Assembly (NCBI RefSeq): GCF_016863435.1
Contig: NZ_BOOW01000031.1
Span: 124,001 to 188,000, forward strand
Direction of reading: 5' to 3'
DNA length: 64,000 nt
DNA from: Sinosporangium siamense
Lineage (GTDB): Bacteria; Actinomycetota; Actinomycetes; Streptosporangiales; Streptosporangiaceae
In this document: positions 1 to 64,000 of the stretch, piece by piece
How the letters are laid out: every line of letters begins with the position of its first letter
How positions within the stretch are numbered: position 1 is the first letter of the stretch
Position numbers and translations under genes: made by a program
The notes under the pieces: generated by a model
What the model was told of the DNA's origin: nothing
Databases searched by the model: none
Seen by the model: the letters and a program-made list of their open reading frames with translations, nothing else

Positions 1-453
1 CCCAGCGAACCTGTGGCTGGGTTCGAGAAGGCCGCGGACGTTTTCGATCATGATGGCGCGCGGCTGAAGCGCCTCGGCCATATCAAGCATTACGGGGAAT
101 AGATCACGCTCATCGTCGCGCCCTAGTTGTTTACCAGCGAGTGAGAATGGAGGGCATGGCACACCCCCCGCCAGCAAGGTGATCTCTCCAGGCTCGAAGC
201 CTAGGTCCTCAATATCGAACTGCTCTTGCCGGGTCTTGGGTCGCCTGGTGAAGTTCTTCAGATCCAGCTCATGGACCTTGCACACCTCCGCCCCGCCGAG
301 CTTGTCCAGGTTGCTCTCCAAGGTCCTGCAGGCGTGAGGGTCGAACTCGATGAGAGCCCGGTGGCGGAACCCAGCGTTGTGCAGACCTAGAGCTTGGCCG
401 CCCGCGCCGGCGCAGATCTCGACCGACGTGTACACCCGGCCCTGCTCCGGCAT
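1..453 (-). CDS. DNA (cytosine-5)-methyltransferase, N-terminal part (cut by window edge)
   Basis: The gene starts at an ATG at 453 and runs off the left edge, leaving 151 codons with no stop. The N-terminus shows the SAM-binding motif I of C5 methyltransferases (EICAGAGGQALGL), the catalytic motif IV loop GGVPCPPFSLAG with its Cys nucleophile, and motif VI ENVRGLL. The family methylates cytosine C5 in DNA using S-adenosylmethionine. The target-recognition domain and the remaining motifs lie outside the window. A strong GGAGGAGG ribosome site sits 5-6 bases before the start. It lies 209 bp downstream of the SNF2 helicase gene on the same strand, so it probably supplies the modification activity of the cassette. 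The family call is firm; its role in the cassette is inferred. Confidence 0.93.
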   Translation of the reverse strand, partial: MPEQGRVYTSVEICAGAGGQALGLHNAGFRHRALIEFDPHACRTLESNLDKLGGAEVCKVHELDLKNFTRRPKTRQEQFDIEDLGFEPGEITLLAGGVPCPPFSLAGKQLGRDDERDLFPVMLDMAEALQPRAIMIENVRGLLEPSHRFAG

Positions 454-662
454 GCAAACCTCCTCCAGCCGGGTGCGCCGATACCGCCCACAAGCACCAT
501 AGCTGTACTGGCAGCACCCTAGAAACAACCTTCGAACAAATGAACGGCCACTATATCGGTGTCGAGGCAGTCCGATAGCTAGGGTTGCCGAAAGCTGCCG
601 ACGTAGCTGCCTGGACTGCGACATCGCAGCCCAGGGAGCGTTCATGCCGTATCGGTGCACCG

Positions 663-2522
663 CTATGGCATGCTGAGGCCCTCCTTCAGTTGTCTAGGGG
701 GCGTGGTCAAATGGCTGAGCAAGGCCTGGACGTCATTCATATCCATCCCGCTTGCCACCGAGGGCTCCTCGTCCAAGTCAGCAAGCTGCTGTACGTCCGG
801 ATCGTCCAGGATCTGTCCCATGAACTGAAGCTTCGCTTCGAGCCGCTCGGCGACAGTCTCGTCGATGGTTTCCCTGGTCGCGAGGATCGTCACCCGCGTC
901 TCGGCATCGCTCGGCAATCCGAGCCGATGGATACGGTCCAAGCTCTGCAGGAACCGGCCCGCCATGAAGTCTCGATCCACATACACAGCGTCATGGCAGA
1001 CTTGGTGCAGGCTGATACCTTCACCAAGAGTCGCGGGGTTTGACAACAGGACCATGCAATCGGGATCTTCCCGGAAACGCCTGATCTCCTCCTCACGGTC
1101 CGGTACCCCGCCATGCACCAGAGCTGGCTTGTAGGGGGAGAGGAGGGCTTGGAGCGAGGTCAGGCTTCGTACGAAGGTCGACCACACCAAAGTCTTGCGA
1201 CCGAGAGATGCGTTCTTCTCTACGATGGCAAGTGTCTCTTGATACTTCGGAGCTACCTCGTAGCTCGTCAGGTTCTGGAGCAAGTTGTAGAGCGAATCCT
1301 GTTCTGAGACCTGCAGCGGGGGCACTTGGTACGCAAGCGGTTCGTAGCGACTTGTGCCCTCGATCAGAAGCGCTGGCGTGATCGCTGCCATGAGAAGCCG
1401 GAGTACAGTCCGGCCCAGAGTGTCGAGCTGGTCTCGAGAGGCTATGGCGCGCGCTGAGTAGCGACTTCTCAAAGCGTCGTAGATCTCCCGATGGAGCGGC
1501 GGGAGGCTGACGTAGCGGATCTTTGGCTCGTAGGGGGGAAGCCCGAGCTCGCTCTTGGTAGTTCTCACGAAGAGTGGGCGGAGCGCCGCGCTGGCGTAGG
1601 CGAGATCTCCGCCCCTGACCGCATCGTTCACAACTCGGCGGCCGTGGCCAGGCCAGACGAAGGACAGCAGGCTCTCGAGGTCACGCGCTCCGTTGGGAGC
1701 CGGAGTTCCGGTCAGAATGAGCCGCCGCGGTGCCAGAGGACCGAGAGAAAGGCACGCTGAACCGTAAGTGCCCTTGGCGCCAAGCTTCATACGATGAGCC
1801 TCATCTAAGATCATCATAGAAGGTGCTGCGCGCAGCCAGGAAGCTAGACTGCCCAAGGACCTGCCCAAACGCTCGTAATTGACGATCAGAAGTTCGGCGC
1901 CAGGTTCCGGAGCCTTGTCCATGACGTGGCTCCGGAGGGGCTCATCGAAACAGAACGCACTCTCGAAATGCCACGACTCGTAAGCCGATTTGGGGCTTAC
2001 TACGAGAGCGCGCCGCGCTAGGTTCTGTTTGCGCATCGCCGAAAACACAGCTAGGGCCACACGAGTCTTCCCAGCACCTGGGACGCTGAAGTTGGCACCA
2101 TGTCTAAGGGTTAGTAGACGAGCGACATCCCGCATCTGGAAGGGAGTCAAGTCCGCTACCCACCCGGAACCAAGCAGAGAAAGAATCTCGCCCGGCTGAA
2201 CCTCGTCAGCTGCTGGACTGCTGCCGTTGTTCAGAAGATGGCGCTCGGCGATCTCGGCATCGTCGAGCACGCCTTGGACAAGTTGCACTAACTCGTCTTC
2301 CCATTGCACGCTCTCATGCGCCGGCCACGTTGCGAGCGCGTCGATGCCGGCGAGGAAGCCGTCAAGCTCCATCTCCACCACAAGTGGACCCCGGCGTGTG
2401 CTGTGTGGGAAGTGCGCAGCCAACTGGGTGAGATCGTTCATATGCTGGGGGAGCACACGGAGAACAGCTTTGGTCCGTGTTACATCGAACGCGATCGCCA
2501 GCGAGGCCTGGCTGAGAGGCAT
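663..2522 (-). CDS. SNF2-family DEAD/DEAH-box helicase
   Basis: This 619-residue protein has the ordered SNF2/SF2 motifs. They are Walker A VPGAGKTRVAL (motif I), DEAH in ILDEAHRMK (motif II), LTGTPAPNG (motif III), LGEGISLHQ (motif V) and QSLDRIHRLGL (motif VI). Such proteins are ATP-driven DNA translocases; no nuclease domain is visible. The start ATG overlaps the stop of the ParB-like gene by one base (TAATG), so the two are translationally coupled. With the ParB-like, HNH-like and cytosine methyltransferase genes on the same strand it forms a compact cassette that reads like an ATP-dependent restriction or defence system. The helicase assignment is firm; the system assignment is inference. 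Confidence 0.9.
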   Translation of the reverse strand: MPLSQASLAIAFDVTRTKAVLRVLPQHMNDLTQLAAHFPHSTRRGPLVVEMELDGFLAGIDALATWPAHESVQWEDELVQLVQGVLDDAEIAERHLLNNGSSPAADEVQPGEILSLLGSGWVADLTPFQMRDVARLLTLRHGANFSVPGAGKTRVALAVFSAMRKQNLARRALVVSPKSAYESWHFESAFCFDEPLRSHVMDKAPEPGAELLIVNYERLGRSLGSLASWLRAAPSMMILDEAHRMKLGAKGTYGSACLSLGPLAPRRLILTGTPAPNGARDLESLLSFVWPGHGRRVVNDAVRGGDLAYASAALRPLFVRTTKSELGLPPYEPKIRYVSLPPLHREIYDALRSRYSARAIASRDQLDTLGRTVLRLLMAAITPALLIEGTSRYEPLAYQVPPLQVSEQDSLYNLLQNLTSYEVAPKYQETLAIVEKNASLGRKTLVWSTFVRSLTSLQALLSPYKPALVHGGVPDREEEIRRFREDPDCMVLLSNPATLGEGISLHQVCHDAVYVDRDFMAGRFLQSLDRIHRLGLPSDAETRVTILATRETIDETVAERLEAKLQFMGQILDDPDVQQLADLDEEPSVASGMDMNDVQALLSHLTTPPRQLKEGLSMP

Positions 2523-3925
2523 TAGCTTTCCTTACCTACCGCATCCAACAGCCAGGTCACACCTTCGCCACGGACCTTGATGCTGCGGGCAGACTCGGTG
2601 GCGAGCTTGCTCATAACAGCACGGAGCTTCATGACAGCCTCGTCGAATGCGTCCTCGTCAAGGCTTCTCGATGCTCGAGCAAGCGAGAGATCGGTGATGC
2701 ATTGCTCGAGGTCAGCGCATGCGTCGTTGATACGATCAGGGGCCGCTTGCCGCTTCTTTTGAATCCGTGCATCGCGACCCGCCGGAGTGAGAGCTTCATC
2801 CATAGCGGACTTAGCATCTGCGAGCACACGTTTCGCTTCATCCCCCTTGCCTGCTAGCTCCTGGCTGCTGGATTTAGCTACCGCCTTGGCCTTTAGGAGG
2901 GTATCGGTGAATAGCTTGGCCTCGGTTACTACCGCTCCCGAAGACCGGACTGTCCTGTTTAGCCCGGGGATGACGGTAGTGGTTGCCGCTCCGGAGGTCT
3001 TCAATGACTCGGGAAGCAGTTTGTCGAGGTAGCGTATCCGGAAGTCGGCCTCGATGTAACGGATATCTGTCTTGGAGAACTCCATCACAATCGCCGCGAG
3101 CCGGTTCTCCTTGAGGAGATCAGCTTTATCCCTATTTTTTTCGAGTTCTATCATATAGTGGCGGTGAAGTTCAGCTAGCTTCTCTTTGCTGTCTTCAAAG
3201 TCCATGAATCGCAACTGGGCGCCATCCGCCTTGCTGCGCACCACCAGGTCGCGCAGGGTGGCAAGAACCCACATGTCGCGTTCTACCGTCCGCTTCTGCA
3301 TCCTGAACTCGCGGGCGATATCCTCGATAGGGCGTCCAGACGCGACCTGTCCATCTATGGCCAGGAGGTGGTTGATATAGGAGTAATCTCGTTTGTGTTC
3401 CTTGCGCAGCTGCAACGACAACTCAACAGTGCTGATGTCCGCCCAGGTGCACGACTCTGGCAGGACACCGACGCGTATACTCCTGACACCCAACTCCCGG
3501 AGAGCTGCGCATCGTGTGTTGCCATTGACAAGGATGCCGTCGCGTGTGACCAGACCCGGCTCGTTCTGTCTGAACTCCTTGAGGCTCTCCTTCAGCTCTA
3601 TGAAAGTCGGGTCTTCCTTTGCCGGATCCGCTGGCAGCGACTTGAGAAGGTGTGCTAGATAATCCTGGCTTACATCAGACCAAGGGTCGGAGAGAAGCTC
3701 TGCTTCTCTTTCTGAATCGAAGCTGCGCTGGGCGCGAATCCTGTGGGTGGCGGGGTTGTAGTAGAGAGATTCCACCGGGATGTCGATCACCTCAACGTGT
3801 CGCGGCTGGCCGCGCCATTCGATCGTCAGTGACTCCTGAAGCCCGCCCAGATTGAGGACCTCGCGAATGCGCTGCTCAATCAAGGATCGGGTTTCGCTCG
3901 CCCCCGGCGGAGATCCGAAATCCAT
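2522..3925 (-). CDS. ParB/sulfiredoxin-fold (ParB N-terminal domain-like) protein
   Basis: About 467 residues. Near residues 48-65 is a VIDIPVESL..NPATHRI segment, and around residue 130 a signature VTRDGILVNGNTRCAALREL, like the ParB/Srx-fold nucleotide-binding motif (G-x-x-R followed by a helix). A helix-turn-helix-like stretch follows near residues 195-215 (RPIEDIAREFRMQKRTVERD), as in ParB family members. The C-terminal half is helical and charged. ParB-fold proteins bind CTP or act as nucleases; which applies here is unknown. ATG at 3925 is preferred because AAGGAG lies 8 bases upstream; GTG at 3928 is an alternative. It is coupled to the downstream helicase and is not chromosomal ParB, since no ParA accompanies it. 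Confidence 0.8.
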   Translation of the reverse strand: MDFGSPPGASETRSLIEQRIREVLNLGGLQESLTIEWRGQPRHVEVIDIPVESLYYNPATHRIRAQRSFDSEREAELLSDPWSDVSQDYLAHLLKSLPADPAKEDPTFIELKESLKEFRQNEPGLVTRDGILVNGNTRCAALRELGVRSIRVGVLPESCTWADISTVELSLQLRKEHKRDYSYINHLLAIDGQVASGRPIEDIAREFRMQKRTVERDMWVLATLRDLVVRSKADGAQLRFMDFEDSKEKLAELHRHYMIELEKNRDKADLLKENRLAAIVMEFSKTDIRYIEADFRIRYLDKLLPESLKTSGAATTTVIPGLNRTVRSSGAVVTEAKLFTDTLLKAKAVAKSSSQELAGKGDEAKRVLADAKSAMDEALTPAGRDARIQKKRQAAPDRINDACADLEQCITDLSLARASRSLDEDAFDEAVMKLRAVMSKLATESARSIKVRGEGVTWLLDAVGKES

Positions 3926-4169
3926 CACTATGTCTCCTTAAAATTCCTCCGCCCGCAACTGGTGCAGGACTCCGTTTCTAGTGCGCTCCATGACATTGCC
4001 CGACCGAAGACTTCAAGTCTCGGCTTCGTTGCCGGATTGCCGGATTGCCGGATTGCCGGATTGCCGGATTGCCGGTATGCCGACCACGCGCCATGCCCCG
4101 GACTGCCCGGCCTCCTAGTGGCAGACAAGAAGAGGGAAACAGGGGACCCACAGGCGATAAGGCATGCGA
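3926..4169. other. Intergenic spacer inside the restriction-like cassette
   Basis: This 244-bp gap separates the HNH-like gene (stop at 4170) from the ParB-like gene. Apart from the 8-bp tandem array at 4031-4070 and the AAGGAG ribosome site of the ParB-like gene it holds no convincing gene; the short ORFs on both strands are made by the repeat. Confidence 0.6.
4031..4070. repeat. 8-bp tandem repeat, five perfect copies
   Basis: The unit GCCGGATT is repeated five times without error and followed by a partial copy (GCCGG, 4071-4075). The unit is not a multiple of three and the array lies between the HNH-like and ParB-like genes, upstream of the latter's start. Arrays of this kind can gain or lose units by slipped-strand mispairing. 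Confidence 0.95.
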
Positions 4170-4856
4170 CTATCCGAGGGCGTCTCGGAACTTCTCTCGA
4201 GCCTCCGCCGGCAAGGTGATGTAGCTGGCCCAGAGTTCCTCCACCTCGCTGAAGTCCCGATAACCCGCATCTACCCATGCCCGGAGGAAGCGCCGATCGA
4301 GCTCGGGCAGTCGCTCGAGAGCCTTCAAGACCGTTCGGAGGTCCATTGTCAACTCGCGCCCCCCAACTCGGCATCGGTTGCACTCAATGACAAGTTGAGT
4401 GCTCTCGGTGCCGTCACGGAGGACAACGGTACGGCGGGCAACGTCGAGCTGCGCGGTTTCGTACGTCCCGCTGTACGGATGGCCGGCAGGTACCCCGCAT
4501 GAGCGGCAGAGGTGTCCGTCCCGAGTGAGCAGGTCACGCCTCTGAGCTGCGGTGAGGGAGTGGGCCTCTCTCTTCTTGGTCGCCTTGCCCGGCTCCCAGA
4601 CGGGGTCTCCCTCAGTGACGAAGCGTTGCTCATTTGCCAGCAGAGTCGCGTCGTCGCGGTTGGTGTCGATTCTCCACCCGAAGTCTCGGAGATCACGCAT
4701 ACGCCGGTCGACCTGTGCGACGCCGGGGAAGGCGTCACGCAGCTGCTCCTTCGTGAAGGAGTTGCCGATGCCGACCTCATGGAGCAGCCACAGTGCGGCC
4801 CGCTTCATCGTGCCTAGCTTCGCGTCTTGCCAGTCGGGCAGGGTGGTCATTGGCAT
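4170..4856 (-). CDS. HNH-like endonuclease (zinc-binding CxxC type)
   Basis: About 228 residues. The middle contains LLTRDGHLCRSCGV, the usual opening of an HNH nuclease (R-D-G-x-x-C-x-x-C), and later ECNRCRVGG, resembling the second Cys pair and following Gly of the fold. The central His/Asn residues are less clear, so the nuclease call is moderate. The N-terminal part (KRAALWLLHEVGIGNSFTKEQLRDAFPG) looks like a winged helix. It is the first gene of the minus-strand cassette, so it is the best candidate for the nuclease component. TTG 4859, ATG 4856 and ATG 4850 are possible starts behind an AAAGGA site; 4856 is taken. Confidence 0.68.
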   Translation of the reverse strand: MPMTTLPDWQDAKLGTMKRAALWLLHEVGIGNSFTKEQLRDAFPGVAQVDRRMRDLRDFGWRIDTNRDDATLLANEQRFVTEGDPVWEPGKATKKREAHSLTAAQRRDLLTRDGHLCRSCGVPAGHPYSGTYETAQLDVARRTVVLRDGTESTQLVIECNRCRVGGRELTMDLRTVLKALERLPELDRRFLRAWVDAGYRDFSEVEELWASYITLPAEAREKFRDALG

Positions 4857-5298
4857 CAAGTCCTTTCACGGAGGTTGGAAGGATCGCCCTAGCGCTGTGT
4901 AGTCAAGGGAGGTCCCGACCACGCAGGCGCCTAGTGCAGTTGATGGCCTGTCTGACCACCCTACTTTGCATCGTTGTGCCTTTTGTCTGCAAGTGCGGAT
5001 GCTGTTCGCGGCCAAAAGTCAACAGTGGGAGGTATTTCCGCAGGTCGGTGACGGTGGAGGCGGTCGCGTGCAGGACCAGAGGCATAGCAGCAGTCAAGTG
5101 CGGCAGGGGCGCTTCCCCTAGTTGCGGCGCATTGGAGCCTGTATAGCGGTGGTGGTGCCGTGGTTGTATGGCAGGATGATCCCGGGCAAAATCGTGAGAG
5201 AGCCCAAAACTGTACGGTGTCATCTGGTGGCAGGAGCCGGAGTCGACTCTGGTGGAGGGCTCGACCTCGCGATACATAGGAGAAGAGGGAGGGGTCTC
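4857..5298. other. Divergent intergenic region
   Basis: About 440 bp between the HNH-like gene (minus) and the HTH protein (plus). Open frames here lack family-like sequence. It should hold both promoters, but I cannot place convincing -35/-10 boxes. Confidence 0.5.
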
Positions 5299-6084
5299 TT
5301 GCCCAAACGACATGAGCTGACGAGTGCGCTGGATCCGCAACAGTCTCCCGAGCGCCATCGATTAGCCGAAATGCTGCGTGCGCTCTGTGCGCTCATGCCC
5401 GACTACACGTTCACAGAAATCGCGCGATGCCTGCACATGCATCGTTCAACACTCTCTGGTCACCTCAGCGCTCGCCGTATTCCCGAACTGGCCCTGTGTC
5501 TGAAATTGTACGACTTGGCTATCTCTGCAGGTCAGCCCAATATTCCCTTCAGCGAAGAAGAGTTGCGCAGAGCTCACTCTGAAGCCGCAATCACATTCCC
5601 GCTCTGTGCGAACTGCAGGATGAGCCAAGGAGAGTACGACGGGCAAGCGTCATTTAAACAGGTCGGCCAGCTGAGTCGTTCGTCGGGCAACGGACACGGT
5701 GGGCGGCTCCTGATCGGCGAGGCAGAGTTTGTGGGGGGAGCGGCACGCGGCAAGGCGCCGGTCCCCCATAAATATGGGGACCGGCGCCGCAATGTGGAGG
5801 CGGTGATGGAGGTGGGAGGCCAGGTAGTTCAACGGCTGCTGAGCGAGGACTTGGCCAGGGTCCGCGTGCTGCTGCACTCGGTCGGAAGCCGGTGCTCCCC
5901 ATCGGAGGTCATGGATGCGGTAGACGCCTGCAGGTCAGGGGGCTTGGTGGACGCCGCTGACGCGATCTTGCACTATGCGGGCGGGCGACCCGCAAAGGAG
6001 GTACTCCAGGTGGCAAGGGTCCTAGTCGCCGCAGGGCGACATGCCGACGCAGCTTTGCTCCTCCAAGCCGCTGATCCTTCGTAG
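5299..6084 (+). CDS. Helix-turn-helix regulator-like protein
   Basis: With a TTG start at 5299, four bases after a GGGAGGGG site, the product is 261 residues and begins PKRHELTSALDPQQSPERHR. The open frame extends up to 5122 but that part looks non-coding. Residues about 35-60 (TFTEIARCLHMHRSTLSGHLSARRIPE) form a clear XRE-like helix-turn-helix. The C-terminal 75 residues are helical with Ala-rich repeats that resemble degenerate TPR helices. A GC-rich hairpin (5754-5788) lies inside the frame between the two parts. The gene is probably regulatory; targets are unknown. A small membrane protein follows on the same strand after 79 bp. Confidence 0.65.
   Translation: MPKRHELTSALDPQQSPERHRLAEMLRALCALMPDYTFTEIARCLHMHRSTLSGHLSARRIPELALCLKLYDLAISAGQPNIPFSEEELRRAHSEAAITFPLCANCRMSQGEYDGQASFKQVGQLSRSSGNGHGGRLLIGEAEFVGGAARGKAPVPHKYGDRRRNVEAVMEVGGQVVQRLLSEDLARVRVLLHSVGSRCSPSEVMDAVDACRSGGLVDAADAILHYAGGRPAKEVLQVARVLVAAGRHADAALLLQAADPS
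5754..5788 (+). repeat. Strong inverted repeat inside a coding frame
   Basis: GGCGCCGGTCCCC pairs with GGGGACCGGCGCC, continued by AT/AT after one bulged C, giving 15 pairs around an AAAT loop. It looks like a transcription terminator but sits between the HTH domain and the helical C-terminus of the regulator gene. Confidence 0.85.
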
Positions 6085-6163
6085 CGGTCACAGCGGTGCC
6101 TGGTCCGGTCGCGAGGGCCGACCGGAACTTCTCCCGGGCGACATCAAACAGAAAGGTTGTGAT

Positions 6164-6292
6164 ATGGCCATCGATCCTGATGAGCCTGACCCCGAGGCCA
6201 AACGGCACGTGATGATGATCGGCGTGCAGTTCCTGCTCTTGGCGGTGCAGCTATGGAGCGACTGGGTGAGGGACGTGGCCGGGCTGGGCTGA
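6164..6292 (+). CDS. Small membrane protein, 42 residues, hypothetical
   Basis: ATG at 6164 follows a GAAAGG site by 7-8 bases. The product begins MAIDPDEPDPEAKRH, acidic, and has a hydrophobic stretch VMMIGVQFLLLAVQLW long enough to span or anchor in the membrane. No family is recognised. It follows the HTH protein by 79 bp on the same strand, and a perfect 12-bp hairpin overlaps its stop, so the two may form one transcription unit. Confidence 0.5.
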   Translation: MAIDPDEPDPEAKRHVMMIGVQFLLLAVQLWSDWVRDVAGLG

Positions 6293-6311
6293 CCCCGAGC
6301 CGGCCACGTCC
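6271..6311 (+). terminator. Hairpin terminator, 12-bp perfect stem
   Basis: GGACGTGGCCGG (6271-6282) pairs exactly with CCGGCCACGTCC (6300-6311) around a 17-base loop that contains the TGA of the small membrane protein. There is no T-run, which is usual for actinomycete terminators. Confidence 0.75.
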
Positions 6312-6779
6312 TGATCACTTGATGGGTCGGCAGGCGGTGTGGCAACTCAACCGCCGGCTCCATCGCGGTGACATTTCAGAGTAGATGACGGAGGCAAGCT
6401 GTTTCGTGAGGCGGGTACTCCCTGTTTGCGGGATGGCCGCAAACAGGGAGTACCCGCTTGTGTTGATGGGCCTTCGTGCATAGGTGCCGTCGTGGGACGG
6501 GCACGCCCGTCACCCACTGGGGGCTGCGGCAAAGTCGAGCGGCTACGTGGTTCCGGCGTGGGACGCGTGCCCTTCAAGCGCCGAGTGCTTCCATGTATGC
6601 CCCTAGCCCCCGTTTAGTAGGTGGATACGGAAGGTGGTTTCTGTCGAGCCGCGCAAGACGGAGACATAGGGATGATGATCAGTCCGTCCACCTTCGGGCT
6701 TCTCCAGTCCGATGTGTCGGCGGTGGGACAAGCCCGATCACGGCATTGTCTGAGGTCAGGCCGGTGATGGTCCCGGGTA
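6312..6779. other. Intergenic region with a long hairpin, no gene seen
   Basis: This gap lies between the small membrane protein and the convergent methyltransferase-like gene. The only structure seen is the 47-bp inverted repeat at 6411-6457. The ORFs here have no family-like sequence. Confidence 0.5.
6411..6457. repeat. 47-bp perfect inverted repeat (21-bp arms)
   Basis: GCGGGTACTCCCTGTTTGCG plus G (6411-6431) pairs perfectly with 6437-6457 around a five-base loop GATGG. It is located between convergent transcription units and may be a bidirectional terminator or the remnant of a small mobile hairpin element. Confidence 0.9.
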
Positions 6780-7535
6780 CTACTTGTCCGGGGAGACGGT
6801 GCCTACGGGCCTTTCGTCTCGGGGGGTGTTCGGATAGAGGCGTGTCCGTGTGATCGGCGTTGGGGTCGAGAAGCCGGCGGGCTCCTCGGTGCTGTCCAAG
6901 GCCAGCAGCACGTAGCTCGGGCTCGGGTGTCTGACGGAGTTGATTCGGAGACCCAGGGGGCTCAGCACGTGGAGGTACTCCGCGAGCGACCACTCCTGGC
7001 CTGGCTGGGTAGGCGGATGCGGTCGGGAGACGAGGCAGAAGCAGAGCTCCTCGCAGTCACACGAAGCGGGGCGGCCTGGGGCGGGGTCGTCTCGCATGGT
7101 GTCGAGAATGACCAGCCAGGAGCCCTTCGGCATCACCGCTGAGACGGTGTCGACGAAATCGATGACGTCGCCACTGGTGCAGTGGTCGGATTGCGAGACA
7201 TCAGCGACGATGTAGAGGTGGGCGGTGGGTGGTGCCGCGTACATTCGCGCGGTTTGGAGTTCGCAGCGCTCGGCGACACCGCAGGCGGTCAAGAGTGCCC
7301 AGGCGTCGGCGATCTCCTCGTCGAACTCGAGGTGGACCCCTTTGCACGTGGGGTGCGACAGAAGGAGCGCAGCGAGTATCTCGGCCCCTCCTCCCATGGT
7401 CACCACCGTGGCCTGGTCGGGCAGGTCGCAGAGTTCGGCGATGAGTTCCGCATGGTCCTTTGTGTCCTCTTCGAGGTGTGGGCAGATCGAGGTGGATTCT
7501 GGTGCGGTGGTGGACGGCGCGTGCGTTGTCGACAT
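6780..7535 (-). CDS. SAM-dependent methyltransferase-like protein
   Basis: With ATG at 7535 (GGGAG about ten bases upstream) the product is 251 residues, starting MSTTHAPSTTAPESTS. The segment TVVTMGGGAEILAALLLSHP followed by an acidic strand end (GVHLEFDEEIADA) resembles motif I and II of Rossmann-type methyltransferases, near the O-methyltransferase (Methyltransf_2) group. A later strand, GSWLVILDTMRDDPAPGRP, fits the GG-x-hydrophobic-D loop of that fold. The usual N-terminal dimerisation domain is missing, and substrate and activity cannot be given. It is divergent from the HTH-TPR regulator at 7793, which may control it. The open frame extends to 7670 without a good start. Confidence 0.55.
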   Translation of the reverse strand: MSTTHAPSTTAPESTSICPHLEEDTKDHAELIAELCDLPDQATVVTMGGGAEILAALLLSHPTCKGVHLEFDEEIADAWALLTACGVAERCELQTARMYAAPPTAHLYIVADVSQSDHCTSGDVIDFVDTVSAVMPKGSWLVILDTMRDDPAPGRPASCDCEELCFCLVSRPHPPTQPGQEWSLAEYLHVLSPLGLRINSVRHPSPSYVLLALDSTEEPAGFSTPTPITRTRLYPNTPRDERPVGTVSPDK

Positions 7536-7792
7536 GAGCTCTTTGCTCCCGTGCTTCTGGTTTCGCGGACAGTTCCAGAGAACCCGTGGAGCAGCGTGGC
7601 GGGGAGGCCGGGATGCTAGGCGTTGGGGGACTCCGCCCGTCTGCTGCGGGGGAGAGACGAGACGCGACAACTTCGTGGTCGCGACTGGACGCTGTGGTCG
7701 TTTGCCAGTCGTTTTCCGCCGTGTCGCTACGTTCCTCTAGTCACTCCTCACACTCTGTGTTCGGCTGAAGACCAAGGAGGGAGAGCGGGTCG

Positions 7793-9136
7793 ATGACCGA
7801 CGTACCACGGATGCACCTCGTCAATAGGCGGCGCCATCAGGGCTTCACTCAACAGTCGGCTGCGGAAGCTGTGGGCGTCACCACCACGACCTGGGCTCGC
7901 TGGGAGCGGGGCCAGCAGGGGATACGTGTCTTCTACTGGCCCAAGATCGCGGCTGTTCTGGGTGTCGAGTTGGGGGAGCTGGGCCTGCTGCTCGAAGTGG
8001 CCGTGCCCACTCGCGGCCAGATCCGTTCAACTGGCATGGAGTCGGTCATTGAGGAAGCGATCAGTCTGTGGAGGAGTGAGATGGAACCCAACCGTCGAGC
8101 GTTGCTTGCCGCCATGCCGTTCATGCCGTCGGCACTGGGCGAATGGCTGCTGTCCTACGTTCACGACGCGCCCCCGAGCACGACATCGCAGAGTGGCGGC
8201 GGGGCCAAGGTCGGATTCAGCGATGCCGTTCGTATCGACGAAGCCGTGATCGCGTTCAAACGAATGGACTCGCAGTTCGGCGCCGGCCTGGTTCGACCCG
8301 CGGTTGTGGAGTATCTCCAGGGGACCGTCGCGCCACTGCTCAAGGGGAGTTTCAACGACGAGGTGGGACGTCGGCTTCTCTCGGCCGCCGCGCGTATGAC
8401 CAGCCTGGCGGGATGGACAGCGTTCGACATGGAACGGCATGGCCAAGCGCAGCAGCACTTCGGGCAGGCTCTCAGTCTGGCCAAGGCTAGTGGGGACAGT
8501 GTGACCTCGGTACGAGTGCTTGAACGCATGGCCATGCAGGCATTCCGTCTGGACGAACGCCGCTGGGCGCAGCGCTTGACCCACGCCGGCTTGGAAAGTG
8601 CGCGGAGGCCGGGGGTTCCACCTGCAGTGACCGCCAGGGGGCTCGTTCTGCATGCTCAGGCACTTGCCATGGCCGGTCAACCGGGCACGGGGTTCAGCGC
8701 GGTGAGGAGCGACAGTGAGGTTGAGCGTCTGCTCGGTGAGGCTGAGCGAATTCTCGAACGAGATGACCGTGACTTGGGGTGGGGCGTGTCTTTCGACACG
8801 GCATGGTATCTCTCCGAGGCGGCTAGCGTCTGGGGGCGGCTCGGACACTACCGGCGGGCCCTCGAGTGCGCTGGCGAATCTGTCGCCTCGTTCGAGAACA
8901 CACGCACGCGGGCTGTGCAGTTCACCCGGTTGCAGCTCGCCAGTGCCCGTCTGGGGGCGGGAGATGTTGAGCAGGCTCTCACCGATGTGGAGCCAGTCGT
9001 TCTGGGAGCCAGGTCTCTCACGTCGGCTCGCCTTACAGCGTCACTCCGCCGTTTCGTCACCGCGTTGGAGCCTTACAGTTCCACTGTCCAGGTCCGTGAG
9101 TTCCGCGACCGACTGAAAGCAGAACTCTCGGCGTGA
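7793..9136 (+). CDS. XRE-family transcriptional regulator with C-terminal TPR-like repeats
   Basis: The 447-residue protein starts at ATG 7793 behind an AAGGAGGGAG site. Residues about 8-60 (LVNRRRHQGFTQQSAAEAVG, then TTTWARWERG and ELGELGLLLE) form a cro/C1-type helix-turn-helix. The rest is alpha-helical with Ala/Leu/Arg-rich 34-40-residue units typical of TPR ligand-binding regions, as in many actinomycete regulators that answer small molecules or peptides. It is transcribed away from the methyltransferase-like gene, with about 257 bp between the starts, so control of that neighbour is plausible but unproven. Confidence 0.85.
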   Translation: MTDVPRMHLVNRRRHQGFTQQSAAEAVGVTTTTWARWERGQQGIRVFYWPKIAAVLGVELGELGLLLEVAVPTRGQIRSTGMESVIEEAISLWRSEMEPNRRALLAAMPFMPSALGEWLLSYVHDAPPSTTSQSGGGAKVGFSDAVRIDEAVIAFKRMDSQFGAGLVRPAVVEYLQGTVAPLLKGSFNDEVGRRLLSAAARMTSLAGWTAFDMERHGQAQQHFGQALSLAKASGDSVTSVRVLERMAMQAFRLDERRWAQRLTHAGLESARRPGVPPAVTARGLVLHAQALAMAGQPGTGFSAVRSDSEVERLLGEAERILERDDRDLGWGVSFDTAWYLSEAASVWGRLGHYRRALECAGESVASFENTRTRAVQFTRLQLASARLGAGDVEQALTDVEPVVLGARSLTSARLTASLRRFVTALEPYSSTVQVREFRDRLKAELSA

Positions 9137-9157
9137 CCTGCTCTGCTCCTGTCGGGG

Positions 9158-9488
9158 GCTCGCTTGGCCATTGTGGGTTATCTCCTCAAGGACATTCCGC
9201 CGGAGGAGTTGGTGGCGGCCATCGGGAAGGCGGCACGGGGGGAGACCGTACTTGGTGATGCAGCTGCTGGGCGGTTGGTGGCGGAGCTGGTCGGGGCTCC
9301 CACAGCGCGGCTGACCGAGCGGGAGCTGGAGGTCGCACGGCTGGTCGGGGCGGGGGCCTCGAACCGGGAGATCGCGGCTCGGCTGTTCATCACCGAGGAC
9401 GGTGAAGAACCATATCTCCAGCATTCTGCGGAAGCTTGGGCTGCGTGACCGCACCCAGCTCGCCCTTCAAATCGCCGGGTCGTCGTGA
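9158..9488 (+). pseudogene. NarL/LuxR-type response regulator remnant, truncated and frameshifted
   Basis: From about 9164 the frame reads GYLLKDIPPEELVAAIGKAA and LTERELEVARLVGAGASNRE, the end of a receiver domain and start of a LuxR-type HTH. After RLFITED the frame breaks near 9402. Reading one frame over restores VKNHISSILRKLGLRDRTQ and the usual ending up to TGA 9486-9488. Compared with the family, about two bases are missing at the break. The phosphorylation site and most of the receiver domain are absent upstream, because the preceding regulator gene ends at 9136. The gene is therefore dead: 5' truncated plus frameshift. Confidence 0.85.
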
Positions 9489-9707
9489 GGTACTTTCTTT
9501 GGTGCCCACGCGAGGGCTCGTGCCGTAGCACTGGGAGCGCGGTAGACCACGCCGGGGCTCGGGTGCCCGCGTACGGGGTTGGTGGGGGAACGGGAGGAGG
9601 ACACTTCCCGTCGTCCTAGGCGTTCGTTGGGAGTTTGTCGGCTCGGTTGACAACGCTTTGGCTCGTCGATGGCATCTAGTCGGGGGCAGGTTGGCCGAGA
9701 GAGACGG

Positions 9708-9956
9708 ATGTCTTACGACGAGGAGTACACCGCGTATGTGAGTGCGCGGCTGGAGTGGTTACGGCGGGTCGCCTATCCGAAACGCAAAGGTTCGGTGAGT
9801 GCGGCGCCTGCTGTGCTCGCCGAACGGGGGACCGGACGGCCGATATGGGCGGCGGCGAACAGCGCTGCCAACGGAGCCGGGAGCCGGACGGGAGGTCGAC
9901 GCGCCCGCCTTGATTCGGTTGCCTATGAGCCGGGGGAAGCGGGCCAGGACTTCTAG
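9708..9956 (+). pseudogene. SigE-family sigma factor remnant (N-terminal tip only)
   Basis: ATG 9708 gives MSYDEEYTAYVSARLEWLRR, matching the first residues of small actinomycete SigE-type ECF sigma factors, which normally continue VAYLLCQDW. Here the likeness stops after RRVAY (about 9776). The rest is unrelated and includes a hairpin repeat (9790-9825) that recurs at 9958-9993. Regions 2 and 4, needed for core and promoter binding, are absent. The event looks like truncation by deletion or insertion at the repeat. Confidence 0.6.
9790..9828 (+). repeat. Hairpin-forming direct repeat, copy 1
   Basis: GTTCGGTGAGT pairs with GCTCGCCGAAC (two G-T wobbles) around a 14-base loop. Copy 2 lies at 9958-9996. 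Confidence 0.8.
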
Positions 9957-9957
9957 A

Positions 9958-9996
9958 GTTCGGTGAGTGCGGCGCCTGCCGTACTCACTGAACGGG
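9958..9996 (+). repeat. Hairpin-forming direct repeat, copy 2
   Basis: The left arm is identical to copy 1. The right arm is ACTCACTGAAC, so all four base differences from copy 1 fall in the right half and the arm still pairs. It ends at the ribosome site (GGGAGG) of the gene starting at 10009. Confidence 0.8.
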
Positions 9997-10008
9997 AGGC
10001 CGGCGCAC

Positions 10009-10482
10009 GTGGTTGTTCAGGTGGCGGTTTGCGGGCCGCGGGATTGTTCGGAGAGAGAATGGCGAACTGCCTTTGAGGTGGGGCGGTTGCTGGCCGAGCG
10101 GGGTGCCGTGGTGTTGTGCGGGGGATATTCGGGGGTGATGGCGGCGGTGGCGGCCGGGGCCAAGGGGGCGGGGGGCACGGTGGTCGGCGTTCTGTCGCGG
10201 GACGATCGAGAAGGGGCCAATCCCGATCTCACCGTGGTCATTCCCACGGGGATGGGTGAGGCGCGCAACAGCGTCCTCGTGGATTCGGGGGACGCCGTGA
10301 TTGTGGTGGGGGGGTCCTGGGGGACGTTGTCGGAGGTGGCGTTGGCCATGCGTAAGGGGCGGGTGCCTGTGGTGCAGCTCGGGGGATGGCGGGTGTCCGA
10401 CGGCCGGGGGCAGGCTGTCGAGGGTGTTTTTTATGCCGCCGATCCCGCAGAGGCGCTGGAGCTCACGGGGTTGTGGAGGTGA
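10009..10482 (+). CDS. TIGR00725/LOG-like Rossmann-fold nucleotide-binding protein
   Basis: GTG at 10009 is chosen because GGGAGG lies nine bases upstream; the open frame goes back to 9967. The 157-residue product has VAVCGPRDCS near the start, LLAERGAVVLCGGYSGVMAA, MGEARNSVLVDSGDAVIVVG and WGTLSEVALAM. These match the TIGR00725/lysine-decarboxylase-like family with its GG-x-GT-x-x-E signature in the form GGSWGTLSE. Relatives bind nucleotides and some cleave cytokinin-like ribotides, but for the TIGR00725 branch the substrate is unknown. It stands alone between the sigma remnant and the convergent P450 gene. Confidence 0.82.
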   Translation: MVVQVAVCGPRDCSEREWRTAFEVGRLLAERGAVVLCGGYSGVMAAVAAGAKGAGGTVVGVLSRDDREGANPDLTVVIPTGMGEARNSVLVDSGDAVIVVGGSWGTLSEVALAMRKGRVPVVQLGGWRVSDGRGQAVEGVFYAADPAEALELTGLWR

Positions 10483-10585
10483 TCGGGGGCGTGGTTTCGG
10501 AGGTCGGGAATGCCATTAGAAGGAAGGCAAAGTCGAGCCACCGGACCTGAGTCTCGCGCGCCCCAGGGCCGGTAGCGGTTATCGC

Positions 10586-13500
10586 CTAGCTGAACACGTC
10601 TGCCACATATCGGCCGCGGGCTTCGACGTCGGCGGCGAAGGCGGCGGCCTCAGATTCGGTGCACTTGGTGGCCTCGCGATAGATGCGCACCAGGGTTTCG
10701 CGTACGGCGGGAGCCATGTTCTTGCCGTCGCCGCAGACGTAGACCACGGCGCCTTGGCGGAAGAGGCCGGCGATTCTGTCGCGTTCGGCCCAGACACGGT
10801 CTTGGACGAAGGTGTGGTCGTTCTCGTATTCACTGAAGGCGGGCAGGACGGTGACAATGCCGTCCTGCTCCCAGGCGCTCAGTTCGTCGCGGTAAAGGTA
10901 GTCCACATCGGGGTGGTCGCAGCCGAAGAAGAGCAGGGCGGGACCGGCTTTGTCACCTGCGGTCTCGCGGGCGGCGCGTTCCTGGAGGAAACCTCGGAAC
11001 GGGGCGAGGCCGCTGCCGGCGGCGATCATGATCACGGGGGTGGCGTTGTCGGCCGGCGGGTTGAAGGGCACGTTGGGGGAGCGCACGTCGACGGGGACCT
11101 GGGCGCCGACGGTGAGCCCGGACAGATAGTTGGAGGCGATGCCGTGGAATTGCCCGATGCCCGACAACGCTGGGGCGTTGACGATGGCGACGGTCAGGCC
11201 GGCCCGGGTGGGGTTTTGGAGAGGTGAGGAAGAGATGGAATAGCGGCGGGTGCGCATGGCGGGAAGGAGATCGAGGAATTCGCCGAAGGTGATGTCGATG
11301 GACGGATAGAGCTCAAGCAGGTCGAGCACACTCACCCGGCGGTTGTAGATCTCCTCCTCGTAGCGGTCGGCGAGCGCCGCCGCTTCGCCGCCAAGGACGG
11401 TGAGGTCTTTGCGGGTGGCGGGGGCGGAGAGTTCGACGTGGTGGCCGAGGAGGTCGCCCACGAGAATGGGGGCGCCGGTAGGAAGGGAGGCCCCCATGTG
11501 GCCGCGGTTGGAACGCAGGACCACCGACATGCCGGTGGTGAGGCCGAACCGTCTGGCGGCCCGCTCGATCAGGGCCGGGTGGTTCTGCGGGAGCACGGCC
11601 AGGTAATCGCCGGTGGCGTATTTCAAGCCGTCCGGCAAGGCGAATTCCAGGTGGCGTTTGGAACGCCCCAGGGGCGAGCTCATGTCGACGAGTTCGCGGT
11701 TCTCCACGACCGTGGCGAGGGTCATGTTGTTCTGCTCGATGAGGTCGACGGCCGGGCTGGGCACCACGTCGATGTCGTAGGCGGGGCCGATCGGCGCCGC
11801 TTCCGGCGTCACGTCGAGCGCCGCGTCGACGGTCTCCCAGAAAGGCTCGTACCAGCGGTCGAAGTCGCCGTAGAAGTCGCCGGAGGCGTCCACTTCGCCA
11901 CGGGGGAGGAGACGGCGGGCACCCGCCGTGGCCAGCTTGGTGTCGATGAGGGTGGGAATGGCCTGATAAGTGGAGAGCCAGTCACGGCTGCCGCATCCCA
12001 GGACGGCATACGGCATGTCCGGCAGGGAGGGGCCGCTTTCGAGCCACTCGACGAACACGCGGGCGTTCTCTGGGGGTTTGCCGTTGTAAGAGGCGCTCAC
12101 CACGATGAGAGCGCTGTCCCCCAGCTTGCCGACGTAGTCGTCCAGTGGGGCGACTTGAGCGGTATATCCCCGCAGAGCACCGTCACCGGCGACGCGGCGG
12201 GCGAACGACTCTGAGGCCCCCGAATCCGACCCATACAGCACGAGAAGCGGTGTGCCGTGGGAGGCGCCCGCCGCCACCAGGCTCTGCGTGACCGGCTCGG
12301 CGGGCTGTGCCGTACGGCGCACCTGTTGCCGGACACGGGCGCGGATGAGCAGTCCGTCCGGCTTGAGGGTGAGGGTCTCTTTGACGTCAAGCGTGTACGG
12401 CGTGGGCCGGGAAATGGTGAAACGCTGCAACATCATGGCCAGGACCAGCGTGGCCTCCTGGAGGGCGAAGGCGCGGCCGATGCAGGAGCGTTCGCCGTTG
12501 CCGAAGGGCAGCCAGGCCTTCTCGGGGAGGTTCTCGCGGGCTTCGCGGGAGAAGCGGCCGGGATCGAAACGTTCGGGGTCGTCCCAGACGTCGGGGTCGC
12601 GGTGGAGGGAGGGGATGAGGATGAGCAGGCTCTGACCTTTGTGTAACGGATAGCGGTTCGCCAGAACCGTGTCCTCCTTGGGGTAAACGCCGAATGCGGG
12701 GGCGGTGGGGTAGAGACGGAGGGTTTCGCGGAGTATCTGGTCGAGGTAGCCGAGTTTGGGGAGGTCCTCGAAGCGAGGCTGGTCGGCACCGAGGACCTCG
12801 TCCACCACGGCTTGCGCCTTGGCCAGGATGTCCGGGTTGTCGAGAAGAAGGTGAGTGGCGAAGGACAGGAGCCCGCTGGTGGTCTCGTGGCCGGCGATGA
12901 GGAAGGTGACCATCTGATATCTGATGTTCTGATCGTCGAGCCGTTCGCCGGTTTTCGGATCGGCCGCGTTGAGCATCAGGTTGAGGAGGTCGTTGGGGGT
13001 CTCCTCTGGGGTCAGCTTACGCCGGGCGTTGATGAGCTGTTCGCAGATCTGGTGGAGATAGTCGATGTCCGCGGTGTATTGCCGGTTGCGGAGGAACATC
13101 AGCTTGTTCTGGATCGGCAGACGTGTATCGCGGTTGCCGGCTTCCACGAGGGAACGCACCATCGCGTCGACAAACGGGTGCATTTCCCGCTGGTAGAAGG
13201 AGTTGAAGCGATAGCCGAAGCCGCTTAAGGCGATGGTGTCGAGGGTGAGGCGAGTCATGTTGTCGGCCACGTCGATGTCGACGTCGGGGCCGAGGCGCTC
13301 CCACTTGGTCATCATCTGATCGGCGATGTCGTACATGTCGTCGAAGTAGCCGCGCATGGCGGCGGGGCCGAACGACGGCATAAGGATGCGGTGGGCTTTG
13401 CCCCAGTTGGGTTCGTCGCTGTAGGCGGTGAAAAGGCCGTCACCCGCTAGATTGCGGATCTCCTCCAGCGGGGCGTGCACCTTCTTGGTGAAGCGCTTCT

Positions 13501-13696
13501 CGTCGCAGGCGTCGGCGACCAGTTCGCGGGACGTGATGATCAGAAGGTCCCGGCCCGGCAAGGCCAGCTTGAAGATCGGCCCATACTGCTCTGCGATCTT
13601 CGACATTTTCTGGATGGGTTTGTCGCCGATCAGGTCCGGGATGTTACCCAGCAGCGGGGTGGTGGGCGGCTGCGGGATCTGGTCCTTGGTCGTCAT
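10586..13696 (-). CDS. Self-sufficient cytochrome P450/NADPH-P450 reductase (CYP102 type)
   Basis: The 1036-residue protein aligns end to end with the CYP102 (P450-BM3) architecture. The P450 domain has the oxygen-binding I-helix AGHETTS (268-274), ExxR (E324-R327) and heme loop FGNGERSCIGR with ligand Cys405. The reductase has a flavodoxin-like FMN part (LVLYGSDSGASESFA), the FAD loop RYSISSSP and an NADPH part (AAGSGLAPFRGF). The family hydroxylates medium/long-chain fatty acids below the carboxyl end. The equivalent of BM3 Arg47 is kept (R49) and the Phe87 equivalent is F89, but the Tyr51 position is Ile, so substrate anchoring may differ. ATG 13696 follows an AAGGGG site. The gene is divergent from a TetR repressor with paired operators. 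Confidence 0.95.
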   Translation of the reverse strand: MTTKDQIPQPPTTPLLGNIPDLIGDKPIQKMSKIAEQYGPIFKLALPGRDLLIITSRELVADACDEKRFTKKVHAPLEEIRNLAGDGLFTAYSDEPNWGKAHRILMPSFGPAAMRGYFDDMYDIADQMMTKWERLGPDVDIDVADNMTRLTLDTIALSGFGYRFNSFYQREMHPFVDAMVRSLVEAGNRDTRLPIQNKLMFLRNRQYTADIDYLHQICEQLINARRKLTPEETPNDLLNLMLNAADPKTGERLDDQNIRYQMVTFLIAGHETTSGLLSFATHLLLDNPDILAKAQAVVDEVLGADQPRFEDLPKLGYLDQILRETLRLYPTAPAFGVYPKEDTVLANRYPLHKGQSLLILIPSLHRDPDVWDDPERFDPGRFSREARENLPEKAWLPFGNGERSCIGRAFALQEATLVLAMMLQRFTISRPTPYTLDVKETLTLKPDGLLIRARVRQQVRRTAQPAEPVTQSLVAAGASHGTPLLVLYGSDSGASESFARRVAGDGALRGYTAQVAPLDDYVGKLGDSALIVVSASYNGKPPENARVFVEWLESGPSLPDMPYAVLGCGSRDWLSTYQAIPTLIDTKLATAGARRLLPRGEVDASGDFYGDFDRWYEPFWETVDAALDVTPEAAPIGPAYDIDVVPSPAVDLIEQNNMTLATVVENRELVDMSSPLGRSKRHLEFALPDGLKYATGDYLAVLPQNHPALIERAARRFGLTTGMSVVLRSNRGHMGASLPTGAPILVGDLLGHHVELSAPATRKDLTVLGGEAAALADRYEEEIYNRRVSVLDLLELYPSIDITFGEFLDLLPAMRTRRYSISSSPLQNPTRAGLTVAIVNAPALSGIGQFHGIASNYLSGLTVGAQVPVDVRSPNVPFNPPADNATPVIMIAAGSGLAPFRGFLQERAARETAGDKAGPALLFFGCDHPDVDYLYRDELSAWEQDGIVTVLPAFSEYENDHTFVQDRVWAERDRIAGLFRQGAVVYVCGDGKNMAPAVRETLVRIYREATKCTESEAAAFAADVEARGRYVADVFS

Positions 13697-13715
13697 CGTT
13701 GCCCCTTCACCGAAA

Positions 13716-13733
13716 TTGCACACCTATGTGCAA
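13716..13733. promoter_or_regulatory. Operator palindrome 1 (TetR candidate site)
   Basis: TTGCACA-CCTA-TGTGCAA: perfect 7-bp arms with a 4-bp spacer, 20 bp before the P450 start codon. The same arms recur at 13744. Confidence 0.85.
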
Positions 13734-13743
13734 AATACCCCCG

Positions 13744-13761
13744 TTGCACAAGGGTGTGCAA
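13744..13761. promoter_or_regulatory. Operator palindrome 2 (TetR candidate site)
   Basis: TTGCACA-AGGG-TGTGCAA has the same arms and spacer length as palindrome 1, with centres 28 bp apart. It sits 30 bp before the TetR start, so both the P450 and the regulator genes can be controlled from here. Confidence 0.85.
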
Positions 13762-13790
13762 AAATCGAAGGGAAGCGTGAGGAGGGTCAC

Positions 13791-14450
13791 ATGGTCGGGA
13801 GCCGGGCGAGTTCCAACCGGAGACGCATTCTCGCGGTGGCGACAGAGGTCCTGATACAGGATCCGGCCGCGAGCATGGACGACATCGCGCGTGCCGCCGA
13901 TGTCGTGCGCCGGACCGTCTACGGGCACTTTCCCACGAGAGATGCGCTGATCGCGGGGATCGAGCAGGAAGCCGACCGTGAGCTGAAAGAGGCTTTTGTC
14001 GCCTCAGGGGACGGCCAAGGGCCACCCCTGTCGGCGCTGGCCCACTTCATCATCGCGCTCTGGCCCGTCGGTGATCGCTACCGGCTCCTGCTCGATCTCG
14101 CGACACGCCGTCTGGCCGCGCACCCCGAGGACGATTTGCTGGTCCCGGTCCGGCGGCGGCTGGCGGAGATCCTTGAGCGAGGGCAGGAATCAGGGGACTT
14201 CTCCACCCATCTCCCGGCTGTGGCGCTCTCCTACGCATTGGAGGCGCTGGCGCTCGGCCTGCTCCAAGCAGTGAACGACGACGTCTGGAAGAGCACCACC
14301 GGCGCCCAGGATGCGGCACTGGCCTGCCTGGTCGCGGTGGGCGTGCCGGCGGAGCGAGCGCAGGAGGTGGTCACGCGGGAGGAGCAGGCGAGGGTCGAGC
14401 GGGCCCGCGTCCAGGCGGCTGACCAGGACGGTGCGGCGGAGCGCGGTTGA
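13791..14450 (+). CDS. TetR-family transcriptional repressor, probable regulator of the P450 gene
   Basis: ATG 13791 follows GAGGAGGG by five bases; the open frame reaches back across the operators to 13428 but that is not coding. The 219-residue product has a TetR HTH (RRILAVATEVLIQDPAASMD, then DIARAADVVRRTVYGHFPTR) and an all-helical ligand domain. In Bacillus a TetR-type repressor (Bm3R1) controls the CYP102 gene next to it and is released by fatty acids. The arrangement here, divergent genes and two identical-arm palindromes in the 94-bp gap, suggests the same logic. That is inference from context. The Arg/Glu-rich C-terminal tail is unusual. Confidence 0.88.
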   Translation: MVGSRASSNRRRILAVATEVLIQDPAASMDDIARAADVVRRTVYGHFPTRDALIAGIEQEADRELKEAFVASGDGQGPPLSALAHFIIALWPVGDRYRLLLDLATRRLAAHPEDDLLVPVRRRLAEILERGQESGDFSTHLPAVALSYALEALALGLLQAVNDDVWKSTTGAQDAALACLVAVGVPAERAQEVVTREEQARVERARVQAADQDGAAERG

Positions 14451-14616
14451 CACCGTCCGTGTTCAGGCGGCTCACCGGGACGGCGAGGGGGGACGGTCGA
14501 CACCGCACACGGCCATACGTACGGCACAAGCCCGCGACTGCTCATGCCGTACGTTTGGCGATTCCCCAGATTCTGCAGCTTCCCAGCTTCTCCAGATTCT
14601 CCAGGAGAAAGCGAGG

Positions 14617-15816
14617 TCACCGAATGTGCCGCACCTCCGGATACTTCCGGCTGGGGCCGTCGAACAGGCGGGTGGGCTTGTTTTTCAAGTGCAGGTCGAA
14701 GAACGCGCCCACATAGGTGCCCTGCGCGGCGATGGAACGTTTCGGGTCGACCGTGCCGACCGCGTCTGGCACGTTGAGGCCGAGTTTGCGGGCGATCTGG
14801 GGGAACAGCGCCTGGAAGTCGCTGAACGACCCGTGGGTGGCGCCGGTGAGGCGAAGTTCGCGGTTCCAGCCACGGTGGTTCTTCCGGAACTCCTTCCACG
14901 TGGCGTCGGACTCGGTGTCCGCTCCCATGATGAGGAAGGGCTTGGCGAGGCCTTTCTTCGCGACGGTGCCGAAGAACATGCCGTCGAGGTCAACCCCCGC
15001 GTCCACACGTTTATCGTCGAGGGCGACTTGGCCGGCTGCGGCCCCTCCCAGAGAGAAGCCGAGCATGCCGATGCGTGACGTGTCGAGGGCCCCGCTCAAC
15101 CCTTCGGGTATGGCACGGCCTCCGCGGTCGGGGTTTTTCCCTTCACCGAGGTCGGTGATTGTGTCGAGCACGAACTTCATGTCCGCGACCCGGGTGTCGA
15201 AGGACTTGACGATGTCCTCCATGTCGTCCTGCTTGGCTTTGGTGCGTTCCACCCGCCCGTCGGGGAATTCCACCTGGCCCGCCTCGTAAGTGTGGTCCAC
15301 GCTGACCACGACGTAGCCCCGGCTGGCGAGTTCCTCGACAAGGACCGTGCCGAAGGCGCGGGGCAGCGCGAAGCCGGAGGAGAAGACGAGGACGGGCCGT
15401 TTTCCACTCCCCTTCACCGGTGCGCCTTGCCAGGAGTGGGCACGTGTGCCGGCCCAGTCGATGATGCCGGGATTGATGCCGAGGGAGTCCGGGGCACTGT
15501 GTTTGTCGAAGTCGGCGGCTGCGCCGGGGAGCATGTGCGGGGCGCGGGTGAGGCCGCCGGTCTTCCTGGCGGGATAGGTGACGCTCACCATGAGCTCGCG
15601 TGGGCCTTCCGAGGTCCACGGGTCGGTGCGGGATTCGTCCACGAGGTGCATGGAGTGTGTGCCGATGGCCTGGTCGCCGCTGGGGTGAGGCAATGTCAGG
15701 CGGAGCGGGGCGGGTGAGTCCGCGACCGCGGGTGCGGCGGTGGCGACACCGGCCAGGACGGCGACGGCGACGGCGGCGAGTCCGGTCCGCCGGTGCGGAG
15801 AAAACCTAAAGGACAC
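14617..15816 (-). CDS. Secreted alpha/beta hydrolase (PAF-acetylhydrolase/lipase-like)
   Basis: GTG at 15816 is preferred because it gives a compact Sec signal peptide (RFSPHRRTG, then AAVAVAVLAGVATAAPAVA) and an AAGGAGG site lies just upstream. The frame extends to 15987. The mature enzyme has the oxyanion region VLVFSSGFALPR, the nucleophile elbow GFSLGG, an acidic strand end (LIMGADTESD) and the catalytic His in GATHGSFSD. The family hydrolyses ester bonds of short or oxidised acyl lipids. It probably acts outside the cell. It lies near the P450 and TetR genes but faces the opposite way to the TetR gene, so a shared role is not shown. Confidence 0.85.
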   Translation of the reverse strand: MSFRFSPHRRTGLAAVAVAVLAGVATAAPAVADSPAPLRLTLPHPSGDQAIGTHSMHLVDESRTDPWTSEGPRELMVSVTYPARKTGGLTRAPHMLPGAAADFDKHSAPDSLGINPGIIDWAGTRAHSWQGAPVKGSGKRPVLVFSSGFALPRAFGTVLVEELASRGYVVVSVDHTYEAGQVEFPDGRVERTKAKQDDMEDIVKSFDTRVADMKFVLDTITDLGEGKNPDRGGRAIPEGLSGALDTSRIGMLGFSLGGAAAGQVALDDKRVDAGVDLDGMFFGTVAKKGLAKPFLIMGADTESDATWKEFRKNHRGWNRELRLTGATHGSFSDFQALFPQIARKLGLNVPDAVGTVDPKRSIAAQGTYVGAFFDLHLKNKPTRLFDGPSRKYPEVRHIR

Positions 15817-16598
15817 TGTCCTCCTTAAACGCTGATCTGTGGCGGGGCGGCGTGCGCGCAGGTCACGGGGGTGGTGCGCGGCGGGCCTGTTCGCCATGCT
15901 TCCAAGCGGCAGACGGGAAAAGCTCGTCTGCGAGGATGAAGTTGAATTCGCCATCGGCCGATGCGCCGAGTGCCTGTCAAGAGTCATGCGTATCGATTAA
16001 GTCATCCGAGAAGGCAACGGGCCCGGACCGACGTTCCTCCACGAGGCCGGAACCAAAGCCGTCCGAGAAGCAAGCAGGCCCGGACCGACTGGGCCGTCAG
16101 AGAACGCGACGTTCCTCCACGAGGCCGGAACCAGGGCCGTCCGAGAAGCAAACGGGCCCGGACCGACTGGGCCGTCAGAGTGGCCACTGCGAGGCCGGAA
16201 ATCCCCGAGGAAACCGCAGGTCGGAACGGTTTTCCAAACCCAGCCAATCCCGCCCCCAGGACCTGCGGCGATAGCGGGTTTTCGTCGTCTCCCCCCACCC
16301 GGGGAACGCCCCCCGAAGGTCGTGACCCGGGTGCGAGGGACGGCTCCGGCATCCGCCATACTCGGTCTCCGGCGGTGTCCGGGGCTCCTACCGGCGCATG
16401 AACCGGCCCCACGGCGACGAGGGGCCCGGGAGGCGGCGGCGCGGAGTCGAGGACAAGGTTAGGAAGCCAGATGTGCTGGAAATCGTCATTTGGCCTCTGA
16501 CCTGCGAATATGTAGAACCCCTTGGAAAGTGCTCGTCGAATTCTGGTCAGCAGATGTGACTACCTGGGTTGCCGCGGATTTCCCGTGGGGTGTGATCT
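15817..16598. other. Long intergenic region with tandem repeats
   Basis: About 780 bp between divergent genes. It contains the 78-bp tandem repeat at 16007-16188. ORFs on both strands owe their length to the repeat and look like no family. The last 100 bp before 16599 is less GC-rich and probably holds the promoter of the next gene. Confidence 0.5.
16007..16188. repeat. 78-bp imperfect tandem repeat, about 2.3 copies
   Basis: GTTCCTCCACGAGGCCGGAA begins units at 16033 and 16111, each followed by a shared GCCGTCCGAGAAGCAA...GGCCCGGACCGAC block. A partial first unit (TCCGAGAAGGCAACGGGCCC) begins at 16007. Confidence 0.85.
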
Positions 16599-18113
16599 GT
16601 GTTCATGCGGCGATGGGATGCACTAAACGAACGTCAGCTAGCGGTTCTCGACCGGATCGGCACCTCCTCCGAGTCTGTGACCGCGAAGAACTCCGACCTT
16701 GCGAACACGGTCTACGCCCTGCGTAACCGTGGGCTCGTGAAGACGCCCCGGCGCGACGGGATCTGGCAGGCCGAGATCACCGAAGCGGGACAGTTCTATC
16801 TGGAGAACGGGTATCACCCCGACCATCCGGATCGAGCGGTCGAGATGGTCGACAGTTCCCTGCCGAGGGCCACCCGTGCCCTGTCGGCCGACCACGGCAC
16901 CAGCCCTGCTGTGCTGGTGAAGGATCTCATGGAGAGGCTGAAGCGCGAAGGCGGCACGCTGCGGCTGAACAACCCCGACGAGACGACCCGCGCGTCATAT
17001 CGGCGGCTGATCCATGCGGCGAAGCGGCGAGGACTGGTGCCGGCGGGGTTCCATCTCCGTCACACCGGCCGCGACCGCGGCGACATGGTCATCCTCCTGA
17101 CGAACGACTCGCAGCCGGAGACCAACTGGAACCGCGTGCGGCTCGGCACGCGTAAGGAGACCTCCGACCCGCGCCTCATGGCGACGCTGATCGAAGAGGA
17201 CCGCAGCCGGCTGCGCGTCACACCTGCGCTGATTCCGCGGGTGAAGGCGCTGCTTGAGGGCCTCGCCCTGCAGGCCGAGCGGCGCGGCTACAAACTGATC
17301 ATGTCGATGAAGCGCACCCCGGTGACGTTCTACCTGCAAAAGCAGGAGCAGCGGTGGACGCTGAACGTCTCCGAGGAGATGGAGTCCGTCCCGCAGGAGC
17401 CGACCGCGGAGGAGCGGCGGCGCCGGGCGAGCGGCTGGTCGAGGGTCACGGAATACGACTCGGTGCCTTCCGGGCGGCTGAAGCTGGAGCTTCAGCAGTC
17501 GGCATTCGCCGAGCGCACCCAGTGGGTCGACAGCGGCCGCACCCAGGTGGAGTCCAAGGTCCGAGAGGTCATCAAGGAGCTTGAGCACCGGGTGAACGCG
17601 GCCGATCAGGCCAGGCTGAAGCGCGAACGCGAGCTGCAGGAGATGCGGGCCGCGGAGGAGCGCAAGGAGGCCGAGCGGCACGCGATGTGGGAAACCGCGA
17701 TGACCGCGGCCCGCGAGTGCGCGCTGGAGGACCGCCGGCGGGACACGCTCGGCAACGCGATGCAGGACTGGTTCGCCGCGGCCGAGTTGCTGGAGTTCTC
17801 CGAGGCGCTGGAGAAGGCCGCCGCCTCGGTGGACACGGCGGACGAGGCCGCCAATCTGCGCCAGTGGATCGCGTGGGCGCAGTCGATGGCGCGCCAGCTC
17901 GACCCGACGACGGCGCCGGGTGGTCTGGCCGCCCTGCGGTTCGACGCCGAGCCCGAGGCGGACGACCTGCGCCCCTACCTGGGGGATTGGAGCCCGCACG
18001 GCCCCTACCAGGAATACCGCTACCAGCGTGTCGATCCGCCGGCTTCGGTGGCCGGCAGGCGTGAGAACTGGAGGTACGGTCGCCCGGCTCGTGGGCAGTG
18101 GTGGCGGCGATAA
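16599..18113 (+). CDS. Winged-helix N-terminal protein with long coiled coil, unknown function
   Basis: 504 residues from GTG 16599 (ATG 16605 possible). Residues 8-70 (NERQLAVLDRIGTSSESVTA through TEAGQFYLENG) look like a MarR/DprA-type winged helix. A second helical DNA-binding-like part follows (LVKDLMERLKREGGTLRLNN). Residues about 270-400 are a charged, Ala/Glu/Arg-rich coiled coil, and the end is Pro/Arg/Tyr-rich. I do not recognise a named family. Codon use resembles the neighbours. It stands alone, ending before a palindromic terminator shared with the convergent acyl-CoA ligase gene. A DNA-binding or regulatory role is a guess. Confidence 0.75.
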   Translation: MFMRRWDALNERQLAVLDRIGTSSESVTAKNSDLANTVYALRNRGLVKTPRRDGIWQAEITEAGQFYLENGYHPDHPDRAVEMVDSSLPRATRALSADHGTSPAVLVKDLMERLKREGGTLRLNNPDETTRASYRRLIHAAKRRGLVPAGFHLRHTGRDRGDMVILLTNDSQPETNWNRVRLGTRKETSDPRLMATLIEEDRSRLRVTPALIPRVKALLEGLALQAERRGYKLIMSMKRTPVTFYLQKQEQRWTLNVSEEMESVPQEPTAEERRRRASGWSRVTEYDSVPSGRLKLELQQSAFAERTQWVDSGRTQVESKVREVIKELEHRVNAADQARLKRERELQEMRAAEERKEAERHAMWETAMTAARECALEDRRRDTLGNAMQDWFAAAELLEFSEALEKAAASVDTADEAANLRQWIAWAQSMARQLDPTTAPGGLAALRFDAEPEADDLRPYLGDWSPHGPYQEYRYQRVDPPASVAGRRENWRYGRPARGQWWRR

Positions 18114-18162
18114 AGCTTCCTCGGCATATAGCCGCCCCTGACGGTAAAGGCCGATGGAAGGC

Positions 18163-18190
18163 GGTACGGCAGGCGCGCGCCTGCCGTACC
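18163..18190. terminator. Bidirectional terminator, perfect 28-bp palindrome
   Basis: GGTACGGCAGGCGC followed by GCGCCTGCCGTACC is an exact palindrome between convergent genes ending at 18113 and 18208. Confidence 0.8.
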
Positions 18191-18207
18191 GTTCTCGCCG
18201 TTTGCGG

Positions 18208-20076
18208 TTATCCGGTCCCGTAGAGCAGTTCGATCGTGTCGGAGTACTTGGTGTGGATGACGCGGCGGCGCAGGGAGAACTTCGGCGTCAGCTCCTCGGT
18301 GTCGGTGGACCACTCGACCGGGAGCAGTTTCCACCGTTTGATCTGCTGCACCCGAGCCAGGCGCTCGTTGGCCCGGTTTACGACCCCGGTGACCTCGGCG
18401 AGGACGTCGGGGTGCTGGGTGAGGTCGGCGAGTCCGGTGAAGGTGATGCCGCGGTTGGTGGCCCAGGCCGGTGCTGCCTCGGCGTCGAGCGTGATGAGCG
18501 CGACGGGATACGGGCGGCGGTCACCGTACGCGAGGGCCTGGCCGATCAGCGGGTGCTCTTTCAGATAGTTCTCGATGTTGGCGGGGGAGATGTTCTCTCC
18601 GCCGCTGGTGATGAATATTTCCTTCTTACGATCGAGGATGCGGACGAATCCATCGTTGTCGAGGGAGCCGACGTCACCGGTGTGGAGCCAGCCGTCCTCG
18701 TCGATCAGGTCACTGGTGGCCTCCGGCAGGTTGAGGTAGCCGGCGGTGGCGATGGGGCCGCGCATCAGGATCTCGCCGTCGTCGGCGATCCTGATTTCGA
18801 TACCGGGCATTCCAGCGCCCACGGAGCCGAGTTTGTAGCGGTGCGGGCTGTTCACGGTGAAGGCGCCGGTGGTCTCGGTCATGCCGTACACCTCCATGAC
18901 GTTCATCCCGAGGCCGGCGAAGAACCGCTGCACCTCGGACGACAGTGGCGCGGCGGACGAAGCGAGCCAGCGTGCCCGGTCGAATCCGATCAGCGAGCGC
19001 ACGATGGAGAGCAGTCCGGCGTCGGCGCGTTCGTATGCGGCGACGACCTCAGCGCTCGGGGTGCCGCCGTTCTGACCGGCCTCGATGAAGCGCACACCGG
19101 CCGCCATGGCGGCCCTGGCCTGGGTCTGCTGCTCTTCGGGCTGGGTCTCCATGACGGCGAGCAGGCCCGCCATGAGCTTCTCCCAGACTCTTGGCACACC
19201 GAAGAACAACACGGGGCGCACCTCGCGCAGCACCGTGCTGAGTTGCGTCACATCGGGGCAGAAGTGCACGTGGGAGCCCTTGAACAGGGGCAGGTAGAGG
19301 CTGAGCACACGTTCGGCGATGTGAGCATAGGTGAGGTAGGAAATCTGTGTGCCGAAGGTGGGCAGGTCGGAGACGAGATCGAGGCCCGCGGCGTTGTAGC
19401 AGACACTATGGTGGGAGAGCGGCACACCTTTGGGGTTGCCTGTGGTGCCGGAGGTATAAAGCACGGTCAGGGTGTCGTGCGGCTTGACGGCGCGCCAGCG
19501 TTCGTCGACGGACTGGGCGTCGGTGTCGTAACGCTCCTTCCCTAAAGCGACAAATTCCTCCCATGTCATAAAACGCTCGTCATCGGGACAGGCCGCGGGG
19601 TCGAGCACGATCACCTTGGTGAGGCCGGGCAGCTCGGCGAGGGCCTGCCCCCAGCGCTTCAGTTCGTACTCACCCCCCAGGACCGCGATCTTCGCCTCGG
19701 AGTCCCTCGCGATATAGGTCACCTGCTCGGGGGCGAGGGTGGCATAGACCGAGATGGGCCTGCCGCCCGCGTGCACCGCGCCGAGGTCGGCTAACACGTG
19801 CTCGGGGCGGTTGACCATCATCAACGTCACGGTGTCGCCGGGCGCCAGCCCGAGCGCGACGAAGCCCGCGGCGATGGCCAGCACTTCACGCCGAGCCTCG
19901 CCGAACGTCAGGGTCTCCCAGCCGTGCTCAGCGCGTATCGAATAGGCGGGGGCATCGGGGTGCTCTTCCGCGATGTCGCGGAACCGAAGGCATATCGTGC
20001 TTCCCGCGACCTGCTCCTCAAGTGAGGAACGCTGCAGGAGTGTGTCCTGCCGCCTGGGGTTCGGTCGCTCGCTCAT
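18208..20076 (-). CDS. Long-chain fatty-acid--CoA ligase (AMP-forming, FadD15-like)
   Basis: The 622-residue protein shows the P-loop of adenylate-forming enzymes (VLYTSGTTGNPKGVPLSHHS), the YGMTETTG motif, the LHTGDVGSLDNDGFV aspartate motif and the hinge/Lys region (ILDRKKEIFITSGGENISP). It activates a carboxylate to acyl-AMP and then to the CoA thioester. Length and motifs fit the long-chain AMP-binding group with the FadD15-like N-terminus. It starts at ATG 20076 after a GAGGTGA site, five bases after a broken flavin monooxygenase gene, so it was the second gene of that operon. Whether it is now expressed from elsewhere cannot be seen. Confidence 0.92.
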   Translation of the reverse strand: MSERPNPRRQDTLLQRSSLEEQVAGSTICLRFRDIAEEHPDAPAYSIRAEHGWETLTFGEARREVLAIAAGFVALGLAPGDTVTLMMVNRPEHVLADLGAVHAGGRPISVYATLAPEQVTYIARDSEAKIAVLGGEYELKRWGQALAELPGLTKVIVLDPAACPDDERFMTWEEFVALGKERYDTDAQSVDERWRAVKPHDTLTVLYTSGTTGNPKGVPLSHHSVCYNAAGLDLVSDLPTFGTQISYLTYAHIAERVLSLYLPLFKGSHVHFCPDVTQLSTVLREVRPVLFFGVPRVWEKLMAGLLAVMETQPEEQQTQARAAMAAGVRFIEAGQNGGTPSAEVVAAYERADAGLLSIVRSLIGFDRARWLASSAAPLSSEVQRFFAGLGMNVMEVYGMTETTGAFTVNSPHRYKLGSVGAGMPGIEIRIADDGEILMRGPIATAGYLNLPEATSDLIDEDGWLHTGDVGSLDNDGFVRILDRKKEIFITSGGENISPANIENYLKEHPLIGQALAYGDRRPYPVALITLDAEAAPAWATNRGITFTGLADLTQHPDVLAEVTGVVNRANERLARVQQIKRWKLLPVEWSTDTEELTPKFSLRRRVIHTKYSDTIELLYGTG

Positions 20077-20080
20077 CAGG

Positions 20081-21300
20081 TCACCTCTTAAGCATTGGAG
20101 TGTGGCGTCGGAGCACGTCGATGTACTCCTGTCGGTCGACGATCAGGCGGTACTGGTCGGAGTTGTAGACGGGTATTCCGGCCTGGAGGTCCGGCTGCGG
20201 CCCGTGTTTCGCCGTGTCGAAGGCCGTGGTGTCACCCGCCGTGAGGTAGTCGGCTATGAAGTGGGCCTGCTTGTCGTAGATGGCCCAGTGCGAGGACATC
20301 GGGCGCACCATTCCCACCACAAAGAGATTCCGCGTTTCCGGCGGAACAATGTGCAGATAGAGGGATGGTTTGAGTGCGTCTTTTGGCCAGTTGACCAGTT
20401 TCCTGTCGATAGAGGGATAAGAAGGCAGGAATCCGGTGGCCATGACGACGAGGTCCACCTGCTCCTCCGCCCCCTCGGCGAAGGTGACACGATCGCCGTC
20501 GACGTGCACGACGTCGCCCCGATGCTCGATGTGCCCGTGCGAGTAGTGGTAGTGGAGCTGCCCTCCCACGATCGGGACGACCCATCCGTCGCGGAAGTGG
20601 GGCACCGGCAGCCCTACTGCCCGCGAACGAGACCGCACGAACTCACAGAAGAGCCGGAAAATCGGCCGGCGCAGCACATGCGGGACTCTGCCGGTCGGGC
20701 GGTTGACCAGGAACTTCGGCATGCATCAGAAACCACACCGAGTGCTGTGCAGCGTGCTTGTGGCGTACATCGCGCTGTCGGTCAGCACGTCGGCCGCCGA
20801 CTGCCCGCCCCTCACCACCGGCACACGCCGGCCGGCCAGCTGCGCCGGGTCGCGATAGGCACTGGAGTGGATCGTCTCCACCTTCGGATCGCCGGGCAGG
20901 ACGGCCCGGCGCAGTATCCGGTCGTGGCCGGTGGCCGGTACGACGCCGGCGTAGCGGCGTGTCTCCCCGCCGTCGAGGGTGATCGTCCACTCCGGCTCGA
21001 TCCGCGTGACGTTCGCCGCGAACCTTGTATGCGTGCGTAGTTCGAAGTGATCGGTATAAGAACGCAAGTATTCGAGCACAAGTTCATGGCTGGGATAGCG
21101 GGGATAGGACTCCGGCATAGGAAACCCTGGAAAATCCTGAAAGGCCCTTGAGGCAATGGTGTGAGTATGGGGATCCATGGGGGAGTCGAGGCGGCTCGCG
21201 TCCCAGATTGCCGCCGACGTCGCCAGCCGCCTCCAGCACCTCGGACGACAGGCCGCGCTCCTTGAACACCCGCGCCACCGCCAGGCCGGCCCCGACCCGT
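20081..21300 (-). pseudogene. Flavin-containing monooxygenase, broken by frameshift and in-frame stop
   Basis: Three pieces make up one FMO/BVMO-like gene. The first lies in one frame around 21190-21300: GAGLAVARVFKERGL and LEAAGDVGGN, the FAD-binding N-terminus with the start and part of the Gly motif lost. The second is in another frame from about 21178: FPMPESYPRYPSHELVLEYL onward to the NADP site VVRGGQSAADV. The third follows an in-frame TGA (20726-20728) and runs MPKFLVNRPTG to the end (VMATGFLPSYPSIDRKL). At least one frameshift near 21170 and one nonsense codon separate them. The gene is upstream of the acyl-CoA ligase on the same strand. Confidence 0.85.
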
Positions 21301-21800
21301 CCCCTCCTCGAACACCACATTCGCCTGCGTGTCCAAGGACTGCCCGACGTGCGATTCCGCGAAGGCCACGGCATCCTCGGCCTGCTCGCCACCCCCGACG
21401 GCACCCGCATCACCGGCACCCGCCTGCGCCGCGACACCAACCGCCTTCAGGAGGCACTCGAAGCCGCCCTCGTCGTCGACACCATGGGCCGCGGCTCCCG
21501 CACCTCCTTCTGGCTGCACGACCTCGGTTACCAGCCCGACCAGGTCAAAGTCGACCTCGCATACACGACGCGCCACTTCCGCCTGAACGGCGACCCTTTC
21601 GGCCGCGACCTCGCCGTCAACTCCGTCAGCACTCCGCAACACCCACGCGGCGCCTTCTTCTTCAAACTCCCCGGCGACGGCCACGACGCCGCCCTCACCC
21701 TGACCTGGTCGACTCGTCGCAGGCACTCATGCGACCCGGCACGATGCTGCGGGTGATGCGCCACTTCCCACGCCACCCGAGAAACACCCCTGTCTCGCGT
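21295..21800 (+). pseudogene. FAD-dependent monooxygenase fragment (aromatic-hydroxylase-like)
   Basis: On the plus strand the frame reads RPLLEHHIRLRVQGLPDVRF, GTRITGTRLRRDTN, VVDTMGRGSRTSFWL, DLAYTTRHFRL and PRGAFFFKLPGD. These match the middle of FAD monooxygenases, including the conserved D-x-x-G-R-x-S segment. Both the N-terminal dinucleotide-binding motif and the C-terminal GD motif are missing. After about 21705 a frameshift leads to LMRPGTMLRVMRHF, a piece that resembles the family's C-terminus. It abuts the opposing FMO remnant at about 21300, so a recombination joined two decayed flavin enzymes. Confidence 0.7.
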
Positions 21801-22283
21801 GAGGCACACGCATTGGGGTCATGCGCCTAACCACTTGTTGCGGGCACCGGCCTTGTTGTGGGTACGGCTTGTTGTGCGTACGGCGAAGCCGGGTTCATGA
21901 CCGGTGTGGCACGTACGCATGGAACCCTGCGCTCGTTTGCGGCGCAGGGTTTCACCGGCTTTTCTTGGCCGTACTCGTCCCCGCCCTGACCGGCCTCTAC
22001 GTCGCCAAGGCCGAAACCTCCACGTCGTTTTTGCCTCCCAGCCCAACGATGTCGCCGCCGTCGAACCCGCCCTGACCGGTCTCTACGTCGCCAAGGCCGA
22101 AACCTTCGCGTCGTTTCGGAGCCTTCCAGCCCAACGGTCCTGACACCACCGCCACCGCGTTCGAGGTCAAGCGGCACGTCCCGGCGGCCAGGAACCTCAC
22201 ATAAGAGCAAGTTCACCGCCGGATGTTTTCTTGCGGTCTGGAAAGTCGCCTTGGAGGGCGCCGGGATCGCCGAGCGGCACGGC
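21801..22283. other. Non-coding or degenerate region with direct repeats
   Basis: No supportable gene. The repeat at 21981-22115 accounts for the ORFs on both strands. It may be decayed coding DNA, as the flanking sequence is. Confidence 0.5.
21981..22115. repeat. Direct repeat of about 48 bp, period 86
   Basis: CCGCCCTGACCGGCCTCTAC and the following GTCGCCAAGGCCGAAACC occur at 21981 and, with small changes, at 22067; both copies end in CGTCGTTT. Confidence 0.85.
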
Positions 22284-23462
22284 TCACGACGCTTGGCGGA
22301 GGGCCGGCTCATCCCATGTGATGCGGTAGTCGTGAATCCATGACATGGCGTTCTTCTTGACCGCCTGGCGCATGATCACCGGGAGGATGAGATCGCGGAT
22401 GAAAGCCCCCGCGACGCCCGGAGCCTTACCGTCCCCATTGCGTTTGCCCTGCGCCACGATGCGCTCCACCCTGTCCCGGCGCAGACTTTCGTAGGCGGCG
22501 AAGGACGACCGGATATTTCGCCCGTCGCGCAGACTTCTGGCGAGCACGACCGCGTCCTCGATGGCCATCGAAGCGCCCTGCCCGGAGGCGGGCGAGGTCG
22601 CGTGGGCGGCGTCGCCCACGATGACCATGCGGTCGTTGTACCACGTGGGCACGGTCGGGAAATCGTAGGTGTTCCAGCCCGTCATGATCTCGTCGGTGGC
22701 CCTGATGACATCGAGCATCGGCCCGGTGTCGCCCCGGAACAACTCCATCAGCCGCTCCCGCCACTGCTGCGGCGAAACCGCGGCGAGTTCTTCTTTGGTC
22801 GGCTCCTTCCGGCTAGGTGGATTGGCGAACCACCACACCTGCCCGTCCGGATGGATGTTGTAACCGAAGAAGCATTTCCTGCCGAAGATGAAGTAGGACG
22901 TGCCCGGTTCACCTGGCACGGTGACACCGTCGGTGAATCCACCGGTGTTGAGCAGGCCGACATGGCGCGCACGCGGTGCACCCGGATCGATGACGGTGCG
23001 GGTGCGTGAACGCAGGCCGTCCGCACCGACCAGCAGATCTCCCTCCGCCGTGCTCCCGTCGGAGAAGACCACCCGCACGCCGTCACCGGTAAGCGTGGCG
23101 TCTTCGAGGCGCTTGCCGTACTCCATGTGGATGCCCCGCCGTACGGCTTCATCGCGCAGCACGCGATAGAGGTCGGCGCGCTTGAGAGTGCGGCCGGGCT
23201 GTTTGAACTCGGCCAGCAGTTTTCCGCGGGCGTTGCTGATTCGCATGGTCGGCGTGTCCATGCCGAGGTCGCAGACGAGGTCGTGCAGGTCGAGGTGGCG
23301 CAGCGCGGCGAGTCCGTTGACGGCGAGGGTCAGGAACGCCCCCACACCCTCGGATCCGCGGTCGTACGCCTCATAGATGTGCGCTTCGATGCCCACGCGC
23401 TGGAGGGCCATGGCGGTAACGGGGCCGGCGATGCCGCCACCGGCGATCAAGGCGATAGTCAT
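22284..23462 (-). CDS. FAD-dependent monooxygenase (aromatic/PHBH-fold hydroxylase)
   Basis: 392 residues with the three flavoprotein hydroxylase signatures. They are the N-terminal dinucleotide site ALIAGGGIAGPVTAMALQRV, the DG motif LLVGADGLRSRTRT and the FAD-ribityl GD motif VIVGDAAHATSPASGQGASM. The family uses NAD(P)H and O2 to hydroxylate aromatic or related substrates; the substrate here is unknown. The start has no Shine-Dalgarno sequence. A TATAGT box seven bases before the ATG would place transcription start at the ATG, so a leaderless mRNA is likely. It is divergent from a PadR regulator, which probably controls it. Confidence 0.9.
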   Translation of the reverse strand: MTIALIAGGGIAGPVTAMALQRVGIEAHIYEAYDRGSEGVGAFLTLAVNGLAALRHLDLHDLVCDLGMDTPTMRISNARGKLLAEFKQPGRTLKRADLYRVLRDEAVRRGIHMEYGKRLEDATLTGDGVRVVFSDGSTAEGDLLVGADGLRSRTRTVIDPGAPRARHVGLLNTGGFTDGVTVPGEPGTSYFIFGRKCFFGYNIHPDGQVWWFANPPSRKEPTKEELAAVSPQQWRERLMELFRGDTGPMLDVIRATDEIMTGWNTYDFPTVPTWYNDRMVIVGDAAHATSPASGQGASMAIEDAVVLARSLRDGRNIRSSFAAYESLRRDRVERIVAQGKRNGDGKAPGVAGAFIRDLILPVIMRQAVKKNAMSWIHDYRITWDEPALRQAS

Positions 23463-23529
23463 ATTTTAACTATACATGATATGACTATGCATGAGTATGG
23501 CCATTTGCGCCCGGGATACGATGCGAGCC
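23463..23529. promoter_or_regulatory. AT-rich divergent promoter between FAD monooxygenase and PadR genes
   Basis: This short gap is far more AT-rich than its surroundings. It holds TATAGT on the minus strand seven bases before the monooxygenase ATG, and CATG boxes spaced as CATG-N11-CATG (about 23476-23494) that may be part of a PadR site. Exact operator limits are not certain. Confidence 0.5.
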
Positions 23530-24114
23530 ATGTCCACAAGGCGATCTCCGCTGGCCGTCGCGCTGCTCTCCCTGGTCGTCGAGGCGCCGACGCACGCCTA
23601 TCGCATGCAGCAGTTGATCAAGGAGCGCCGCAAGGACGACGTGGTCAACGTCGCGCAGCGCAACAGCATCTACCAGACGATCAACCGCCTGCTTCGCGAC
23701 GGACTCATCGCCGTACGGGAGACCTCACGCGAGGAAAAACGCCCCGAACGCACGATCTACGAGGCGACAGAGGAGGGCCGGGAAACCCTTAGCAGGTGGA
23801 TGCTGGCCATGCTGTCCACCCCCGCCCGCGAATTCCCCGAGTTTCCCGCCGCCCTCGCCTTCCTCCCGGTCGTGACGGGTGACGAGGCGCGCGCCGCACT
23901 GGAACAACGCGCCGCCTCCCTAAAAGCCCGCCTGGCGGAAGTCGAACACGAACTGGCCGAGGGGAGGCGGTTCCTCGCTCCCGTGTTCCTGGTCGAAAGC
24001 GAGTATCAGCAGGCGTTGATCCAGGCCGAACTCGACTACATCCGCACTCTCATCGCCGACCTGCGGAGCGGACGCGTCACCTGGAATCCGCTGCCGGATC
24101 AACCGCACCAGTAG
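23530..24114 (+). CDS. PadR-family transcriptional regulator
   Basis: From ATG 23530 the product begins MSTRRSPLAVALLSLVVEAP, the normal PadR N-terminus; upstream in-frame ATGs at 23491 and 23521 are possible. The winged helix continues THAYRMQQLIKERRKDD, NSIYQTINRLLRDGLI and RTIYEATEEGRETLSRWM. The C-terminal half is a helical dimerisation/effector domain. Family members repress detoxification or phenolic-degradation genes until an inducer binds. Divergence from the FAD monooxygenase, with a shared AT-rich promoter of under 70 bp, supports that enzyme as its target. Confidence 0.9.
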   Translation: MSTRRSPLAVALLSLVVEAPTHAYRMQQLIKERRKDDVVNVAQRNSIYQTINRLLRDGLIAVRETSREEKRPERTIYEATEEGRETLSRWMLAMLSTPAREFPEFPAALAFLPVVTGDEARAALEQRAASLKARLAEVEHELAEGRRFLAPVFLVESEYQQALIQAELDYIRTLIADLRSGRVTWNPLPDQPHQ

Positions 24115-24510
24115 GCACGCCTATTCGGCCAACCCGGTAGGCCGTGTGGAACCTGGCGTCGCGTGAAACCCGGCGTGGGTTTGATGGAACCGCCGTGCCG
24201 TTTGGAACCCGCCGATGGTTCACCCCCGGACGCCTCACTGTTCGCGTCTTGGGGGCTCACGGTGCCCTGCTCCGCCGGCAGCCCGGCGCGGGATTGACGA
24301 AACCGCCGTGCCGTCTGGAACCCGCCGATGGTTCACCTCCGAACGCCTCACTGTTCGCGTCTTGGGGGCTCACGGTGTCCAGCGCCGCCGGCAACCCGGG
24401 AGCCACCGCCGGGTACGGGACGGGTGAGACGCCCTCGGCGAGCGACACGAGCACAGCCCCGCCGACACGGCCCACGCCGGCACGAGCGCCCTCGCGGCAA
24501 CGGGCGGTCG
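24115..24510. other. Intergenic region made mostly of a tandem duplication
   Basis: Between convergent genes (PadR regulator and TPP enzyme). Nearly 210 bp is the 113-bp repeat; the ORFs are products of it. No hairpin as clear as elsewhere was found. Confidence 0.5.
24186..24396. repeat. 113-bp imperfect tandem repeat, about two copies
   Basis: AACCGCCGTGCCGTTTGGAA (24188) recurs at 24301 with one change. Both copies continue with CCCGCCGATGGTTCACC and end with TTCGCGTCTTGGGGGCTCAC. Confidence 0.9.
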
Positions 24511-26220
24511 TCATTGGTCGCGGAATCGGGCCTCGACCGTCTCCACCAGACCGGCGATCACACCGTCTGGAGAGGGACTGTAATGCGGGATGGCCCACCG
24601 CGTGATGGCCGCGTCGATGACCGTGGGATGCCCCGAGGCCAGAGCCCTGCGAAACGCGTCCTCGAACTCCTCAAGCGTCTGCACCCGATAACCGTCGGCG
24701 CCGCACGCCCGAGCGTAGGACGCGAAATCCGGATTCTGAAACTCGACCAGCGCGGTCTCACCGTACGTCGCGATCTGATAGAGCTTGATCAACTTAAACT
24801 CGTTGTCGTTAAAGATGACCCAGATGACGGGGATCTTGTGCTCGACAGCCGTCATCAACTCAAACCCCGACAGTGAATAGCACCCGTCGCCGCACCCGAC
24901 GACCACTGTGCGATCCGGCTGCGCGACCTTCAACCCGATCGCGCCGTTCACATGCCCTGCCATGGGCCCGAACGACCCGGCCTTACGGTAACTCTGCCCC
25001 TCCTCAAGCTCCACGTAATAGCCGAGCCATGCGAGATGCGCCCCGGCGTCCGCCAGAATCACCCCGCGCGGAGGCAACATCCGGCCGATGGCCTGCGCCA
25101 GCACGCCGGGATGAATCTTGCCGGTCAGATGAAGAATGTGCCTGGCCTCGTAATCCCTGCCGTCCACCTCCACCGCCGGCACGTCGCCGACCTTCGCCTC
25201 AAGCGCCTCGGCAAGAGCCGCCACTCCCGCACGGGCATCGGACAGGAGCGGGTAGTCAGGCGTGTATGCCTTGTGGAACTCGCCCTCGGAGAGGTTCACG
25301 TGAATGAGCAGCTTCCCGTCGAACAGGTCCTTCCGATAGTTGAACGTGGCGTGCTGATTGAGCGAGTTGCCGACACACAACACCACATCGGCCTCCCGGA
25401 ACGCTTTCCAGGCACTCGCGTGCCCGCTGTCGGCGAAGACACCCACCGCCAGCGGATGCCCCTCCGCCACGATGCCCTTGCCGTCGAGCGTGGTCAGCAG
25501 CGGAAACTGGAAACGCTCGATCAACTGCCTGAGCTCGGCCCCCGCCCCACTCAAGACGGCGCCGAAACCCGCCAGCACCACCACGCGTTTCCGCCGCGCG
25601 ACGGCATCCGCCAGCACCGACGCGATCTCCTCCACCCGCGCCGGATCCGGCAACACCGGCGCTACCTTGAGGCGGATGGGACGCACGTTCTCCACCTCGA
25701 CCCCACGTTCCGTCAGATCCTCGGGAACATGGATGTGCACCGGCCCCGGCCGTCCCTCGAACGCGACGTTGACCGCCTCCTCAAGCACGTCACACGTGTC
25801 CGCTGCGCTCTTCAACAGGAAAGACCTCTTGGTGGTGGCCGCGAACATCGCCTGCGAATCCGGCGTACGGCTCAGCCCGGAAGTCTCGTTGAGCGAGCCC
25901 CAGCCCTGCCACTTTCTGGAGGCATACCCCGAGACGGCGAGCACCGGATAGGAGTCGGACATCGCGACGGCCAGCCCGGAGAACAGATTGAACGCCCCGG
26001 GCCCCGCCGTGGCGAAACAGAACCCCAGCTCGCCGGTGTACATCGCATAGCCGCACGCCATGAACGACGCCGCCTGCTCGTGCCGGGCGATGATCGGCCG
26101 GATCCGCCGCGAGTGCTTCAACGCCACCATCAAGCCCGCGGCGTTCTCCCCGGCCCCGCCGAACGCGGCCCGCACTCCGACGTCTTCCAGCCCGTTGACG
26201 ATGGCCTCGTAAACCTTCAT
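24511..26220 (-). CDS. Thiamine-pyrophosphate-dependent enzyme (acetolactate synthase/2-keto acid decarboxylase-like)
   Basis: The 569-residue protein has the three domains of the ThDP family. The N-terminal Pyr domain carries the catalytic Glu48 in ARHEQAASFMACGYA, followed by FATAGPGAFN. There is a central domain (VVVLAGFGAVLSGAG). The C-terminal PP domain has the ThDP motif GCGDGCYS ending in FNDNEFKL. The group includes acetolactate synthases, benzoylformate decarboxylases and sulfopyruvate-type enzymes. No small regulatory subunit gene is adjacent, so a catabolic or specialised role is more likely than branched-chain synthesis. The start is clear, behind GAAGGAGGAGGG. Substrate not determined. 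Confidence 0.88.
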   Translation of the reverse strand: MKVYEAIVNGLEDVGVRAAFGGAGENAAGLMVALKHSRRIRPIIARHEQAASFMACGYAMYTGELGFCFATAGPGAFNLFSGLAVAMSDSYPVLAVSGYASRKWQGWGSLNETSGLSRTPDSQAMFAATTKRSFLLKSAADTCDVLEEAVNVAFEGRPGPVHIHVPEDLTERGVEVENVRPIRLKVAPVLPDPARVEEIASVLADAVARRKRVVVLAGFGAVLSGAGAELRQLIERFQFPLLTTLDGKGIVAEGHPLAVGVFADSGHASAWKAFREADVVLCVGNSLNQHATFNYRKDLFDGKLLIHVNLSEGEFHKAYTPDYPLLSDARAGVAALAEALEAKVGDVPAVEVDGRDYEARHILHLTGKIHPGVLAQAIGRMLPPRGVILADAGAHLAWLGYYVELEEGQSYRKAGSFGPMAGHVNGAIGLKVAQPDRTVVVGCGDGCYSLSGFELMTAVEHKIPVIWVIFNDNEFKLIKLYQIATYGETALVEFQNPDFASYARACGADGYRVQTLEEFEDAFRRALASGHPTVIDAAITRWAIPHYSPSPDGVIAGLVETVEARFRDQ

Positions 26221-26462
26221 CCCTCCTCCTTCCCACCTTCAGCGACGCAGCCGCAGAAACCATTTACGAGCCAGTGCCTCTCAACCAGGCTGCGGACAGA
26301 TATCCGATGGCGTGACGCAACGTGACCCGCGGCATGGTGGCGGCGTGCCGATAGAGAACCTGGAGCTCGCGGTCGGGCACATCGCCTTGGCGGAGCCGCC
26401 GTAGGACTGGCTGACCAGGTGCACCCGGGGGTGCCGAGCCGGGCCGGACGAGCGCACGCACA

Positions 26463-28538
26463 TCAGGAACGTTTCGTGAGCGCGTCACTGATCGCCCGCG
26501 CGACCTCGACGTGCGCGAGATACTCCTCGATGTCGTGCACCCGAGCAGGCGAATTCTCGACCCGGACCTCGGTGAACTCGCCTCCCTGCCACGTGTCCGC
26601 CAGCGGGCATCCGACCGAGACAGGGTCGATGGCGCACCAGGTGTTGAACCACAGCGGAACCCGATCGGGCAACTTAGGCCCCCCGGTGGACAACCGCCGA
26701 TAAACGCTGTCCATCCCCAGCGGACTGCCGGCGGTGACAAGCAGGCCGACATTCACGTGGCGATCGAGCTGCATGAGCAGATCCATGGCGACGACCGTCC
26801 CCAGACTGTGACTGACCAGCACCATGTCGCCCGACGTCGGCATCGTCTCGAACACCGACTGCAAAACCGCCTCGCGCACCCGCGAATCATCGAGATACCG
26901 GGCGACGTCCCGGAAAATCAGCGCGATGGCCAGCCGATCCAGCCCGGTGGTCGCCGCCAGGAAACTCAGCCCCTGATGGACGGTCCCCACCACGTCGAGC
27001 GTCTCCTCGGGCGTTCCGTGAACGGCGTGCGACATGGCCGCCGCCTCACTCAGCAGCTCCTCGTACACCTGCCGAGTGGACGGACGCTCCGGCGCCGCCG
27101 CCTCCTCCGGAGCCGCGGCGATCTCCTCCACGGAACGACGCATGGCCTCCCGAGCGCTTATCGCCTCGATCAGCCGATCCCCATAGAAGGGGAACCAGAT
27201 GTCAGCCGGTTCGATCATGCTCTGCCCGGCGAGGGCAAGCCCGTCGTTCAGCCCCACGGTCCAGGACTCCCGCAACCGCCGGGGATCCCGCCCTTCCTGA
27301 GCACGACCGTGCAGGAAAACCAGATGCCGGGTCCCACCGAAAGCACTAGCCCTGGCCGGCAACCCCGAAACCCGAGTGGTGGACGGTGCCCTTTCGGAGA
27401 CGCCGTCGACATGATCGCCAACCTGCACCGACTCACCCGGCGCCGCCACAGGAGAAGCCGAGAGGGACACCGCGCTCACACCCTCCTGGAACCCCGATTC
27501 CGGCCCCATCTCGCTGAGAAGAGCCCGCTGCCCCAGGTTGAGGGAAAGCTCGGCCAGGTGCCCGAGAATGACACTGACGCGCACCCCCTCATTCGAAAGC
27601 CAGTCGATGGCGTCGTCCCCGTCCCCGGGCCGCCACACTTGCCCGTCCCGCCGCAGAGTGCGCCCCTGCGCGTCGGTCCGCGGAACACCGCTGTGGTGCA
27701 GCGCCGTAACCTCCCACTGGTCGTTGTAGACCGGCGACCCGGAGTTCCCCGGCTCGGTGTCGGTCTGATAGTGAAGAAACTCCTCCAGCCGCACCTCAAG
27801 CCTGTTCTCCCGGATCGAGATCTCCTTGAGGCGCCCCATCGGGTGCCCGATGATGTTGACCGGCTCCCCGACGACCAGCTTGCCCGTCTGAGCACTGAGT
27901 TTGTTCCACCCGAACTGCTCGCCGGGCGACCGCCCATCGGCCCCGTCGCTCACCCGCACCAGAGCGAAATCGAGATGCTCGTCGGTCGCGAAGAACACCC
28001 CCGGATCCAGATCGAAGCGCTTGGCCATGTCAGGCACGTTGTCCACCGTGACCTGGGCGTCGAACTCGACGAAGGCATCACGCGCCGACTCCGTGTCGGG
28101 CAGCACGTGATGATTGGTGAGCAACAGCCGCGGCGAGACCAGAAAACCCGTCCCGAGCGGAAGCTCCCGCCCGTTCTCCCGAATCGAGATCCGCGCCACG
28201 GTCCTGGCCGCCCGCGCCCCCCGAGGCAGGAAACTCCACGCCTGCAGATCCTTGGAGACCCCGAGAACACGCTCGAACATCGCCGGCCGATCGAGAGCCT
28301 CGGCCCGAGTGGCCTCCACCACCGCCTCCGTCGGCACCCCATGGCGCTGAATAAGGCGCGTGGCCCGGGCCGACAGCGCCTCCGGCGAGTCGGGAAAGGC
28401 CTCACCCCGCTCCTGCCTGCGCCGTATCTCGTCCCGGTCGGCACTGGCCTCGCCGTACCGCTCGGCGGCGAGCTGCGCCTGCTCAAGGCTCTTCTCCCGG
28501 ATCTTGTCAAAGACGCCGGTCGGCGCCGGTGCACCCAT
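26463..28538 (-). CDS. Trypsin-like serine protease fused to alpha/beta hydrolase
   Basis: With ATG 28538 (GAGGTGG six bases upstream) the product is 691 residues. Residues 110-290 are a V8/trypsin-like protease with the triad visible: His in TNHHVL (143/144), Asp190 in EHLDFALV and Ser266 in EPGNSGSP. Residues 400-690 form an alpha/beta hydrolase: VFLHGRAQ, a nucleophile elbow VSHSLGT (Ser578), FNTWCAIDPV and a probable catalytic His668. The N-terminal 100 residues are helical with no signal peptide, so the protein is probably cytoplasmic. Proteases of this kind fused to other enzymes occur in bacterial conflict systems, but the role here is open. It is the third minus-strand gene after the heme-peroxidase fusion and the nitroreductase-like gene. 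Confidence 0.85.
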   Translation of the reverse strand: MGAPAPTGVFDKIREKSLEQAQLAAERYGEASADRDEIRRRQERGEAFPDSPEALSARATRLIQRHGVPTEAVVEATRAEALDRPAMFERVLGVSKDLQAWSFLPRGARAARTVARISIRENGRELPLGTGFLVSPRLLLTNHHVLPDTESARDAFVEFDAQVTVDNVPDMAKRFDLDPGVFFATDEHLDFALVRVSDGADGRSPGEQFGWNKLSAQTGKLVVGEPVNIIGHPMGRLKEISIRENRLEVRLEEFLHYQTDTEPGNSGSPVYNDQWEVTALHHSGVPRTDAQGRTLRRDGQVWRPGDGDDAIDWLSNEGVRVSVILGHLAELSLNLGQRALLSEMGPESGFQEGVSAVSLSASPVAAPGESVQVGDHVDGVSERAPSTTRVSGLPARASAFGGTRHLVFLHGRAQEGRDPRRLRESWTVGLNDGLALAGQSMIEPADIWFPFYGDRLIEAISAREAMRRSVEEIAAAPEEAAAPERPSTRQVYEELLSEAAAMSHAVHGTPEETLDVVGTVHQGLSFLAATTGLDRLAIALIFRDVARYLDDSRVREAVLQSVFETMPTSGDMVLVSHSLGTVVAMDLLMQLDRHVNVGLLVTAGSPLGMDSVYRRLSTGGPKLPDRVPLWFNTWCAIDPVSVGCPLADTWQGGEFTEVRVENSPARVHDIEEYLAHVEVARAISDALTKRS

Positions 28539-28651
28539 AATGATCCACCTCACAGAATCGCGAACCGCGCCCTCGCGCCGATCCTTTCCTGATCCATGTC
28601 CTGTGCGGTCGAAATCCCGGTCCTTGCCGCATGGGAAATGCGAGCGAAACC

Positions 28652-30031
28652 TCAGGGATGCCACTGCTCGGCATGCCGAGCATGCGCATCGGTGACCCCG
28701 TTACGGAAGAACCGCTCGTAGTATTCGTTCTCCACGTGGTGTGTCTGAAGCCATATGCCAGGCACGTGAACGGCATCGGTGTGCGCGGGAAACCGCCCGT
28801 GCGTCGCGTGAATGTACACACATATATCACGCACGCAGTCGATCACCTTGCGGTCGTACTCCTGCGCCTCGGCGAGATAGCGCCGCCCAAAATCACCCTT
28901 GTATATCCGATTGAAGAGCTGCGCGTCCCCGTAGATGCCTGAAGGCCCGAACTTCTCCCGCCCCACGGCCTCGACCGCCTCCTCCATAGAGGCATAGTTG
29001 GGCGGACAAGCAGCCTTGATGAGATGCTCCCCGTCCACCCGCAGCCCGACCGGATGCGATCGAACGCCGGCGAACCGAGGCAACGGCACCTGCCACCGCA
29101 CGACATCCGGCAGCCTGAACCGCGGAGTGACAAAATCGAAGCCCAGCATCCGCCCATAGGTGGGCGAGAACTTCGGATCACCCAGCATGATCTGCGGATG
29201 AATGGTCGCGTGAATCCAGGCGCCAAGCCCCATGGCGTCGGCCACGAGCATCATGTTCTGCAAGAGCAGATCGGCCTCGATCTGAGTGCGCATCGGCCCC
29301 AGAACCCCAAGGGGCAACTTCAGGTCGCCGTTCAGAAATCCGCTCTTCACCCACCTCCGCACCCCCGCCGGCCGATAAAAATTGCGATCGTCGACGACAG
29401 TGGGCCGAGCCCCGTCCGGCTGAGTGAGCAGATACATCAACGCGTTGATGTATTGATGTGAAAGATCGACCACCGGCAGAAAGACCGTGGTCCCCGGCAG
29501 ATTGGAAAGAAAACGATTGGAGTCCAGATAAGCAGGGAAGTCCCGCATCCCCTCGCCCACGTCGAGCCGCCGCCCGAGCACCCTGACCTTCGCCTCACGC
29601 GCCCGCGCGACGAGCGCATCGGCGTCGTCGAACGACAGCCCGGGAGCCGCCGGCGGCAACTTCCGCAGGTAGTAGGTCCCGCTGTCATTGATCATAAAGA
29701 AATGCGTGCTCTGCGCGTTGTCCGGGCTCCCCGCCGTCCGCCCCACCATGTTGAGATTCGGCTTGGCCATGATGGGCTTCCCATCCCGGGGATCCTCGAA
29801 CGGCCGATCCGGCATCGTCAGCCCGGAACACCCGGTGAGCGCGATGAGCACCGCCTCCTCCAACTCAGAAAGCGGCGACCGCTCGTTCGGCGAGCGATAA
29901 CTCATCGACCCCGCCGCCACCGACGACCCGCGGCTCACCCGATGTGTCCGCCTCTTCCAAATCGTCTCGACCAGCGGCCGCACAAGCAGAGCCTCAAGCC
30001 CCCTCTGCCGAACCTCCGATTTCACGGTCAT
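28652..30031 (-). CDS. Nitroreductase-like flavin-fold protein
   Basis: 459 residues. Several segments resemble nitroreductases: SMSYRSPNERSPLSELEEAV at the start of the fold, GRTAGSPDNAQSTHFFMIND with the AxSPDNxQ pattern, and LLQNMMLVADAMGLGAWIHA, the equivalent of the helix that closes the FMN pocket. The protein is about twice the normal length and has an extra C-terminal part rich in Tyr and His (RFPAHTDAVHVPGIW, HHVENEYYERFF). It starts 17 bases after the heme-peroxidase fusion gene, so the two are co-transcribed and may act on the same substrate. Family call is by eye, hence moderate. Confidence 0.6.
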   Translation of the reverse strand: MTVKSEVRQRGLEALLVRPLVETIWKRRTHRVSRGSSVAAGSMSYRSPNERSPLSELEEAVLIALTGCSGLTMPDRPFEDPRDGKPIMAKPNLNMVGRTAGSPDNAQSTHFFMINDSGTYYLRKLPPAAPGLSFDDADALVARAREAKVRVLGRRLDVGEGMRDFPAYLDSNRFLSNLPGTTVFLPVVDLSHQYINALMYLLTQPDGARPTVVDDRNFYRPAGVRRWVKSGFLNGDLKLPLGVLGPMRTQIEADLLLQNMMLVADAMGLGAWIHATIHPQIMLGDPKFSPTYGRMLGFDFVTPRFRLPDVVRWQVPLPRFAGVRSHPVGLRVDGEHLIKAACPPNYASMEEAVEAVGREKFGPSGIYGDAQLFNRIYKGDFGRRYLAEAQEYDRKVIDCVRDICVYIHATHGRFPAHTDAVHVPGIWLQTHHVENEYYERFFRNGVTDAHARHAEQWHP

Positions 30032-30048
30032 GACAGAGCCCCCATCCC

Positions 30049-32955
30049 TCAGCCCGCCGGCCGCTGCCCGTCAGGCATCATCGGAACCCACGGCGCGAAC
30101 GCACTGGCCTTCCTAGGCAGCGATGCCGCCAGCTCCGGGCAATGACGCAGGATGACGCTCTTCATCCCACTGCGATCGATCCAGTCGAGCCCCAACGGCG
30201 TATAGACCTCAGGCCGGAAGTCCACCGTCAGGAACCGGTCGCTCTGCAACCGCCGGCTGGCCATGAGAATGAATATCCGGAAAGCCGTGTCACTGAACCC
30301 GAACCCCGCAGGCGGGTTCTCCGCGAACAGCCCCACCATCGTGTCGATCTCGTCGACCGTGCGGTAAACATCCTTGAGCTGCGCCACGACGTCCGGATCA
30401 GACGACACGTCCTCGAACCGCCGGACCCGCGGCTTGTGCAACCCGGCCCGGAAATCGTTGTACCTCGGCACACCCCGCCGACGCGTGCGCACGAGGTCGA
30501 CGACCGACAGGTCGATCAACTCCCCGTCCCGCTCGAACTCGAGCAGCGCCTGCGGATAGTTGTGCAACGTGATGGCCCCCGGATGCGCGATCCCCAGCGA
30601 GTAGAGCGCATTCGCCAGCCCCACCCGCCGCGCGACCTCCTCGGTGGCCATTCCCTGCACCTCACGGAACCCGTAGGACCCGAGCAGATGCCCCGTCCGG
30701 TGATCCGCGATCTCATAGTCATCGGGAATCAGCGGGTGCATCCGATAGACCGTCACGAAATCCTCGGTCAACGAGTACGGCGCCCCATGGTGATCCGGCA
30801 CCGTCTCCGTAATCCCGGTGAGCGCGTGTTCGTCCACCAGCCACAACCCCAGCTGCGTCAGCCAGTTCTGCGGAGGCCCCTCCCAGTTGGCCCGCAACGA
30901 AAGGTCGATGAGCTCGGTACGGAGAATCGCCGGTGTCCACTCAACCGTGTGAATCTTGGCGATCAGCGCGGACACCACGAGCCGGGCCGTGTGATAGACA
31001 GCCTCCTCGTCCATATGCCGATACTCACTCCGCAGCGCCTCACACACCGCGTTGTGCTCACGCGCGAAGAGCGTGTGCATCACACTCAGCCCCAGCCACC
31101 AGTTGTCCCGGAACCCCGTGAGCGGCACCCCGTCCGCCCCCGCAGGCAGATGCCCGCCGGGCAAGCGCAACTGTGCCCCGTCCCGCAAAGACAACGCGAC
31201 CGAAGCGTCCCCGCCGTAGACCTCGGACCCGTCCCACCAGTGCGACGCCGTATTCGCGAACAGGACCGGCGGCTCCGCACCCTCGGCCGGCCACATTCCT
31301 TCGTTGTCGGCGAACCGCATAACCCGCTCAGGCGCCCCTCCAGGCGTGTTCCGCCAGGTCATCCCCCGAGGCAGAGGCACTTCGACGTCCTGCAGCCCGG
31401 CCGGGAAGCGCCGGTGGTTCACCCAGTCGTGCACCTGGAACTGAATCCACCCCGCCGCCAGCACGTTAAGCGAGGTAGCGGGAATGAAGGCGTCCCGATG
31501 CAACAACCGCCGGCTGACCAGCACCGGATTGGGCACATCAAACAGATCGGGCCGATAGTCAGGCGCGAGATTCCGCCCGAACGCCGCCCCGACGGCCCCC
31601 ATACGCGGCGCCGACAGGTCGTTCCACGTCCCGTCATAACTCCGCCGCGTCCGCAGATCCGCATCGACCACCGGCGACACCCGATGCGCCTGAGGCGGAG
31701 CCTCATGCACCTCGGTGTCGATCAGATTCCGCCGCCGCAGCACCTGCCGAAAAGCCTCGAGATTGAGCAGCCCAAGCCCCCGCGGCAGCCGATGCCACGG
31801 AACAACCCGATCGACCACCCGGAAGAGGCCGTCCAGGAACCGGCCGACCACCGCGTTGCGCCGAGGCACAGGAGTGACGAACCGATACCCCCGCCGATGC
31901 GCGCTCCCCGCCTCATAGGCGGCCCTCCGCGCCCGATTCAGATTGCCCAGCGGCCGGAACTCCTCGGTGGTGTTCCACGGATCGAAGGCCATCTCATCGA
32001 CCAGGAGCTCGACGGCACGCGCGTCCGCCGTATCCAGGTCCTGCCGGGGAATGGTCAGAGTCGCCACCACAACCGGAGGAGAATCCGACTCCCGCCAAAC
32101 AGCGGCCCCGTTCTCAATAGCAGTGCGCGCCCCGTCCACATACCGCTGCACACACAGCTCGAACACGACATCCGTCCGAACCAGCCGAGTGGCCAGCTCA
32201 TGCCGTAGATAATCCGCGTCGGTCCGAGAAGGCGCCGGAGCCCCCAGAACCCCAGGCGCAGGCCGAAGCCGATAACGCACCGGCCCCGCGTCCCCCCAGA
32301 GAATCGCCCCCCGGCTCCAGTAACGCTCAAGCGCGAGACTGCCGACCCTCCGCCGAGTCCCCGCACGCACGTTACGCCGCATCCGCCGAGCCTGCCGCGC
32401 CCCCACCACCAGGGGCAGCCGCACAAACAAGGCGAACGCCTTACGCAACCGAGTATTCGCCCCCGCCATAACCTTGGCGAACTGCACAAACTCCCAAGCG
32501 TTGCGCGCATGAGAGACCGGATAATTAGTCATGAGCAGGTCATGAGCCTCGGTAGGCCCCACCCGCACCCGAAGAGCCGCCCCCCGCAGATCAGGCTCAA
32601 AGTCCGCCTGCCGAACCCCACTGGCATTGGACAACCGCACAGTCACCGGATAAGCAGCCCCAGGCCGCGCGAACCCCACCTGCAGATCCTCAGGAAGATC
32701 CCGCCGAAATCTCAACGTGGCATTCTCCACCCCAAGAATCCCCTTGGCATGGAAAGCCCGCTCCACATCGGCGGCCTTGGCCCGCTTCTTAACCTTGAGC
32801 TGCACCAACATCAGCTCGCGGGCAAGCCTCTCAAAGATCACCCGCTCAACCTGGGGCGACCCCCCAACAAACCGCTCGTACGGCCCACCCGCCGCAACCT
32901 CCCTCTCCCCAACAGGAGGAGCCACAGCGGAACGCGACTGCTTGGTCTCGTACAT
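30049..32955 (-). CDS. Catalase-related hemoprotein fused to animal-type heme peroxidase/dioxygenase
   Basis: ATG 32955 follows a TAGGAGAC site and gives 968 residues; the open frame extends 30 bases further. Residues 60-360 match catalase-fold proteins: AFHAKG with distal His69, VRLSNASGVR, MTNYPVSHARN, ERYWSRGAILWG, FDPWNTTEEFRPLGNLNRAR and R343-x3-Y347, which fits the proximal Tyr motif. Residues 430-960 match the animal peroxidase group near cyclooxygenase and alpha-dioxygenase: distal His509 in IQFQVHDWVNH, FAREHN, and proximal His669 in HTVEWTPAIL. Two-domain hemoproteins with a catalase-related partner are known from oxylipin pathways (coral allene oxide synthase-lipoxygenase), so fatty-acid oxygenation followed by hydroperoxide conversion is a reasonable guess. 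Domain calls are firm; substrate is inferred. Confidence 0.83.
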   Translation of the reverse strand: MYETKQSRSAVAPPVGEREVAAGGPYERFVGGSPQVERVIFERLARELMLVQLKVKKRAKAADVERAFHAKGILGVENATLRFRRDLPEDLQVGFARPGAAYPVTVRLSNASGVRQADFEPDLRGAALRVRVGPTEAHDLLMTNYPVSHARNAWEFVQFAKVMAGANTRLRKAFALFVRLPLVVGARQARRMRRNVRAGTRRRVGSLALERYWSRGAILWGDAGPVRYRLRPAPGVLGAPAPSRTDADYLRHELATRLVRTDVVFELCVQRYVDGARTAIENGAAVWRESDSPPVVVATLTIPRQDLDTADARAVELLVDEMAFDPWNTTEEFRPLGNLNRARRAAYEAGSAHRRGYRFVTPVPRRNAVVGRFLDGLFRVVDRVVPWHRLPRGLGLLNLEAFRQVLRRRNLIDTEVHEAPPQAHRVSPVVDADLRTRRSYDGTWNDLSAPRMGAVGAAFGRNLAPDYRPDLFDVPNPVLVSRRLLHRDAFIPATSLNVLAAGWIQFQVHDWVNHRRFPAGLQDVEVPLPRGMTWRNTPGGAPERVMRFADNEGMWPAEGAEPPVLFANTASHWWDGSEVYGGDASVALSLRDGAQLRLPGGHLPAGADGVPLTGFRDNWWLGLSVMHTLFAREHNAVCEALRSEYRHMDEEAVYHTARLVVSALIAKIHTVEWTPAILRTELIDLSLRANWEGPPQNWLTQLGLWLVDEHALTGITETVPDHHGAPYSLTEDFVTVYRMHPLIPDDYEIADHRTGHLLGSYGFREVQGMATEEVARRVGLANALYSLGIAHPGAITLHNYPQALLEFERDGELIDLSVVDLVRTRRRGVPRYNDFRAGLHKPRVRRFEDVSSDPDVVAQLKDVYRTVDEIDTMVGLFAENPPAGFGFSDTAFRIFILMASRRLQSDRFLTVDFRPEVYTPLGLDWIDRSGMKSVILRHCPELAASLPRKASAFAPWVPMMPDGQRPAG

Positions 32956-33492
32956 TCGGAGTCTCCTAACCGGAATCCACCCCAAAGCTCAGCAGACCAG
33001 GGGCCCGGCGACAGGAATCCCTTCCCGCAATTCCACAGAACAAGAATTGCTCTCTGTGGGAGCACTGAAAACAACAGCGAAGCAGAGAAGAAGGAATAGC
33101 GTGCTAATCCCGCAAGCACCGTTATCCCACCATCACATCTTCCACGAAAGGACAACCTAATCCGACAATAACCAGCCAAGCCCCCGAAAGATTATCCTTG
33201 ACCCCCCATAAACCTCAACCAACCTCTTTACCAACCCCGGGTAGCACCCCCACCCAAACAGCCCTATGCACCCCGAATCTCACCCACCCCCAACCACACC
33301 CACAAACGAAACCACCCGCAACACACACTGCAAACCATCAACCCCCGCCACACCCACCCCACCTCCCGAGAACGCCCAAGCACCACCCCCCAGAACCCGT
33401 AAAGCCACAACCCACCCCCCCAGTTGAAGCCGCACACACGAACCCCACGCGACGCCGTACCCCCACCCCACGCACCGACGTACCATGATCTG
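32956..33492. other. Divergent intergenic region with strong strand asymmetry
   Basis: Between the heme-peroxidase operon and the endonuclease gene. From about 33180 to 33480 the plus strand is almost free of G and very rich in C and A. No gene is supported; the overlapping ORFs are low-complexity. TACCAT at 33481-33486 could be the -10 box of a leaderless transcript beginning at ATG 33493. Confidence 0.5.
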
Positions 33493-34666
33493 ATGGCTCT
33501 CTCCGATCTCCACCGAGACATGGTGCTGTCCGCCATCGAGGAGTTCGACCACCTGGGCCGAGAAGCCTTCTTAGACCTGTACGGCTACCAGAGAGCACGC
33601 GACTACTTCATCGAGCACGACGGCCGCAGATACGACTCCAAAGCGATCGCCGGCGTCGCCCACCGCCACGTCGACGGCTCCCCACTCCGCGCCTCGGACT
33701 TCTCCGGCGGCGCCGCCACGGTGGCCCGCCACCTACGCAACCTGGGCTTCACCGTAACCGGCCCCGGAAACACCCCACCCGAAAGCCCAGTGGAGTCCCT
33801 CCTCAGCAAAATCACGACGCTGAGAACCGCGACATCTCCCAAAACCAAACACCCCAAACGACACCAGCCGTTGACGTTACTCTGGGCACTGGGCCGCGCC
33901 GCGAATGGCGAACCCAGGCTGGCACCCTGGGATTTCACCCGCACAGAGATCGGCCGCCTCATCACGGACTTCGGCCTTGTCGACGACCGCCCCAACCCCG
34001 AATTCCCCATCCTGAGGCTCACCCACGTCGGCCTTTGGGAGTTGCCCGGCCACCCCAACCCTCCCTCAGCCGGCGGCAGCGATCCCCAGATATGGATGCG
34101 CCGCCATCAACCGAAATCCGGGCCCCAAGCCTGGTTCTACAACCTGGTAGCCCACGACGAGCCAACCCGCTCCCACGCCACCGCGATCCTGCTCAGCAAG
34201 TACTTCCACGACACCGACCAGGAAGCCCTTCTATCTCGCGTCGGCCTCATCCGCGCAGAACCAACTCCAACCCCACCCCCCAGCACAACCCCAGCCCGAT
34301 ACCCGACAACAACAAATCGCATCATCCGCGACACCGCACTCGCACAGTGGATCAAATCCCTGCACGGCCATCACTGCCAGATCTGCGGCCTCCAATTAAC
34401 CCTCCCAACCGGCCCCTACGCCGAGGGCGCCCACATCCGCCCGCTAGGCCACCCCCACAACGGCCCCGACGAAATCGCCAACCTCCTCTGCCTCTGCCCC
34501 AACCACCACACCCTCTTCGAAGCACGGCGCAATCGTCATCGAGGACGACCTGACCCTCTTCGACCGAGTAGCAGGGGAGACACGCGGACACCTTCGCACC
34601 CTCCCCGGACACGTGATCGACCAACGCCACCTCGCCTACCACCGAGCCATCTCGGAAATCGGCTGA
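33493..34666 (+). pseudogene. HNH restriction endonuclease, phosphorothioate-DNA-binding (ScoMcrA) type, frameshifted
   Basis: ATG 33493 starts a 390-residue frame. The N-terminal domain (DLHRDMVLSAIEEFDHLGRE, then DGRRYDSKAIAGVAH) resembles the ScoMcrA head. Residues about 130-200 (LLWALGRAANGEPRLAPWDF and LWELPGH) resemble the sulfur-binding domain of enzymes that cut phosphorothioated DNA. The HNH part is clear: HCQICGLQL, GAHIRPLG and NLLCLCPNHHTLFE. After E (34521) one extra base breaks the frame. Reading one base on restores GAIVIEDDLTLFD and an ending to TGA 34664-34666. The HNH His and Asn lie before the break, so the shortened protein with a wrong tail might keep some activity. A sequencing error is also possible. 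Confidence 0.75.
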
Positions 34667-35192
34667 GCGCGTCTAGGGCCAGTCGGTACAGCAAGTCGGG
34701 GAACTGAACTCAGGATGGGGCGATTGAGGATCAGGGAAGAAGGCTTTCGCCACATCGGTGCCGGTGCCGGTGCCGGTGCCGGTGGCGACGACAAGGTTTC
34801 ACCCAGCCGTTGCCCTCGGCAGCGCCGGCCCCTTGGTGTATGCAGGGCCGGCACCCGCAGGAGCTCACAGGTCCAGCACCTTCTGGTGCCGGAGCATGGC
34901 GCGCGTCCTGTAGGGCCGCGCCGCATCAAGTAGCGGGCTTCGGTCGACGTTCGGCTGACCGTGATCCCCGCTGCCAGTGCCTTGGCAATCCTCGGGTTCC
35001 TTACGGCCAGGAGCGATCGCAGGTACCGCCGGGACGCGTCGGTGGTGAGAGCACTGGTCTTAGGCGGGTTCAACGGGCATCTCTATCGAAGGGGGAGCGG
35101 CCGTTGACGTCGGCTCGTCGTGGCCGGAGAGGCGTCCTCGGCCTGCTCACCCCTCCGATCTACCTGCACACGGCAGTCGTCAGGCGACGGCC
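34667..35192. other. Intergenic region, no confident gene
   Basis: A minus-strand frame (35073 to 34636) begins MNPPKTSALTTDASRRYLRS and reads fairly protein-like for about 50 residues, then becomes Arg/Pro/Ala-rich low-complexity sequence. I do not recognise it and treat it as a possible gene fragment. A short GGTGCC tandem repeat (34757-34780) lies within it. Confidence 0.35.
34757..34780. repeat. 6-bp tandem repeat GGTGCC, four copies
   Basis: Four perfect GGTGCC units followed by GGTGGC. Confidence 0.9.
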
Positions 35193-36836
35193 CTACAGCG
35201 GCCACGCAGAAGGTAGGTACGGCAAGCGGGTGGAGCGGGCGATGGCGTCGGCCGATGACGGAGCCGGGCAGAAGCGGTCTCGCCTGGGCAGTGCCCCGGT
35301 GGCCAGGAAGGAGTTCATCGTCTCGTCGGCGCAGCTGCCCAGGCCGAAGACGCCGTGGCCTCCCTGGTCGACTGTGACCATGACGGCCCGCTGTCCTAGC
35401 GCGGCACGCAGGCCGCGTGCGCCCGCCAGGGGCGTGATCGGGTCGCGGGTGTTCTGCAGGATCAGCACGTTGCGCGGGCCCTGATCGGTAACCTTCACCG
35501 GCGGCTCCACGGGCCGGGTGGGCCACGCCGCGCACGGCCAGATGTTCGACGGCATGCCCGCTGTGACCGGCCACGCCCGCCGGTCGGCCGCGACCTGCCG
35601 GGCGTGCAACGCGACGCTGCGTGGCCAGGCGACGTCGCCGCAGATCACCGCGTAGAGCGCGGCGACGTGGTTGTCCGCCGGTGTCTGCGCCGTTCCGGCG
35701 CCCCTGTGACCGCCGGCCCTACCGGCAGGGCCCAGCCGGTCCAGCCGCGCCAGGATGGCGGTGTCCACGGTGGATCCTGAGATGGCGGCAGTGAGCTCCC
35801 GCCACAACTCGGCCATGAGGGGGAAGCGGGCGTCGAAGCTCAGCCCTCTTCGGGTGGTCTCGCGCAGCGTGTTGCCGTCGAACATGAGGCCGCCGGGGAT
35901 CGGCAAGGGCTGCCGGTCAAGGGCCGCGACCAGGCGGTCGTAGCTGCGCCGTACCTCGTCCGGTGTCGTACCGAGGTGGTAGACGGCGTCCCGTTCGGCC
36001 GCGAAGGCGAGGAGGTCGGGCAGACGCACCGCGACCGCCTTGCTCGCGGACCGCAAATGACCCCGCCACACCAGACCAGGGTCGACGGCGCTGTCCAGCA
36101 CGATCCGATCGGTGCGTCCCGGGAACATCGAGACGTAGACGGCTCCCAGATAGGTGCCGTAGGAGCCGCCGATGTAGGACAGTCTCGGTTCACCGAGTGC
36201 GGCTCGGATGCGGTCCATGTCCCGGGCCGTGTTGGCCGTGGTGACGAACGGGAGCAGATCGCCAGAGTGCTTGGCGCATGCGGCTGCGGTGTTCCGTGCG
36301 AAGGCGACATTGCGCTCGATGCCGCCGTCCGGCGCCGGATAGGGCAGCACCAGTGAATTGTCCCGCGCGAGGTCGAGCCCGCAGGTGACCGGGGTGCTGC
36401 GGCCGACCCCTCGCGGGTCGAAGCCGATCAGGTCATACCGATCCAGGACCTCGCGCGGCAGCCCGACCGCCAGCACGCTGGGCAGGTCCAGGCCGCTAAC
36501 GCCTGGGCCGCCCGGGTTGGACAGCAGGATCCCGCGACGCGACCCCGGCTGTGCCGTACCGATCCGGGAGATCGCGATCTCGATGCTCCGCCCACGCGGG
36601 GCGCGGTAGTCCAGCGGCACCTGCAAAGTCGCGCACTGCTGGCGCGGGTCGCGCGGGATGCCGGATTCCACTGGCGGGCACTCGCCCCAGATCGGAGCCG
36701 CTCCCGTGGCTTCGGCCACCGACGGCTCCGGGGTGCCGATCCTGGCCTCGGCCTGTGTGGTCGGACCTGCCGCCACGGTGGCCACTGTCGCCGCGGCGAT
36801 GAACAATGTCAGGCTTGATCGGAGACTTAATCGCAT
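35193..36836 (-). CDS. Secreted alpha/beta hydrolase with TAP-like C-terminal domain (tripeptidyl aminopeptidase family)
   Basis: The 547-residue protein begins with a Sec signal peptide (MRLSLRSSLTLFIAAATVAT). It carries the S33-family features: a GILLSNPGGPGVSG oxyanion loop, the nucleophile elbow GGSYGTYLGAVY, and a C-terminal TAP-like domain with VLILQNTRDPITPLAGARGL (Asp) and VTVDQGGHGVFGLGSC (His). Relatives in Streptomyces release tripeptides from the N-terminus of secreted proteins. It should act outside the cell. A weak GAGG site precedes the ATG. The gene stands alone. Confidence 0.92.
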   Translation of the reverse strand: MRLSLRSSLTLFIAAATVATVAAGPTTQAEARIGTPEPSVAEATGAAPIWGECPPVESGIPRDPRQQCATLQVPLDYRAPRGRSIEIAISRIGTAQPGSRRGILLSNPGGPGVSGLDLPSVLAVGLPREVLDRYDLIGFDPRGVGRSTPVTCGLDLARDNSLVLPYPAPDGGIERNVAFARNTAAACAKHSGDLLPFVTTANTARDMDRIRAALGEPRLSYIGGSYGTYLGAVYVSMFPGRTDRIVLDSAVDPGLVWRGHLRSASKAVAVRLPDLLAFAAERDAVYHLGTTPDEVRRSYDRLVAALDRQPLPIPGGLMFDGNTLRETTRRGLSFDARFPLMAELWRELTAAISGSTVDTAILARLDRLGPAGRAGGHRGAGTAQTPADNHVAALYAVICGDVAWPRSVALHARQVAADRRAWPVTAGMPSNIWPCAAWPTRPVEPPVKVTDQGPRNVLILQNTRDPITPLAGARGLRAALGQRAVMVTVDQGGHGVFGLGSCADETMNSFLATGALPRRDRFCPAPSSADAIARSTRLPYLPSAWPL

Positions 36837-37476
36837 TGAAACCTCATTTCGAAAGAAACAGATGACTGTGAAATTGGCGCTGCCGGGTACGCGAGGCCCA
36901 TTGATTAATCACGCAGAGAGACAGGAGCCGTAGTTCGCGGTGGGAGTCGACCAGGGGGACGCCGCCCGTGATGCTTTTCATCGAACGATCCGGAGCCCCG
37001 CCTTAATGGGAGTTTCGATCGGTCCCAGGGGAATTCCCGTGCGCCTGGCGGCTGGTGGGGAAGAGGTCCAATACCGTTCAATCGACCCTCGCCACCTGTG
37101 ATTCGACCGCTCTGAGCAGGTCACGGGGCTTGATCGACAACGGAACGGTGGCGTCAGCAGGGCGACGCGGGCGGAGGTGCCGCCTTCCACCGTTCCGGCC
37201 CCGAACTCCTATGGCTACGTCGAGCCACCGCCCGGGTGAATCGATTCGGTCCAGGCGCCCGCGCCTTTCACGAGCCGGTTCCCTCTCCGGCAACCGGAAT
37301 GGGCGGCCGCCAACCGGCTGCTGATGATTTCCTTGACCCACACCGAGATCGAGACCACCGCGGAGCTGGTGCGGGATTTCCGGAGCAGCCGATGCGGCGG
37401 CTCGGACGCCGCCTGACCGGCCGCTACGCCGGCGTCGTGCGCCCGGCGGCGGGACGACCCCGCGGCCGGGTCGCGG
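36837..37476. other. Intergenic region, no confident gene
   Basis: About 640 bp. A plus-strand stretch at 37300-37420 reads ANRLLMISLTHTEIETTAEL and looks like the C-terminal tip of an enzyme, but nothing upstream in frame continues it, so it is at most a fragment. No clear terminator or promoter seen. Confidence 0.4.
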
Positions 37477-37854
37477 TCATGACGAGGCCGGTGCCGCCGC
37501 GCCGGGCGTTAGAGCCGCCTGGACGATGCGGATCGCCTCGGCGGCGTCGATGCCGACGCTCGCGATCACGGCCGCGTAGTCGGCGGCGGCCCGGCGGGCG
37601 CGCTCCCGGCCCTCCTCGCCTGCGGCCGACACGAACGAGCCCGCCCGCCCGCGCGTCTCGATCAGCCCCGCCTCCTCCAGCTCCCGGTAGGCCCGGCCGA
37701 CCGTGTTGACGGCCAGGCCGAGGTCGGCCGCGAGGTGGCGGATGGTCGGCAGCCGGGCGCCCACGGCCAGCGTGTGATCCTGGATCTGCCGGGCGAGCTG
37801 GGCCCGCAGCTGCTCGAACGGTGGCACCGGCGAGGCGGCGTCGATGACGATCAT
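37477..37854 (-). CDS. GntR-family regulator, short YtrA type
   Basis: 125 residues from ATG 37854, which overlaps the stop of the upstream membrane-protein gene (ATGA). The N-terminus has the GntR winged helix: PPFEQLRAQLARQIQDHTLA, GARLPTIRHLAADLGLAVN and TVGRAYRELEEAGLIETRGR. The C-terminal part is only about 45 residues, as in the YtrA subfamily, which usually controls membrane or ABC-transport genes of its own operon. The nested palindrome upstream of the membrane gene (38685-38732) is the obvious operator, suggesting autoregulation of the two-gene operon. Confidence 0.88.
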   Translation of the reverse strand: MIVIDAASPVPPFEQLRAQLARQIQDHTLAVGARLPTIRHLAADLGLAVNTVGRAYRELEEAGLIETRGRAGSFVSAAGEEGRERARRAAADYAAVIASVGIDAAEAIRIVQAALTPGAAAPASS

Positions 37855-38675
37855 CGGACGCTCATGACCCGCCGCGCCACCGTCGCGCTCGACGGCGCCT
37901 TGACCTGGAGCGCGACGTACGCGACCGTGCCCAGGATCACGTAGGTGACCGCGGCGGCGCTCCACCAGCCGGGCGCGGTGCCGAACAGCAGCACCATGGG
38001 CAGCGACCACTGCACATACGGCGCGTTGATCTCGCGGGCGTCCTCGACGCGCATGATGACGTCGGCGGTCAACGACTCCTCGTCCTCCGCCACGACCGGG
38101 CGCCTGAGCAGGTGGCGCATCTGCACGGCGCTGATGGCTGTCGCGCCGAGCAGTCCGATCAGCAGGACGACGGCCAATTGCCGCACGGTGGGGTCGGGAA
38201 CGGCCAGGGCGCTTCCGGCCAGCATCATCGCACCGGCGAACGTGGCGACCGCGTAGACGGCATGTGGCCGGCCAAGCACAGCCAGCCAGCCGGGGTGGAC
38301 CAGATGGGCGGCCCTGCGGGACAGCGTCGCGCCCGCCCGCTGGTCGACGCGTCGCACCCACCGGTCGAGCAGCGCCTGTGCCAGCAGCAGCCCGGCCACG
38401 AACACGGCCAGTGCCAGCAGCGGCAGCGGGCGATGCGGCTGGAAACCGCCGGAGGCGGGCCGGTCGTAGGCCGCGGCGAGCCCACTCGCGACGATCAGCA
38501 CGCCCATGCTGACCTGAACGGCGAGGCGGGCGGCCATCCGAACCCCCAGCCGGCTTGCCAGCAACGGGGTCGAGCGGACGCCGGTCAGGTCGTGCCGGGC
38601 CAGCCAGTCGTCCGCCAGTCGCAGATTGGCCGCACGCGCCGGCGGGCCGGCGTCCGGTAGCGATTCGCGGGTCAC
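37851..38675 (-). CDS. Multi-pass membrane protein co-transcribed with GntR regulator
   Basis: GTG 38675 follows AAGGAGGAGCT; the frame extends to 38900 through the operator but that is not coding. The 274-residue product has about six hydrophobic segments: LAVQVSMGVLIVASGLAAAY, LLALAVFVAGLLLAQALL, AVYAVATFAGAMMLAGSALA, LAVVLLIGLLGATAISAV, WSLPMVLLFGTAPGWW and VTYVILGTVAYVALQV. No transport motif is recognised. Its stop overlaps the GntR start by four bases, so the pair is translationally coupled. GntR/YtrA partners are often permease-like, but function is not known. Confidence 0.75.
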   Translation of the reverse strand: MTRESLPDAGPPARAANLRLADDWLARHDLTGVRSTPLLASRLGVRMAARLAVQVSMGVLIVASGLAAAYDRPASGGFQPHRPLPLLALAVFVAGLLLAQALLDRWVRRVDQRAGATLSRRAAHLVHPGWLAVLGRPHAVYAVATFAGAMMLAGSALAVPDPTVRQLAVVLLIGLLGATAISAVQMRHLLRRPVVAEDEESLTADVIMRVEDAREINAPYVQWSLPMVLLFGTAPGWWSAAAVTYVILGTVAYVALQVKAPSSATVARRVMSVR

Positions 38676-38684
38676 AGCTCCTCC

Positions 38685-38732
38685 TTTGTCGCAAGCTTTG
38701 TAGCAATATATTGCGTCATAGCTTGCGACAAA
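38685..38732. promoter_or_regulatory. Nested palindromic operator of the membrane protein-GntR operon
   Basis: Outer arms TTTGTCGCAAGCT (38685-38697) and AGCTTGCGACAAA (38720-38732) are perfect inverted repeats. Between them lies a second palindrome, GCAATATATTGC (38703-38714). The element sits 10-57 bp upstream of the GTG start and is the most AT-rich part of the area, so it overlaps the promoter. Confidence 0.85.
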
Positions 38733-38779
38733 GTCAACGCTTTGTGAGCTCTCATCGTTTTGGTGGTGCGAGCCCGGCC

Positions 38780-39007
38780 TCAGCGGCGCTCGTTGCCGTA
38801 GACCATCAAGTGGACGGCGGCCGGCTCCGTCACTGCCTCGGGTGTCTCCTCCTCGCCGGCGGTGACTCCGAAGCTGTGCTGCAGCACCGTGCGCCACCAC
38901 CCGACCATGGCGCCGGCGGCCTCTTGATTGGACCTGGCCGGCGCCGCACCGCCGTACGCGCCGATCGCCGCTATGACGTACGGCGACACCTCGCGGGCCG
39001 GACCCAC
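38780..39007 (-). CDS. Small hypothetical protein, 75 residues
   Basis: GTG at 39007 with AGGAG about ten bases upstream gives VGPAREVSPYVIAAIGAYGG, followed by Ala/Gly-rich helical sequence (AAGAMVGWWRTVLQHSFGVT) and an acidic Pro-rich tail. It may be membrane-associated. No family recognised. Upstream in-frame sequence to 39151 looks non-coding. It could also be a fragment of a longer protein, as the neighbouring DNA contains other fragments. Confidence 0.4.
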   Translation of the reverse strand: MGPAREVSPYVIAAIGAYGGAAPARSNQEAAGAMVGWWRTVLQHSFGVTAGEEETPEAVTEPAAVHLMVYGNERR

Positions 39008-39238
39008 CAGATCCTCGCTCCTACCTGTTCGGCCTCCCCAGGCGAAACGGCGCCCCCTGGCGGCGTGCTCGCAGCACTGCTCGCCGTGACCGGGTCTAAC
39101 CGGCACACCCCGGCAATGCACGCTTGGAGGGGCGCGGCCGCAGTGCACCAAGCGGGTGGACCGACTCCGGCGCTACCTCTGAGTCACGGCATCTGAAGCA
39201 CCGGGTGGCCAAGGGCCCGCGAACTTCCGATTCCGCCG

Positions 39239-39547
39239 GTGCTGGCGTCCATGTTCGACGCGTACGGCGAAGCCAGGGATGGCCGGGTCTTCCCCAGGAG
39301 GACGGGTGGCCCCTATTCCGACTCCGCCTACTCTCGCGTCTGGCGGGAAGCTCGAGGGTTTGCGCCAACGCCTCGGCAGGTCGCCTCGTCGCCGGCCGCT
39401 CTGCCGTACGTTTTGCGCCAGGTGGCTGTGTCGCTATGGCTAAATGCGGGCGTTCCAGCCTTGGAGGTGGCTAAGCGCATCGGCCACAGTGTTGACGTCC
39501 TCCTTCGCATCTACGCCAAGTGTCCGGATAGTCGGCGAGATCGATGA
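39239..39547 (+). pseudogene. Tyrosine recombinase (phage/AICE integrase) C-terminal fragment
   Basis: The last 60 residues read VLRQVAVSLWLNAGVPALEV, AKRIGHSVDVLLRIYAKC, which is the end of an actinomycete integrase. It includes the Arg of box II, the GHS box and the Tyr nucleophile in RIYAKC. The expected His after LR is Gln, and the N-terminal arm-binding and core domains are absent, so it is non-functional. It ends 305 bp before the left 47-bp tRNA repeat, the usual position of int beside an attachment site, yet lies outside the island defined by the two repeats. Confidence 0.8.
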
Positions 39548-40326
39548 GGTGCTGGCTGCATGACCGGCTTCGGCCTTCTCGGTCCTGACTCCTGCAGGGG
39601 TCGTCCTAGGTGCCCATGGCTATGGCGTGCACGCGTAACACGATTGATGCCCTGTCCGGTGAGCTTTGGCAAATCAGGGCTCCCGAGACAACTTCCATCG
39701 CCGTTCTTACGTGGTGACTTGAGAGCATCCAGTCATGATCGTGATTCTGTGGCTGCATTTGGGGGCTGCGATGGCCTGCCAAGATCTGGACGGCGAAAGG
39801 GCCCCGCGGCTAGAAACCGCAGGTCAGCGCAGAAAGCCATGGTGTTGATAAGTGCCCCCGGCATGATTCGAACATGCGACACCCGCTTTAGGAGAGCGTG
39901 GACCAGGCTGTATGTTTACCTAGGCTGAACTGCAGAGATGCCGTGGGAGGCTCTTCCAGCTCGCCTGATCATCCCGCGCATGCCCCGCTCATGTTGAGCC
40001 ATTACCTTGGCTGAGCAGGGTTTGCTGCAGGTAACGGGCTCGCTGGCCTGAGTCATCTCTTGGCGGTTAAGTCGATGACCCATAGACCTCCAGCCGAATT
40101 GTCGCCCTCGACTCCGATACCTCCGCCGCGATCACCGCGAGCTCCGCGCTTCCGGTGATTCCCCGTTTATCCAGTTGCTGGCTCGGTTTCCGACGTCCGA
40201 GCCCCCACTGAGCGCCACTGCAATGGGACTTCCGCTCCAGCGGTTGGGGATGGTGCCGTCTTCTTCGATGCATTCGAAATCGTCGTCTGCGAGTGTGACG
40301 CGAGTACTTCAGGCGGCGCCCCATGC
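39548..40326. other. Region around the left island boundary, no gene
   Basis: It contains the 47-bp attachment repeat (39852-39898). The remaining sequence on either side has ORFs but no family-like content. Confidence 0.5.
39852..39898. repeat. Attachment-site repeat, left copy (3' part of tRNA-Arg)
   Basis: 47 bp identical to 55501-55547, covering the tRNA-Arg(CCU) gene from its 3' end through the T-arm to the anticodon loop and stem. The rest of the tRNA is missing here, so this is the displaced copy produced by integration. Confidence 0.93.
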
Positions 40327-40515
40327 TCAGAACTCATCCGAAGCGGTGACGAGGGCATGGACGTTCTCCATGATCTCCTTTATGAGGACATCGTCGGTGA
40401 GCACTGCGCCGAGTTTGCGATGCGCTTCCAGCTCGACATCATCCAGGAGACTGGAGGGCTCTCCTAGGGCCCGTACGCGGATATGCTTCCAGAGTGTCTT
40501 ATCCAGCTCATGAAG
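40327..40515 (-). pseudogene. Open frame without start after the small membrane protein, possible frameshifted continuation
   Basis: The frame reads LDKTLWKHIRVRALGEPSSL, EAHRKLGAVLTDDVLIKEIM and ends NVHALVTASDEF at 40327. It looks like real protein but has no start codon of its own. It begins where the membrane protein stops, in another frame, so the two may be one gene split by a frameshift. Confidence 0.4.
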
Positions 40516-40762
40516 CCTGCGCTCCGTCGGTCTCTTTCTTGTACTGCCCGAAGCTGTTCTGTAGCCGCTTCTCTGCAATGTCACGCTCGTCTCGCAGGCG
40601 CCGTTCGGCGTCCGCTCGGTCCTCCGCCTGCTGCTTCGCTGTGTTCCTCTGGTCATCGGCCCTGTACGTCGACTCACGCCGCCATCCAATGACGGCAACC
40701 GCTAGAGCAACTACAACGGCGAAGACAGTTCCCCAGCCTTGAAGGTGATCTGTGATTGGCAC
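40508..40762 (-). CDS. Small membrane-anchored coiled-coil protein
   Basis: GTG 40762 gives 84 residues: VPITDHLQ, then a transmembrane segment GWGTVFAVVVALAVAVIGW and a highly charged coiled coil (RNTAKQQAEDRADAERRLRD, ERDIAEKRLQNSFGQ). It lies immediately downstream of the HEPN-motif gene on the same strand and may be the last gene of the defence operon. The ribosome site is weak. The continuation in another frame suggests the gene may be broken. No family recognised. Confidence 0.45.
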   Translation of the reverse strand: MPITDHLQGWGTVFAVVVALAVAVIGWRRESTYRADDQRNTAKQQAEDRADAERRLRDERDIAEKRLQNSFGQYKKETDGAQAS

Positions 40763-40833
40763 GTTTTCCCAGGACGGGGTTGCCAGCACACGAGCGGAAA
40801 TCGAGTGGGAACTAAGCAGTAAGCAGTCGATTT

Positions 40834-41838
40834 TTATGCAGAATCTTCTCTCTCGTCTACGCGATTCGACAAAGAAGTGGCCATGGACAACAACTTCCCA
40901 ACCATTATTTGAAGTGTTGCCGCACGCTGTCCCACAACTTCTCGACTCGGACGCGGTACCGTACCGTGTACGAGTTGGCTTCGGAGCGTGTAGCACTTCT
41001 TGAAGAAGTCGGCCGGCGTCTCGTCCGCGAACTGCTGGTCGCCGAGCATGGAAGCGAGAGCTTGGCCCGCCTGCCCAATCGACTGCTTCCGGAGATCTCT
41101 TAAGGCGCCTAGTAGGGCGTCCCTCTCACGTACAGGGAGATCGGCCTGCTTGGTCTGTTTAAATAGATCGTTTACGTGAGCGACCACCGTCAGCGACCGG
41201 TCATCACGCTTGATGATGGTCTCGACCGCCATCATCAACATCAAGAACCGAGCGTCGGCCGAAGTTTCTGAGAAAGACGATGCGAAGAGACTGTGAGCAA
41301 CCAGCTGTGCATCGTCGAGTTGGAGGTCAGCTTGATCGGCCAGAGTTGACGCGCAGGAGACAATGTCCTCGATGGGGCGGCTCAGCACCGCCGTCAGCGG
41401 CATTGCAGTTTCGAATGCCGCTGCAGGCTCGCTGGGGAAGACCAGAATTCCGTGAACATTGTCCAGGACTTGTCGGGGCTGGTCAGCGTCCTCTTCCTCG
41501 AAGAGACGGCGTCCAGCATTGGTTAGCTCGCCCTGGGGTGCTCGGGTACCGAAATCTGCGCCGATGTTGAGCTGGGCGAAGGCCACCATGAGCGCAGCAC
41601 GCCACTTTTCGGCACTGGCTTGAGCCGCCGCAGCTGACGTGTAGTTCCTGCCGCGGATTACCATGAACCTGTCGTCGGCCCCCCATGTCTCCAGAGTGAC
41701 CTGACCCGCGGAATCTATGCAGATCTGTGAGTTGACGTCGACGCCCGTCACCTGAGACGTGTTTCCAATACGGAAGCGTATCCGGAAGTCATGTGGCGGT
41801 CCGGGCGCCACGGTCTCGTCCGATATATGAGTCAGCAA
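40834..41838 (-). CDS. Apea-like/HEPN-motif protein of the island operon
   Basis: TTG 41838, behind AAGGAGCCCCG, gives 334 residues. The C-terminal half is helical: ARFLMLMMAVETIIKR, DLFKQTKQADLPVRERDALL, FFKKCYTLRSQLVHGTVPRP. R286-x4-H291 in LRSQLVHG fits the R-x4-6-H motif of HEPN ribonucleases, and the layout resembles Apea-like HEPN proteins. The N-terminal part has no known domain. HEPN RNases act as toxins or abortive-infection effectors. It starts 19 bases after the DUF262 gene, so it is in the operon and may provide an RNA-cleaving backup. The nuclease idea is inferred from the motif only. Confidence 0.6.
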   Translation of the reverse strand: MLTHISDETVAPGPPHDFRIRFRIGNTSQVTGVDVNSQICIDSAGQVTLETWGADDRFMVIRGRNYTSAAAAQASAEKWRAALMVAFAQLNIGADFGTRAPQGELTNAGRRLFEEEDADQPRQVLDNVHGILVFPSEPAAAFETAMPLTAVLSRPIEDIVSCASTLADQADLQLDDAQLVAHSLFASSFSETSADARFLMLMMAVETIIKRDDRSLTVVAHVNDLFKQTKQADLPVRERDALLGALRDLRKQSIGQAGQALASMLGDQQFADETPADFFKKCYTLRSQLVHGTVPRPSREVVGQRAATLQIMVGKLLSMATSLSNRVDEREDSA

Positions 41839-41857
41839 CGGGGCTCCTTAATGCCGA

Positions 41858-43855
41858 CTATTCGACGCTGCTGACGGGGAAGGCGATGAGTTCGCCGATC
41901 CAGGGGGCCTCTTCCAGATTAGGGAGCTGGGAGAGGGGCAGAGCTTGGTCTTGTTCGTGAGCCATCATGTCGCGCCAGGCCTCGATGGTGCCCGACACAA
42001 GGTAAGGACCGACAGCGATCTTCACGGTGTCGCCCTCCACCTGGACCGGAGTGGTCTGGCCCGCGACTTCGAGGTCACTGTCGAGGCCGTTGCTCGCGGC
42101 GTCGATCGCAGCCACCAGGCCGTCGAAGCTAAAGGAACCGGTCCATGTCACGTCGTCGACCCTGGCGGTCGCCACGATCTTGCTGATGTCCCAACGGCTC
42201 TGATAGAGAACGAACTCCAGAGTGGAGCCCGGCTGTACCTCGGCCGGAGCGGCGGCCTGGGTGAGCCAGGTTGGCCGGAAACTGTCGAGGAGTTCGGTCA
42301 TGGCCGCAGCGAGAAGACGGCGGCGTTCGGCCAGGAACTCACGGTAGCTGGCGGCGTCGCGGAGCGGCTCGTCGTACGGGACGAAGTGGGCGGCCAGCTC
42401 CTCCTTGGTCAGGGGCGGCCCGTCGTCGACGAAGTAGACGCTCGGCGAACGGTCGCTGATCTTCCGGTTTGCCTTGCCTGAGATGAAAGCCAGGTTGGCG
42501 AGATCGTTGATCTCCGCCTTGCTGTACCTCTTCGGGTGGTTCTTCAGCGTGGCCTGCGGGTGGATGTGGTGGTGCTCCAGCTTGATATGATCTTCAGCAA
42601 TCGCTGAGATCTCAGTGCCGAACCACCAGTCCAGAGCGCCTGCCTTCTTTGCCACCAGGTAGCTCAACGGGAAATAGGCGCTTTCCCGCGTCTTGCCAGT
42701 CAGGTCCTGTGGGGTGATCTCGATCCGAGTGCCAATGACGCCAAGGTTTGCAAGCAGCTTCCTGATCGGCTCCGGCTCGCGCACTGTTGGGATGTCGCGG
42801 CCGAGCATGGTGTCGGTTGAACTGCTGTAGCGGTTGCGCAAGTTGGCCAGGAGGAACCAGTAGAGGATGCCGTCGCGGGTCTCCGTGTCGAGCGGCATGT
42901 CTGGCCGTTCGCCCAGGAAGATGACCAGCGGTAGCAGCGCCATGTGGGACGGGATGAGCGCGCTACTGGTGATCTTCAGGTTCTCCTTGAGCAGTGGCAC
43001 CAGATGACGCAGGCCACGCTGGACCGTCTTCCACCCAGCGTTCAGTGCATCGTCGGTCGCGGCGACCAAGCGGCTGTGTGACCAGGTGGAGAGCCCACGG
43101 CCGAGAACGGCCCCGGCTAGGGCACGGGTGAGGAATGTGACGTCGAGGTCCGGGTAGTGGCGCTGCGTCCAGTACGCCGCCTCGTCCTCAAGTTTCTGCA
43201 AGATACCCGGCCAGCGGGCAGAAAGCATGGCGAGCGTCAGATCGGTAGTCTTGAGCGCCCGGCCGCTGTTGACGCGGACGAAAATCTGCGCGATCTCGTC
43301 GTAGCCGAATCCAACGAGCAGTTCCATGTAGTAGATGCGATTCTTGATCGCTGCCAGCTTGCTCAGCCGCCGCCCGATCTCCTTGGACGATGCCCGGACG
43401 TCGGCGTCAAGCAGGTTCCCCTGCATCTCGAACAGGTCGGCGTCGTCACGGAGCACGTCGTAGACCTTGATCCAGCGGGAGTCGTTCTTGGTCGAGCTGC
43501 TCTGGTTCTGGAACGTCTCGTTCTCAATATCGAAGACGATCTGGGCGTCATCGTGGTTGTTGAAGATTCGGTGAAGAGAGGTGAGCCGCTGCTGGCCGTC
43601 CAGTAGGTAGAGCGGAGGCACCGTCGATTCCTGCGGGGTGGCCCCGATTGCCGCATCGCGCGTCAGCGGCGTCTCCCCCGTCTTCCACAGCAGAAGGGAG
43701 CCCGACGGATACTCGCGGTAGAGCGAGTCAATCAGCTTCGCGACCTGCGTGGGCTGCCAGACATAGCCGCGCTGGATCTCCGGGAGCTTGATCTCACCGG
43801 CGGAGATCTGGTCGATCAGCATCTTGATGGAGCGCTCGGTCTTCTCCACGGGCAT
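41858..43855 (-). CDS. DUF262/HNH (GmrSD-like) type IV restriction nuclease candidate
   Basis: 665 residues. The DUF262 N-domain shows IQRGYVWQPTQVAKLIDSLY (residues 28-47) and the signature LLDGQQRLTSLHR (84-96); this ParB/Srx-related fold in GmrS binds and hydrolyses nucleotide. At residues 425-470 is a His-Asn-type nuclease site: LEHHHIHPQATLKNH, NLAFISGKANRKISDRS, as in the DUF1524 part of GmrD. GmrSD enzymes cut DNA containing glucosylated hydroxymethylcytosine and, more generally, modified phage DNA. After residue 480 there is an extra C-terminal domain with no clear match. It lies 92 bp after the DUF499 gene and before the HEPN-motif gene. Confidence 0.83.
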   Translation of the reverse strand: MPVEKTERSIKMLIDQISAGEIKLPEIQRGYVWQPTQVAKLIDSLYREYPSGSLLLWKTGETPLTRDAAIGATPQESTVPPLYLLDGQQRLTSLHRIFNNHDDAQIVFDIENETFQNQSSSTKNDSRWIKVYDVLRDDADLFEMQGNLLDADVRASSKEIGRRLSKLAAIKNRIYYMELLVGFGYDEIAQIFVRVNSGRALKTTDLTLAMLSARWPGILQKLEDEAAYWTQRHYPDLDVTFLTRALAGAVLGRGLSTWSHSRLVAATDDALNAGWKTVQRGLRHLVPLLKENLKITSSALIPSHMALLPLVIFLGERPDMPLDTETRDGILYWFLLANLRNRYSSSTDTMLGRDIPTVREPEPIRKLLANLGVIGTRIEITPQDLTGKTRESAYFPLSYLVAKKAGALDWWFGTEISAIAEDHIKLEHHHIHPQATLKNHPKRYSKAEINDLANLAFISGKANRKISDRSPSVYFVDDGPPLTKEELAAHFVPYDEPLRDAASYREFLAERRRLLAAAMTELLDSFRPTWLTQAAAPAEVQPGSTLEFVLYQSRWDISKIVATARVDDVTWTGSFSFDGLVAAIDAASNGLDSDLEVAGQTTPVQVEGDTVKIAVGPYLVSGTIEAWRDMMAHEQDQALPLSQLPNLEEAPWIGELIAFPVSSVE

Positions 43856-43947
43856 GGGGGTGTTGCCTCGTTCCTGGTCTGCGAGGAGCGATGTGGATGA
43901 ATCACCCTAGGTGCGGCTGCCGCCACGCGGGCGCCAGCCGTACCGGG

Positions 43948-46900
43948 TCAGCGGTCTTCGAACTTGCCCTCGACCTTAAGGTGGCCGAGGTTCTCGAGCA
44001 CCTTCATGACGGTGTCGTCAGAGAATCCTTCGGTGCGTCGAGCGGTGATCTGAACTTCCACATCGAGCTCCACACCGTCGGGAGCGGTGAGCAGGGCGAG
44101 GAGATCCTTCGCGAGGCTGTTGAGGTCGCGGGAGTAGCGCTCCGGGTTGACATGGAGCGACCCCCAGAACCTGGTGTTGCGTACGGCGGGCAGGGGCGGG
44201 GGCTTTGGGCCTGGGCCGGAGGAGCCACCGGGCGTCGGCTGCCCGGAAGGAGCGGTTCCCGTCGTTTCGGTGAGATCCGCCCCGTCCCCGCCCGGCGTCG
44301 GGACGGACTGCCGCTCCTGTTCCTCGCGAGCGCGCTGTGCCTTGGCCCGGCCCAGTTCCACCAAGACGCTGCGGTCGGTCAGCTGGCTGAAGTACTCACC
44401 GGTGCCGGGGATGACGAGCTCGATGTAGCGGCGGTCCTCCTCGTCGTACCCGGCGGCGACCGCGAAGCCCTCGACATCGCCGGTGAGCTCTTCGAGGACC
44501 CGGAAGATGCCCTCCTCGAGGACCTTCCGGTTGCGCAGACGGCTGAGGTAGGGGAAACGACAGTAGTACTGCCACAGGTCCCCGAGCGAGATGTGCCCCT
44601 TCTCCCAGACCTTGGAGAGCTTCTTCTCCAGGTCGTGGCGGATCAGCCGGGCCCCCTGGACCGCGCGAAGCTGGTCGAGGTTGCGCAGCTTGGTTTCCAC
44701 TCGAGCGGGGATGACATCGCCCTCGTCGTCAATTGTGACCGAGCGCAAGCCGATGCGGCCGGTCTTGTCGTCCCAGATCGGATAGATCACCGTGTTGTAC
44801 GCCTGGGTGAGTCGTAGCCAAACGGTGTCGTCGGCGGTCTTGCGGCGCTTCTTCGCCATTGCGGCCTGATCGGGGACGAGGGGCAGGTCCTGGTCGTTGA
44901 CGATGGAATCCCATGCAAGGTAGTCGCGGGTGGCGTCCATCAGATAGCCGAGTAGCTCACGGTCCGCGGCAGCGAAGACCAACATGTTTTGATTAACCCG
45001 CGGCGTGTCGCCACGGGCCTCCAACGCCTGAGTGGCGAAGTCCCGAGCCGGACTGACCTGGTTTTGCGTAGAGAAATGATGGCGCGGGTGAATGATGGAG
45101 AGCGCGACCTCGTTGGTCTCGGAGATGTCGCCCCGCTCCAGGCCGGGGAAGACCCTCCCGAAGAGCCCTTTGTGCTTGCTCGCGGCGTCGCGCTCCTTCA
45201 GCCGACGGACGATGTCCACGTACACGTCTTCAGGGTGGCTGCGGTACTCCTCGGCACGGTCGCGGGCAAGTCGGTTGACCGACTGCTGGGTGTCGAACCA
45301 GTAGGAGCTGCCATCCACGTAGAAGTAGAGTGCCTGCTCGCTGAGCAGATGGATCGCCGAGGCGAAGTTACCCACGATGTCGCCGGGCAGGGCGGTGCCG
45401 AGCCAGATCCGCTTCCGCTCGACGCCTTTCTGCTGGGCGCCGGTGCGGGCGGCTGAGGCCAGAAACGCGGCTCGCGCCAGGCGACGGGTGATGTGCCGCT
45501 GGGCGAAGACGGCGCGGCTCTTGTCAATCCGCTCTGGCGTGGAATTCGGGGCGTCGACATCCGCCTCGATGACCGCTTTCCACGAGTCGGACAGGTAGTG
45601 GGTGACCTCGCCGAGCACCCACTCGTCGCCGAGCGGCAGCGACCCCGGCATGATTAGCGGGGCGGGGTCCTCTGCCTGCCAGAGTCGGTAGATCACTGCG
45701 CTCATCAGGCGGAGAACACCGCGGGTCTTCTGGAACCGCTCCAGCGTCGACCAGTCCTCGTAGAGCCGGTGAAATAGCTCGGGGTGGATCGGGTACGCCG
45801 CTTTGATCTCGTCCTCGTACTTGGGGTCGAGGACCACATTCGGGAACTCGGCTCCGTGCTCGCGGTAGAACTTCACCAGCGCCTTGGCGATGAAGTCGCG
45901 CTCCTTTTTCGCGGCGGAGGTCGGCTCCTCGAACAACCGCCGCCGGACGATTTCGAACGACTCGTCCGGCGTGGCTGGTCGCCAGTGCTTCCCGAGCCGG
46001 CCGACGACGTTCTGCAACCGCTCCAGGGCCTCCTGTCCACGAACACCGCCCACCTCGGCCTCGTTGCCCCTCGTGTTGCGGTCCTTCGGGTCATGCGAGG
46101 CGGGCACGGAGACAATAAGCATGACGCCCGGGATGGCCTTGGCCAGCTCGGTGAGGGTCTGGGCGAAGGTAAACTGCCCCTCGAAGTTGCCGCCGGGCAG
46201 GTCCTCCCGGCCGTGAAGCAGGCGTGCGTACGCCACCCACTCGTCGATGAGGATCACGCACGGCGCGTACGCCTCCAGCAACTGACGGAGCGATGCCCCC
46301 GACGGGACCCGATTCTGGTCGGACTCGGCGACGATGTCGTAGGCGTCCTGCCCGCCGAGCTGCCAGGCCAGCTCACCCCAGAGCGTGTTGATCCCAGGGC
46401 GGCCGCCCTCGTGGGTGGGCTTGGCCGTCTCGATGTGGTTGCCGACAATCGCGACACGACGCACGCCGGAGACGATCGGGGTTTCCCCCAGCATGTCCTG
46501 CACCGGCTGCGGGAAGTCGGTGGCCTCGTAGCCGGGGGCGTAGAGGTGCCAGACTGCGAGCATCGAGTGGGTCTTGCCGCCGCCGAAGTTCGTCTGCAGA
46601 TTAAAGACCGGCTCTGCGTTGCCGTCGCCGGCGATCCGGCGGGCGGTGTTGGACAGCAGTTCCTTTAGGCCGTCGGTGAGGTAGGTGCGCTGGAAGAAGT
46701 GGATGGGGTCGGCGTACTCGGGGCTGTTCGCCTTGCCGTTTGCTACGTGGTAAAGGTCGGCGGCGAACTCCGCCTGGGCGTACTTGCCGGTGCGGACGTC
46801 CTCATGCGGGATCATGACGTCGCGCCAGCTACCGAGCTTCTCTGCCGAGACAGTGATGGAAGCGGAGGCGCTCTTGCGGGCGCGGTCGAGCGCCCGCTTG

Positions 46901-47331
46901 TTGTCGATCTGGGTGCGGTGCTCGTCGCGCTGCTCGCGGACCTGGTCGGCGGCGGTGGCTGCGCCAACGGCGCGGAGCAGCCGCTCCATCGTGTCCAGGA
47001 TCCGGTAAGCGTCGTCGTAGGTGAGCTTCTCGTTGTGCGCCCAGGCGTTTCGGGCGTCGCGCAGCTCGCTCGCGTAGCGCTGGCCGGAGTGGCCGATCAG
47101 GTCGTGGAAGACCTTCCGATAGTCGGTGATGACCTTCAGCTGGAGCTGCGGGTCGTGCTTGGCCAGCTTCATCCCACCGCCGTGCTTGCTGGCTTCATTA
47201 GCCGCGATCAGGCCCAGCCAGTCCTTGCCTGGGGGCGCGGCGTCCTGCATGAGCCGGTCAATGACCGGCTCCAGCCCTTCGGCAAGGATCTCGAACCCTT
47301 TGCCCACCCGCTGGGCATGCGACAGCGCCAT
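43948..47331 (-). CDS. DUF499 ATPase with N-terminal Swt1-type HEPN-like domain (defence system)
   Basis: ATG 47331 has AAGGA close upstream; the frame extends to 47361. The product is 1127 residues. The N-terminus (residues 1-125) resembles the Swt1-family HEPN domain, with R94-x4-H99 in RDARNAWAHN. The ATPase core has Walker A NFGGGKTHSM (248-257), a Walker B-like CVILIDEWVAYARLL and further DUF499 sequence (RGVLRLMSAVIYRLW). DUF499 proteins occur with DUF1156 methyltransferases and helicases in defence islands. Their mechanism is not settled; the ATPase may be a motor or sensor. A Pro/Gly-rich linker near residue 1040 precedes a final small domain. Confidence 0.85.
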   Translation of the reverse strand: MALSHAQRVGKGFEILAEGLEPVIDRLMQDAAPPGKDWLGLIAANEASKHGGGMKLAKHDPQLQLKVITDYRKVFHDLIGHSGQRYASELRDARNAWAHNEKLTYDDAYRILDTMERLLRAVGAATAADQVREQRDEHRTQIDNKRALDRARKSASASITVSAEKLGSWRDVMIPHEDVRTGKYAQAEFAADLYHVANGKANSPEYADPIHFFQRTYLTDGLKELLSNTARRIAGDGNAEPVFNLQTNFGGGKTHSMLAVWHLYAPGYEATDFPQPVQDMLGETPIVSGVRRVAIVGNHIETAKPTHEGGRPGINTLWGELAWQLGGQDAYDIVAESDQNRVPSGASLRQLLEAYAPCVILIDEWVAYARLLHGREDLPGGNFEGQFTFAQTLTELAKAIPGVMLIVSVPASHDPKDRNTRGNEAEVGGVRGQEALERLQNVVGRLGKHWRPATPDESFEIVRRRLFEEPTSAAKKERDFIAKALVKFYREHGAEFPNVVLDPKYEDEIKAAYPIHPELFHRLYEDWSTLERFQKTRGVLRLMSAVIYRLWQAEDPAPLIMPGSLPLGDEWVLGEVTHYLSDSWKAVIEADVDAPNSTPERIDKSRAVFAQRHITRRLARAAFLASAARTGAQQKGVERKRIWLGTALPGDIVGNFASAIHLLSEQALYFYVDGSSYWFDTQQSVNRLARDRAEEYRSHPEDVYVDIVRRLKERDAASKHKGLFGRVFPGLERGDISETNEVALSIIHPRHHFSTQNQVSPARDFATQALEARGDTPRVNQNMLVFAAADRELLGYLMDATRDYLAWDSIVNDQDLPLVPDQAAMAKKRRKTADDTVWLRLTQAYNTVIYPIWDDKTGRIGLRSVTIDDEGDVIPARVETKLRNLDQLRAVQGARLIRHDLEKKLSKVWEKGHISLGDLWQYYCRFPYLSRLRNRKVLEEGIFRVLEELTGDVEGFAVAAGYDEEDRRYIELVIPGTGEYFSQLTDRSVLVELGRAKAQRAREEQERQSVPTPGGDGADLTETTGTAPSGQPTPGGSSGPGPKPPPLPAVRNTRFWGSLHVNPERYSRDLNSLAKDLLALLTAPDGVELDVEVQITARRTEGFSDDTVMKVLENLGHLKVEGKFEDR

Positions 47332-47382
47332 TTCTTCCTTGCCTATCCCCTCGCCACCCATGTTCGCCCGCCCGGCCGCTCG

Positions 47383-50133
47383 TCAGTCGTCATCGTCTTC
47401 GGCCTCCTCCTCGAAGGAAGAGAAGAGATCATCGATCTCAGGTGTAACGTACCGCTCAGGCGAGACATTTTGGGCGGCTGTCATGATGTCCGGCCAAGCG
47501 GTACCGAGCTCGTTGAACATGGTGGCCGTTTTCTGGTATTTCCGGTCGGAGATTTTGAAGAGCCGGTGGACGAGCCGGTTAACTCGGTCGAGGCTGATTG
47601 CAGCGTCCGTACGGCCCCGCACTCCGGCGACCAAACGGGCCGCGCCGTCAATGCCCTGCTCTTTGAAGCATTTGGCCAGGTGCATTGCGACCTCCCAGTG
47701 AGAGATCCGATTGTCCTTGACCGGGTCATAGTTCGCTGGCAGCTCGTCGAAGTCGAGCAGGCAGACCGTGGACCGGGGGGTATTACTGACGATCCCCGCC
47801 TCGACGAGATCGCGGATGGCAGTGCCGGTCTGGCGGAGCACAACGTCAGCATCACCGTACGCACCGCGATCGAAAGCGAACTGGCGGAACCATTTCAGCG
47901 CGAACCTGGTGGGCGCATCGAACTCGGCCTCTTCACCATCGATGATGGCGGTCGCAGCCTTGTCGATCTCGATAAGTGCCTCGCGTACGGTCATCGGCTT
48001 ACCGTCCGGCTGGAGAACCTCCTTATAGCCTGAAAAGATCCGCATCCCCGGCCCGATCGCTGCCTGACCCATGTCCAGCGGAGACACGCCACCCTTGCGA
48101 AGCGCCTCGATAGCATCGGGGAGCTCCTCCTGAAGCTGTGTTAGGAAACTCGACTTGTCGGCAACGTCGTCGGCCTGCCGCGGACGACAAATCAGAATGA
48201 TGTAGGAGGCAAGGGCGTTAGCTCCCTGGCTGACCTGTCGGGTGCTCATCGTGGAGTCAATCGGCATGGTGCCTACTACGCTGAGCTCGGAGGTTAGGAC
48301 GGCCTGAAGCAGAGAAACCCAGGCGGACGAGACTGCCCCTGCGCCTTCCGAGTCATCCTGCTTGGCCGCGTATGCGACAACAATCGGGAGATCCGAGCGG
48401 GAAGCTTTCTGCAACGAGGTGAAGACTTCGGTGAAGCCGTCAATGAAGTACTGCTGCGCCTTCTCCTTGCTGCCCTCATGACGAGCTGGGTTCGCCACGA
48501 GTTCGACAGATTTCGGCGTGGCGATCGTCCCGAACAGATCCGGATGGATATCGTGCAGCGCACGGCGGAGCCAGAGGTAGAAGTAATCACTCAGGTCTGC
48601 ATAATTGATCTGCCCGAAGTACGGAGGGTCCGTCACGATCAGAGCTGTCCCAGGCCGGACGAGGTCTCCTGCTCGGCGCGCATCGACCTGCACGACCCGT
48701 CCCGACTCCACTCCGATGGGCAGGGACTTCAACACGCCGATGACGGATGTGATCTGCGCAGACCAGCTTCCCACAGACTCGCCGAACGGATATGCCTCGG
48801 CGAAATCCCAGAGCATGGGCATCGCCTGCGTGCCGAATCCCGGTTCAGGCTTAGAGGGGCCGAGCCGCGTACGCCAGCGGACCAGACTGGAATTGGCTTG
48901 GGCCATCTTGCTGACGCAGATGCCAAGAAGCGTAGTGATAGCGCGTGCCTGTTCAACACTCCCGCCGTCAATAAGGATTTGGTCATAGACCTCCGCCACA
49001 TCGTCGGCGAACGCGGCGAGCACCGCCAACTGCCTAGGTGTGTATAGGTCGATGTGGCGCCGCAACCCGTAGAGGCCCGTGCGGAAGTCTCTGGTGTTGC
49101 TCCCAATCTCGATCTCATCGAGATCATCCGGCACCTCAACATCAAAGCTGCGTTCAAGTTCGGCTGAGGGACTTACAAAGGTGCGGCCGCTCTTCGTATC
49201 CATGCAGTAGGCCATGAGCTGAAGGCCCAGATCGCCAGACTGTCCGGCTGCACGCAATTCCTTCTCGCCCAATGGTGATGAGCATTTTGGGCAGGCGAAC
49301 TGAGCTCGTCCGGCACCCTTGGTCGCTTTGGCCGGACCTTCCTTTCCTTGGTGGACGACGAACTGAATCTTGTCACCGTTAACGACTGCCTCGACAGTGG
49401 CTTCGCGCCCCCTCTGCTTGCTCAGCCACGGTGACCCGAACAATGGCACGCGGACCTCGCACATGGGGTTGGTGCAGGGCGCGGTCCTGGCCCAGAGCCA
49501 CGCCACCGGCTCGCCGCCTTCCAGCACAGGGTAGTAGGGACCGACCCTCTCCTTGACCTTCTCCTGCACGATGGCAGCGTAGTGACGGAGGTCGTCAGCG
49601 AATCCGTCGTACGGGAGATCGCGCATCCGGGCTGCGTCGTTACTCTTGGAGATCGCCGGGGTGAGGGCGACCGGGGGTAGCAGTTCCCCGAGCGCGCGGG
49701 TCACAAGCGCCGCCACTGGGTTTAGATCAGAACTCACCGCCGGAAGCCCCAGGCGCAGCGCTTCCACGATCGTGGAGCCACCGCCTGCGAAGGGATCCAT
49801 GACGGTAGGCAGCTCCGGGTTGGACGCGGCGATCAACCTGCGAGCCCTGCGAAGTATGTCGTCCGACGGTGCGGTGCCGTCGAAGGGCACCAGCTCCTTG
49901 ACGAACTCGATTAGGTCGTCTCGTTCCTTGCCCGGCCCGGGGTCGTCCACCAGTGAGGCGAAGATGAGCGCGCGGAGAGCCGGGGTCGGCATGGGGGCGA
50001 ACCACTTGTGCAGGTTCTTGATCGTGCCGACCTTGCGTTCCTTGTATGCGATGCTCGCGTAGCTGATCTGCGTAAGCGGCAGTGTCACGTCGATGAGCTT
50101 GCGCCGGTACTCACCATTGGTTCCCTGGCTCAT
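47383..50133 (-). CDS. DUF1156 DNA methyltransferase (adenine/N4-cytosine amino type)
   Basis: 916 residues from ATG 50133 (GGAGGAG upstream). The DUF1156 N-domain is visible as LHKWFAPMPTPALRALIFAS. Motif I is DPFAGGGSTIVEALRLG (113-129), and the catalytic motif IV is DPPYFGQINYADLSDYF at roughly residue 510, the DPPY form of amino-methyltransferases. It contains an insert with CPKCSSPLG and other Cys residues that may bind zinc. In the system it probably marks host DNA. Its start overlaps the stop of the helicase gene (ATGA), so translation is coupled. The DUF499 gene starts 51 bp downstream. Confidence 0.9.
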   Translation of the reverse strand: MSQGTNGEYRRKLIDVTLPLTQISYASIAYKERKVGTIKNLHKWFAPMPTPALRALIFASLVDDPGPGKERDDLIEFVKELVPFDGTAPSDDILRRARRLIAASNPELPTVMDPFAGGGSTIVEALRLGLPAVSSDLNPVAALVTRALGELLPPVALTPAISKSNDAARMRDLPYDGFADDLRHYAAIVQEKVKERVGPYYPVLEGGEPVAWLWARTAPCTNPMCEVRVPLFGSPWLSKQRGREATVEAVVNGDKIQFVVHQGKEGPAKATKGAGRAQFACPKCSSPLGEKELRAAGQSGDLGLQLMAYCMDTKSGRTFVSPSAELERSFDVEVPDDLDEIEIGSNTRDFRTGLYGLRRHIDLYTPRQLAVLAAFADDVAEVYDQILIDGGSVEQARAITTLLGICVSKMAQANSSLVRWRTRLGPSKPEPGFGTQAMPMLWDFAEAYPFGESVGSWSAQITSVIGVLKSLPIGVESGRVVQVDARRAGDLVRPGTALIVTDPPYFGQINYADLSDYFYLWLRRALHDIHPDLFGTIATPKSVELVANPARHEGSKEKAQQYFIDGFTEVFTSLQKASRSDLPIVVAYAAKQDDSEGAGAVSSAWVSLLQAVLTSELSVVGTMPIDSTMSTRQVSQGANALASYIILICRPRQADDVADKSSFLTQLQEELPDAIEALRKGGVSPLDMGQAAIGPGMRIFSGYKEVLQPDGKPMTVREALIEIDKAATAIIDGEEAEFDAPTRFALKWFRQFAFDRGAYGDADVVLRQTGTAIRDLVEAGIVSNTPRSTVCLLDFDELPANYDPVKDNRISHWEVAMHLAKCFKEQGIDGAARLVAGVRGRTDAAISLDRVNRLVHRLFKISDRKYQKTATMFNELGTAWPDIMTAAQNVSPERYVTPEIDDLFSSFEEEAEDDDD

Positions 50134-53100
50134 ACCGGGGCTCCTCCTCGCTTCCACGTCTTCTTCCAGTCACCACCGAGCTCGGTGGCGTCGAACTTCC
50201 CGAAATCTACGTCCTTGAAGGGGTCAACGACATATCGGACATCGTCCTTGTCGGGCCCATCCGGATGAACGCTGACCAGCGCCAGCCGGAAGTTCTGCCC
50301 TGAATTCTTGCCGGTTAGGACCTCGGTCCGGGTGACGTGGAAGCCGTCTGCTCCGGTGATCCGGCCCTTGACCTCGATGAACACCCAGTGGTCATCCACG
50401 GTACGGGACCGGATGTCGTACCCGGGATTGTTATGGGCCATCTCCTCCGGGATCCGGCCGAGCTTCCGCTCCTCTTGCAGCACTCGGTCGACCGCGCGGC
50501 GTTCCACGGCCTCGGTCTCCCGCGCGTACGCCTCCGGCGGCTGGTCTCGGAGCCCGGCCAATCGGTCGAGCAATCCCTGCGGGATTACCAGGGCGGCCCC
50601 GCCGACCCGGGGTGGACGAACCTGGAGACGGGCGTCGCGGTCGAGCTCGCCCATGCGCCGTTCCATCCGCTGTTCCAGGTTCCGAGCCTGGCGGTCGGCG
50701 AACTCGGACTTCATCTTGACCGACTTGCCGGCCTGCTCGGCGTCGAGGAGGTCGGCGTGGCGCGAGTCCCAGTAGTTGATCTCCTGGAGGAGGCGCTGCC
50801 GTACTAAGCGCCGGGTCCGTTCGGTCTCACGGGTGACGCGCTCTTGCAGATCGGCGATGTGTGTACTCAGGCCGTTCTGCACAGCCCAGCCGATGGCGAT
50901 ATCTTCGACGCCACTGGCCAACCAGGGCTCTTCGAGGATGGGCTGGACCAGGGTGCGCTCCTCCTCGGTCGTCGGCGCGTAGTCGAGATAGGGCGCGGCT
51001 CCAGCCGTGCGGGCTTCGGAACGGCCGATCTCGACGAAGTTGAAGCGCTTGCTGATGATCCGCGGCTTTTCGTGCCCGTCGGCGATCTCCTGAGCGACCG
51101 CGACGAGCAACCGCGGTTCCTCGTCGACGTCGCGCCGATTGACCAAGATGACGCCCTGCTTCAGCTGCGAGCCGTACCGGTCGACGATCAGCGAGACCAC
51201 GGCGTCGAGTAACGGGTGCCCCGGAGCGAGCAGCGCTGCCTGGGGCGCGCCCGCCTGACGGATGAGGGATCGGTCGAAGGTGACCCGCTCATAGCGGTGG
51301 ACCACTGGCGCACCGATCTTGATGAGGTGCTCGAAGTGACGGACGTCGGCCGGGACGTGGGTGATCTCGTACCGGCCCGGCTCACGTTCGGAGATCCGGC
51401 CCCCGAGCAGCTTGAAGGCGGTGAGGAAGAATGCCTTGATGTAGTGCGGTTGGAGGCGGCGGGCCTTGGCCTCCTCCATCCGCAGCCGCCAATCGGCGAC
51501 GTCGGCCTCAGCAAGCTTTTGGTGTGCGAGGGCCCGCTCGGCCAGCAACTTCTCCAGGCCGTCGCCGACCGAGGAGTCGATAACCTCATTGAGCCGGTTG
51601 CGTACCTCGGGCTGGTCGCCGTACTGGATGGCCTCCATGAGCAGTGCGCGGAGCGGCCGATCCTGGAATGCCTCGCCGAGGACGTCGAAGACCTTGCCCT
51701 TGTATGCCTTCCGCTGCTCCTCGATCTTGCCCAAGAGCCGCAGGAACACCGCGCCCTCGCGCGTGTCCCCGGCGACCAGATTCCACAGGTGGCAGACCTC
51801 AGTCTGGCCGATACGGTGGATGCGGCCGAAACGCTGCTCGATTCGGTTGGGATTCCATGGAAGGTCGTAGTTGACCATGAGGTTGGCGCGCTGAAGGTTG
51901 AGACCTTCGCCGGCCGCATCAGTGGCGATCAGGATGCGGCAGTCTTTGTCCTGGGTGAACAGCTCCTTAATCTTCCGGCGGTTGTCACGGGAAACACCAC
52001 CGTGGATGGTGACGACCGCCTCTTTGCTGCCGAGAAGGCCGCTGATCCGATCGCGAAGGTACTCCAGGGTGTCCCTGTGCTCTGTGAAGATGATCAGCTT
52101 GCGGGGGCTGCCGTCTGCGTCGCGGACCATAGGGTGGCTGAGCAGCAGTTCACGGAGCTCGATCCACTTCTTGTCGGTGCCGCTACGCCGTACCCGACGG
52201 GCGACCTCGACGAGGTCGGCGAGGATTAGAATTTCCTTATCGAGCTCGGCGAGGGTCTGCGCGGCAGTTGCGGCGTCGACGACGTCGTTCTCGAGCTCTT
52301 CGAGTTCTGCACTGGGCAGGTCATCCAAGGTCGTGTCGTATTCGGATGGGTCTTTGCCGAGCATTGCGGCGAGCCGGTCTCGGAGCGTGGTCTCTATCGG
52401 ACTGCGGCCGGTGAGCATCTCCTGGCGCAGGAGTTGCAGACGCTTATGGCGGCGGATGAGCGACTGCAGGATCGCCTCCGGGCTGGAGGCCAGGCGCCGT
52501 TGGAGGACAGTGAGGGCGAAGCCGACGGTGTTGCCGCGTTTGCCGTCCGCCATGGCTTGAGCCTTGCCCATTTGGTCGCGGACATACTCGGTCACAACCT
52601 CGTACAGCTCGCGCTCGGCGTCAGAGAGCAAGTAGGGGACGGTGTATGCGCGCCGCTCGGGGAAGAGCGGCTTGCCCTCGAAGGTGAGCAGGTCTTCCTT
52701 GACCATGCGGCGCATGAGACCGTCGGTGTCGGTGGAGCTGACGCCCTCGCGGTACTTGCCCTCGAACCGGTCGGAGTCGAGCAGGCCCATGAAGAGCTGG
52801 AAGTTGGCCTCATTGCCTGCGTGCGGGGTCGCGGTCATCAGCAACAGGTGCCGGGTGTGCTTGCCGAGGATCTCCCCGAGCTGGTAGCGCTTGGTCTTCT
52901 TCAGTTCATCGCCGAAGTAGCTGGCGGACATGCGGTGGGCCTCGTCGACTACGACCAGGTCATAGTCAGACTGCTTGAGCTGCTCCTGGAGATCCTCGGA
53001 GCGGGAGAGCTGGTCCATCCGTGCGATGAGTAGCGGGTATTTCTCGAAGGCAGTCTGGTCGAGCTGGGCGTTGATCAAGTCACGGGTGAGCACGTCGAAA

Positions 53101-53639
53101 CGGAGGCCGAACTTGTCGAGGAGCTCTTCCTGCCACTGGTCGACGAGGCCGCCTGGGGCGACGATCAGGCAGCGCTCCAGGTCACCGCGGAGCATGAGCT
53201 CCTTGATATAGAGGCCGGCCATGATGGTCTTTCCTGCGCCTGGGTCGTCGGCCAGGACGAAGCGCAGCGGGCTGCGGTCAAGGAGCTCGCCGTAGACCGC
53301 CTGGATCTGGTGCGGTAGCGGCTCCAGGTCACTGGTCGTGACCGCGAGCATGGGGTCGAAGCGGGCGGCCATGCGGATACGGAGGGCCTCGGCGGCGAGT
53401 TTGAAAAGCGTGCCATCGCCGTCGAAGCTGTAGGCCGCCGATGCAGTCCGAATGGTGAGGCGGGCTTCCGAGTCACGATAGAGGAGCTGGTCAGCGACGC
53501 CGCCGTCCTCAGCACGGTAGGTGAGCATGACGGCGTTGTCGCCGTACCACTTGGCCGCTACCACGGTGACGTTGCCGTTCGTTGTCACTCCGTCCACAAC
53601 GGTGCCGGGCGTCAGGTCCTCTAGCCTTACCCCCGCCAC
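50130..53639 (-). CDS. SNF2-type helicase with C-terminal DUF3883/PD-(D/E)XK-like domain
   Basis: 1169 residues from GTG 53639, with GGGGAGG upstream. SNF2 motifs: Walker A DDPGAGKTIMAGL (131-143), DEAH (232-235), MTATPHAGN, LIATDAAGEGLNLQRA, and RFGRIHRIGQ. The C-terminal 100 residues have NPGYDIRSRTVDDHWVFIEV with D1075 and E1089-x-K1091, a D-x(13)-ExK arrangement that fits the DUF3883 family, related to restriction-like nucleases. The helicase may translocate on DNA and carry the nuclease. It is the first gene of the operon; its promoter should lie in 53640-53870, next to the truncated FtsK gene. Confidence 0.9.
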   Translation of the reverse strand: MAGVRLEDLTPGTVVDGVTTNGNVTVVAAKWYGDNAVMLTYRAEDGGVADQLLYRDSEARLTIRTASAAYSFDGDGTLFKLAAEALRIRMAARFDPMLAVTTSDLEPLPHQIQAVYGELLDRSPLRFVLADDPGAGKTIMAGLYIKELMLRGDLERCLIVAPGGLVDQWQEELLDKFGLRFDVLTRDLINAQLDQTAFEKYPLLIARMDQLSRSEDLQEQLKQSDYDLVVVDEAHRMSASYFGDELKKTKRYQLGEILGKHTRHLLLMTATPHAGNEANFQLFMGLLDSDRFEGKYREGVSSTDTDGLMRRMVKEDLLTFEGKPLFPERRAYTVPYLLSDAERELYEVVTEYVRDQMGKAQAMADGKRGNTVGFALTVLQRRLASSPEAILQSLIRRHKRLQLLRQEMLTGRSPIETTLRDRLAAMLGKDPSEYDTTLDDLPSAELEELENDVVDAATAAQTLAELDKEILILADLVEVARRVRRSGTDKKWIELRELLLSHPMVRDADGSPRKLIIFTEHRDTLEYLRDRISGLLGSKEAVVTIHGGVSRDNRRKIKELFTQDKDCRILIATDAAGEGLNLQRANLMVNYDLPWNPNRIEQRFGRIHRIGQTEVCHLWNLVAGDTREGAVFLRLLGKIEEQRKAYKGKVFDVLGEAFQDRPLRALLMEAIQYGDQPEVRNRLNEVIDSSVGDGLEKLLAERALAHQKLAEADVADWRLRMEEAKARRLQPHYIKAFFLTAFKLLGGRISEREPGRYEITHVPADVRHFEHLIKIGAPVVHRYERVTFDRSLIRQAGAPQAALLAPGHPLLDAVVSLIVDRYGSQLKQGVILVNRRDVDEEPRLLVAVAQEIADGHEKPRIISKRFNFVEIGRSEARTAGAAPYLDYAPTTEEERTLVQPILEEPWLASGVEDIAIGWAVQNGLSTHIADLQERVTRETERTRRLVRQRLLQEINYWDSRHADLLDAEQAGKSVKMKSEFADRQARNLEQRMERRMGELDRDARLQVRPPRVGGAALVIPQGLLDRLAGLRDQPPEAYARETEAVERRAVDRVLQEERKLGRIPEEMAHNNPGYDIRSRTVDDHWVFIEVKGRITGADGFHVTRTEVLTGKNSGQNFRLALVSVHPDGPDKDDVRYVVDPFKDVDFGKFDATELGGDWKKTWKRGGAPV

Positions 53640-53870
53640 GTACGCCTCCCCTTAGCGTCGGCCTCGTGCTTCACGTTATTTCGCAATCCTTCCGGTTGAG
53701 TCACGCAGAACATAGCGGGCGGCCCTGACAGATCCGGTTGGAAGCCCCCGAAGTTCTTGCATGCAACTCTCCGCAACCTTCTCACAGCGTATGGTGGCGG
53801 AGAAGGTGAGAACTCCAGCTCAGCCAGCACAGCATGGTGCCGAGCAAGGCATACCGCGAGGCGTCTGCGC

Positions 53871-54320
53871 CGCGTTACAGCAGACGAGATCGCCAAGACC
53901 TCGACGGCACTGCTGCGAGTGGCGCAGCTCGGACGTGCCTTTGGCATCTACCTGTCCTGCTGCGGCCAGCGCATCGGCTCCGACCTCGGCCCCGGCGTCA
54001 CCGCGCTGCGCGCCCAGTGCTCAGGACGGATCTGCCACCGCGTCAACGATTCCGAGACCGCGACCATGACCCTCGGCGACCTCGACCCGGCTGCCCTGGT
54101 CTCCGCCCGCGCCATCGCTGCCGAGACACCCGGCGTCGCGATCGTCGCCTCCCAGGACGGCCAGTGGTACCGCGCCCGTTCCTTCCACGTCTCCGAGCGA
54201 GCCGCCGAACACGCGGCCCGGATGTACGCCGACCTGGCCCCCTCCTGGGACGAGATTACCGAGGGCGCCCACACGACCGAGATGAACACCTGCGACCTAG
54301 ACGAACTCCTCAACGCCTGA
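53871..54320 (+). pseudogene. FtsK/TraB-type conjugal DNA translocase, C-terminal remnant
   Basis: The frame reads VTADEIAKTSTALLRVAQLG, GPGVTALRAQCSGRICHRVN, ETATMTLGDLDPAALVSARA and IAAETPGVAIVA. This matches the last third of AICE FtsK/TraB ATPases, which transfer double-stranded DNA between mycelia. Walker A and B and the N-terminus are missing: the likeness begins at about 53877 and upstream sequence is unrelated, so the gene was cut when the defence operon arrived or later. The end of the protein is intact and is followed by the normal next gene. Confidence 0.83.
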
Positions 54321-54332
54321 AAGGGGGACACG

Positions 54333-54953
54333 ATGCGACGCCTTGCCTGCTGGCTGATCGACTCTGGGCCGGTCCTGGTCCTGGCCGTCATCGCGGGTGC
54401 CGGATCGTTCACCCACATCCGGGACACGGCCACCGAGCACTGACAGTCCGGCTGGATGGCCTGGGCCATCGCCGTATGCGTCGATCTCACCTGTGTCATG
54501 GCCGCTCGCGAACGCCAGCGCGACAAGAAGGCCGGCCGCGTCCCGGACGGCTGGATCTCCTGGCCGACCCTCGTCCTGATCGCTGGGGTCGTCCTGTCCC
54601 TGGCCGCCAACCTTAACCAAGCCGACCCCACCGCCTGGGGCTGGCTCACCGCCGCGACCCCGGCTGGCGCCTTCCTCGTCGCAATCTCCATGCTGGAGCG
54701 CCGCGCCTCAGCTCCATCCTTCATCCCGTGAGTCGTCCCCGAACCGGTCCTCACGCCTGTCCCGATCGTCGAGATCGAACAGGACGGCCCGTCCTCAGAG
54801 CTTCTCGACTACGCCCGCCGTGTGGCCGAGGAATACCAGACCGCGCAGGGCAAGCCGATCAGTCGCGACACCCTGCGCGCCCGTCTGGGCGTATCCCACC
54901 AACTGGCCTCCGACCTGCTGCGCACCCTGCGCACCGCCCCGGAAGCCCCGTGA
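54333..54953 (+). pseudogene. DUF2637 (Spd-type transfer) membrane protein gene with two in-frame TGA codons
   Basis: ATG 54333 follows GAAAGGGGGA. One continuous frame of 206 codons to TGA 54951-54953 is interrupted by TGA at 54441-54443 and again at 54729-54731. The three pieces read in order as one DUF2637 protein: RLACWLIDSGPVLVLAVIAG, GWMAWAIAVCVDLTCVMAAR with further TM segments (PTLVLIAGVVLSLAANL), and a C-terminal HTH-like tail (GKPISRDTLRARLGVSHQLA). DUF2637/Spd proteins help spread AICEs within the mycelium. Codon pattern around the stops is otherwise intact, so the nonsense changes are recent, or the sequence has errors. Confidence 0.82.
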
Positions 54954-54967
54954 AAGGAGAACCATCC

Positions 54968-55288
54968 ATGTCCACCGACTCCGAGCGCCGTACCGCCTTC
55001 ATCTGCGGCCTGCGGGACCTGGCCGCCTTCATGGAGACCAACCCCGCCGTCCCCGTCCCAACCGACCCGACGATCATCACCTACTACCCCGAGCAGAGCA
55101 CCGACACTGGCCTCCGCGCCGAGGTCGACCGGATCGCAGCACTGTGCGGCACGAAGGTCGATCCACGCCTGCTGCCACACGGCCTCTACACAGTCGCCCA
55201 CTGCTTCGGACCGATCCATTTCGAGGTGACGGCGATCCTCGAAGCCGCCCGGGACGGTGCCGCCACCGAACCTCCCCATGGGTTCTGA
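54968..55288 (+). CDS. Conserved AICE-type small protein, hypothetical
   Basis: ATG 54968 lies behind GAAAGGAGAACCATCC. The 106-residue product (MSTDSERRTAFICGLRDLAA, PTIITYYPEQSTDTGLRAEV, HCFGPIHFEVTAILEAARDG) has no membrane segment or known motif. Small proteins of this type are found between the spd and rep genes of actinomycete integrative elements, but I give no function. It follows the DUF2637 gene by 14 bases and overlaps the next small ORF by 11 bases, which supports that both are real genes of the old element. Confidence 0.7.
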   Translation: MSTDSERRTAFICGLRDLAAFMETNPAVPVPTDPTIITYYPEQSTDTGLRAEVDRIAALCGTKVDPRLLPHGLYTVAHCFGPIHFEVTAILEAARDGAATEPPHGF

Positions 55289-55418
55289 ACTGCACGATGA
55301 CCAGGTGACCTCAGCTGAGATCCCGCCCAAGCGGTGGCGCTGCTGCCACTGCGGCGGCACCGGACTCGACAGCCTCGGCATCACCTGCGAATCCTGCGAC
55401 GGCCTCGGCTTCTGCTGA
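55278..55418 (+). CDS. Tiny zinc-ribbon-like protein, 46 residues
   Basis: ATG 55278 overlaps the end of the previous gene by 11 bases. The product starts MGSELHDDQVTSAEIPPKRW and has two Cys pairs, CCHCGGTGL and CESCDGLGFC, in the CxxCxGxG style of DnaJ-type zinc fingers. It is probably a small metal-binding protein of the old AICE. Rep, xis and int genes that normally come next are absent; the tRNA follows after 83 bases. Confidence 0.6.
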   Translation: MGSELHDDQVTSAEIPPKRWRCCHCGGTGLDSLGITCESCDGLGFC

Positions 55419-55500
55419 GTCGTCGGCGCCCCCGGCCTGATCGTACATCCGCTTCAGGGAAGAACTCCCAAATCAGACGGCAAACTATAAGGTCAACTAG

Positions 55501-55547
55501 GTGCCCCCGGCATGATTCGAACATGCGACACCCGCTTTAGGAGAGCG
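55501..55547. repeat. Attachment-site repeat, right copy (inside tRNA-Arg)
   Basis: Identical 47 bp to 39852-39898. It covers the 3' part of the intact tRNA gene from base 55502 upward. Confidence 0.93.
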
Positions 55548-55574
55548 GTGCTCTATCCCCTGAGCTACGGAGGC
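55502..55574 (-). tRNA. tRNA-Arg (anticodon CCU)
   Basis: On the minus strand the 73-base sequence folds as a cloverleaf. The acceptor GCCTCCG pairs with CGGGGGC (one G-U), the D-arm is GCTC/GAGC, the anticodon stem CCGCT/AGCGG holds the loop CTCCTAA (anticodon CCT), and the T-arm is GCATG-TTCGAAT-CATGC. The 3' CCA is not encoded. This gene is the integration site of the island on its 3' side. Confidence 0.96.
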
Positions 55575-56608
55575 AAGGGTTCCCGCCTAAGCGTAGCGAA
55601 TGTTGAGGGTGTGTGTGACGTGAGGCGAAGTGGAGTGGTGGCTTCGTCATGGGTCTGCGAAGCGGGGTCAAGGGATCGCAAGGGGCAATGGGGGGTGGGC
55701 GGTGCGTGGCTACTGTCGCGGTCTGTGTTGAGAGGACGAGAGTGGTGGACGAAGCGGACGCTGAGGTTGGTCGGGGTGATGTTGGTGCCTGGGCTGTTGG
55801 CGGCTGCTGTGTTTGTGGGGGAGATGGTTGGGGTGGGGGTCAGGCCGGACGTTGGCGGTTTTGGGATTGGGGGGGAGGGCAGGCGAGGGGGGCCGTTGTT
55901 GGAGGGGCAGGTTAGGTGGGGGCCGGTTTTGGTGCGTCGGGTTGAGGTGGGCCGGCGTTCGAGGGCTGAGGGGTCGGCTGAGGTGGCTGGTCGTCGGCGG
56001 GGGGAGCCAGCGGAGCGTGCGGGGGCTCGGAAGAGGGAGCGGTCTGAGGGGAGAGGGGGGTCTGTGGTTGCGGAGCGGGGCGACGCGGGTGGTGTGGGTG
56101 CGGGAGTGGTTGGTGCTGATGCCCGTGTTGAGGGAGAGGAGTTGGTGGAGGGGGTAGATCGGCGCTGGTTGGGTGATGGGGAGCGACCGCCGGCGGTGGG
56201 TGGGCCTCGGGTTGGTGAGGGGGCTCAAGGATGTGTTGTTGAGTGGCGGGCTAAGCGGTTGTGGGAGCGGTGTGATGGGTGGGGTGAGGAGGGGGCTTAT
56301 GCGGGTTGGTGATCTAGGGAAGTGGTGTAGTGAGCGCGAGGTGGCGGGGGGTTCGTGTCCGACGCTCCACACGAGGGTGCGGGTGGGGTTGAGGTGGGCT
56401 CGGGTTCGGGATTGTTGGATGGGTGATGTGGGGGGTCTTGAGGGATTCTTGTGGCAGGGTGGAGATGGTGGGGGCTGGGGTTCTTGAGTGACAAAGTGGA
56501 TGCTTTTTGAACATAACGGCTCTGGATACTCGGGTCCGGGCACTTACGTGGCTTTGGTAACGTGCGTGCCTGTGCCGGGTCACGAGTGCGTAAATGGAGG
56601 AGTCGAAG
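55575..56608. other. Long G-rich region, no confident gene
   Basis: About 1 kb downstream of the island. From 55620 to 56480 the plus strand is extremely G-rich with many GGGG runs. A plus-strand frame ending at 56312 (REWWTKRTLRLVGVMLVPGL, then AAAVFVGEMVG) starts like a membrane anchor and could be a poorly conserved or decayed protein, but its remainder is low-complexity. The opposing frame is Pro/His/Arg-rich. I do not call either. Confidence 0.4.
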
Positions 56609-57694
56609 GTGCCATCTCCTCGATCAGCGGCTCTGATCGCGGTCGTGACGGCGGTGGCTTCGCTGTTCTACGTGCCTTCGGGGTCTGCTCGGGCTGAGGT
56701 CGCGGTTGAGGAGGCCGGGGCCTCTGGGTGGGATCCGAAGAAGTTGACGGAGCTCAGGCGGCAGGCTGAGAAGGCGGCCAAGGAGCTGGAAGAGGCTACT
56801 AAGGCGCTGGAGCAGCGGCGGAGCAAGATTCGGAACTCCCAGAAGGTGCTGGAAGGTAAGCTCCGGGCACTTGATGTGGCTGAGGATGCCCTGGCGAAGG
56901 TTAGGCAGCCACTGTCTGAAGTGGTGGCGTTCATCTATCAGCAGCCGGGCGCCAATGACTTCGGGGCGTTCCTGTCGGGGGATTCCACGGCTGACACGAT
57001 GCGGGGGATGGGGCTCGTCACGCATCTGGTGGAGCAGCGCCAACAGGTGATCGACGAGAGTAGCCGGGTTTACGCGGAGCGGGAGAAGCTCGCGGGGGAG
57101 GCGCAGGAGCTGCGGGCGGACAACCTGTTGACCGAGGCGCAGTTGGCGGCGGAGATCGATACGTTGCGGAAGCGGTCGGACAAGATTGTGAAGTCGCTGA
57201 CGCAGGCGTTGGTGAAGATGGGGATCAAGGTCGACAAATTGGGGAAGGCGGCCTTCTCCTGTGACCCTACGAAGGCTGTTGCCGCCAACGGCTTTCCCAA
57301 CGGGCTGATTCCGGGCAACTATCTGTGTCCGCTGCAGCAGCCTGGGCATACGTTGCGGGCGGATGCGGCGATCGCCTTCATCAGTATGAACGAGGCGTAC
57401 AAGAAGAACTTTGGGCAGCAGATCTGTGTGACGGATGCCTATCGCAACCTGGCTGAGCAGCAGTCGGTCTACTATCGCCGGCCGGGGTTCGCGGCGGTGC
57501 CGGGGCGGAGCAACCACGGGTGGGGGCTTGCCGTCGACTTGTGTGGGGGGATTCAGAACTCCGGATCGCCGCAGTTCAGGTGGATGGAGGCCAACAGTAA
57601 GCGGTGGGGGTGGTTCCACCCTGATTGGGCTTACTCCAACCCGTTTGAGCCGTGGCACTGGGAATATGACCCGAAGCTGACGGCGGCTCGTTGA
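56609..57694 (+). CDS. Secreted D-alanyl-D-alanine carboxypeptidase (M15/VanY type) with coiled coil
   Basis: GTG 56609 is preferred: GGAGG lies 8-9 bases upstream and it gives a signal peptide VPSPRSAALIAVVTAVASLF. ATG 56594 is the alternative. Residues 40-200 are a long coiled coil (LRRQAEKAAKELEEATKALE, EREKLAGEAQEL). The C-terminal M15 peptidase has RAGE-like ICVTDAYRNLAEQQSVYY, the zinc motif SNHGWGLAVDLCGG (His and Asp ligands) and EPWHWEYDP (Glu/His). Such enzymes trim peptidoglycan stem peptides. The coiled coil recalls NlpC/EnvC-type cell-wall hydrolases. It acts in the cell envelope and stands alone before a strong terminator. Confidence 0.9.
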   Translation: MPSPRSAALIAVVTAVASLFYVPSGSARAEVAVEEAGASGWDPKKLTELRRQAEKAAKELEEATKALEQRRSKIRNSQKVLEGKLRALDVAEDALAKVRQPLSEVVAFIYQQPGANDFGAFLSGDSTADTMRGMGLVTHLVEQRQQVIDESSRVYAEREKLAGEAQELRADNLLTEAQLAAEIDTLRKRSDKIVKSLTQALVKMGIKVDKLGKAAFSCDPTKAVAANGFPNGLIPGNYLCPLQQPGHTLRADAAIAFISMNEAYKKNFGQQICVTDAYRNLAEQQSVYYRRPGFAAVPGRSNHGWGLAVDLCGGIQNSGSPQFRWMEANSKRWGWFHPDWAYSNPFEPWHWEYDPKLTAAR

Positions 57695-57705
57695 TCGACG
57701 GGACG

Positions 57706-57738
57706 CCGTTTGCCCCCGGCTGTCGCGGGGGCAAACGG
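57706..57738. terminator. Bidirectional terminator, 13-bp perfect stem
   Basis: CCGTTTGCCCCCG pairs exactly with CGGGGGCAAACGG around a seven-base loop, between convergent genes ending at 57694 and 57750. Confidence 0.88.
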
Positions 57739-57749
57739 GTCTGCCGGGG

Positions 57750-58199
57750 TCACTTGATCCTGGTCATCACGGAGTCGTAGCCTCCACCGCCGGGGTAGGT
57801 CCAGCTGCCGGTCAAGGTGTCGCCGTCGGGGTTGAAGGTGCCCCTGTAGTAGGCGGGGGAGCCCTTTTCGCCGGCCCAGATGGTCAGGGTGTCGCCTTCG
57901 GGGTCGTAGACGTAGTCGAAGGTGTTGCCCAGGCTGTCGTAATAGCGGGACTTGAGGTCGTCGCCGGGCTTTTCAGCGCCGAAGGGCTTCTCGCGGCCGA
58001 TGACTTCGAACCCCACGACCGGCTGGCCGTATTGCTGCAGGTCGATGTCCTGGACGAGGAAGAACTTCCCTTCGGCCCAGCGGTAGGTCACGGTGCCTTC
58101 GGCGCCGCCGGACACCTGCCACTGGCCGATCAGGCGGTCCAGCCATGTGAGCTGCTCGTTGGGCTGGGCTGCCTGCGGGGTGGTGGTGTTGTCGGCCAT
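57750..58199 (-). CDS. Conserved hypothetical protein, DUF1579/lipocalin-like
   Basis: ATG 58199 lies behind AAGGAACC; the frame goes back to 58256. The 149-residue product starts MADNTTTPQAAQPNEQLTWL and continues DRLIGQWQVSGGAEGTVTYR, with later beta-rich sequence (GREKPFGAEK, SRYYDSLGNTFDYVYDPEGD, RGTFNPDGDTLTGSW). The pattern of alternating strands with G-x-W near the start resembles DUF1579 or nitrobindin/lipocalin-like barrels. It has no signal peptide. Function unknown. Confidence 0.75.
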   Translation of the reverse strand: MADNTTTPQAAQPNEQLTWLDRLIGQWQVSGGAEGTVTYRWAEGKFFLVQDIDLQQYGQPVVGFEVIGREKPFGAEKPGDDLKSRYYDSLGNTFDYVYDPEGDTLTIWAGEKGSPAYYRGTFNPDGDTLTGSWTYPGGGGYDSVMTRIK

Positions 58200-58359
58200 G
58201 GCCGGTTCCTTTCTCTCACGGAGCGCCTTGGGTGCGCGTCGTGCCTCTCGGCTCACGCACTGTCAGGCGTCGCGTTTTGCTGTGTTGCCCGTATGACCGG
58301 GGTGGGGAGAGAAAGGAATCGGTTCATCTGAGTGACCTGCATCACATATCGGGTGCTGC

Positions 58360-58764
58360 TTACGGGGTGGCTCTGACGATCTCGCTGGTGCAGAAGGCGC
58401 AGCGGGTGGCGGCCTTGGGGATCTCGGACAGGCACTCGGGGCAGTTGTGCTTGGTGCTCTCCTCGACCTTGCCGAAACGGTCGGTGAGGCGCTGATAGGG
58501 GGCGAGCACGAAGAAGTAGACCACCGTGGCGACGATCAGGAACGAGACCAGGGCGTTGACGAACGAGCCGTAGGCGAACTGGGCGTTGCCGACGGTCAGG
58601 ACCAGGTGCTTGAAGTCGGGCAGGCCGCCGAAGACCGAGATCAGGGGGGTGAGCAGGTCTTTGACGAAGGAATTGACGATCGTGGTGAAGGCGGCACCGA
58701 TGACCACTGCTATGGCGAGTTCGAGCACGTTTCCACGCAGCAGGAACTTCTTGAATCCGCTCAT
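58360..58764 (-). CDS. mscL: Large-conductance mechanosensitive channel MscL with zinc-ribbon tail
   Basis: 134 residues. The start MSGFKKFLLRGNVLELAIAV with VIGAAFTTIVNSFVKDLLTP is the MscL N-terminus and first transmembrane helix; ALVSFLIVATVVYFFVLAPY is the second. MscL forms a pentamer that opens under membrane tension and saves cells from osmotic down-shock. The cytoplasmic end, normally a helical bundle, is replaced here by CPECLSEIPKAATRCAFCTS, two CxxC pairs that look like a zinc ribbon; some actinobacterial MscL proteins have this. The gene stands alone between two hypothetical or envelope genes. Confidence 0.94.
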   Translation of the reverse strand: MSGFKKFLLRGNVLELAIAVVIGAAFTTIVNSFVKDLLTPLISVFGGLPDFKHLVLTVGNAQFAYGSFVNALVSFLIVATVVYFFVLAPYQRLTDRFGKVEESTKHNCPECLSEIPKAATRCAFCTSEIVRATP

Positions 58765-58837
58765 GTGAGCTCCTTGTGTTACTGGGACGGCGAGGAAATT
58801 GTATTGCCGAACGTTGGGTGCTCATTGCTCTCCGTAA

Positions 58838-59464
58838 CTAGGGTTGCGGCTCGATCATGACCGACAGGCGGGTGCCCTGCTGGGCACCGGCGAGGCGGGA
58901 TGCCTGATCGGCGGTGGTGGCGAGGACGACCAGGGCGCCTGAGCCGGAGCGGTGGTCGTGACGGGTGGTGATGACGCGGGCGTTGTCGGCGACGGTCTGA
59001 GCGGGGGCGGGGGTGGCGTCGTCCCACTGGGAGGGGGCCGCGAGCACGTCGACCAGGTCGCCCGGTGACAGGAGGCGCACGGCCTCGGGGTCGGATATGC
59101 GCACGGGCATGGCCACAGTGCCTGCGCCGTATCCGGACAGCATGCCGGGGCTCAGGAGGCGGGCGTCGGTGAGTGGTTCGCCTCGGCGCATCGGGGCGAC
59201 GAGGGGGCGGTGGGTCGCGGCGGAGCCGGGGCGGAGGGTGCCGTCGGGGATGAGGGGGGTGGGGAGGTGGAGGGTGGTCAGGTCTCCTGGGCGTAGAGGG
59301 CCGGCGCGGAGGTCGCGGGCCGCGGCCAGCACGGCTTCCGTGGGGGCGGGCGGGGGGCGCAGAGCGGCGTAGGAGGTGATGGCGGCCAACCCGGTCAGGC
59401 CGATCGCCAGCAGGCGGCGGTGGCGGCTGAGGCGACGTTTCCAGGTGTCGGCGAATCTGCGCAT
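58838..59464 (-). CDS. SAF-domain protein, CpaB/RcpC-like (Flp pilus assembly type)
   Basis: ATG 59464 has GGAG upstream; ATG 59476 is possible. The 208-residue product begins MRRFADTWKRRLSRHRR, then a single membrane anchor (LLAIGLTGLAAITSYAAL). It continues with a SAF domain: VLAAARDLRAGPLRPGDLTT, AAATHRPLVAPMRRGEPLTD-like sequence, and VAMPVRISDPEAVRLLSPGD with LVDVLAAP. This matches CpaB-type proteins of Flp/Tad pilus systems, which sit on the outside of the membrane. No other tad genes are near, so the role may be separate; many actinomycetes keep such a lone gene. Confidence 0.85.
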   Translation of the reverse strand: MRRFADTWKRRLSRHRRLLAIGLTGLAAITSYAALRPPPAPTEAVLAAARDLRAGPLRPGDLTTLHLPTPLIPDGTLRPGSAATHRPLVAPMRRGEPLTDARLLSPGMLSGYGAGTVAMPVRISDPEAVRLLSPGDLVDVLAAPSQWDDATPAPAQTVADNARVITTRHDHRSGSGALVVLATTADQASRLAGAQQGTRLSVMIEPQP

Positions 59465-59476
59465 GCTGAGCTCCAT

Positions 59477-59855
59477 CGGTTGTCGGGCATGGCGATGCCC
59501 ATTGGTGGGCTGGAGGTGCCCTCGTGCCCATTGGTGGGCTGGAGGTGCCCTTTGGCGAGGTGGGGGGATGGGGGGAGATGGGCTATGCCTTTCGGGGGCA
59601 TCGTGGGTTTGCGGACATGTCGGGATATCCGCACTGGGGTCGGCTTGGTTTACGTGTCGGACTACCGGACTCGGGACTGGTTCCGGGCTCGCGGGTGTGT
59701 CGACCCGATCTCGGTTTCGGGCTTCAGGGCTCGCGTGTGCGTTGCCGGACTGTCGGCGTCGAGGTCGGCGGGAGGCGGGGGCTGTGCTGTCGGGGGCACG
59801 GCTTTGCGTGCGCGGCGAACCAGCCGCGTCGGGGCCAGGGAGGCGGGGGCCGGGG
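59477..59855. other. Intergenic region with a short tandem repeat, no gene
   Basis: Between the SAF gene and the MTA phosphorylase gene. It contains the 29-bp repeat at 59496-59551 and repetitive TCGGGCT/TCGCGTGTG stretches (59680-59760). The ORFs are not protein-like. Confidence 0.5.
59496..59551. repeat. 29-bp tandem repeat, two copies
   Basis: TGCCCATTGGTGGGCTGGAG plus GTGCCCT starts at 59496 and at 59525 (27 identical bases, spacer CG). Confidence 0.92.
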
Positions 59856-60662
59856 TTAAGGGAGGGTGATCGGGAGTTTGAGGCCGTCCAGGGCAGTTGG
59901 GCAGGGGCACGTGCGGGTCTCGGGGAGGGACTCGATCGCCTGAGTGACCAGGGAGCGCATGCGGGTGATGTTGCTCGCGAAGAAGGCCAGGACCTCCTCG
60001 TGGGTGACGCCGTCGCCGGCTTCGACGCCGGCGTCGTGGTCGGTGACCAGGCAGAGTGAGGTGTAGCAGAGGGCCAGCTCCCGGGCGAGCACGGCCTCGG
60101 GGTGGCCGGTCATGCCGACGATGGTCCAGCCGTTCGCGGTGAACCACCTCGACTCGGCCCTGGTGGAGAATCGGGGGCCTTCGATGACGACCAGGGTGCC
60201 GCCGTCGACGGTCTGCCAGCCGGCCTCGCGGGCTGTGTGCACGGCGGTCTCGCGGCCGGACGGGCAGTAGGGGTCGGAGAAGGACACGTGGACGGCGCCG
60301 CCCGTGTCGTAATAGGTCTGGACGCGGCTGGTGGTGCGGTCGACGAGCTGGTCGGGCACCACCAGGGTGCCGGGTCCGAGCTCGGGGCGTAGGGAGCCCA
60401 CGGCGTTGGGGGCGATGATCTGGCGCACGCCCAGAGCGCGGAGAGCCCATAGGTTCGCGCGGTAGGGGATGCGGTGTGGAGGAAGGCGGTGGTCGCGTCC
60501 GTGGCGGGGGAGGAAGGCGACGCGGCGTGAGCCGAGGCGGCCGACGGAGATGACGTCGCTGGGTGGGCCGTAGGGGGTGGGTTGCTCGATCTCCTCGACT
60601 TCGTCGAGCAGCGAGTAGAACCCCGAGCCGCCGATGACGGCGATGTCTGCGCGAGTGACCAT
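59856..60662 (-). CDS. S-methyl-5'-thioadenosine phosphorylase (PNP/MTAP family)
   Basis: 268 residues. Motifs of the trimeric nucleoside phosphorylase family are present: IGGSGFYSLLDEVEEIEQPT, FLPRHGRDHRLPPHRIPYRA (phosphate-binding His region), IAPNAVGSLRPELGPGTLVV, EGPRFSTRAESRW and GMTGHPEAVLARELALCY. The enzyme splits methylthioadenosine into adenine and methylthioribose-1-phosphate, feeding methionine salvage. In many relatives the last motif is MTxxPEA with Met or Thr; here it reads MTGHPEA, which may shift base or sugar preference. It stands alone, with tandem repeats upstream. Confidence 0.9.
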   Translation of the reverse strand: MVTRADIAVIGGSGFYSLLDEVEEIEQPTPYGPPSDVISVGRLGSRRVAFLPRHGRDHRLPPHRIPYRANLWALRALGVRQIIAPNAVGSLRPELGPGTLVVPDQLVDRTTSRVQTYYDTGGAVHVSFSDPYCPSGRETAVHTAREAGWQTVDGGTLVVIEGPRFSTRAESRWFTANGWTIVGMTGHPEAVLARELALCYTSLCLVTDHDAGVEAGDGVTHEEVLAFFASNITRMRSLVTQAIESLPETRTCPCPTALDGLKLPITLP

Positions 60663-60782
60663 GGCGGAGACCTTAGCGGGCGGCTGTGCCCCGGCTGGGC
60701 TTCAATCTCGGCTCTGTGGACAGAGGGGACAGCGGCCCTCTGCCTGTGGATAACCCTGCCGCTCAGCATGCGAGTCGGTCTC

Positions 60783-60872
60783 TGCCGGATTGCTTTGCTG
60801 CATGTGCCCTACTGAGCGATGGTTCCCTGCCAGATTGCTTTGCTGCATGCGCCCTACCGAGCGGCGGTTCCC
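60783..60872. repeat. 45-bp tandem repeat, two copies
   Basis: TGCCGGATTGCTTTGCTGCA begins at 60783 and recurs (TGCCAGATTGCTTTGCTGCA) at 60828; both continue with GCCCTAC and GAGCG.GGTTCCC. Confidence 0.88.
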
Positions 60873-60876
60873 CGCC

Positions 60877-60986
60877 GGATCATCCTGCCGCCCGGTATCT
60901 GCGTGTGTTTCCGGTGGCTTCCTACAGGATCACCCTGCCGCCCGGGGTCTGCGTGCGTTTCCGGTGGCTCTCTGCTGGATCATCCT
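60877..60986. repeat. 50-bp tandem repeat, two copies and a partial third
   Basis: GGATCATCCTGCCGCCCGGT begins units at 60877 and 60927, with a partial one at 60977; each full unit includes TGCGTG.GTTTCCGGTGGCT. Confidence 0.88.
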
Positions 60987-61153
60987 GGTTCCCGGCATGC
61001 GCGACCAACGGGGATCACCCTGCTGCGGGAGCTGGTGGTTTCAGCGCTGTCTAGCATGGAACCGGAGAGAGCGATTGATTGATCGCAAAGGGTGACAAAC
61101 TTCGCGCCCGGTGGTGTCGGCGATATCCGCCGGGGAAATCTGTGGAAGATGCC

Positions 61154-63151
61154 ATGACCACCATGGATGTGCGGCCTCAGGAAAGCAAGCGCGGCTTGCC
61201 GGTCATCATCGGGACGCTCCTGCTCGCGATGTTGCTTGCGGCACTCGATCAGACGATCGTGTCCACAGCCTTGCCGACCATCGTGGGCGATCTGGGAGGT
61301 CTGCAGCACCTTTCGTGGATCGTCACCGCCTATCTGCTCGCTTCCACAGTCTCCACGCCCCTGTGGGGCAAGCTCGGTGATCAATATGGGCGAAAGCGGC
61401 TCTTCCAAGCGGCCATCGCCATCTTCCTTGTCGGGTCCGCTCTGTGCGGGCTGGCGGGCAGCATGGCGCAACTCATCGGGTTCCGGTTCTTCCAGGGCAT
61501 CGGTGGTGGCGGGATCATGGTGCTCGCCCAGGCGATCGTCGGCGATGTGGTCTCGCCTCGGGAGCGCGGGAAGTATCAGGGGTTCTTCGGCGGCGTGTTC
61601 GGCACCGCCAGCGTCTGCGGGCCGTTGCTCGGCGGCCTGTTTGTGGACCATCTGTCCTGGCATTGGGTCTTCTACATCAACCTGCCCCTCGGAGTGGTCG
61701 CCCTGTTCGTGGTGGCGACGGTGCTCCCGGCCACCCCGGTGCGTATGCGGCACACGATTGACTATGCGGGCATCGTCCTGCTGGGTACGGCGGCGTCCTG
61801 CTTGGTCTTGTTGAGCACGTGGGGCGGCACCCAATATCCGTGGGGCGACCCGGTGATCATCGGGTTGGGGCTGGCGGCTCTGGGGCTCCTGGTGGCCTGG
61901 GTGAGGGTGGAACGCCGGGCGGCCGAGCCGGTGCTGCCGTGCCGGCTGTTCGAGTCCCGGGTGTTCAACGCCACCGCGGCGGTGGCGTTTGTGGTGGGCT
62001 TCGGGATGTTCGGGGCGTTGACCTATCTGCCGGTCTACACGCAGGTCGTGCATGGCGTATCCGCGACCATGTCGGGGGTCTATCTGCTGCCGATGGTCCT
62101 TGGGATGCTCAGCAGCTCTGTGCTGAGTGGCCAGCTCATCAGCCGCTTCGGAAGATATAGGCGCTTTCCCATCGTCGGCACGGGACTGGCCACGGTCGGC
62201 ATGTTCCTGCTGTCCCGGCTGGATGAGCACACTCCCACGGCGCTCATGTCGCTCTTCCTGCTGACCCTCGGGCTCGGGCTGGGCCTGGTCATGCAGGTGC
62301 TCGTGCTTGTGGTTCAGAATGCTGTGCCGTACGAGGACTTGGGGGTTGCCACCTCGGGTGTGACGTTCTTCCGCTCGATGGGTGGGTCGTTCGGCGTGGC
62401 GGTGCTGGGGTCGGTTTTCGCGGCGCGGCTGGAGGAGGAGGTGGCGGGGGCGGTAAGCCGTATGCCGCTTCCGCAGGGGTTCGACCTGGCGACCGTGCGT
62501 GGGGATCCCATGGTGATCAAGACGCTGCCACCGCTGATACGCGCGGAGTTCCTGCATGTCTACGCGGACGCGATCTCCGGCGTGTTTCTGTGGGCGGCGC
62601 CGGTGATGCTCTTGGCGTTCGGCTTGTCGTGGTTGATCCCCGAGGTGCGCCTGCGGGAGACGACAAAGGCCATGCCGGTGGGCGAAGGGTACGGCGGAGC
62701 ATCCGCGCAGCGTTCGTCCCTGGACGAGGTGGAGCGCGGGCTGGTGCACTTGGCGGACGCGGATCTACGTCGCGACTACTACCGCAGGCTGGGCGCCTTG
62801 GTGGGGCTTGACGGCATGCCGCCGGGATGCGTCTGGTTGCTGGCACGGCTGGCCGTGGTGGGGACGGCCTCGACCGAGCAGCTGGCCCGGCAGGCGAACG
62901 TTCCCCCCGAGCGGAAACAACCCTATGTGGATCGCCTCATCGCCGACGGGCTCGTCGGCAGGTCGCCGGACGGGGAGCTGCGGTTGACCGAGCAGGGGCG
63001 TCAGGTGGCGGGCAGGCTGGTCGCGCAGTGCCGTGAGGGGCTGCGCCGCATGGTCGCGGATTGGCATCCCGACCGCCACCCGGAGCTTGACGTGCTTCTC
63101 ACGCGCCTGTCGTCGCATCTGCTGGGGGCGGAGTGCGACCGGCCTCGATGA
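61154..63151 (+). CDS. MFS drug exporter (DHA2/EmrB type) with C-terminal winged-helix domain
   Basis: ATG 61154 has GGAAG upstream; GTG 61142 is possible. The 665-residue protein has fourteen predicted membrane segments of the EmrB/QacA group, with motif C-like [20 protein letters not shown] and motif [14 protein letters not shown]. Early sequence [20 protein letters not shown] is typical. After the last TM segment (about residue 510) come about 150 more residues with a MarR-like winged helix: [54 protein letters not shown]. Such tails are known in some actinomycete exporters, where they may sense substrate. It exports drugs or lipophilic compounds by proton antiport; the substrate is unknown. 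Confidence 0.9.
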
Positions 63152-63152
63152 G

Positions 63153-63479
63153 TCAGGACGACGCTGCCGCTGAAGCCGGAGCCGAGCTCGTCGACGAGGA
63201 GGACTCGCTTTTGGAGCTGTCGGACTTGGTGGCCGTGTCGCTCTTGCCGGAGTCGCTCTTGTCGCTCTTGGACGGCGAGGACGCCGTGCTCGACGAGCTG
63301 GACGAACGGCTGTCGGTGCGGTAAAAACCCGAGCCCTTAAAGACGATGCCGACGGCGGAGAACACCTTGCGCAGGGCTCCCTTGCAGGCAGGGCACTCGG
63401 TGAGGGCCTCGTCGGAGAACCTCTGCACGACCTCGAGCTGCTCGCCGCAAGCGGTGCAAGCGTACTGGTAGGTGGGCAC
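63153..63479 (-). CDS. FmdB-family zinc-ribbon protein
   Basis: 108 residues beginning MPTYQYACTACGEQLEVVQR and continuing CPACKGALRKVFSAVGIVFK, the usual FmdB zinc ribbon with CxxC pairs and the GIVFKGSGFYRTD ending of the domain. The remaining C-terminal half is a Ser/Lys/Asp-rich low-complexity tail, common in actinobacterial members. The family is linked to regulation of formamidase or amidase genes, but its role is mostly unknown. Its stop lies one base from the stop of the convergent exporter gene. Confidence 0.88.
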   Translation of the reverse strand: MPTYQYACTACGEQLEVVQRFSDEALTECPACKGALRKVFSAVGIVFKGSGFYRTDSRSSSSSSTASSPSKSDKSDSGKSDTATKSDSSKSESSSSTSSAPASAAASS

Positions 63480-63574
63480 GCGCTACTCCTCTTCGATCCG
63501 AACCGGTTGGCACTCTACCGGTACGACTGCTAATGGTAAGCAGCCGATAAGCATAAACGCGACTCCGGATACCC

Positions 63575-64000
63575 TCATTCCGCCCCTCCTTCGCCGAACC
63601 AGCCCGCGAGTTTGCCCTGTCTGCTGACGGCACGCAGCCGGTTTTCCACGGTTTTCCTGATGGATGCGGTGGTGACGACGAGGAGCTGATCGTCGGCTCT
63701 GATGCGGGTGCTGTTGGAGGGCACGAAGGTGCGTCCCTCCCGCACGATCAGTGTGACCTGGGCGTCGGCGGGCAACCGGAGCTCGAAGATCTCGACGCCG
63801 TGGAGACGGGAGCCCTGGGGGACGCGCATTTGCAGGAGTTCCGCGTTGAGTTCATCCAGAGGGGCGGATTCCACATCGAGGTCCTGCGTCTGACCTGCGA
63901 CCGACACCTTCAGCATGCGTGCGACAAAGGGCAAGGTGGGCCCCTGAACCAGGGTGAAGACCACCACGATGACGAAGACCTCGTTGAACAGAAGCTTCGC
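63575..64000 (-). CDS. K+/H+ antiporter-type protein, C-terminal part (cut by window edge)
   Basis: The frame is open at the right edge, 141 codons are visible, and it ends at 63575. It begins with the end of a transmembrane segment (AKLLFNEVFVIVVVFTLVQG, PTLPFVARML). A soluble part follows that resembles a TrkA-C (RCK_C) domain: DAQVTLIVREGRTFVPSNST, RIRADDQLLVVTTASIRKTV. This order, CPA1-type membrane end plus TrkA-C, is that of NhaP2/CvrA-like K+/H+ antiporters. The N-terminal transport domain is outside the window. Confidence 0.8.
   Translation of the reverse strand, partial: AKLLFNEVFVIVVVFTLVQGPTLPFVARMLKVSVAGQTQDLDVESAPLDELNAELLQMRVPQGSRLHGVEIFELRLPADAQVTLIVREGRTFVPSNSTRIRADDQLLVVTTASIRKTVENRLRAVSRQGKLAGWFGEGGAE

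Follow-up and report, generated by a model that had tools for sequence, protein, structure and literature searches.

A Type-1 BREX-related (Hma) operon with a GmrSD-type nuclease and a probable HEPN-like passenger on a tRNA-Arg(CCT) island of Sinosporangium siamense

Do the defence genes packed on one strand of this Sinosporangium siamense contig form a single layered system, or a known system with companions? The window, i.e. the whole 64,000-nucleotide stretch analysed here, was originally predicted to carry the former. On sequence grounds, the best explanation of the whole, to which we assign a probability of about 80 %, is a restriction-modification-like Type-1 BREX-related (Hma) system, immediately followed by an Hma-associated GmrSD, the cargo of an island integrated at tRNA-Arg(CCT). 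In this explanation the protein P334 is probably a passenger, and the methylase HmaB appears to be exchanged between operons. The operon itself is an already known kind of anti-phage system. The literature behind this explanation was PMC12839542, PMC8565338, PMC11411939 and PMC3710099.

The predicted tight packing of minus-strand genes proved real, with five tandem ORFs. HmaA (50130..53639, minus strand, 1169 aa) combined a Snf2-type helicase with a C-terminal NOV_C/PD-(D/E)xK nuclease domain; HmaB (47383..50157, minus strand, 924 aa) was a DUF1156 DNA methyltransferase displaying DPFAGGG and DPPY; HmaC (43948..47361, minus strand, 1137 aa) joined an N-terminal Swt1-like HEPN domain to a DUF499 AAA+ ATPase (GGGKTH). 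They were followed by the GmrSD-type nuclease (41858..43855, minus strand, 665 aa; DUF262 DGQQR and HNH-like HHHIHP) and by P334, a solo HEPN-like protein (40834..41838, minus strand, 334 aa, TTG start; Y283, R286-x4-H291). According to ORF coordinates, the gaps were as short as predicted (21 bp between HmaB and HmaC, 92 bp between HmaC and GmrSD, 19 bp between GmrSD and P334), but the HmaA/HmaB junction was a 28 bp overlap and not of ATGA type. The left end had been placed at 40508, which belongs to an ORF (40508-40996) without Pfam or NCBIfam match and with a single PADLOC match at E 0.0031. This ORF is probably not a gene, the HEPN-like gene being 40834-41838. Promoter and terminator scans (one promoter site for 2.2 expected; 11 terminator-like sites for 8.7 expected) say nothing on transcription.

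Pfam recovered the helicase-DUF3883, DUF1156 methyltransferase, DUF499 and DUF262 domains announced originally, DUF3883 appearing as NOV_C (PF13020, 62.1 bits), which we take to be its present name. Judged from their sequences, genes one to three are a standard Hma system, of which the HEPN fusion of HmaC is a common variant. PADLOC profiles reached 1446.4, 674.6 and 809.8 bits for HmaA, HmaB and HmaC, respectively, and the three stand together in one operon, as in Hma/Type-1 BREX-related systems. Besides NOV_C, HmaA displayed Helicase_C and ResIII. Its nuclease residues are D1075...E1089-x-K1091, and the D and E-x-K were kept in all 17 aligned rows (one a fragment); together with the NOV_C match they predict an active nuclease at the C-terminus of the helicase, a feature given for 79 % of taxa in PMC12839542. 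The Pfam domains of HmaB were DUF1156 and N6_N4_Mtase, and DPPY was present in 16 of the 16 rows with letters at that position. DPPY and N6_N4_Mtase point to adenine, which is the view of PMC12839542, against the m5C enzyme predicted in PMC8565338. HmaC matched HEPN_Swt1 (PF18731, 95.3 bits, residues 21-133) beside DUF499; this domain was overlooked in the original prediction, which named a single HEPN gene. According to the count of PMC12839542, such N-terminal HEPN-DUF499 fusions occur in 1370 of 2446 taxa. The Walker A motif of HmaC was kept in 17/17 rows and the HEPN R-x4-H (RNAWAH, residues 104-109, in the window) in seven; since ten of the 17 had lost the arginine, RNase action would not be general.

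Systems of this kind were described as Hma in PMC8565338 and named Type-1 BREX-related in 2026 by PMC12839542. They share with the window the operon of helicase-nuclease, DUF1156 methylase and DUF499 ATPase as well as the HEPN-DUF499 fusion; the window has in addition the GmrSD and P334 genes downstream. A new type of system was ruled out by the PADLOC profiles and by this literature. The absence of DUF3780 and phospholipase D partners had made the locus look different from known versions. No match to DUF3780 or to the Pfam PLD domain was indeed found in any of the five proteins at E 0.01, but DUF3780 and the HKD/PLD helicase mark Type-2 BREX-related systems, Type-1 having neither (PMC12839542), and GmrSD-type and HEPN extras are already in print (PMC12839542; for GmrSD also PMC11411939). 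The claimed difference from known versions is thus not supported. The NCBIfam anti-phage cut-offs were all missed (180.3 of 1100 bits for the PLD helicase, 85.6 of 1000 for DUF1156, 144.3 of 1200 for DUF499). This NCBIfam set appears to represent the Type-2 kind, of which the helicase, methylase and ATPase of the window are only distant homologues.

The fourth protein scored 94.6 bits with GmrSD_N (DUF262; Pfam cut-off 33.2) and 19.3 bits with GmrSD_C, below the cut-off of 23. DGQQR was found in 11/11 aligned rows, window included, and the C-terminal motifs HH[IV]HP and exact NRKISD in ten and six of the 11, respectively. Its best PADLOC model was HEC-05 (141.1 bits, E 1.2e-41; no PADLOC cut-off shown). 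Like HEC-05/BrxU and the GmrSD-like genes found in Hma or beside BREX, it unites DUF262 and an HNH-like part in a single chain and is linked to Hma; here it lies at the operon's end. Hma clusters with an embedded GmrSD-like gene are described in PMC11411939, citing a 2024 Payne preprint, and in section 35 of PMC12839542.

A 50-bp direct repeat (49/50 identical, 98 %) delimited the element of 15.65 kb in which the operon lies. The left repeat (39849..39898) is a copy of the 3' part of tRNA-Arg, while the right one (55498..55547) lies in the tRNA-Arg(CCT) gene serving as integration site (55500..55574, minus strand, ARAGORN). Remnant mobile-element genes occupied 53757..55288 on the plus strand (PHROG FtsK-like, 7.8e-6; DUF2637-like only at E 0.084), and most of this stretch was also found beside Hma in genome G576. 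G576 shares the element of the window, and its contig bears the tRNA-Arg repeat in three copies. These sister elements come from two genera; the main differences between them are the HmaB gene and the loss of an intact P334 in G576.

Such an island could suggest that Hma, GmrSD and P334 are mere neighbours in a tRNA-Arg(CCT) integration hotspot, each acting alone, all the more so as in G533 the P334 homologue stood immediately next to tRNA-Arg(CCT), together with a distant GmrSD and an ApeA-like gene. The linkage data render this doubtful. In an order-wide sample, a close GmrSD relative was found within 10 kb of HmaC in nine of 17 full-length Hma genomes. Conversely, 9/11 genomes with close relatives (at least 56 % identity) had them within 10 kb of HmaC, against 0/68 genomes with only distant GmrSD (Fisher 2.7e-10, hand-entered counts). 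The close group was also tied to Hma away from tRNA-Arg, as in G469, where the tRNA-Arg matches are more than 1.2 Mb distant. The association of GmrSD with the Hma core, part of the original claim, is therefore recurrent without being constant: 8/17 full-length Hma loci lacked a close GmrSD within the stretch read, and in G669 the gene was divergent and on the other side of HmaA, which indicates an accessory rather than a core part. In G421, which has a close relative, the 18 kb read were free of Hma genes.

P334 belonged to no Pfam, NCBIfam, PHROGs or PADLOC family, without any family match up to E 5, and no HEPN model was among the family matches of seven homologues. Y, R, S, L and H residues were invariant in 7/7 aligned rows, window included; R286 and H291 are among them, so that the R-x4-6-H motif of the HEPN superfamily is conserved. 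Foldseek gave no PDB match at E<=0.001 and a solved-structure search with the P334 profile yielded weak SRP matches only; upon structural re-alignment HEPN proteins led. P334 has the R-x4-H, and may have the HEPN-like fold, in common with ApeA, HepT and Csm6 but differs from them by the lack of a Pfam HEPN match and by an N-terminal half that was poorly modelled and matched nothing.

A single dedicated system of five genes, with P334 as obligatory RNA-cleaving backup, would account for its position on the same strand closely behind GmrSD, for the AAGGAG Shine-Dalgarno-like stretch upstream of its TTG start, for the GmrSD/P334 junction, where no terminator-like site was listed, for a pN/pS of 0.29 against the G533 homologue and for a stub at the same place in G576. 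It is nevertheless very improbable. Intact P334 was encountered in only 1/17 Hma loci (the window's own), G576 preserved the other four genes but had it in broken form, and HmaC already has its own HEPN. Furthermore, none of the seven other P334 neighbourhoods read contained an Hma gene (G614 was left out, its weak match at E 1.6e-6 not being recovered by tblastn at E 1e-3). The original prediction, which had counted the HEPN gene as part of one system, stated beforehand that such separation in other genomes would speak against it. On these neighbourhood counts P334 was rejected as a core part; it is probably a passenger, a separate HEPN-like protein. No relative emerged from a single scan of viral contigs or a single search of phage records, and a plasmid search revealed one. 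A genome-contig scan gave two loci, one already known; being a single scan with two short peptide patterns, it under-sampled the true spread. As a HEPN-like family without Pfam or PADLOC model, P334 adds to the candidate defence proteins.

For the preferred Hma-plus-GmrSD reading, the following course may be proposed. HmaB would set the methyl mark on the host's DNA, probably on adenine, and would itself define the target. The DUF499 ATPase HmaC would scan DNA with HmaB, as proposed in PMC12839542 on the model of BrxC, and the helicase-nuclease HmaA would attack DNA without the mark. The HmaC HEPN, its R-x4-H being kept here, could serve as a final, RNA-cleaving line of defence. GmrSD would attack phage DNA with modified bases, by analogy with BrxU/BREX and TgvAB in PMC11411939. 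Modified phage DNA would thus escape the Hma core but meet GmrSD, making the two layers complementary.

HmaB displayed a history of its own. Trees were of a quick kind, their groups X and Y were named after the identity table had been seen, and G694 was omitted because the stretch fetched held only part of HmaB and none of HmaA. The HmaA tree united X and Y at support 100 (alternative rejected, p 2e-4), whereas the HmaB tree rejected this clade (p-AU 1.6e-7); the HmaC tree was undecided (p 0.107). As a further difference from described Hma systems, the window HmaB belonged to a lineage distant from those of the group Y operons to which the window is nearest in HmaA. Against G576, pS was 0.65 in HmaB and 0.15-0.29 in HmaA, HmaC and GmrSD, a difference of about threefold, with pN/pS at 0.09-0.15 for all four. 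Resolved into blocks, pS was 0.16 and then 0.00 in the two final blocks of HmaA, rose to 0.44 in the opening block of HmaB and to 0.58-0.86 over HmaB codons 61-720, and fell to 0.26-0.51 near the end of that gene, with 0.27 where HmaC begins. This profile points to replacement of most of HmaB. A sharp swap of a target-recognition domain was rejected, protein identity to G576, G469 and G669 varying gene-wide with no single swapped block.

Fast evolution of HmaB in place, instead of gene exchange, would agree with its greater divergence within group Y (68-79 % identity, versus 84-87 % for HmaA; 97 % in HmaA for the pair G600/G601) and with the synonymous contrast of the window being clear against G576 only: against G469, HmaB pS was only mildly above that of the other genes for the window and 0.68 versus 0.50-0.57 for G576. 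It is unlikely in view of the conflicting HmaA and HmaB topologies and of the pS step at the HmaB borders against G576, which goes beyond protein-level selection. The separate history of HmaB, new here, suggests methylase exchange between copies: operons that are otherwise conserved appear to trade HmaB as a gene, in keeping with a role as specificity subunit. Somewhat more speculatively, HmaB might be an exchangeable specificity cassette, HmaA and GmrSD being kept while HmaB, perhaps with HmaC, is swapped. The self-mark could then change in one recombination step, and GmrSD would cover phages hidden by base modifications from the changing core; this extension is tentative. Whether HmaB alone sets Hma specificity found no answer in the parts of the Hma/BREX-related literature considered (PMC12839542, PMC8565338, PMC11411939, PMC3710099), and the window and G576 together offer a test bed for it. 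GC3 was low in HmaB (0.74 versus 0.83-0.86), which could also reflect relaxed codon choice.

On contig C31 of the S. siamense assembly (G000; 8.86 Mb, 84 contigs), five ORFs were encountered from 53639 to 40834, all on the minus strand. Genes 1 and 2 overlapped by 28 bp, and gaps of 21, 92 and 19 bp followed genes 2, 3 and 4, respectively. PADLOC profiles assigned the first three genes to Hma, a Type-1 BREX-related system, as HmaA (1446.4 bits), HmaB (674.6 bits) and HmaC (809.8 bits). According to Pfam, HmaA displayed NOV_C (PF13020, which we take to be the former DUF3883) at its C-terminal end, HmaB contained DUF1156 and HmaC combined an N-terminal HEPN_Swt1 domain with DUF499. In gene 4, GmrSD_N scored over and GmrSD_C under the Pfam cut-off, and the top PADLOC family was HEC-05 (141.1 bits). 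The product of gene 5, a solo HEPN-like protein of 334 aa (P334), had no Pfam match up to an E-value of 5, and PADLOC, NCBIfam and PHROGs likewise yielded no family at the thresholds applied. The operon, with low pN/pS and retained signatures, is ordinary in kind and well preserved.

The operon belongs to a known kind. A HEPN-DUF499 fusion was known in 2013 from a restriction-modification operon with a Snf2 helicase-DUF3883 fusion (PMC3710099). The name Hma dates from 2021, when HmaB was predicted to be an m5C enzyme (PMC8565338); a paper from 2026 considered Hma as Type-1 BREX-related and treated the methylase as N6-adenine (PMC12839542). The latter reported the Type-1 group in 2446 taxa, with a HEPN-fused ATPase in 1370, and auxiliary nucleases near its core, among them HEPN RNases and HNH proteins of the GmrSD type. 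HEC-05 and HEC-06 were presented as GmrSD-like genes embedded in Hma clusters (PMC11411939, citing a 2024 preprint by Payne). Type-2 BREX-related systems are marked by DUF3780 and an HKD/PLD helicase (PMC12839542); the window proteins fell far below the cut-offs of the NCBIfam PLD/DUF1156/DUF499 models, a set taken to be of the Type-2 kind.

The HmaC profile matched 28 of 342 sampled genomes of the order, at full length in 17 (G000 included), and, as a control, one of 14 named genomes (Thermotoga maritima). For the window GmrSD, an equally large sample (342 genomes) gave matches in 79: 11 at 56 % identity or more, window included, and 68 lower (at most 35 %, save a 76-residue fragment at 65 % in G607). 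With up to three candidates scored per genome and short contigs that may conceal a link, close GmrSD genes lay within 10 kb of HmaC in nine out of 11 genomes, versus none out of 68 on the same contig for distant ones by coordinate comparison (Fisher, 2.7e-10). Five of the latter genomes (G484, G666, G607, G568 and G667) did match HmaC, on another contig in four and ~1 Mb away in one. GmrSD was directly downstream in six genomes (G000, G576, G469, G703, G614 and G694), separated from HmaC by one gene in G600 and G601, and divergent and adjoining HmaA in G669. Hma fragments were found near the close GmrSD of G654, and no Hma gene within the 18 kb read around that of G421. Since nine of the 17 full-length Hma loci carried a window-type GmrSD and it was not found in eight (17.7-19.5 kb read), this nuclease is an accessory that genuinely favours Hma. 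The original prediction had tentatively joined all five genes into one layered system, with linkage of DUF262 and HEPN genes to DUF1156/DUF499 in related genomes as its test; the GmrSD half was right, though already in print, while the solo HEPN gene failed to show this linkage.

The gene between HmaC and GmrSD in loci L084 (G600) and L083 (G601) encoded ~711-771 aa, and its G600 product matched neither PADLOC (1e-4) nor Pfam (0.01). Proteins of ~1110 aa, with first 40 residues alike by eye, followed GmrSD in L082, L083 and L084 and HmaC in L080; the G614 copy had no Pfam or PADLOC match. A further gene came next in G600, G601 and G467, being DruE helicase-like in G467. In L085 (G694), an HmaB fragment and HmaC lay ~6.8 kb apart, an interrupted Hma operon.

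HmaB would mark self DNA, HmaC would scan and HmaA would cut DNA lacking the mark; GmrSD may attack modified DNA, and the HEPN domain of HmaC would act on RNA as the last step. Its R-x4-H motif was intact in seven of 17 loci, among them the window, and in the other 10 the catalytic arginine was replaced by G or A with the histidine retained; the suicidal step therefore cannot be general.

Quick gene trees of 16 loci, with some long branches, were compared for two groups picked after identities had been seen, X (G000, G576, G469, G669) and Y (G703, G614, G600, G601, G467, G696). HmaA united X and Y (support 100; 75-80 % identity), whereas their HmaB proteins were far apart (38-41 %), although HmaB of Y was 53-65 % identical to five other loci. 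An X+Y clade was rejected for HmaB (p-AU 1.6e-7) and the opposite grouping for HmaA (p 2e-4), HmaC leaning undecisively toward the HmaB topology (p 0.107). Between the window and G576, synonymous divergence (pS) was 0.65 for HmaB against 0.20, 0.29 and 0.15 for HmaA, HmaC and GmrSD; the last two HmaA blocks displayed 0.16 and 0.00, HmaB codons 61-720 0.58-0.86 and the region near its end 0.26-0.51. This contrast was mild against G469, as it was between G576 and G469 (0.68 versus 0.50-0.57). GC3 was 0.74 in HmaB and 0.83-0.86 in HmaA, HmaC and GmrSD. Tree conflict, synonymous divergence and GC3 were taken to suggest gene replacement, the trees not saying which gene was replaced; such replacement would fit HmaB as the specificity subunit. 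The rival explanation is fast evolution of HmaB in place. A keyword search of the main text of PMC12839542 found no mention of gene exchange or recombination.

A 50-bp direct repeat (49/50 identical) at 39849 and 55498 delimited a 15.65-kb element, its right copy lying within tRNA-Arg(CCT). A homologous element occurred in another genus (G576), with similarity across 41693-54707 and, more weakly, on to 55251. There the tRNA-Arg repeat was found at 26683 on the same contig, past the similarity, with two more beyond; the tRNA-Arg gene was on a different contig, hence contigs do not establish its continuity with the element. In G533, P334 lay ~4 kb from tRNA-Arg(CCT), together with a distant GmrSD and a gene resembling ApeA. 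Integration at a single hotspot would thus account simply for the position of P334 next to Hma. Directly after a P334 relative, locus L098 encoded a 393-aa protein (10811-11992) with an RDRLSH motif and nothing in Pfam; the two possibly form a HEPN pair. Just outside the left repeat, 39239-39547 encoded a tyrosine integrase C-terminal fragment (PHROG integrase, 6.9e-10), likely a relic of an adjacent element. Positions 32001-34000 of the window displayed a strong composition skew (GC skew -0.294, AT skew 0.326).
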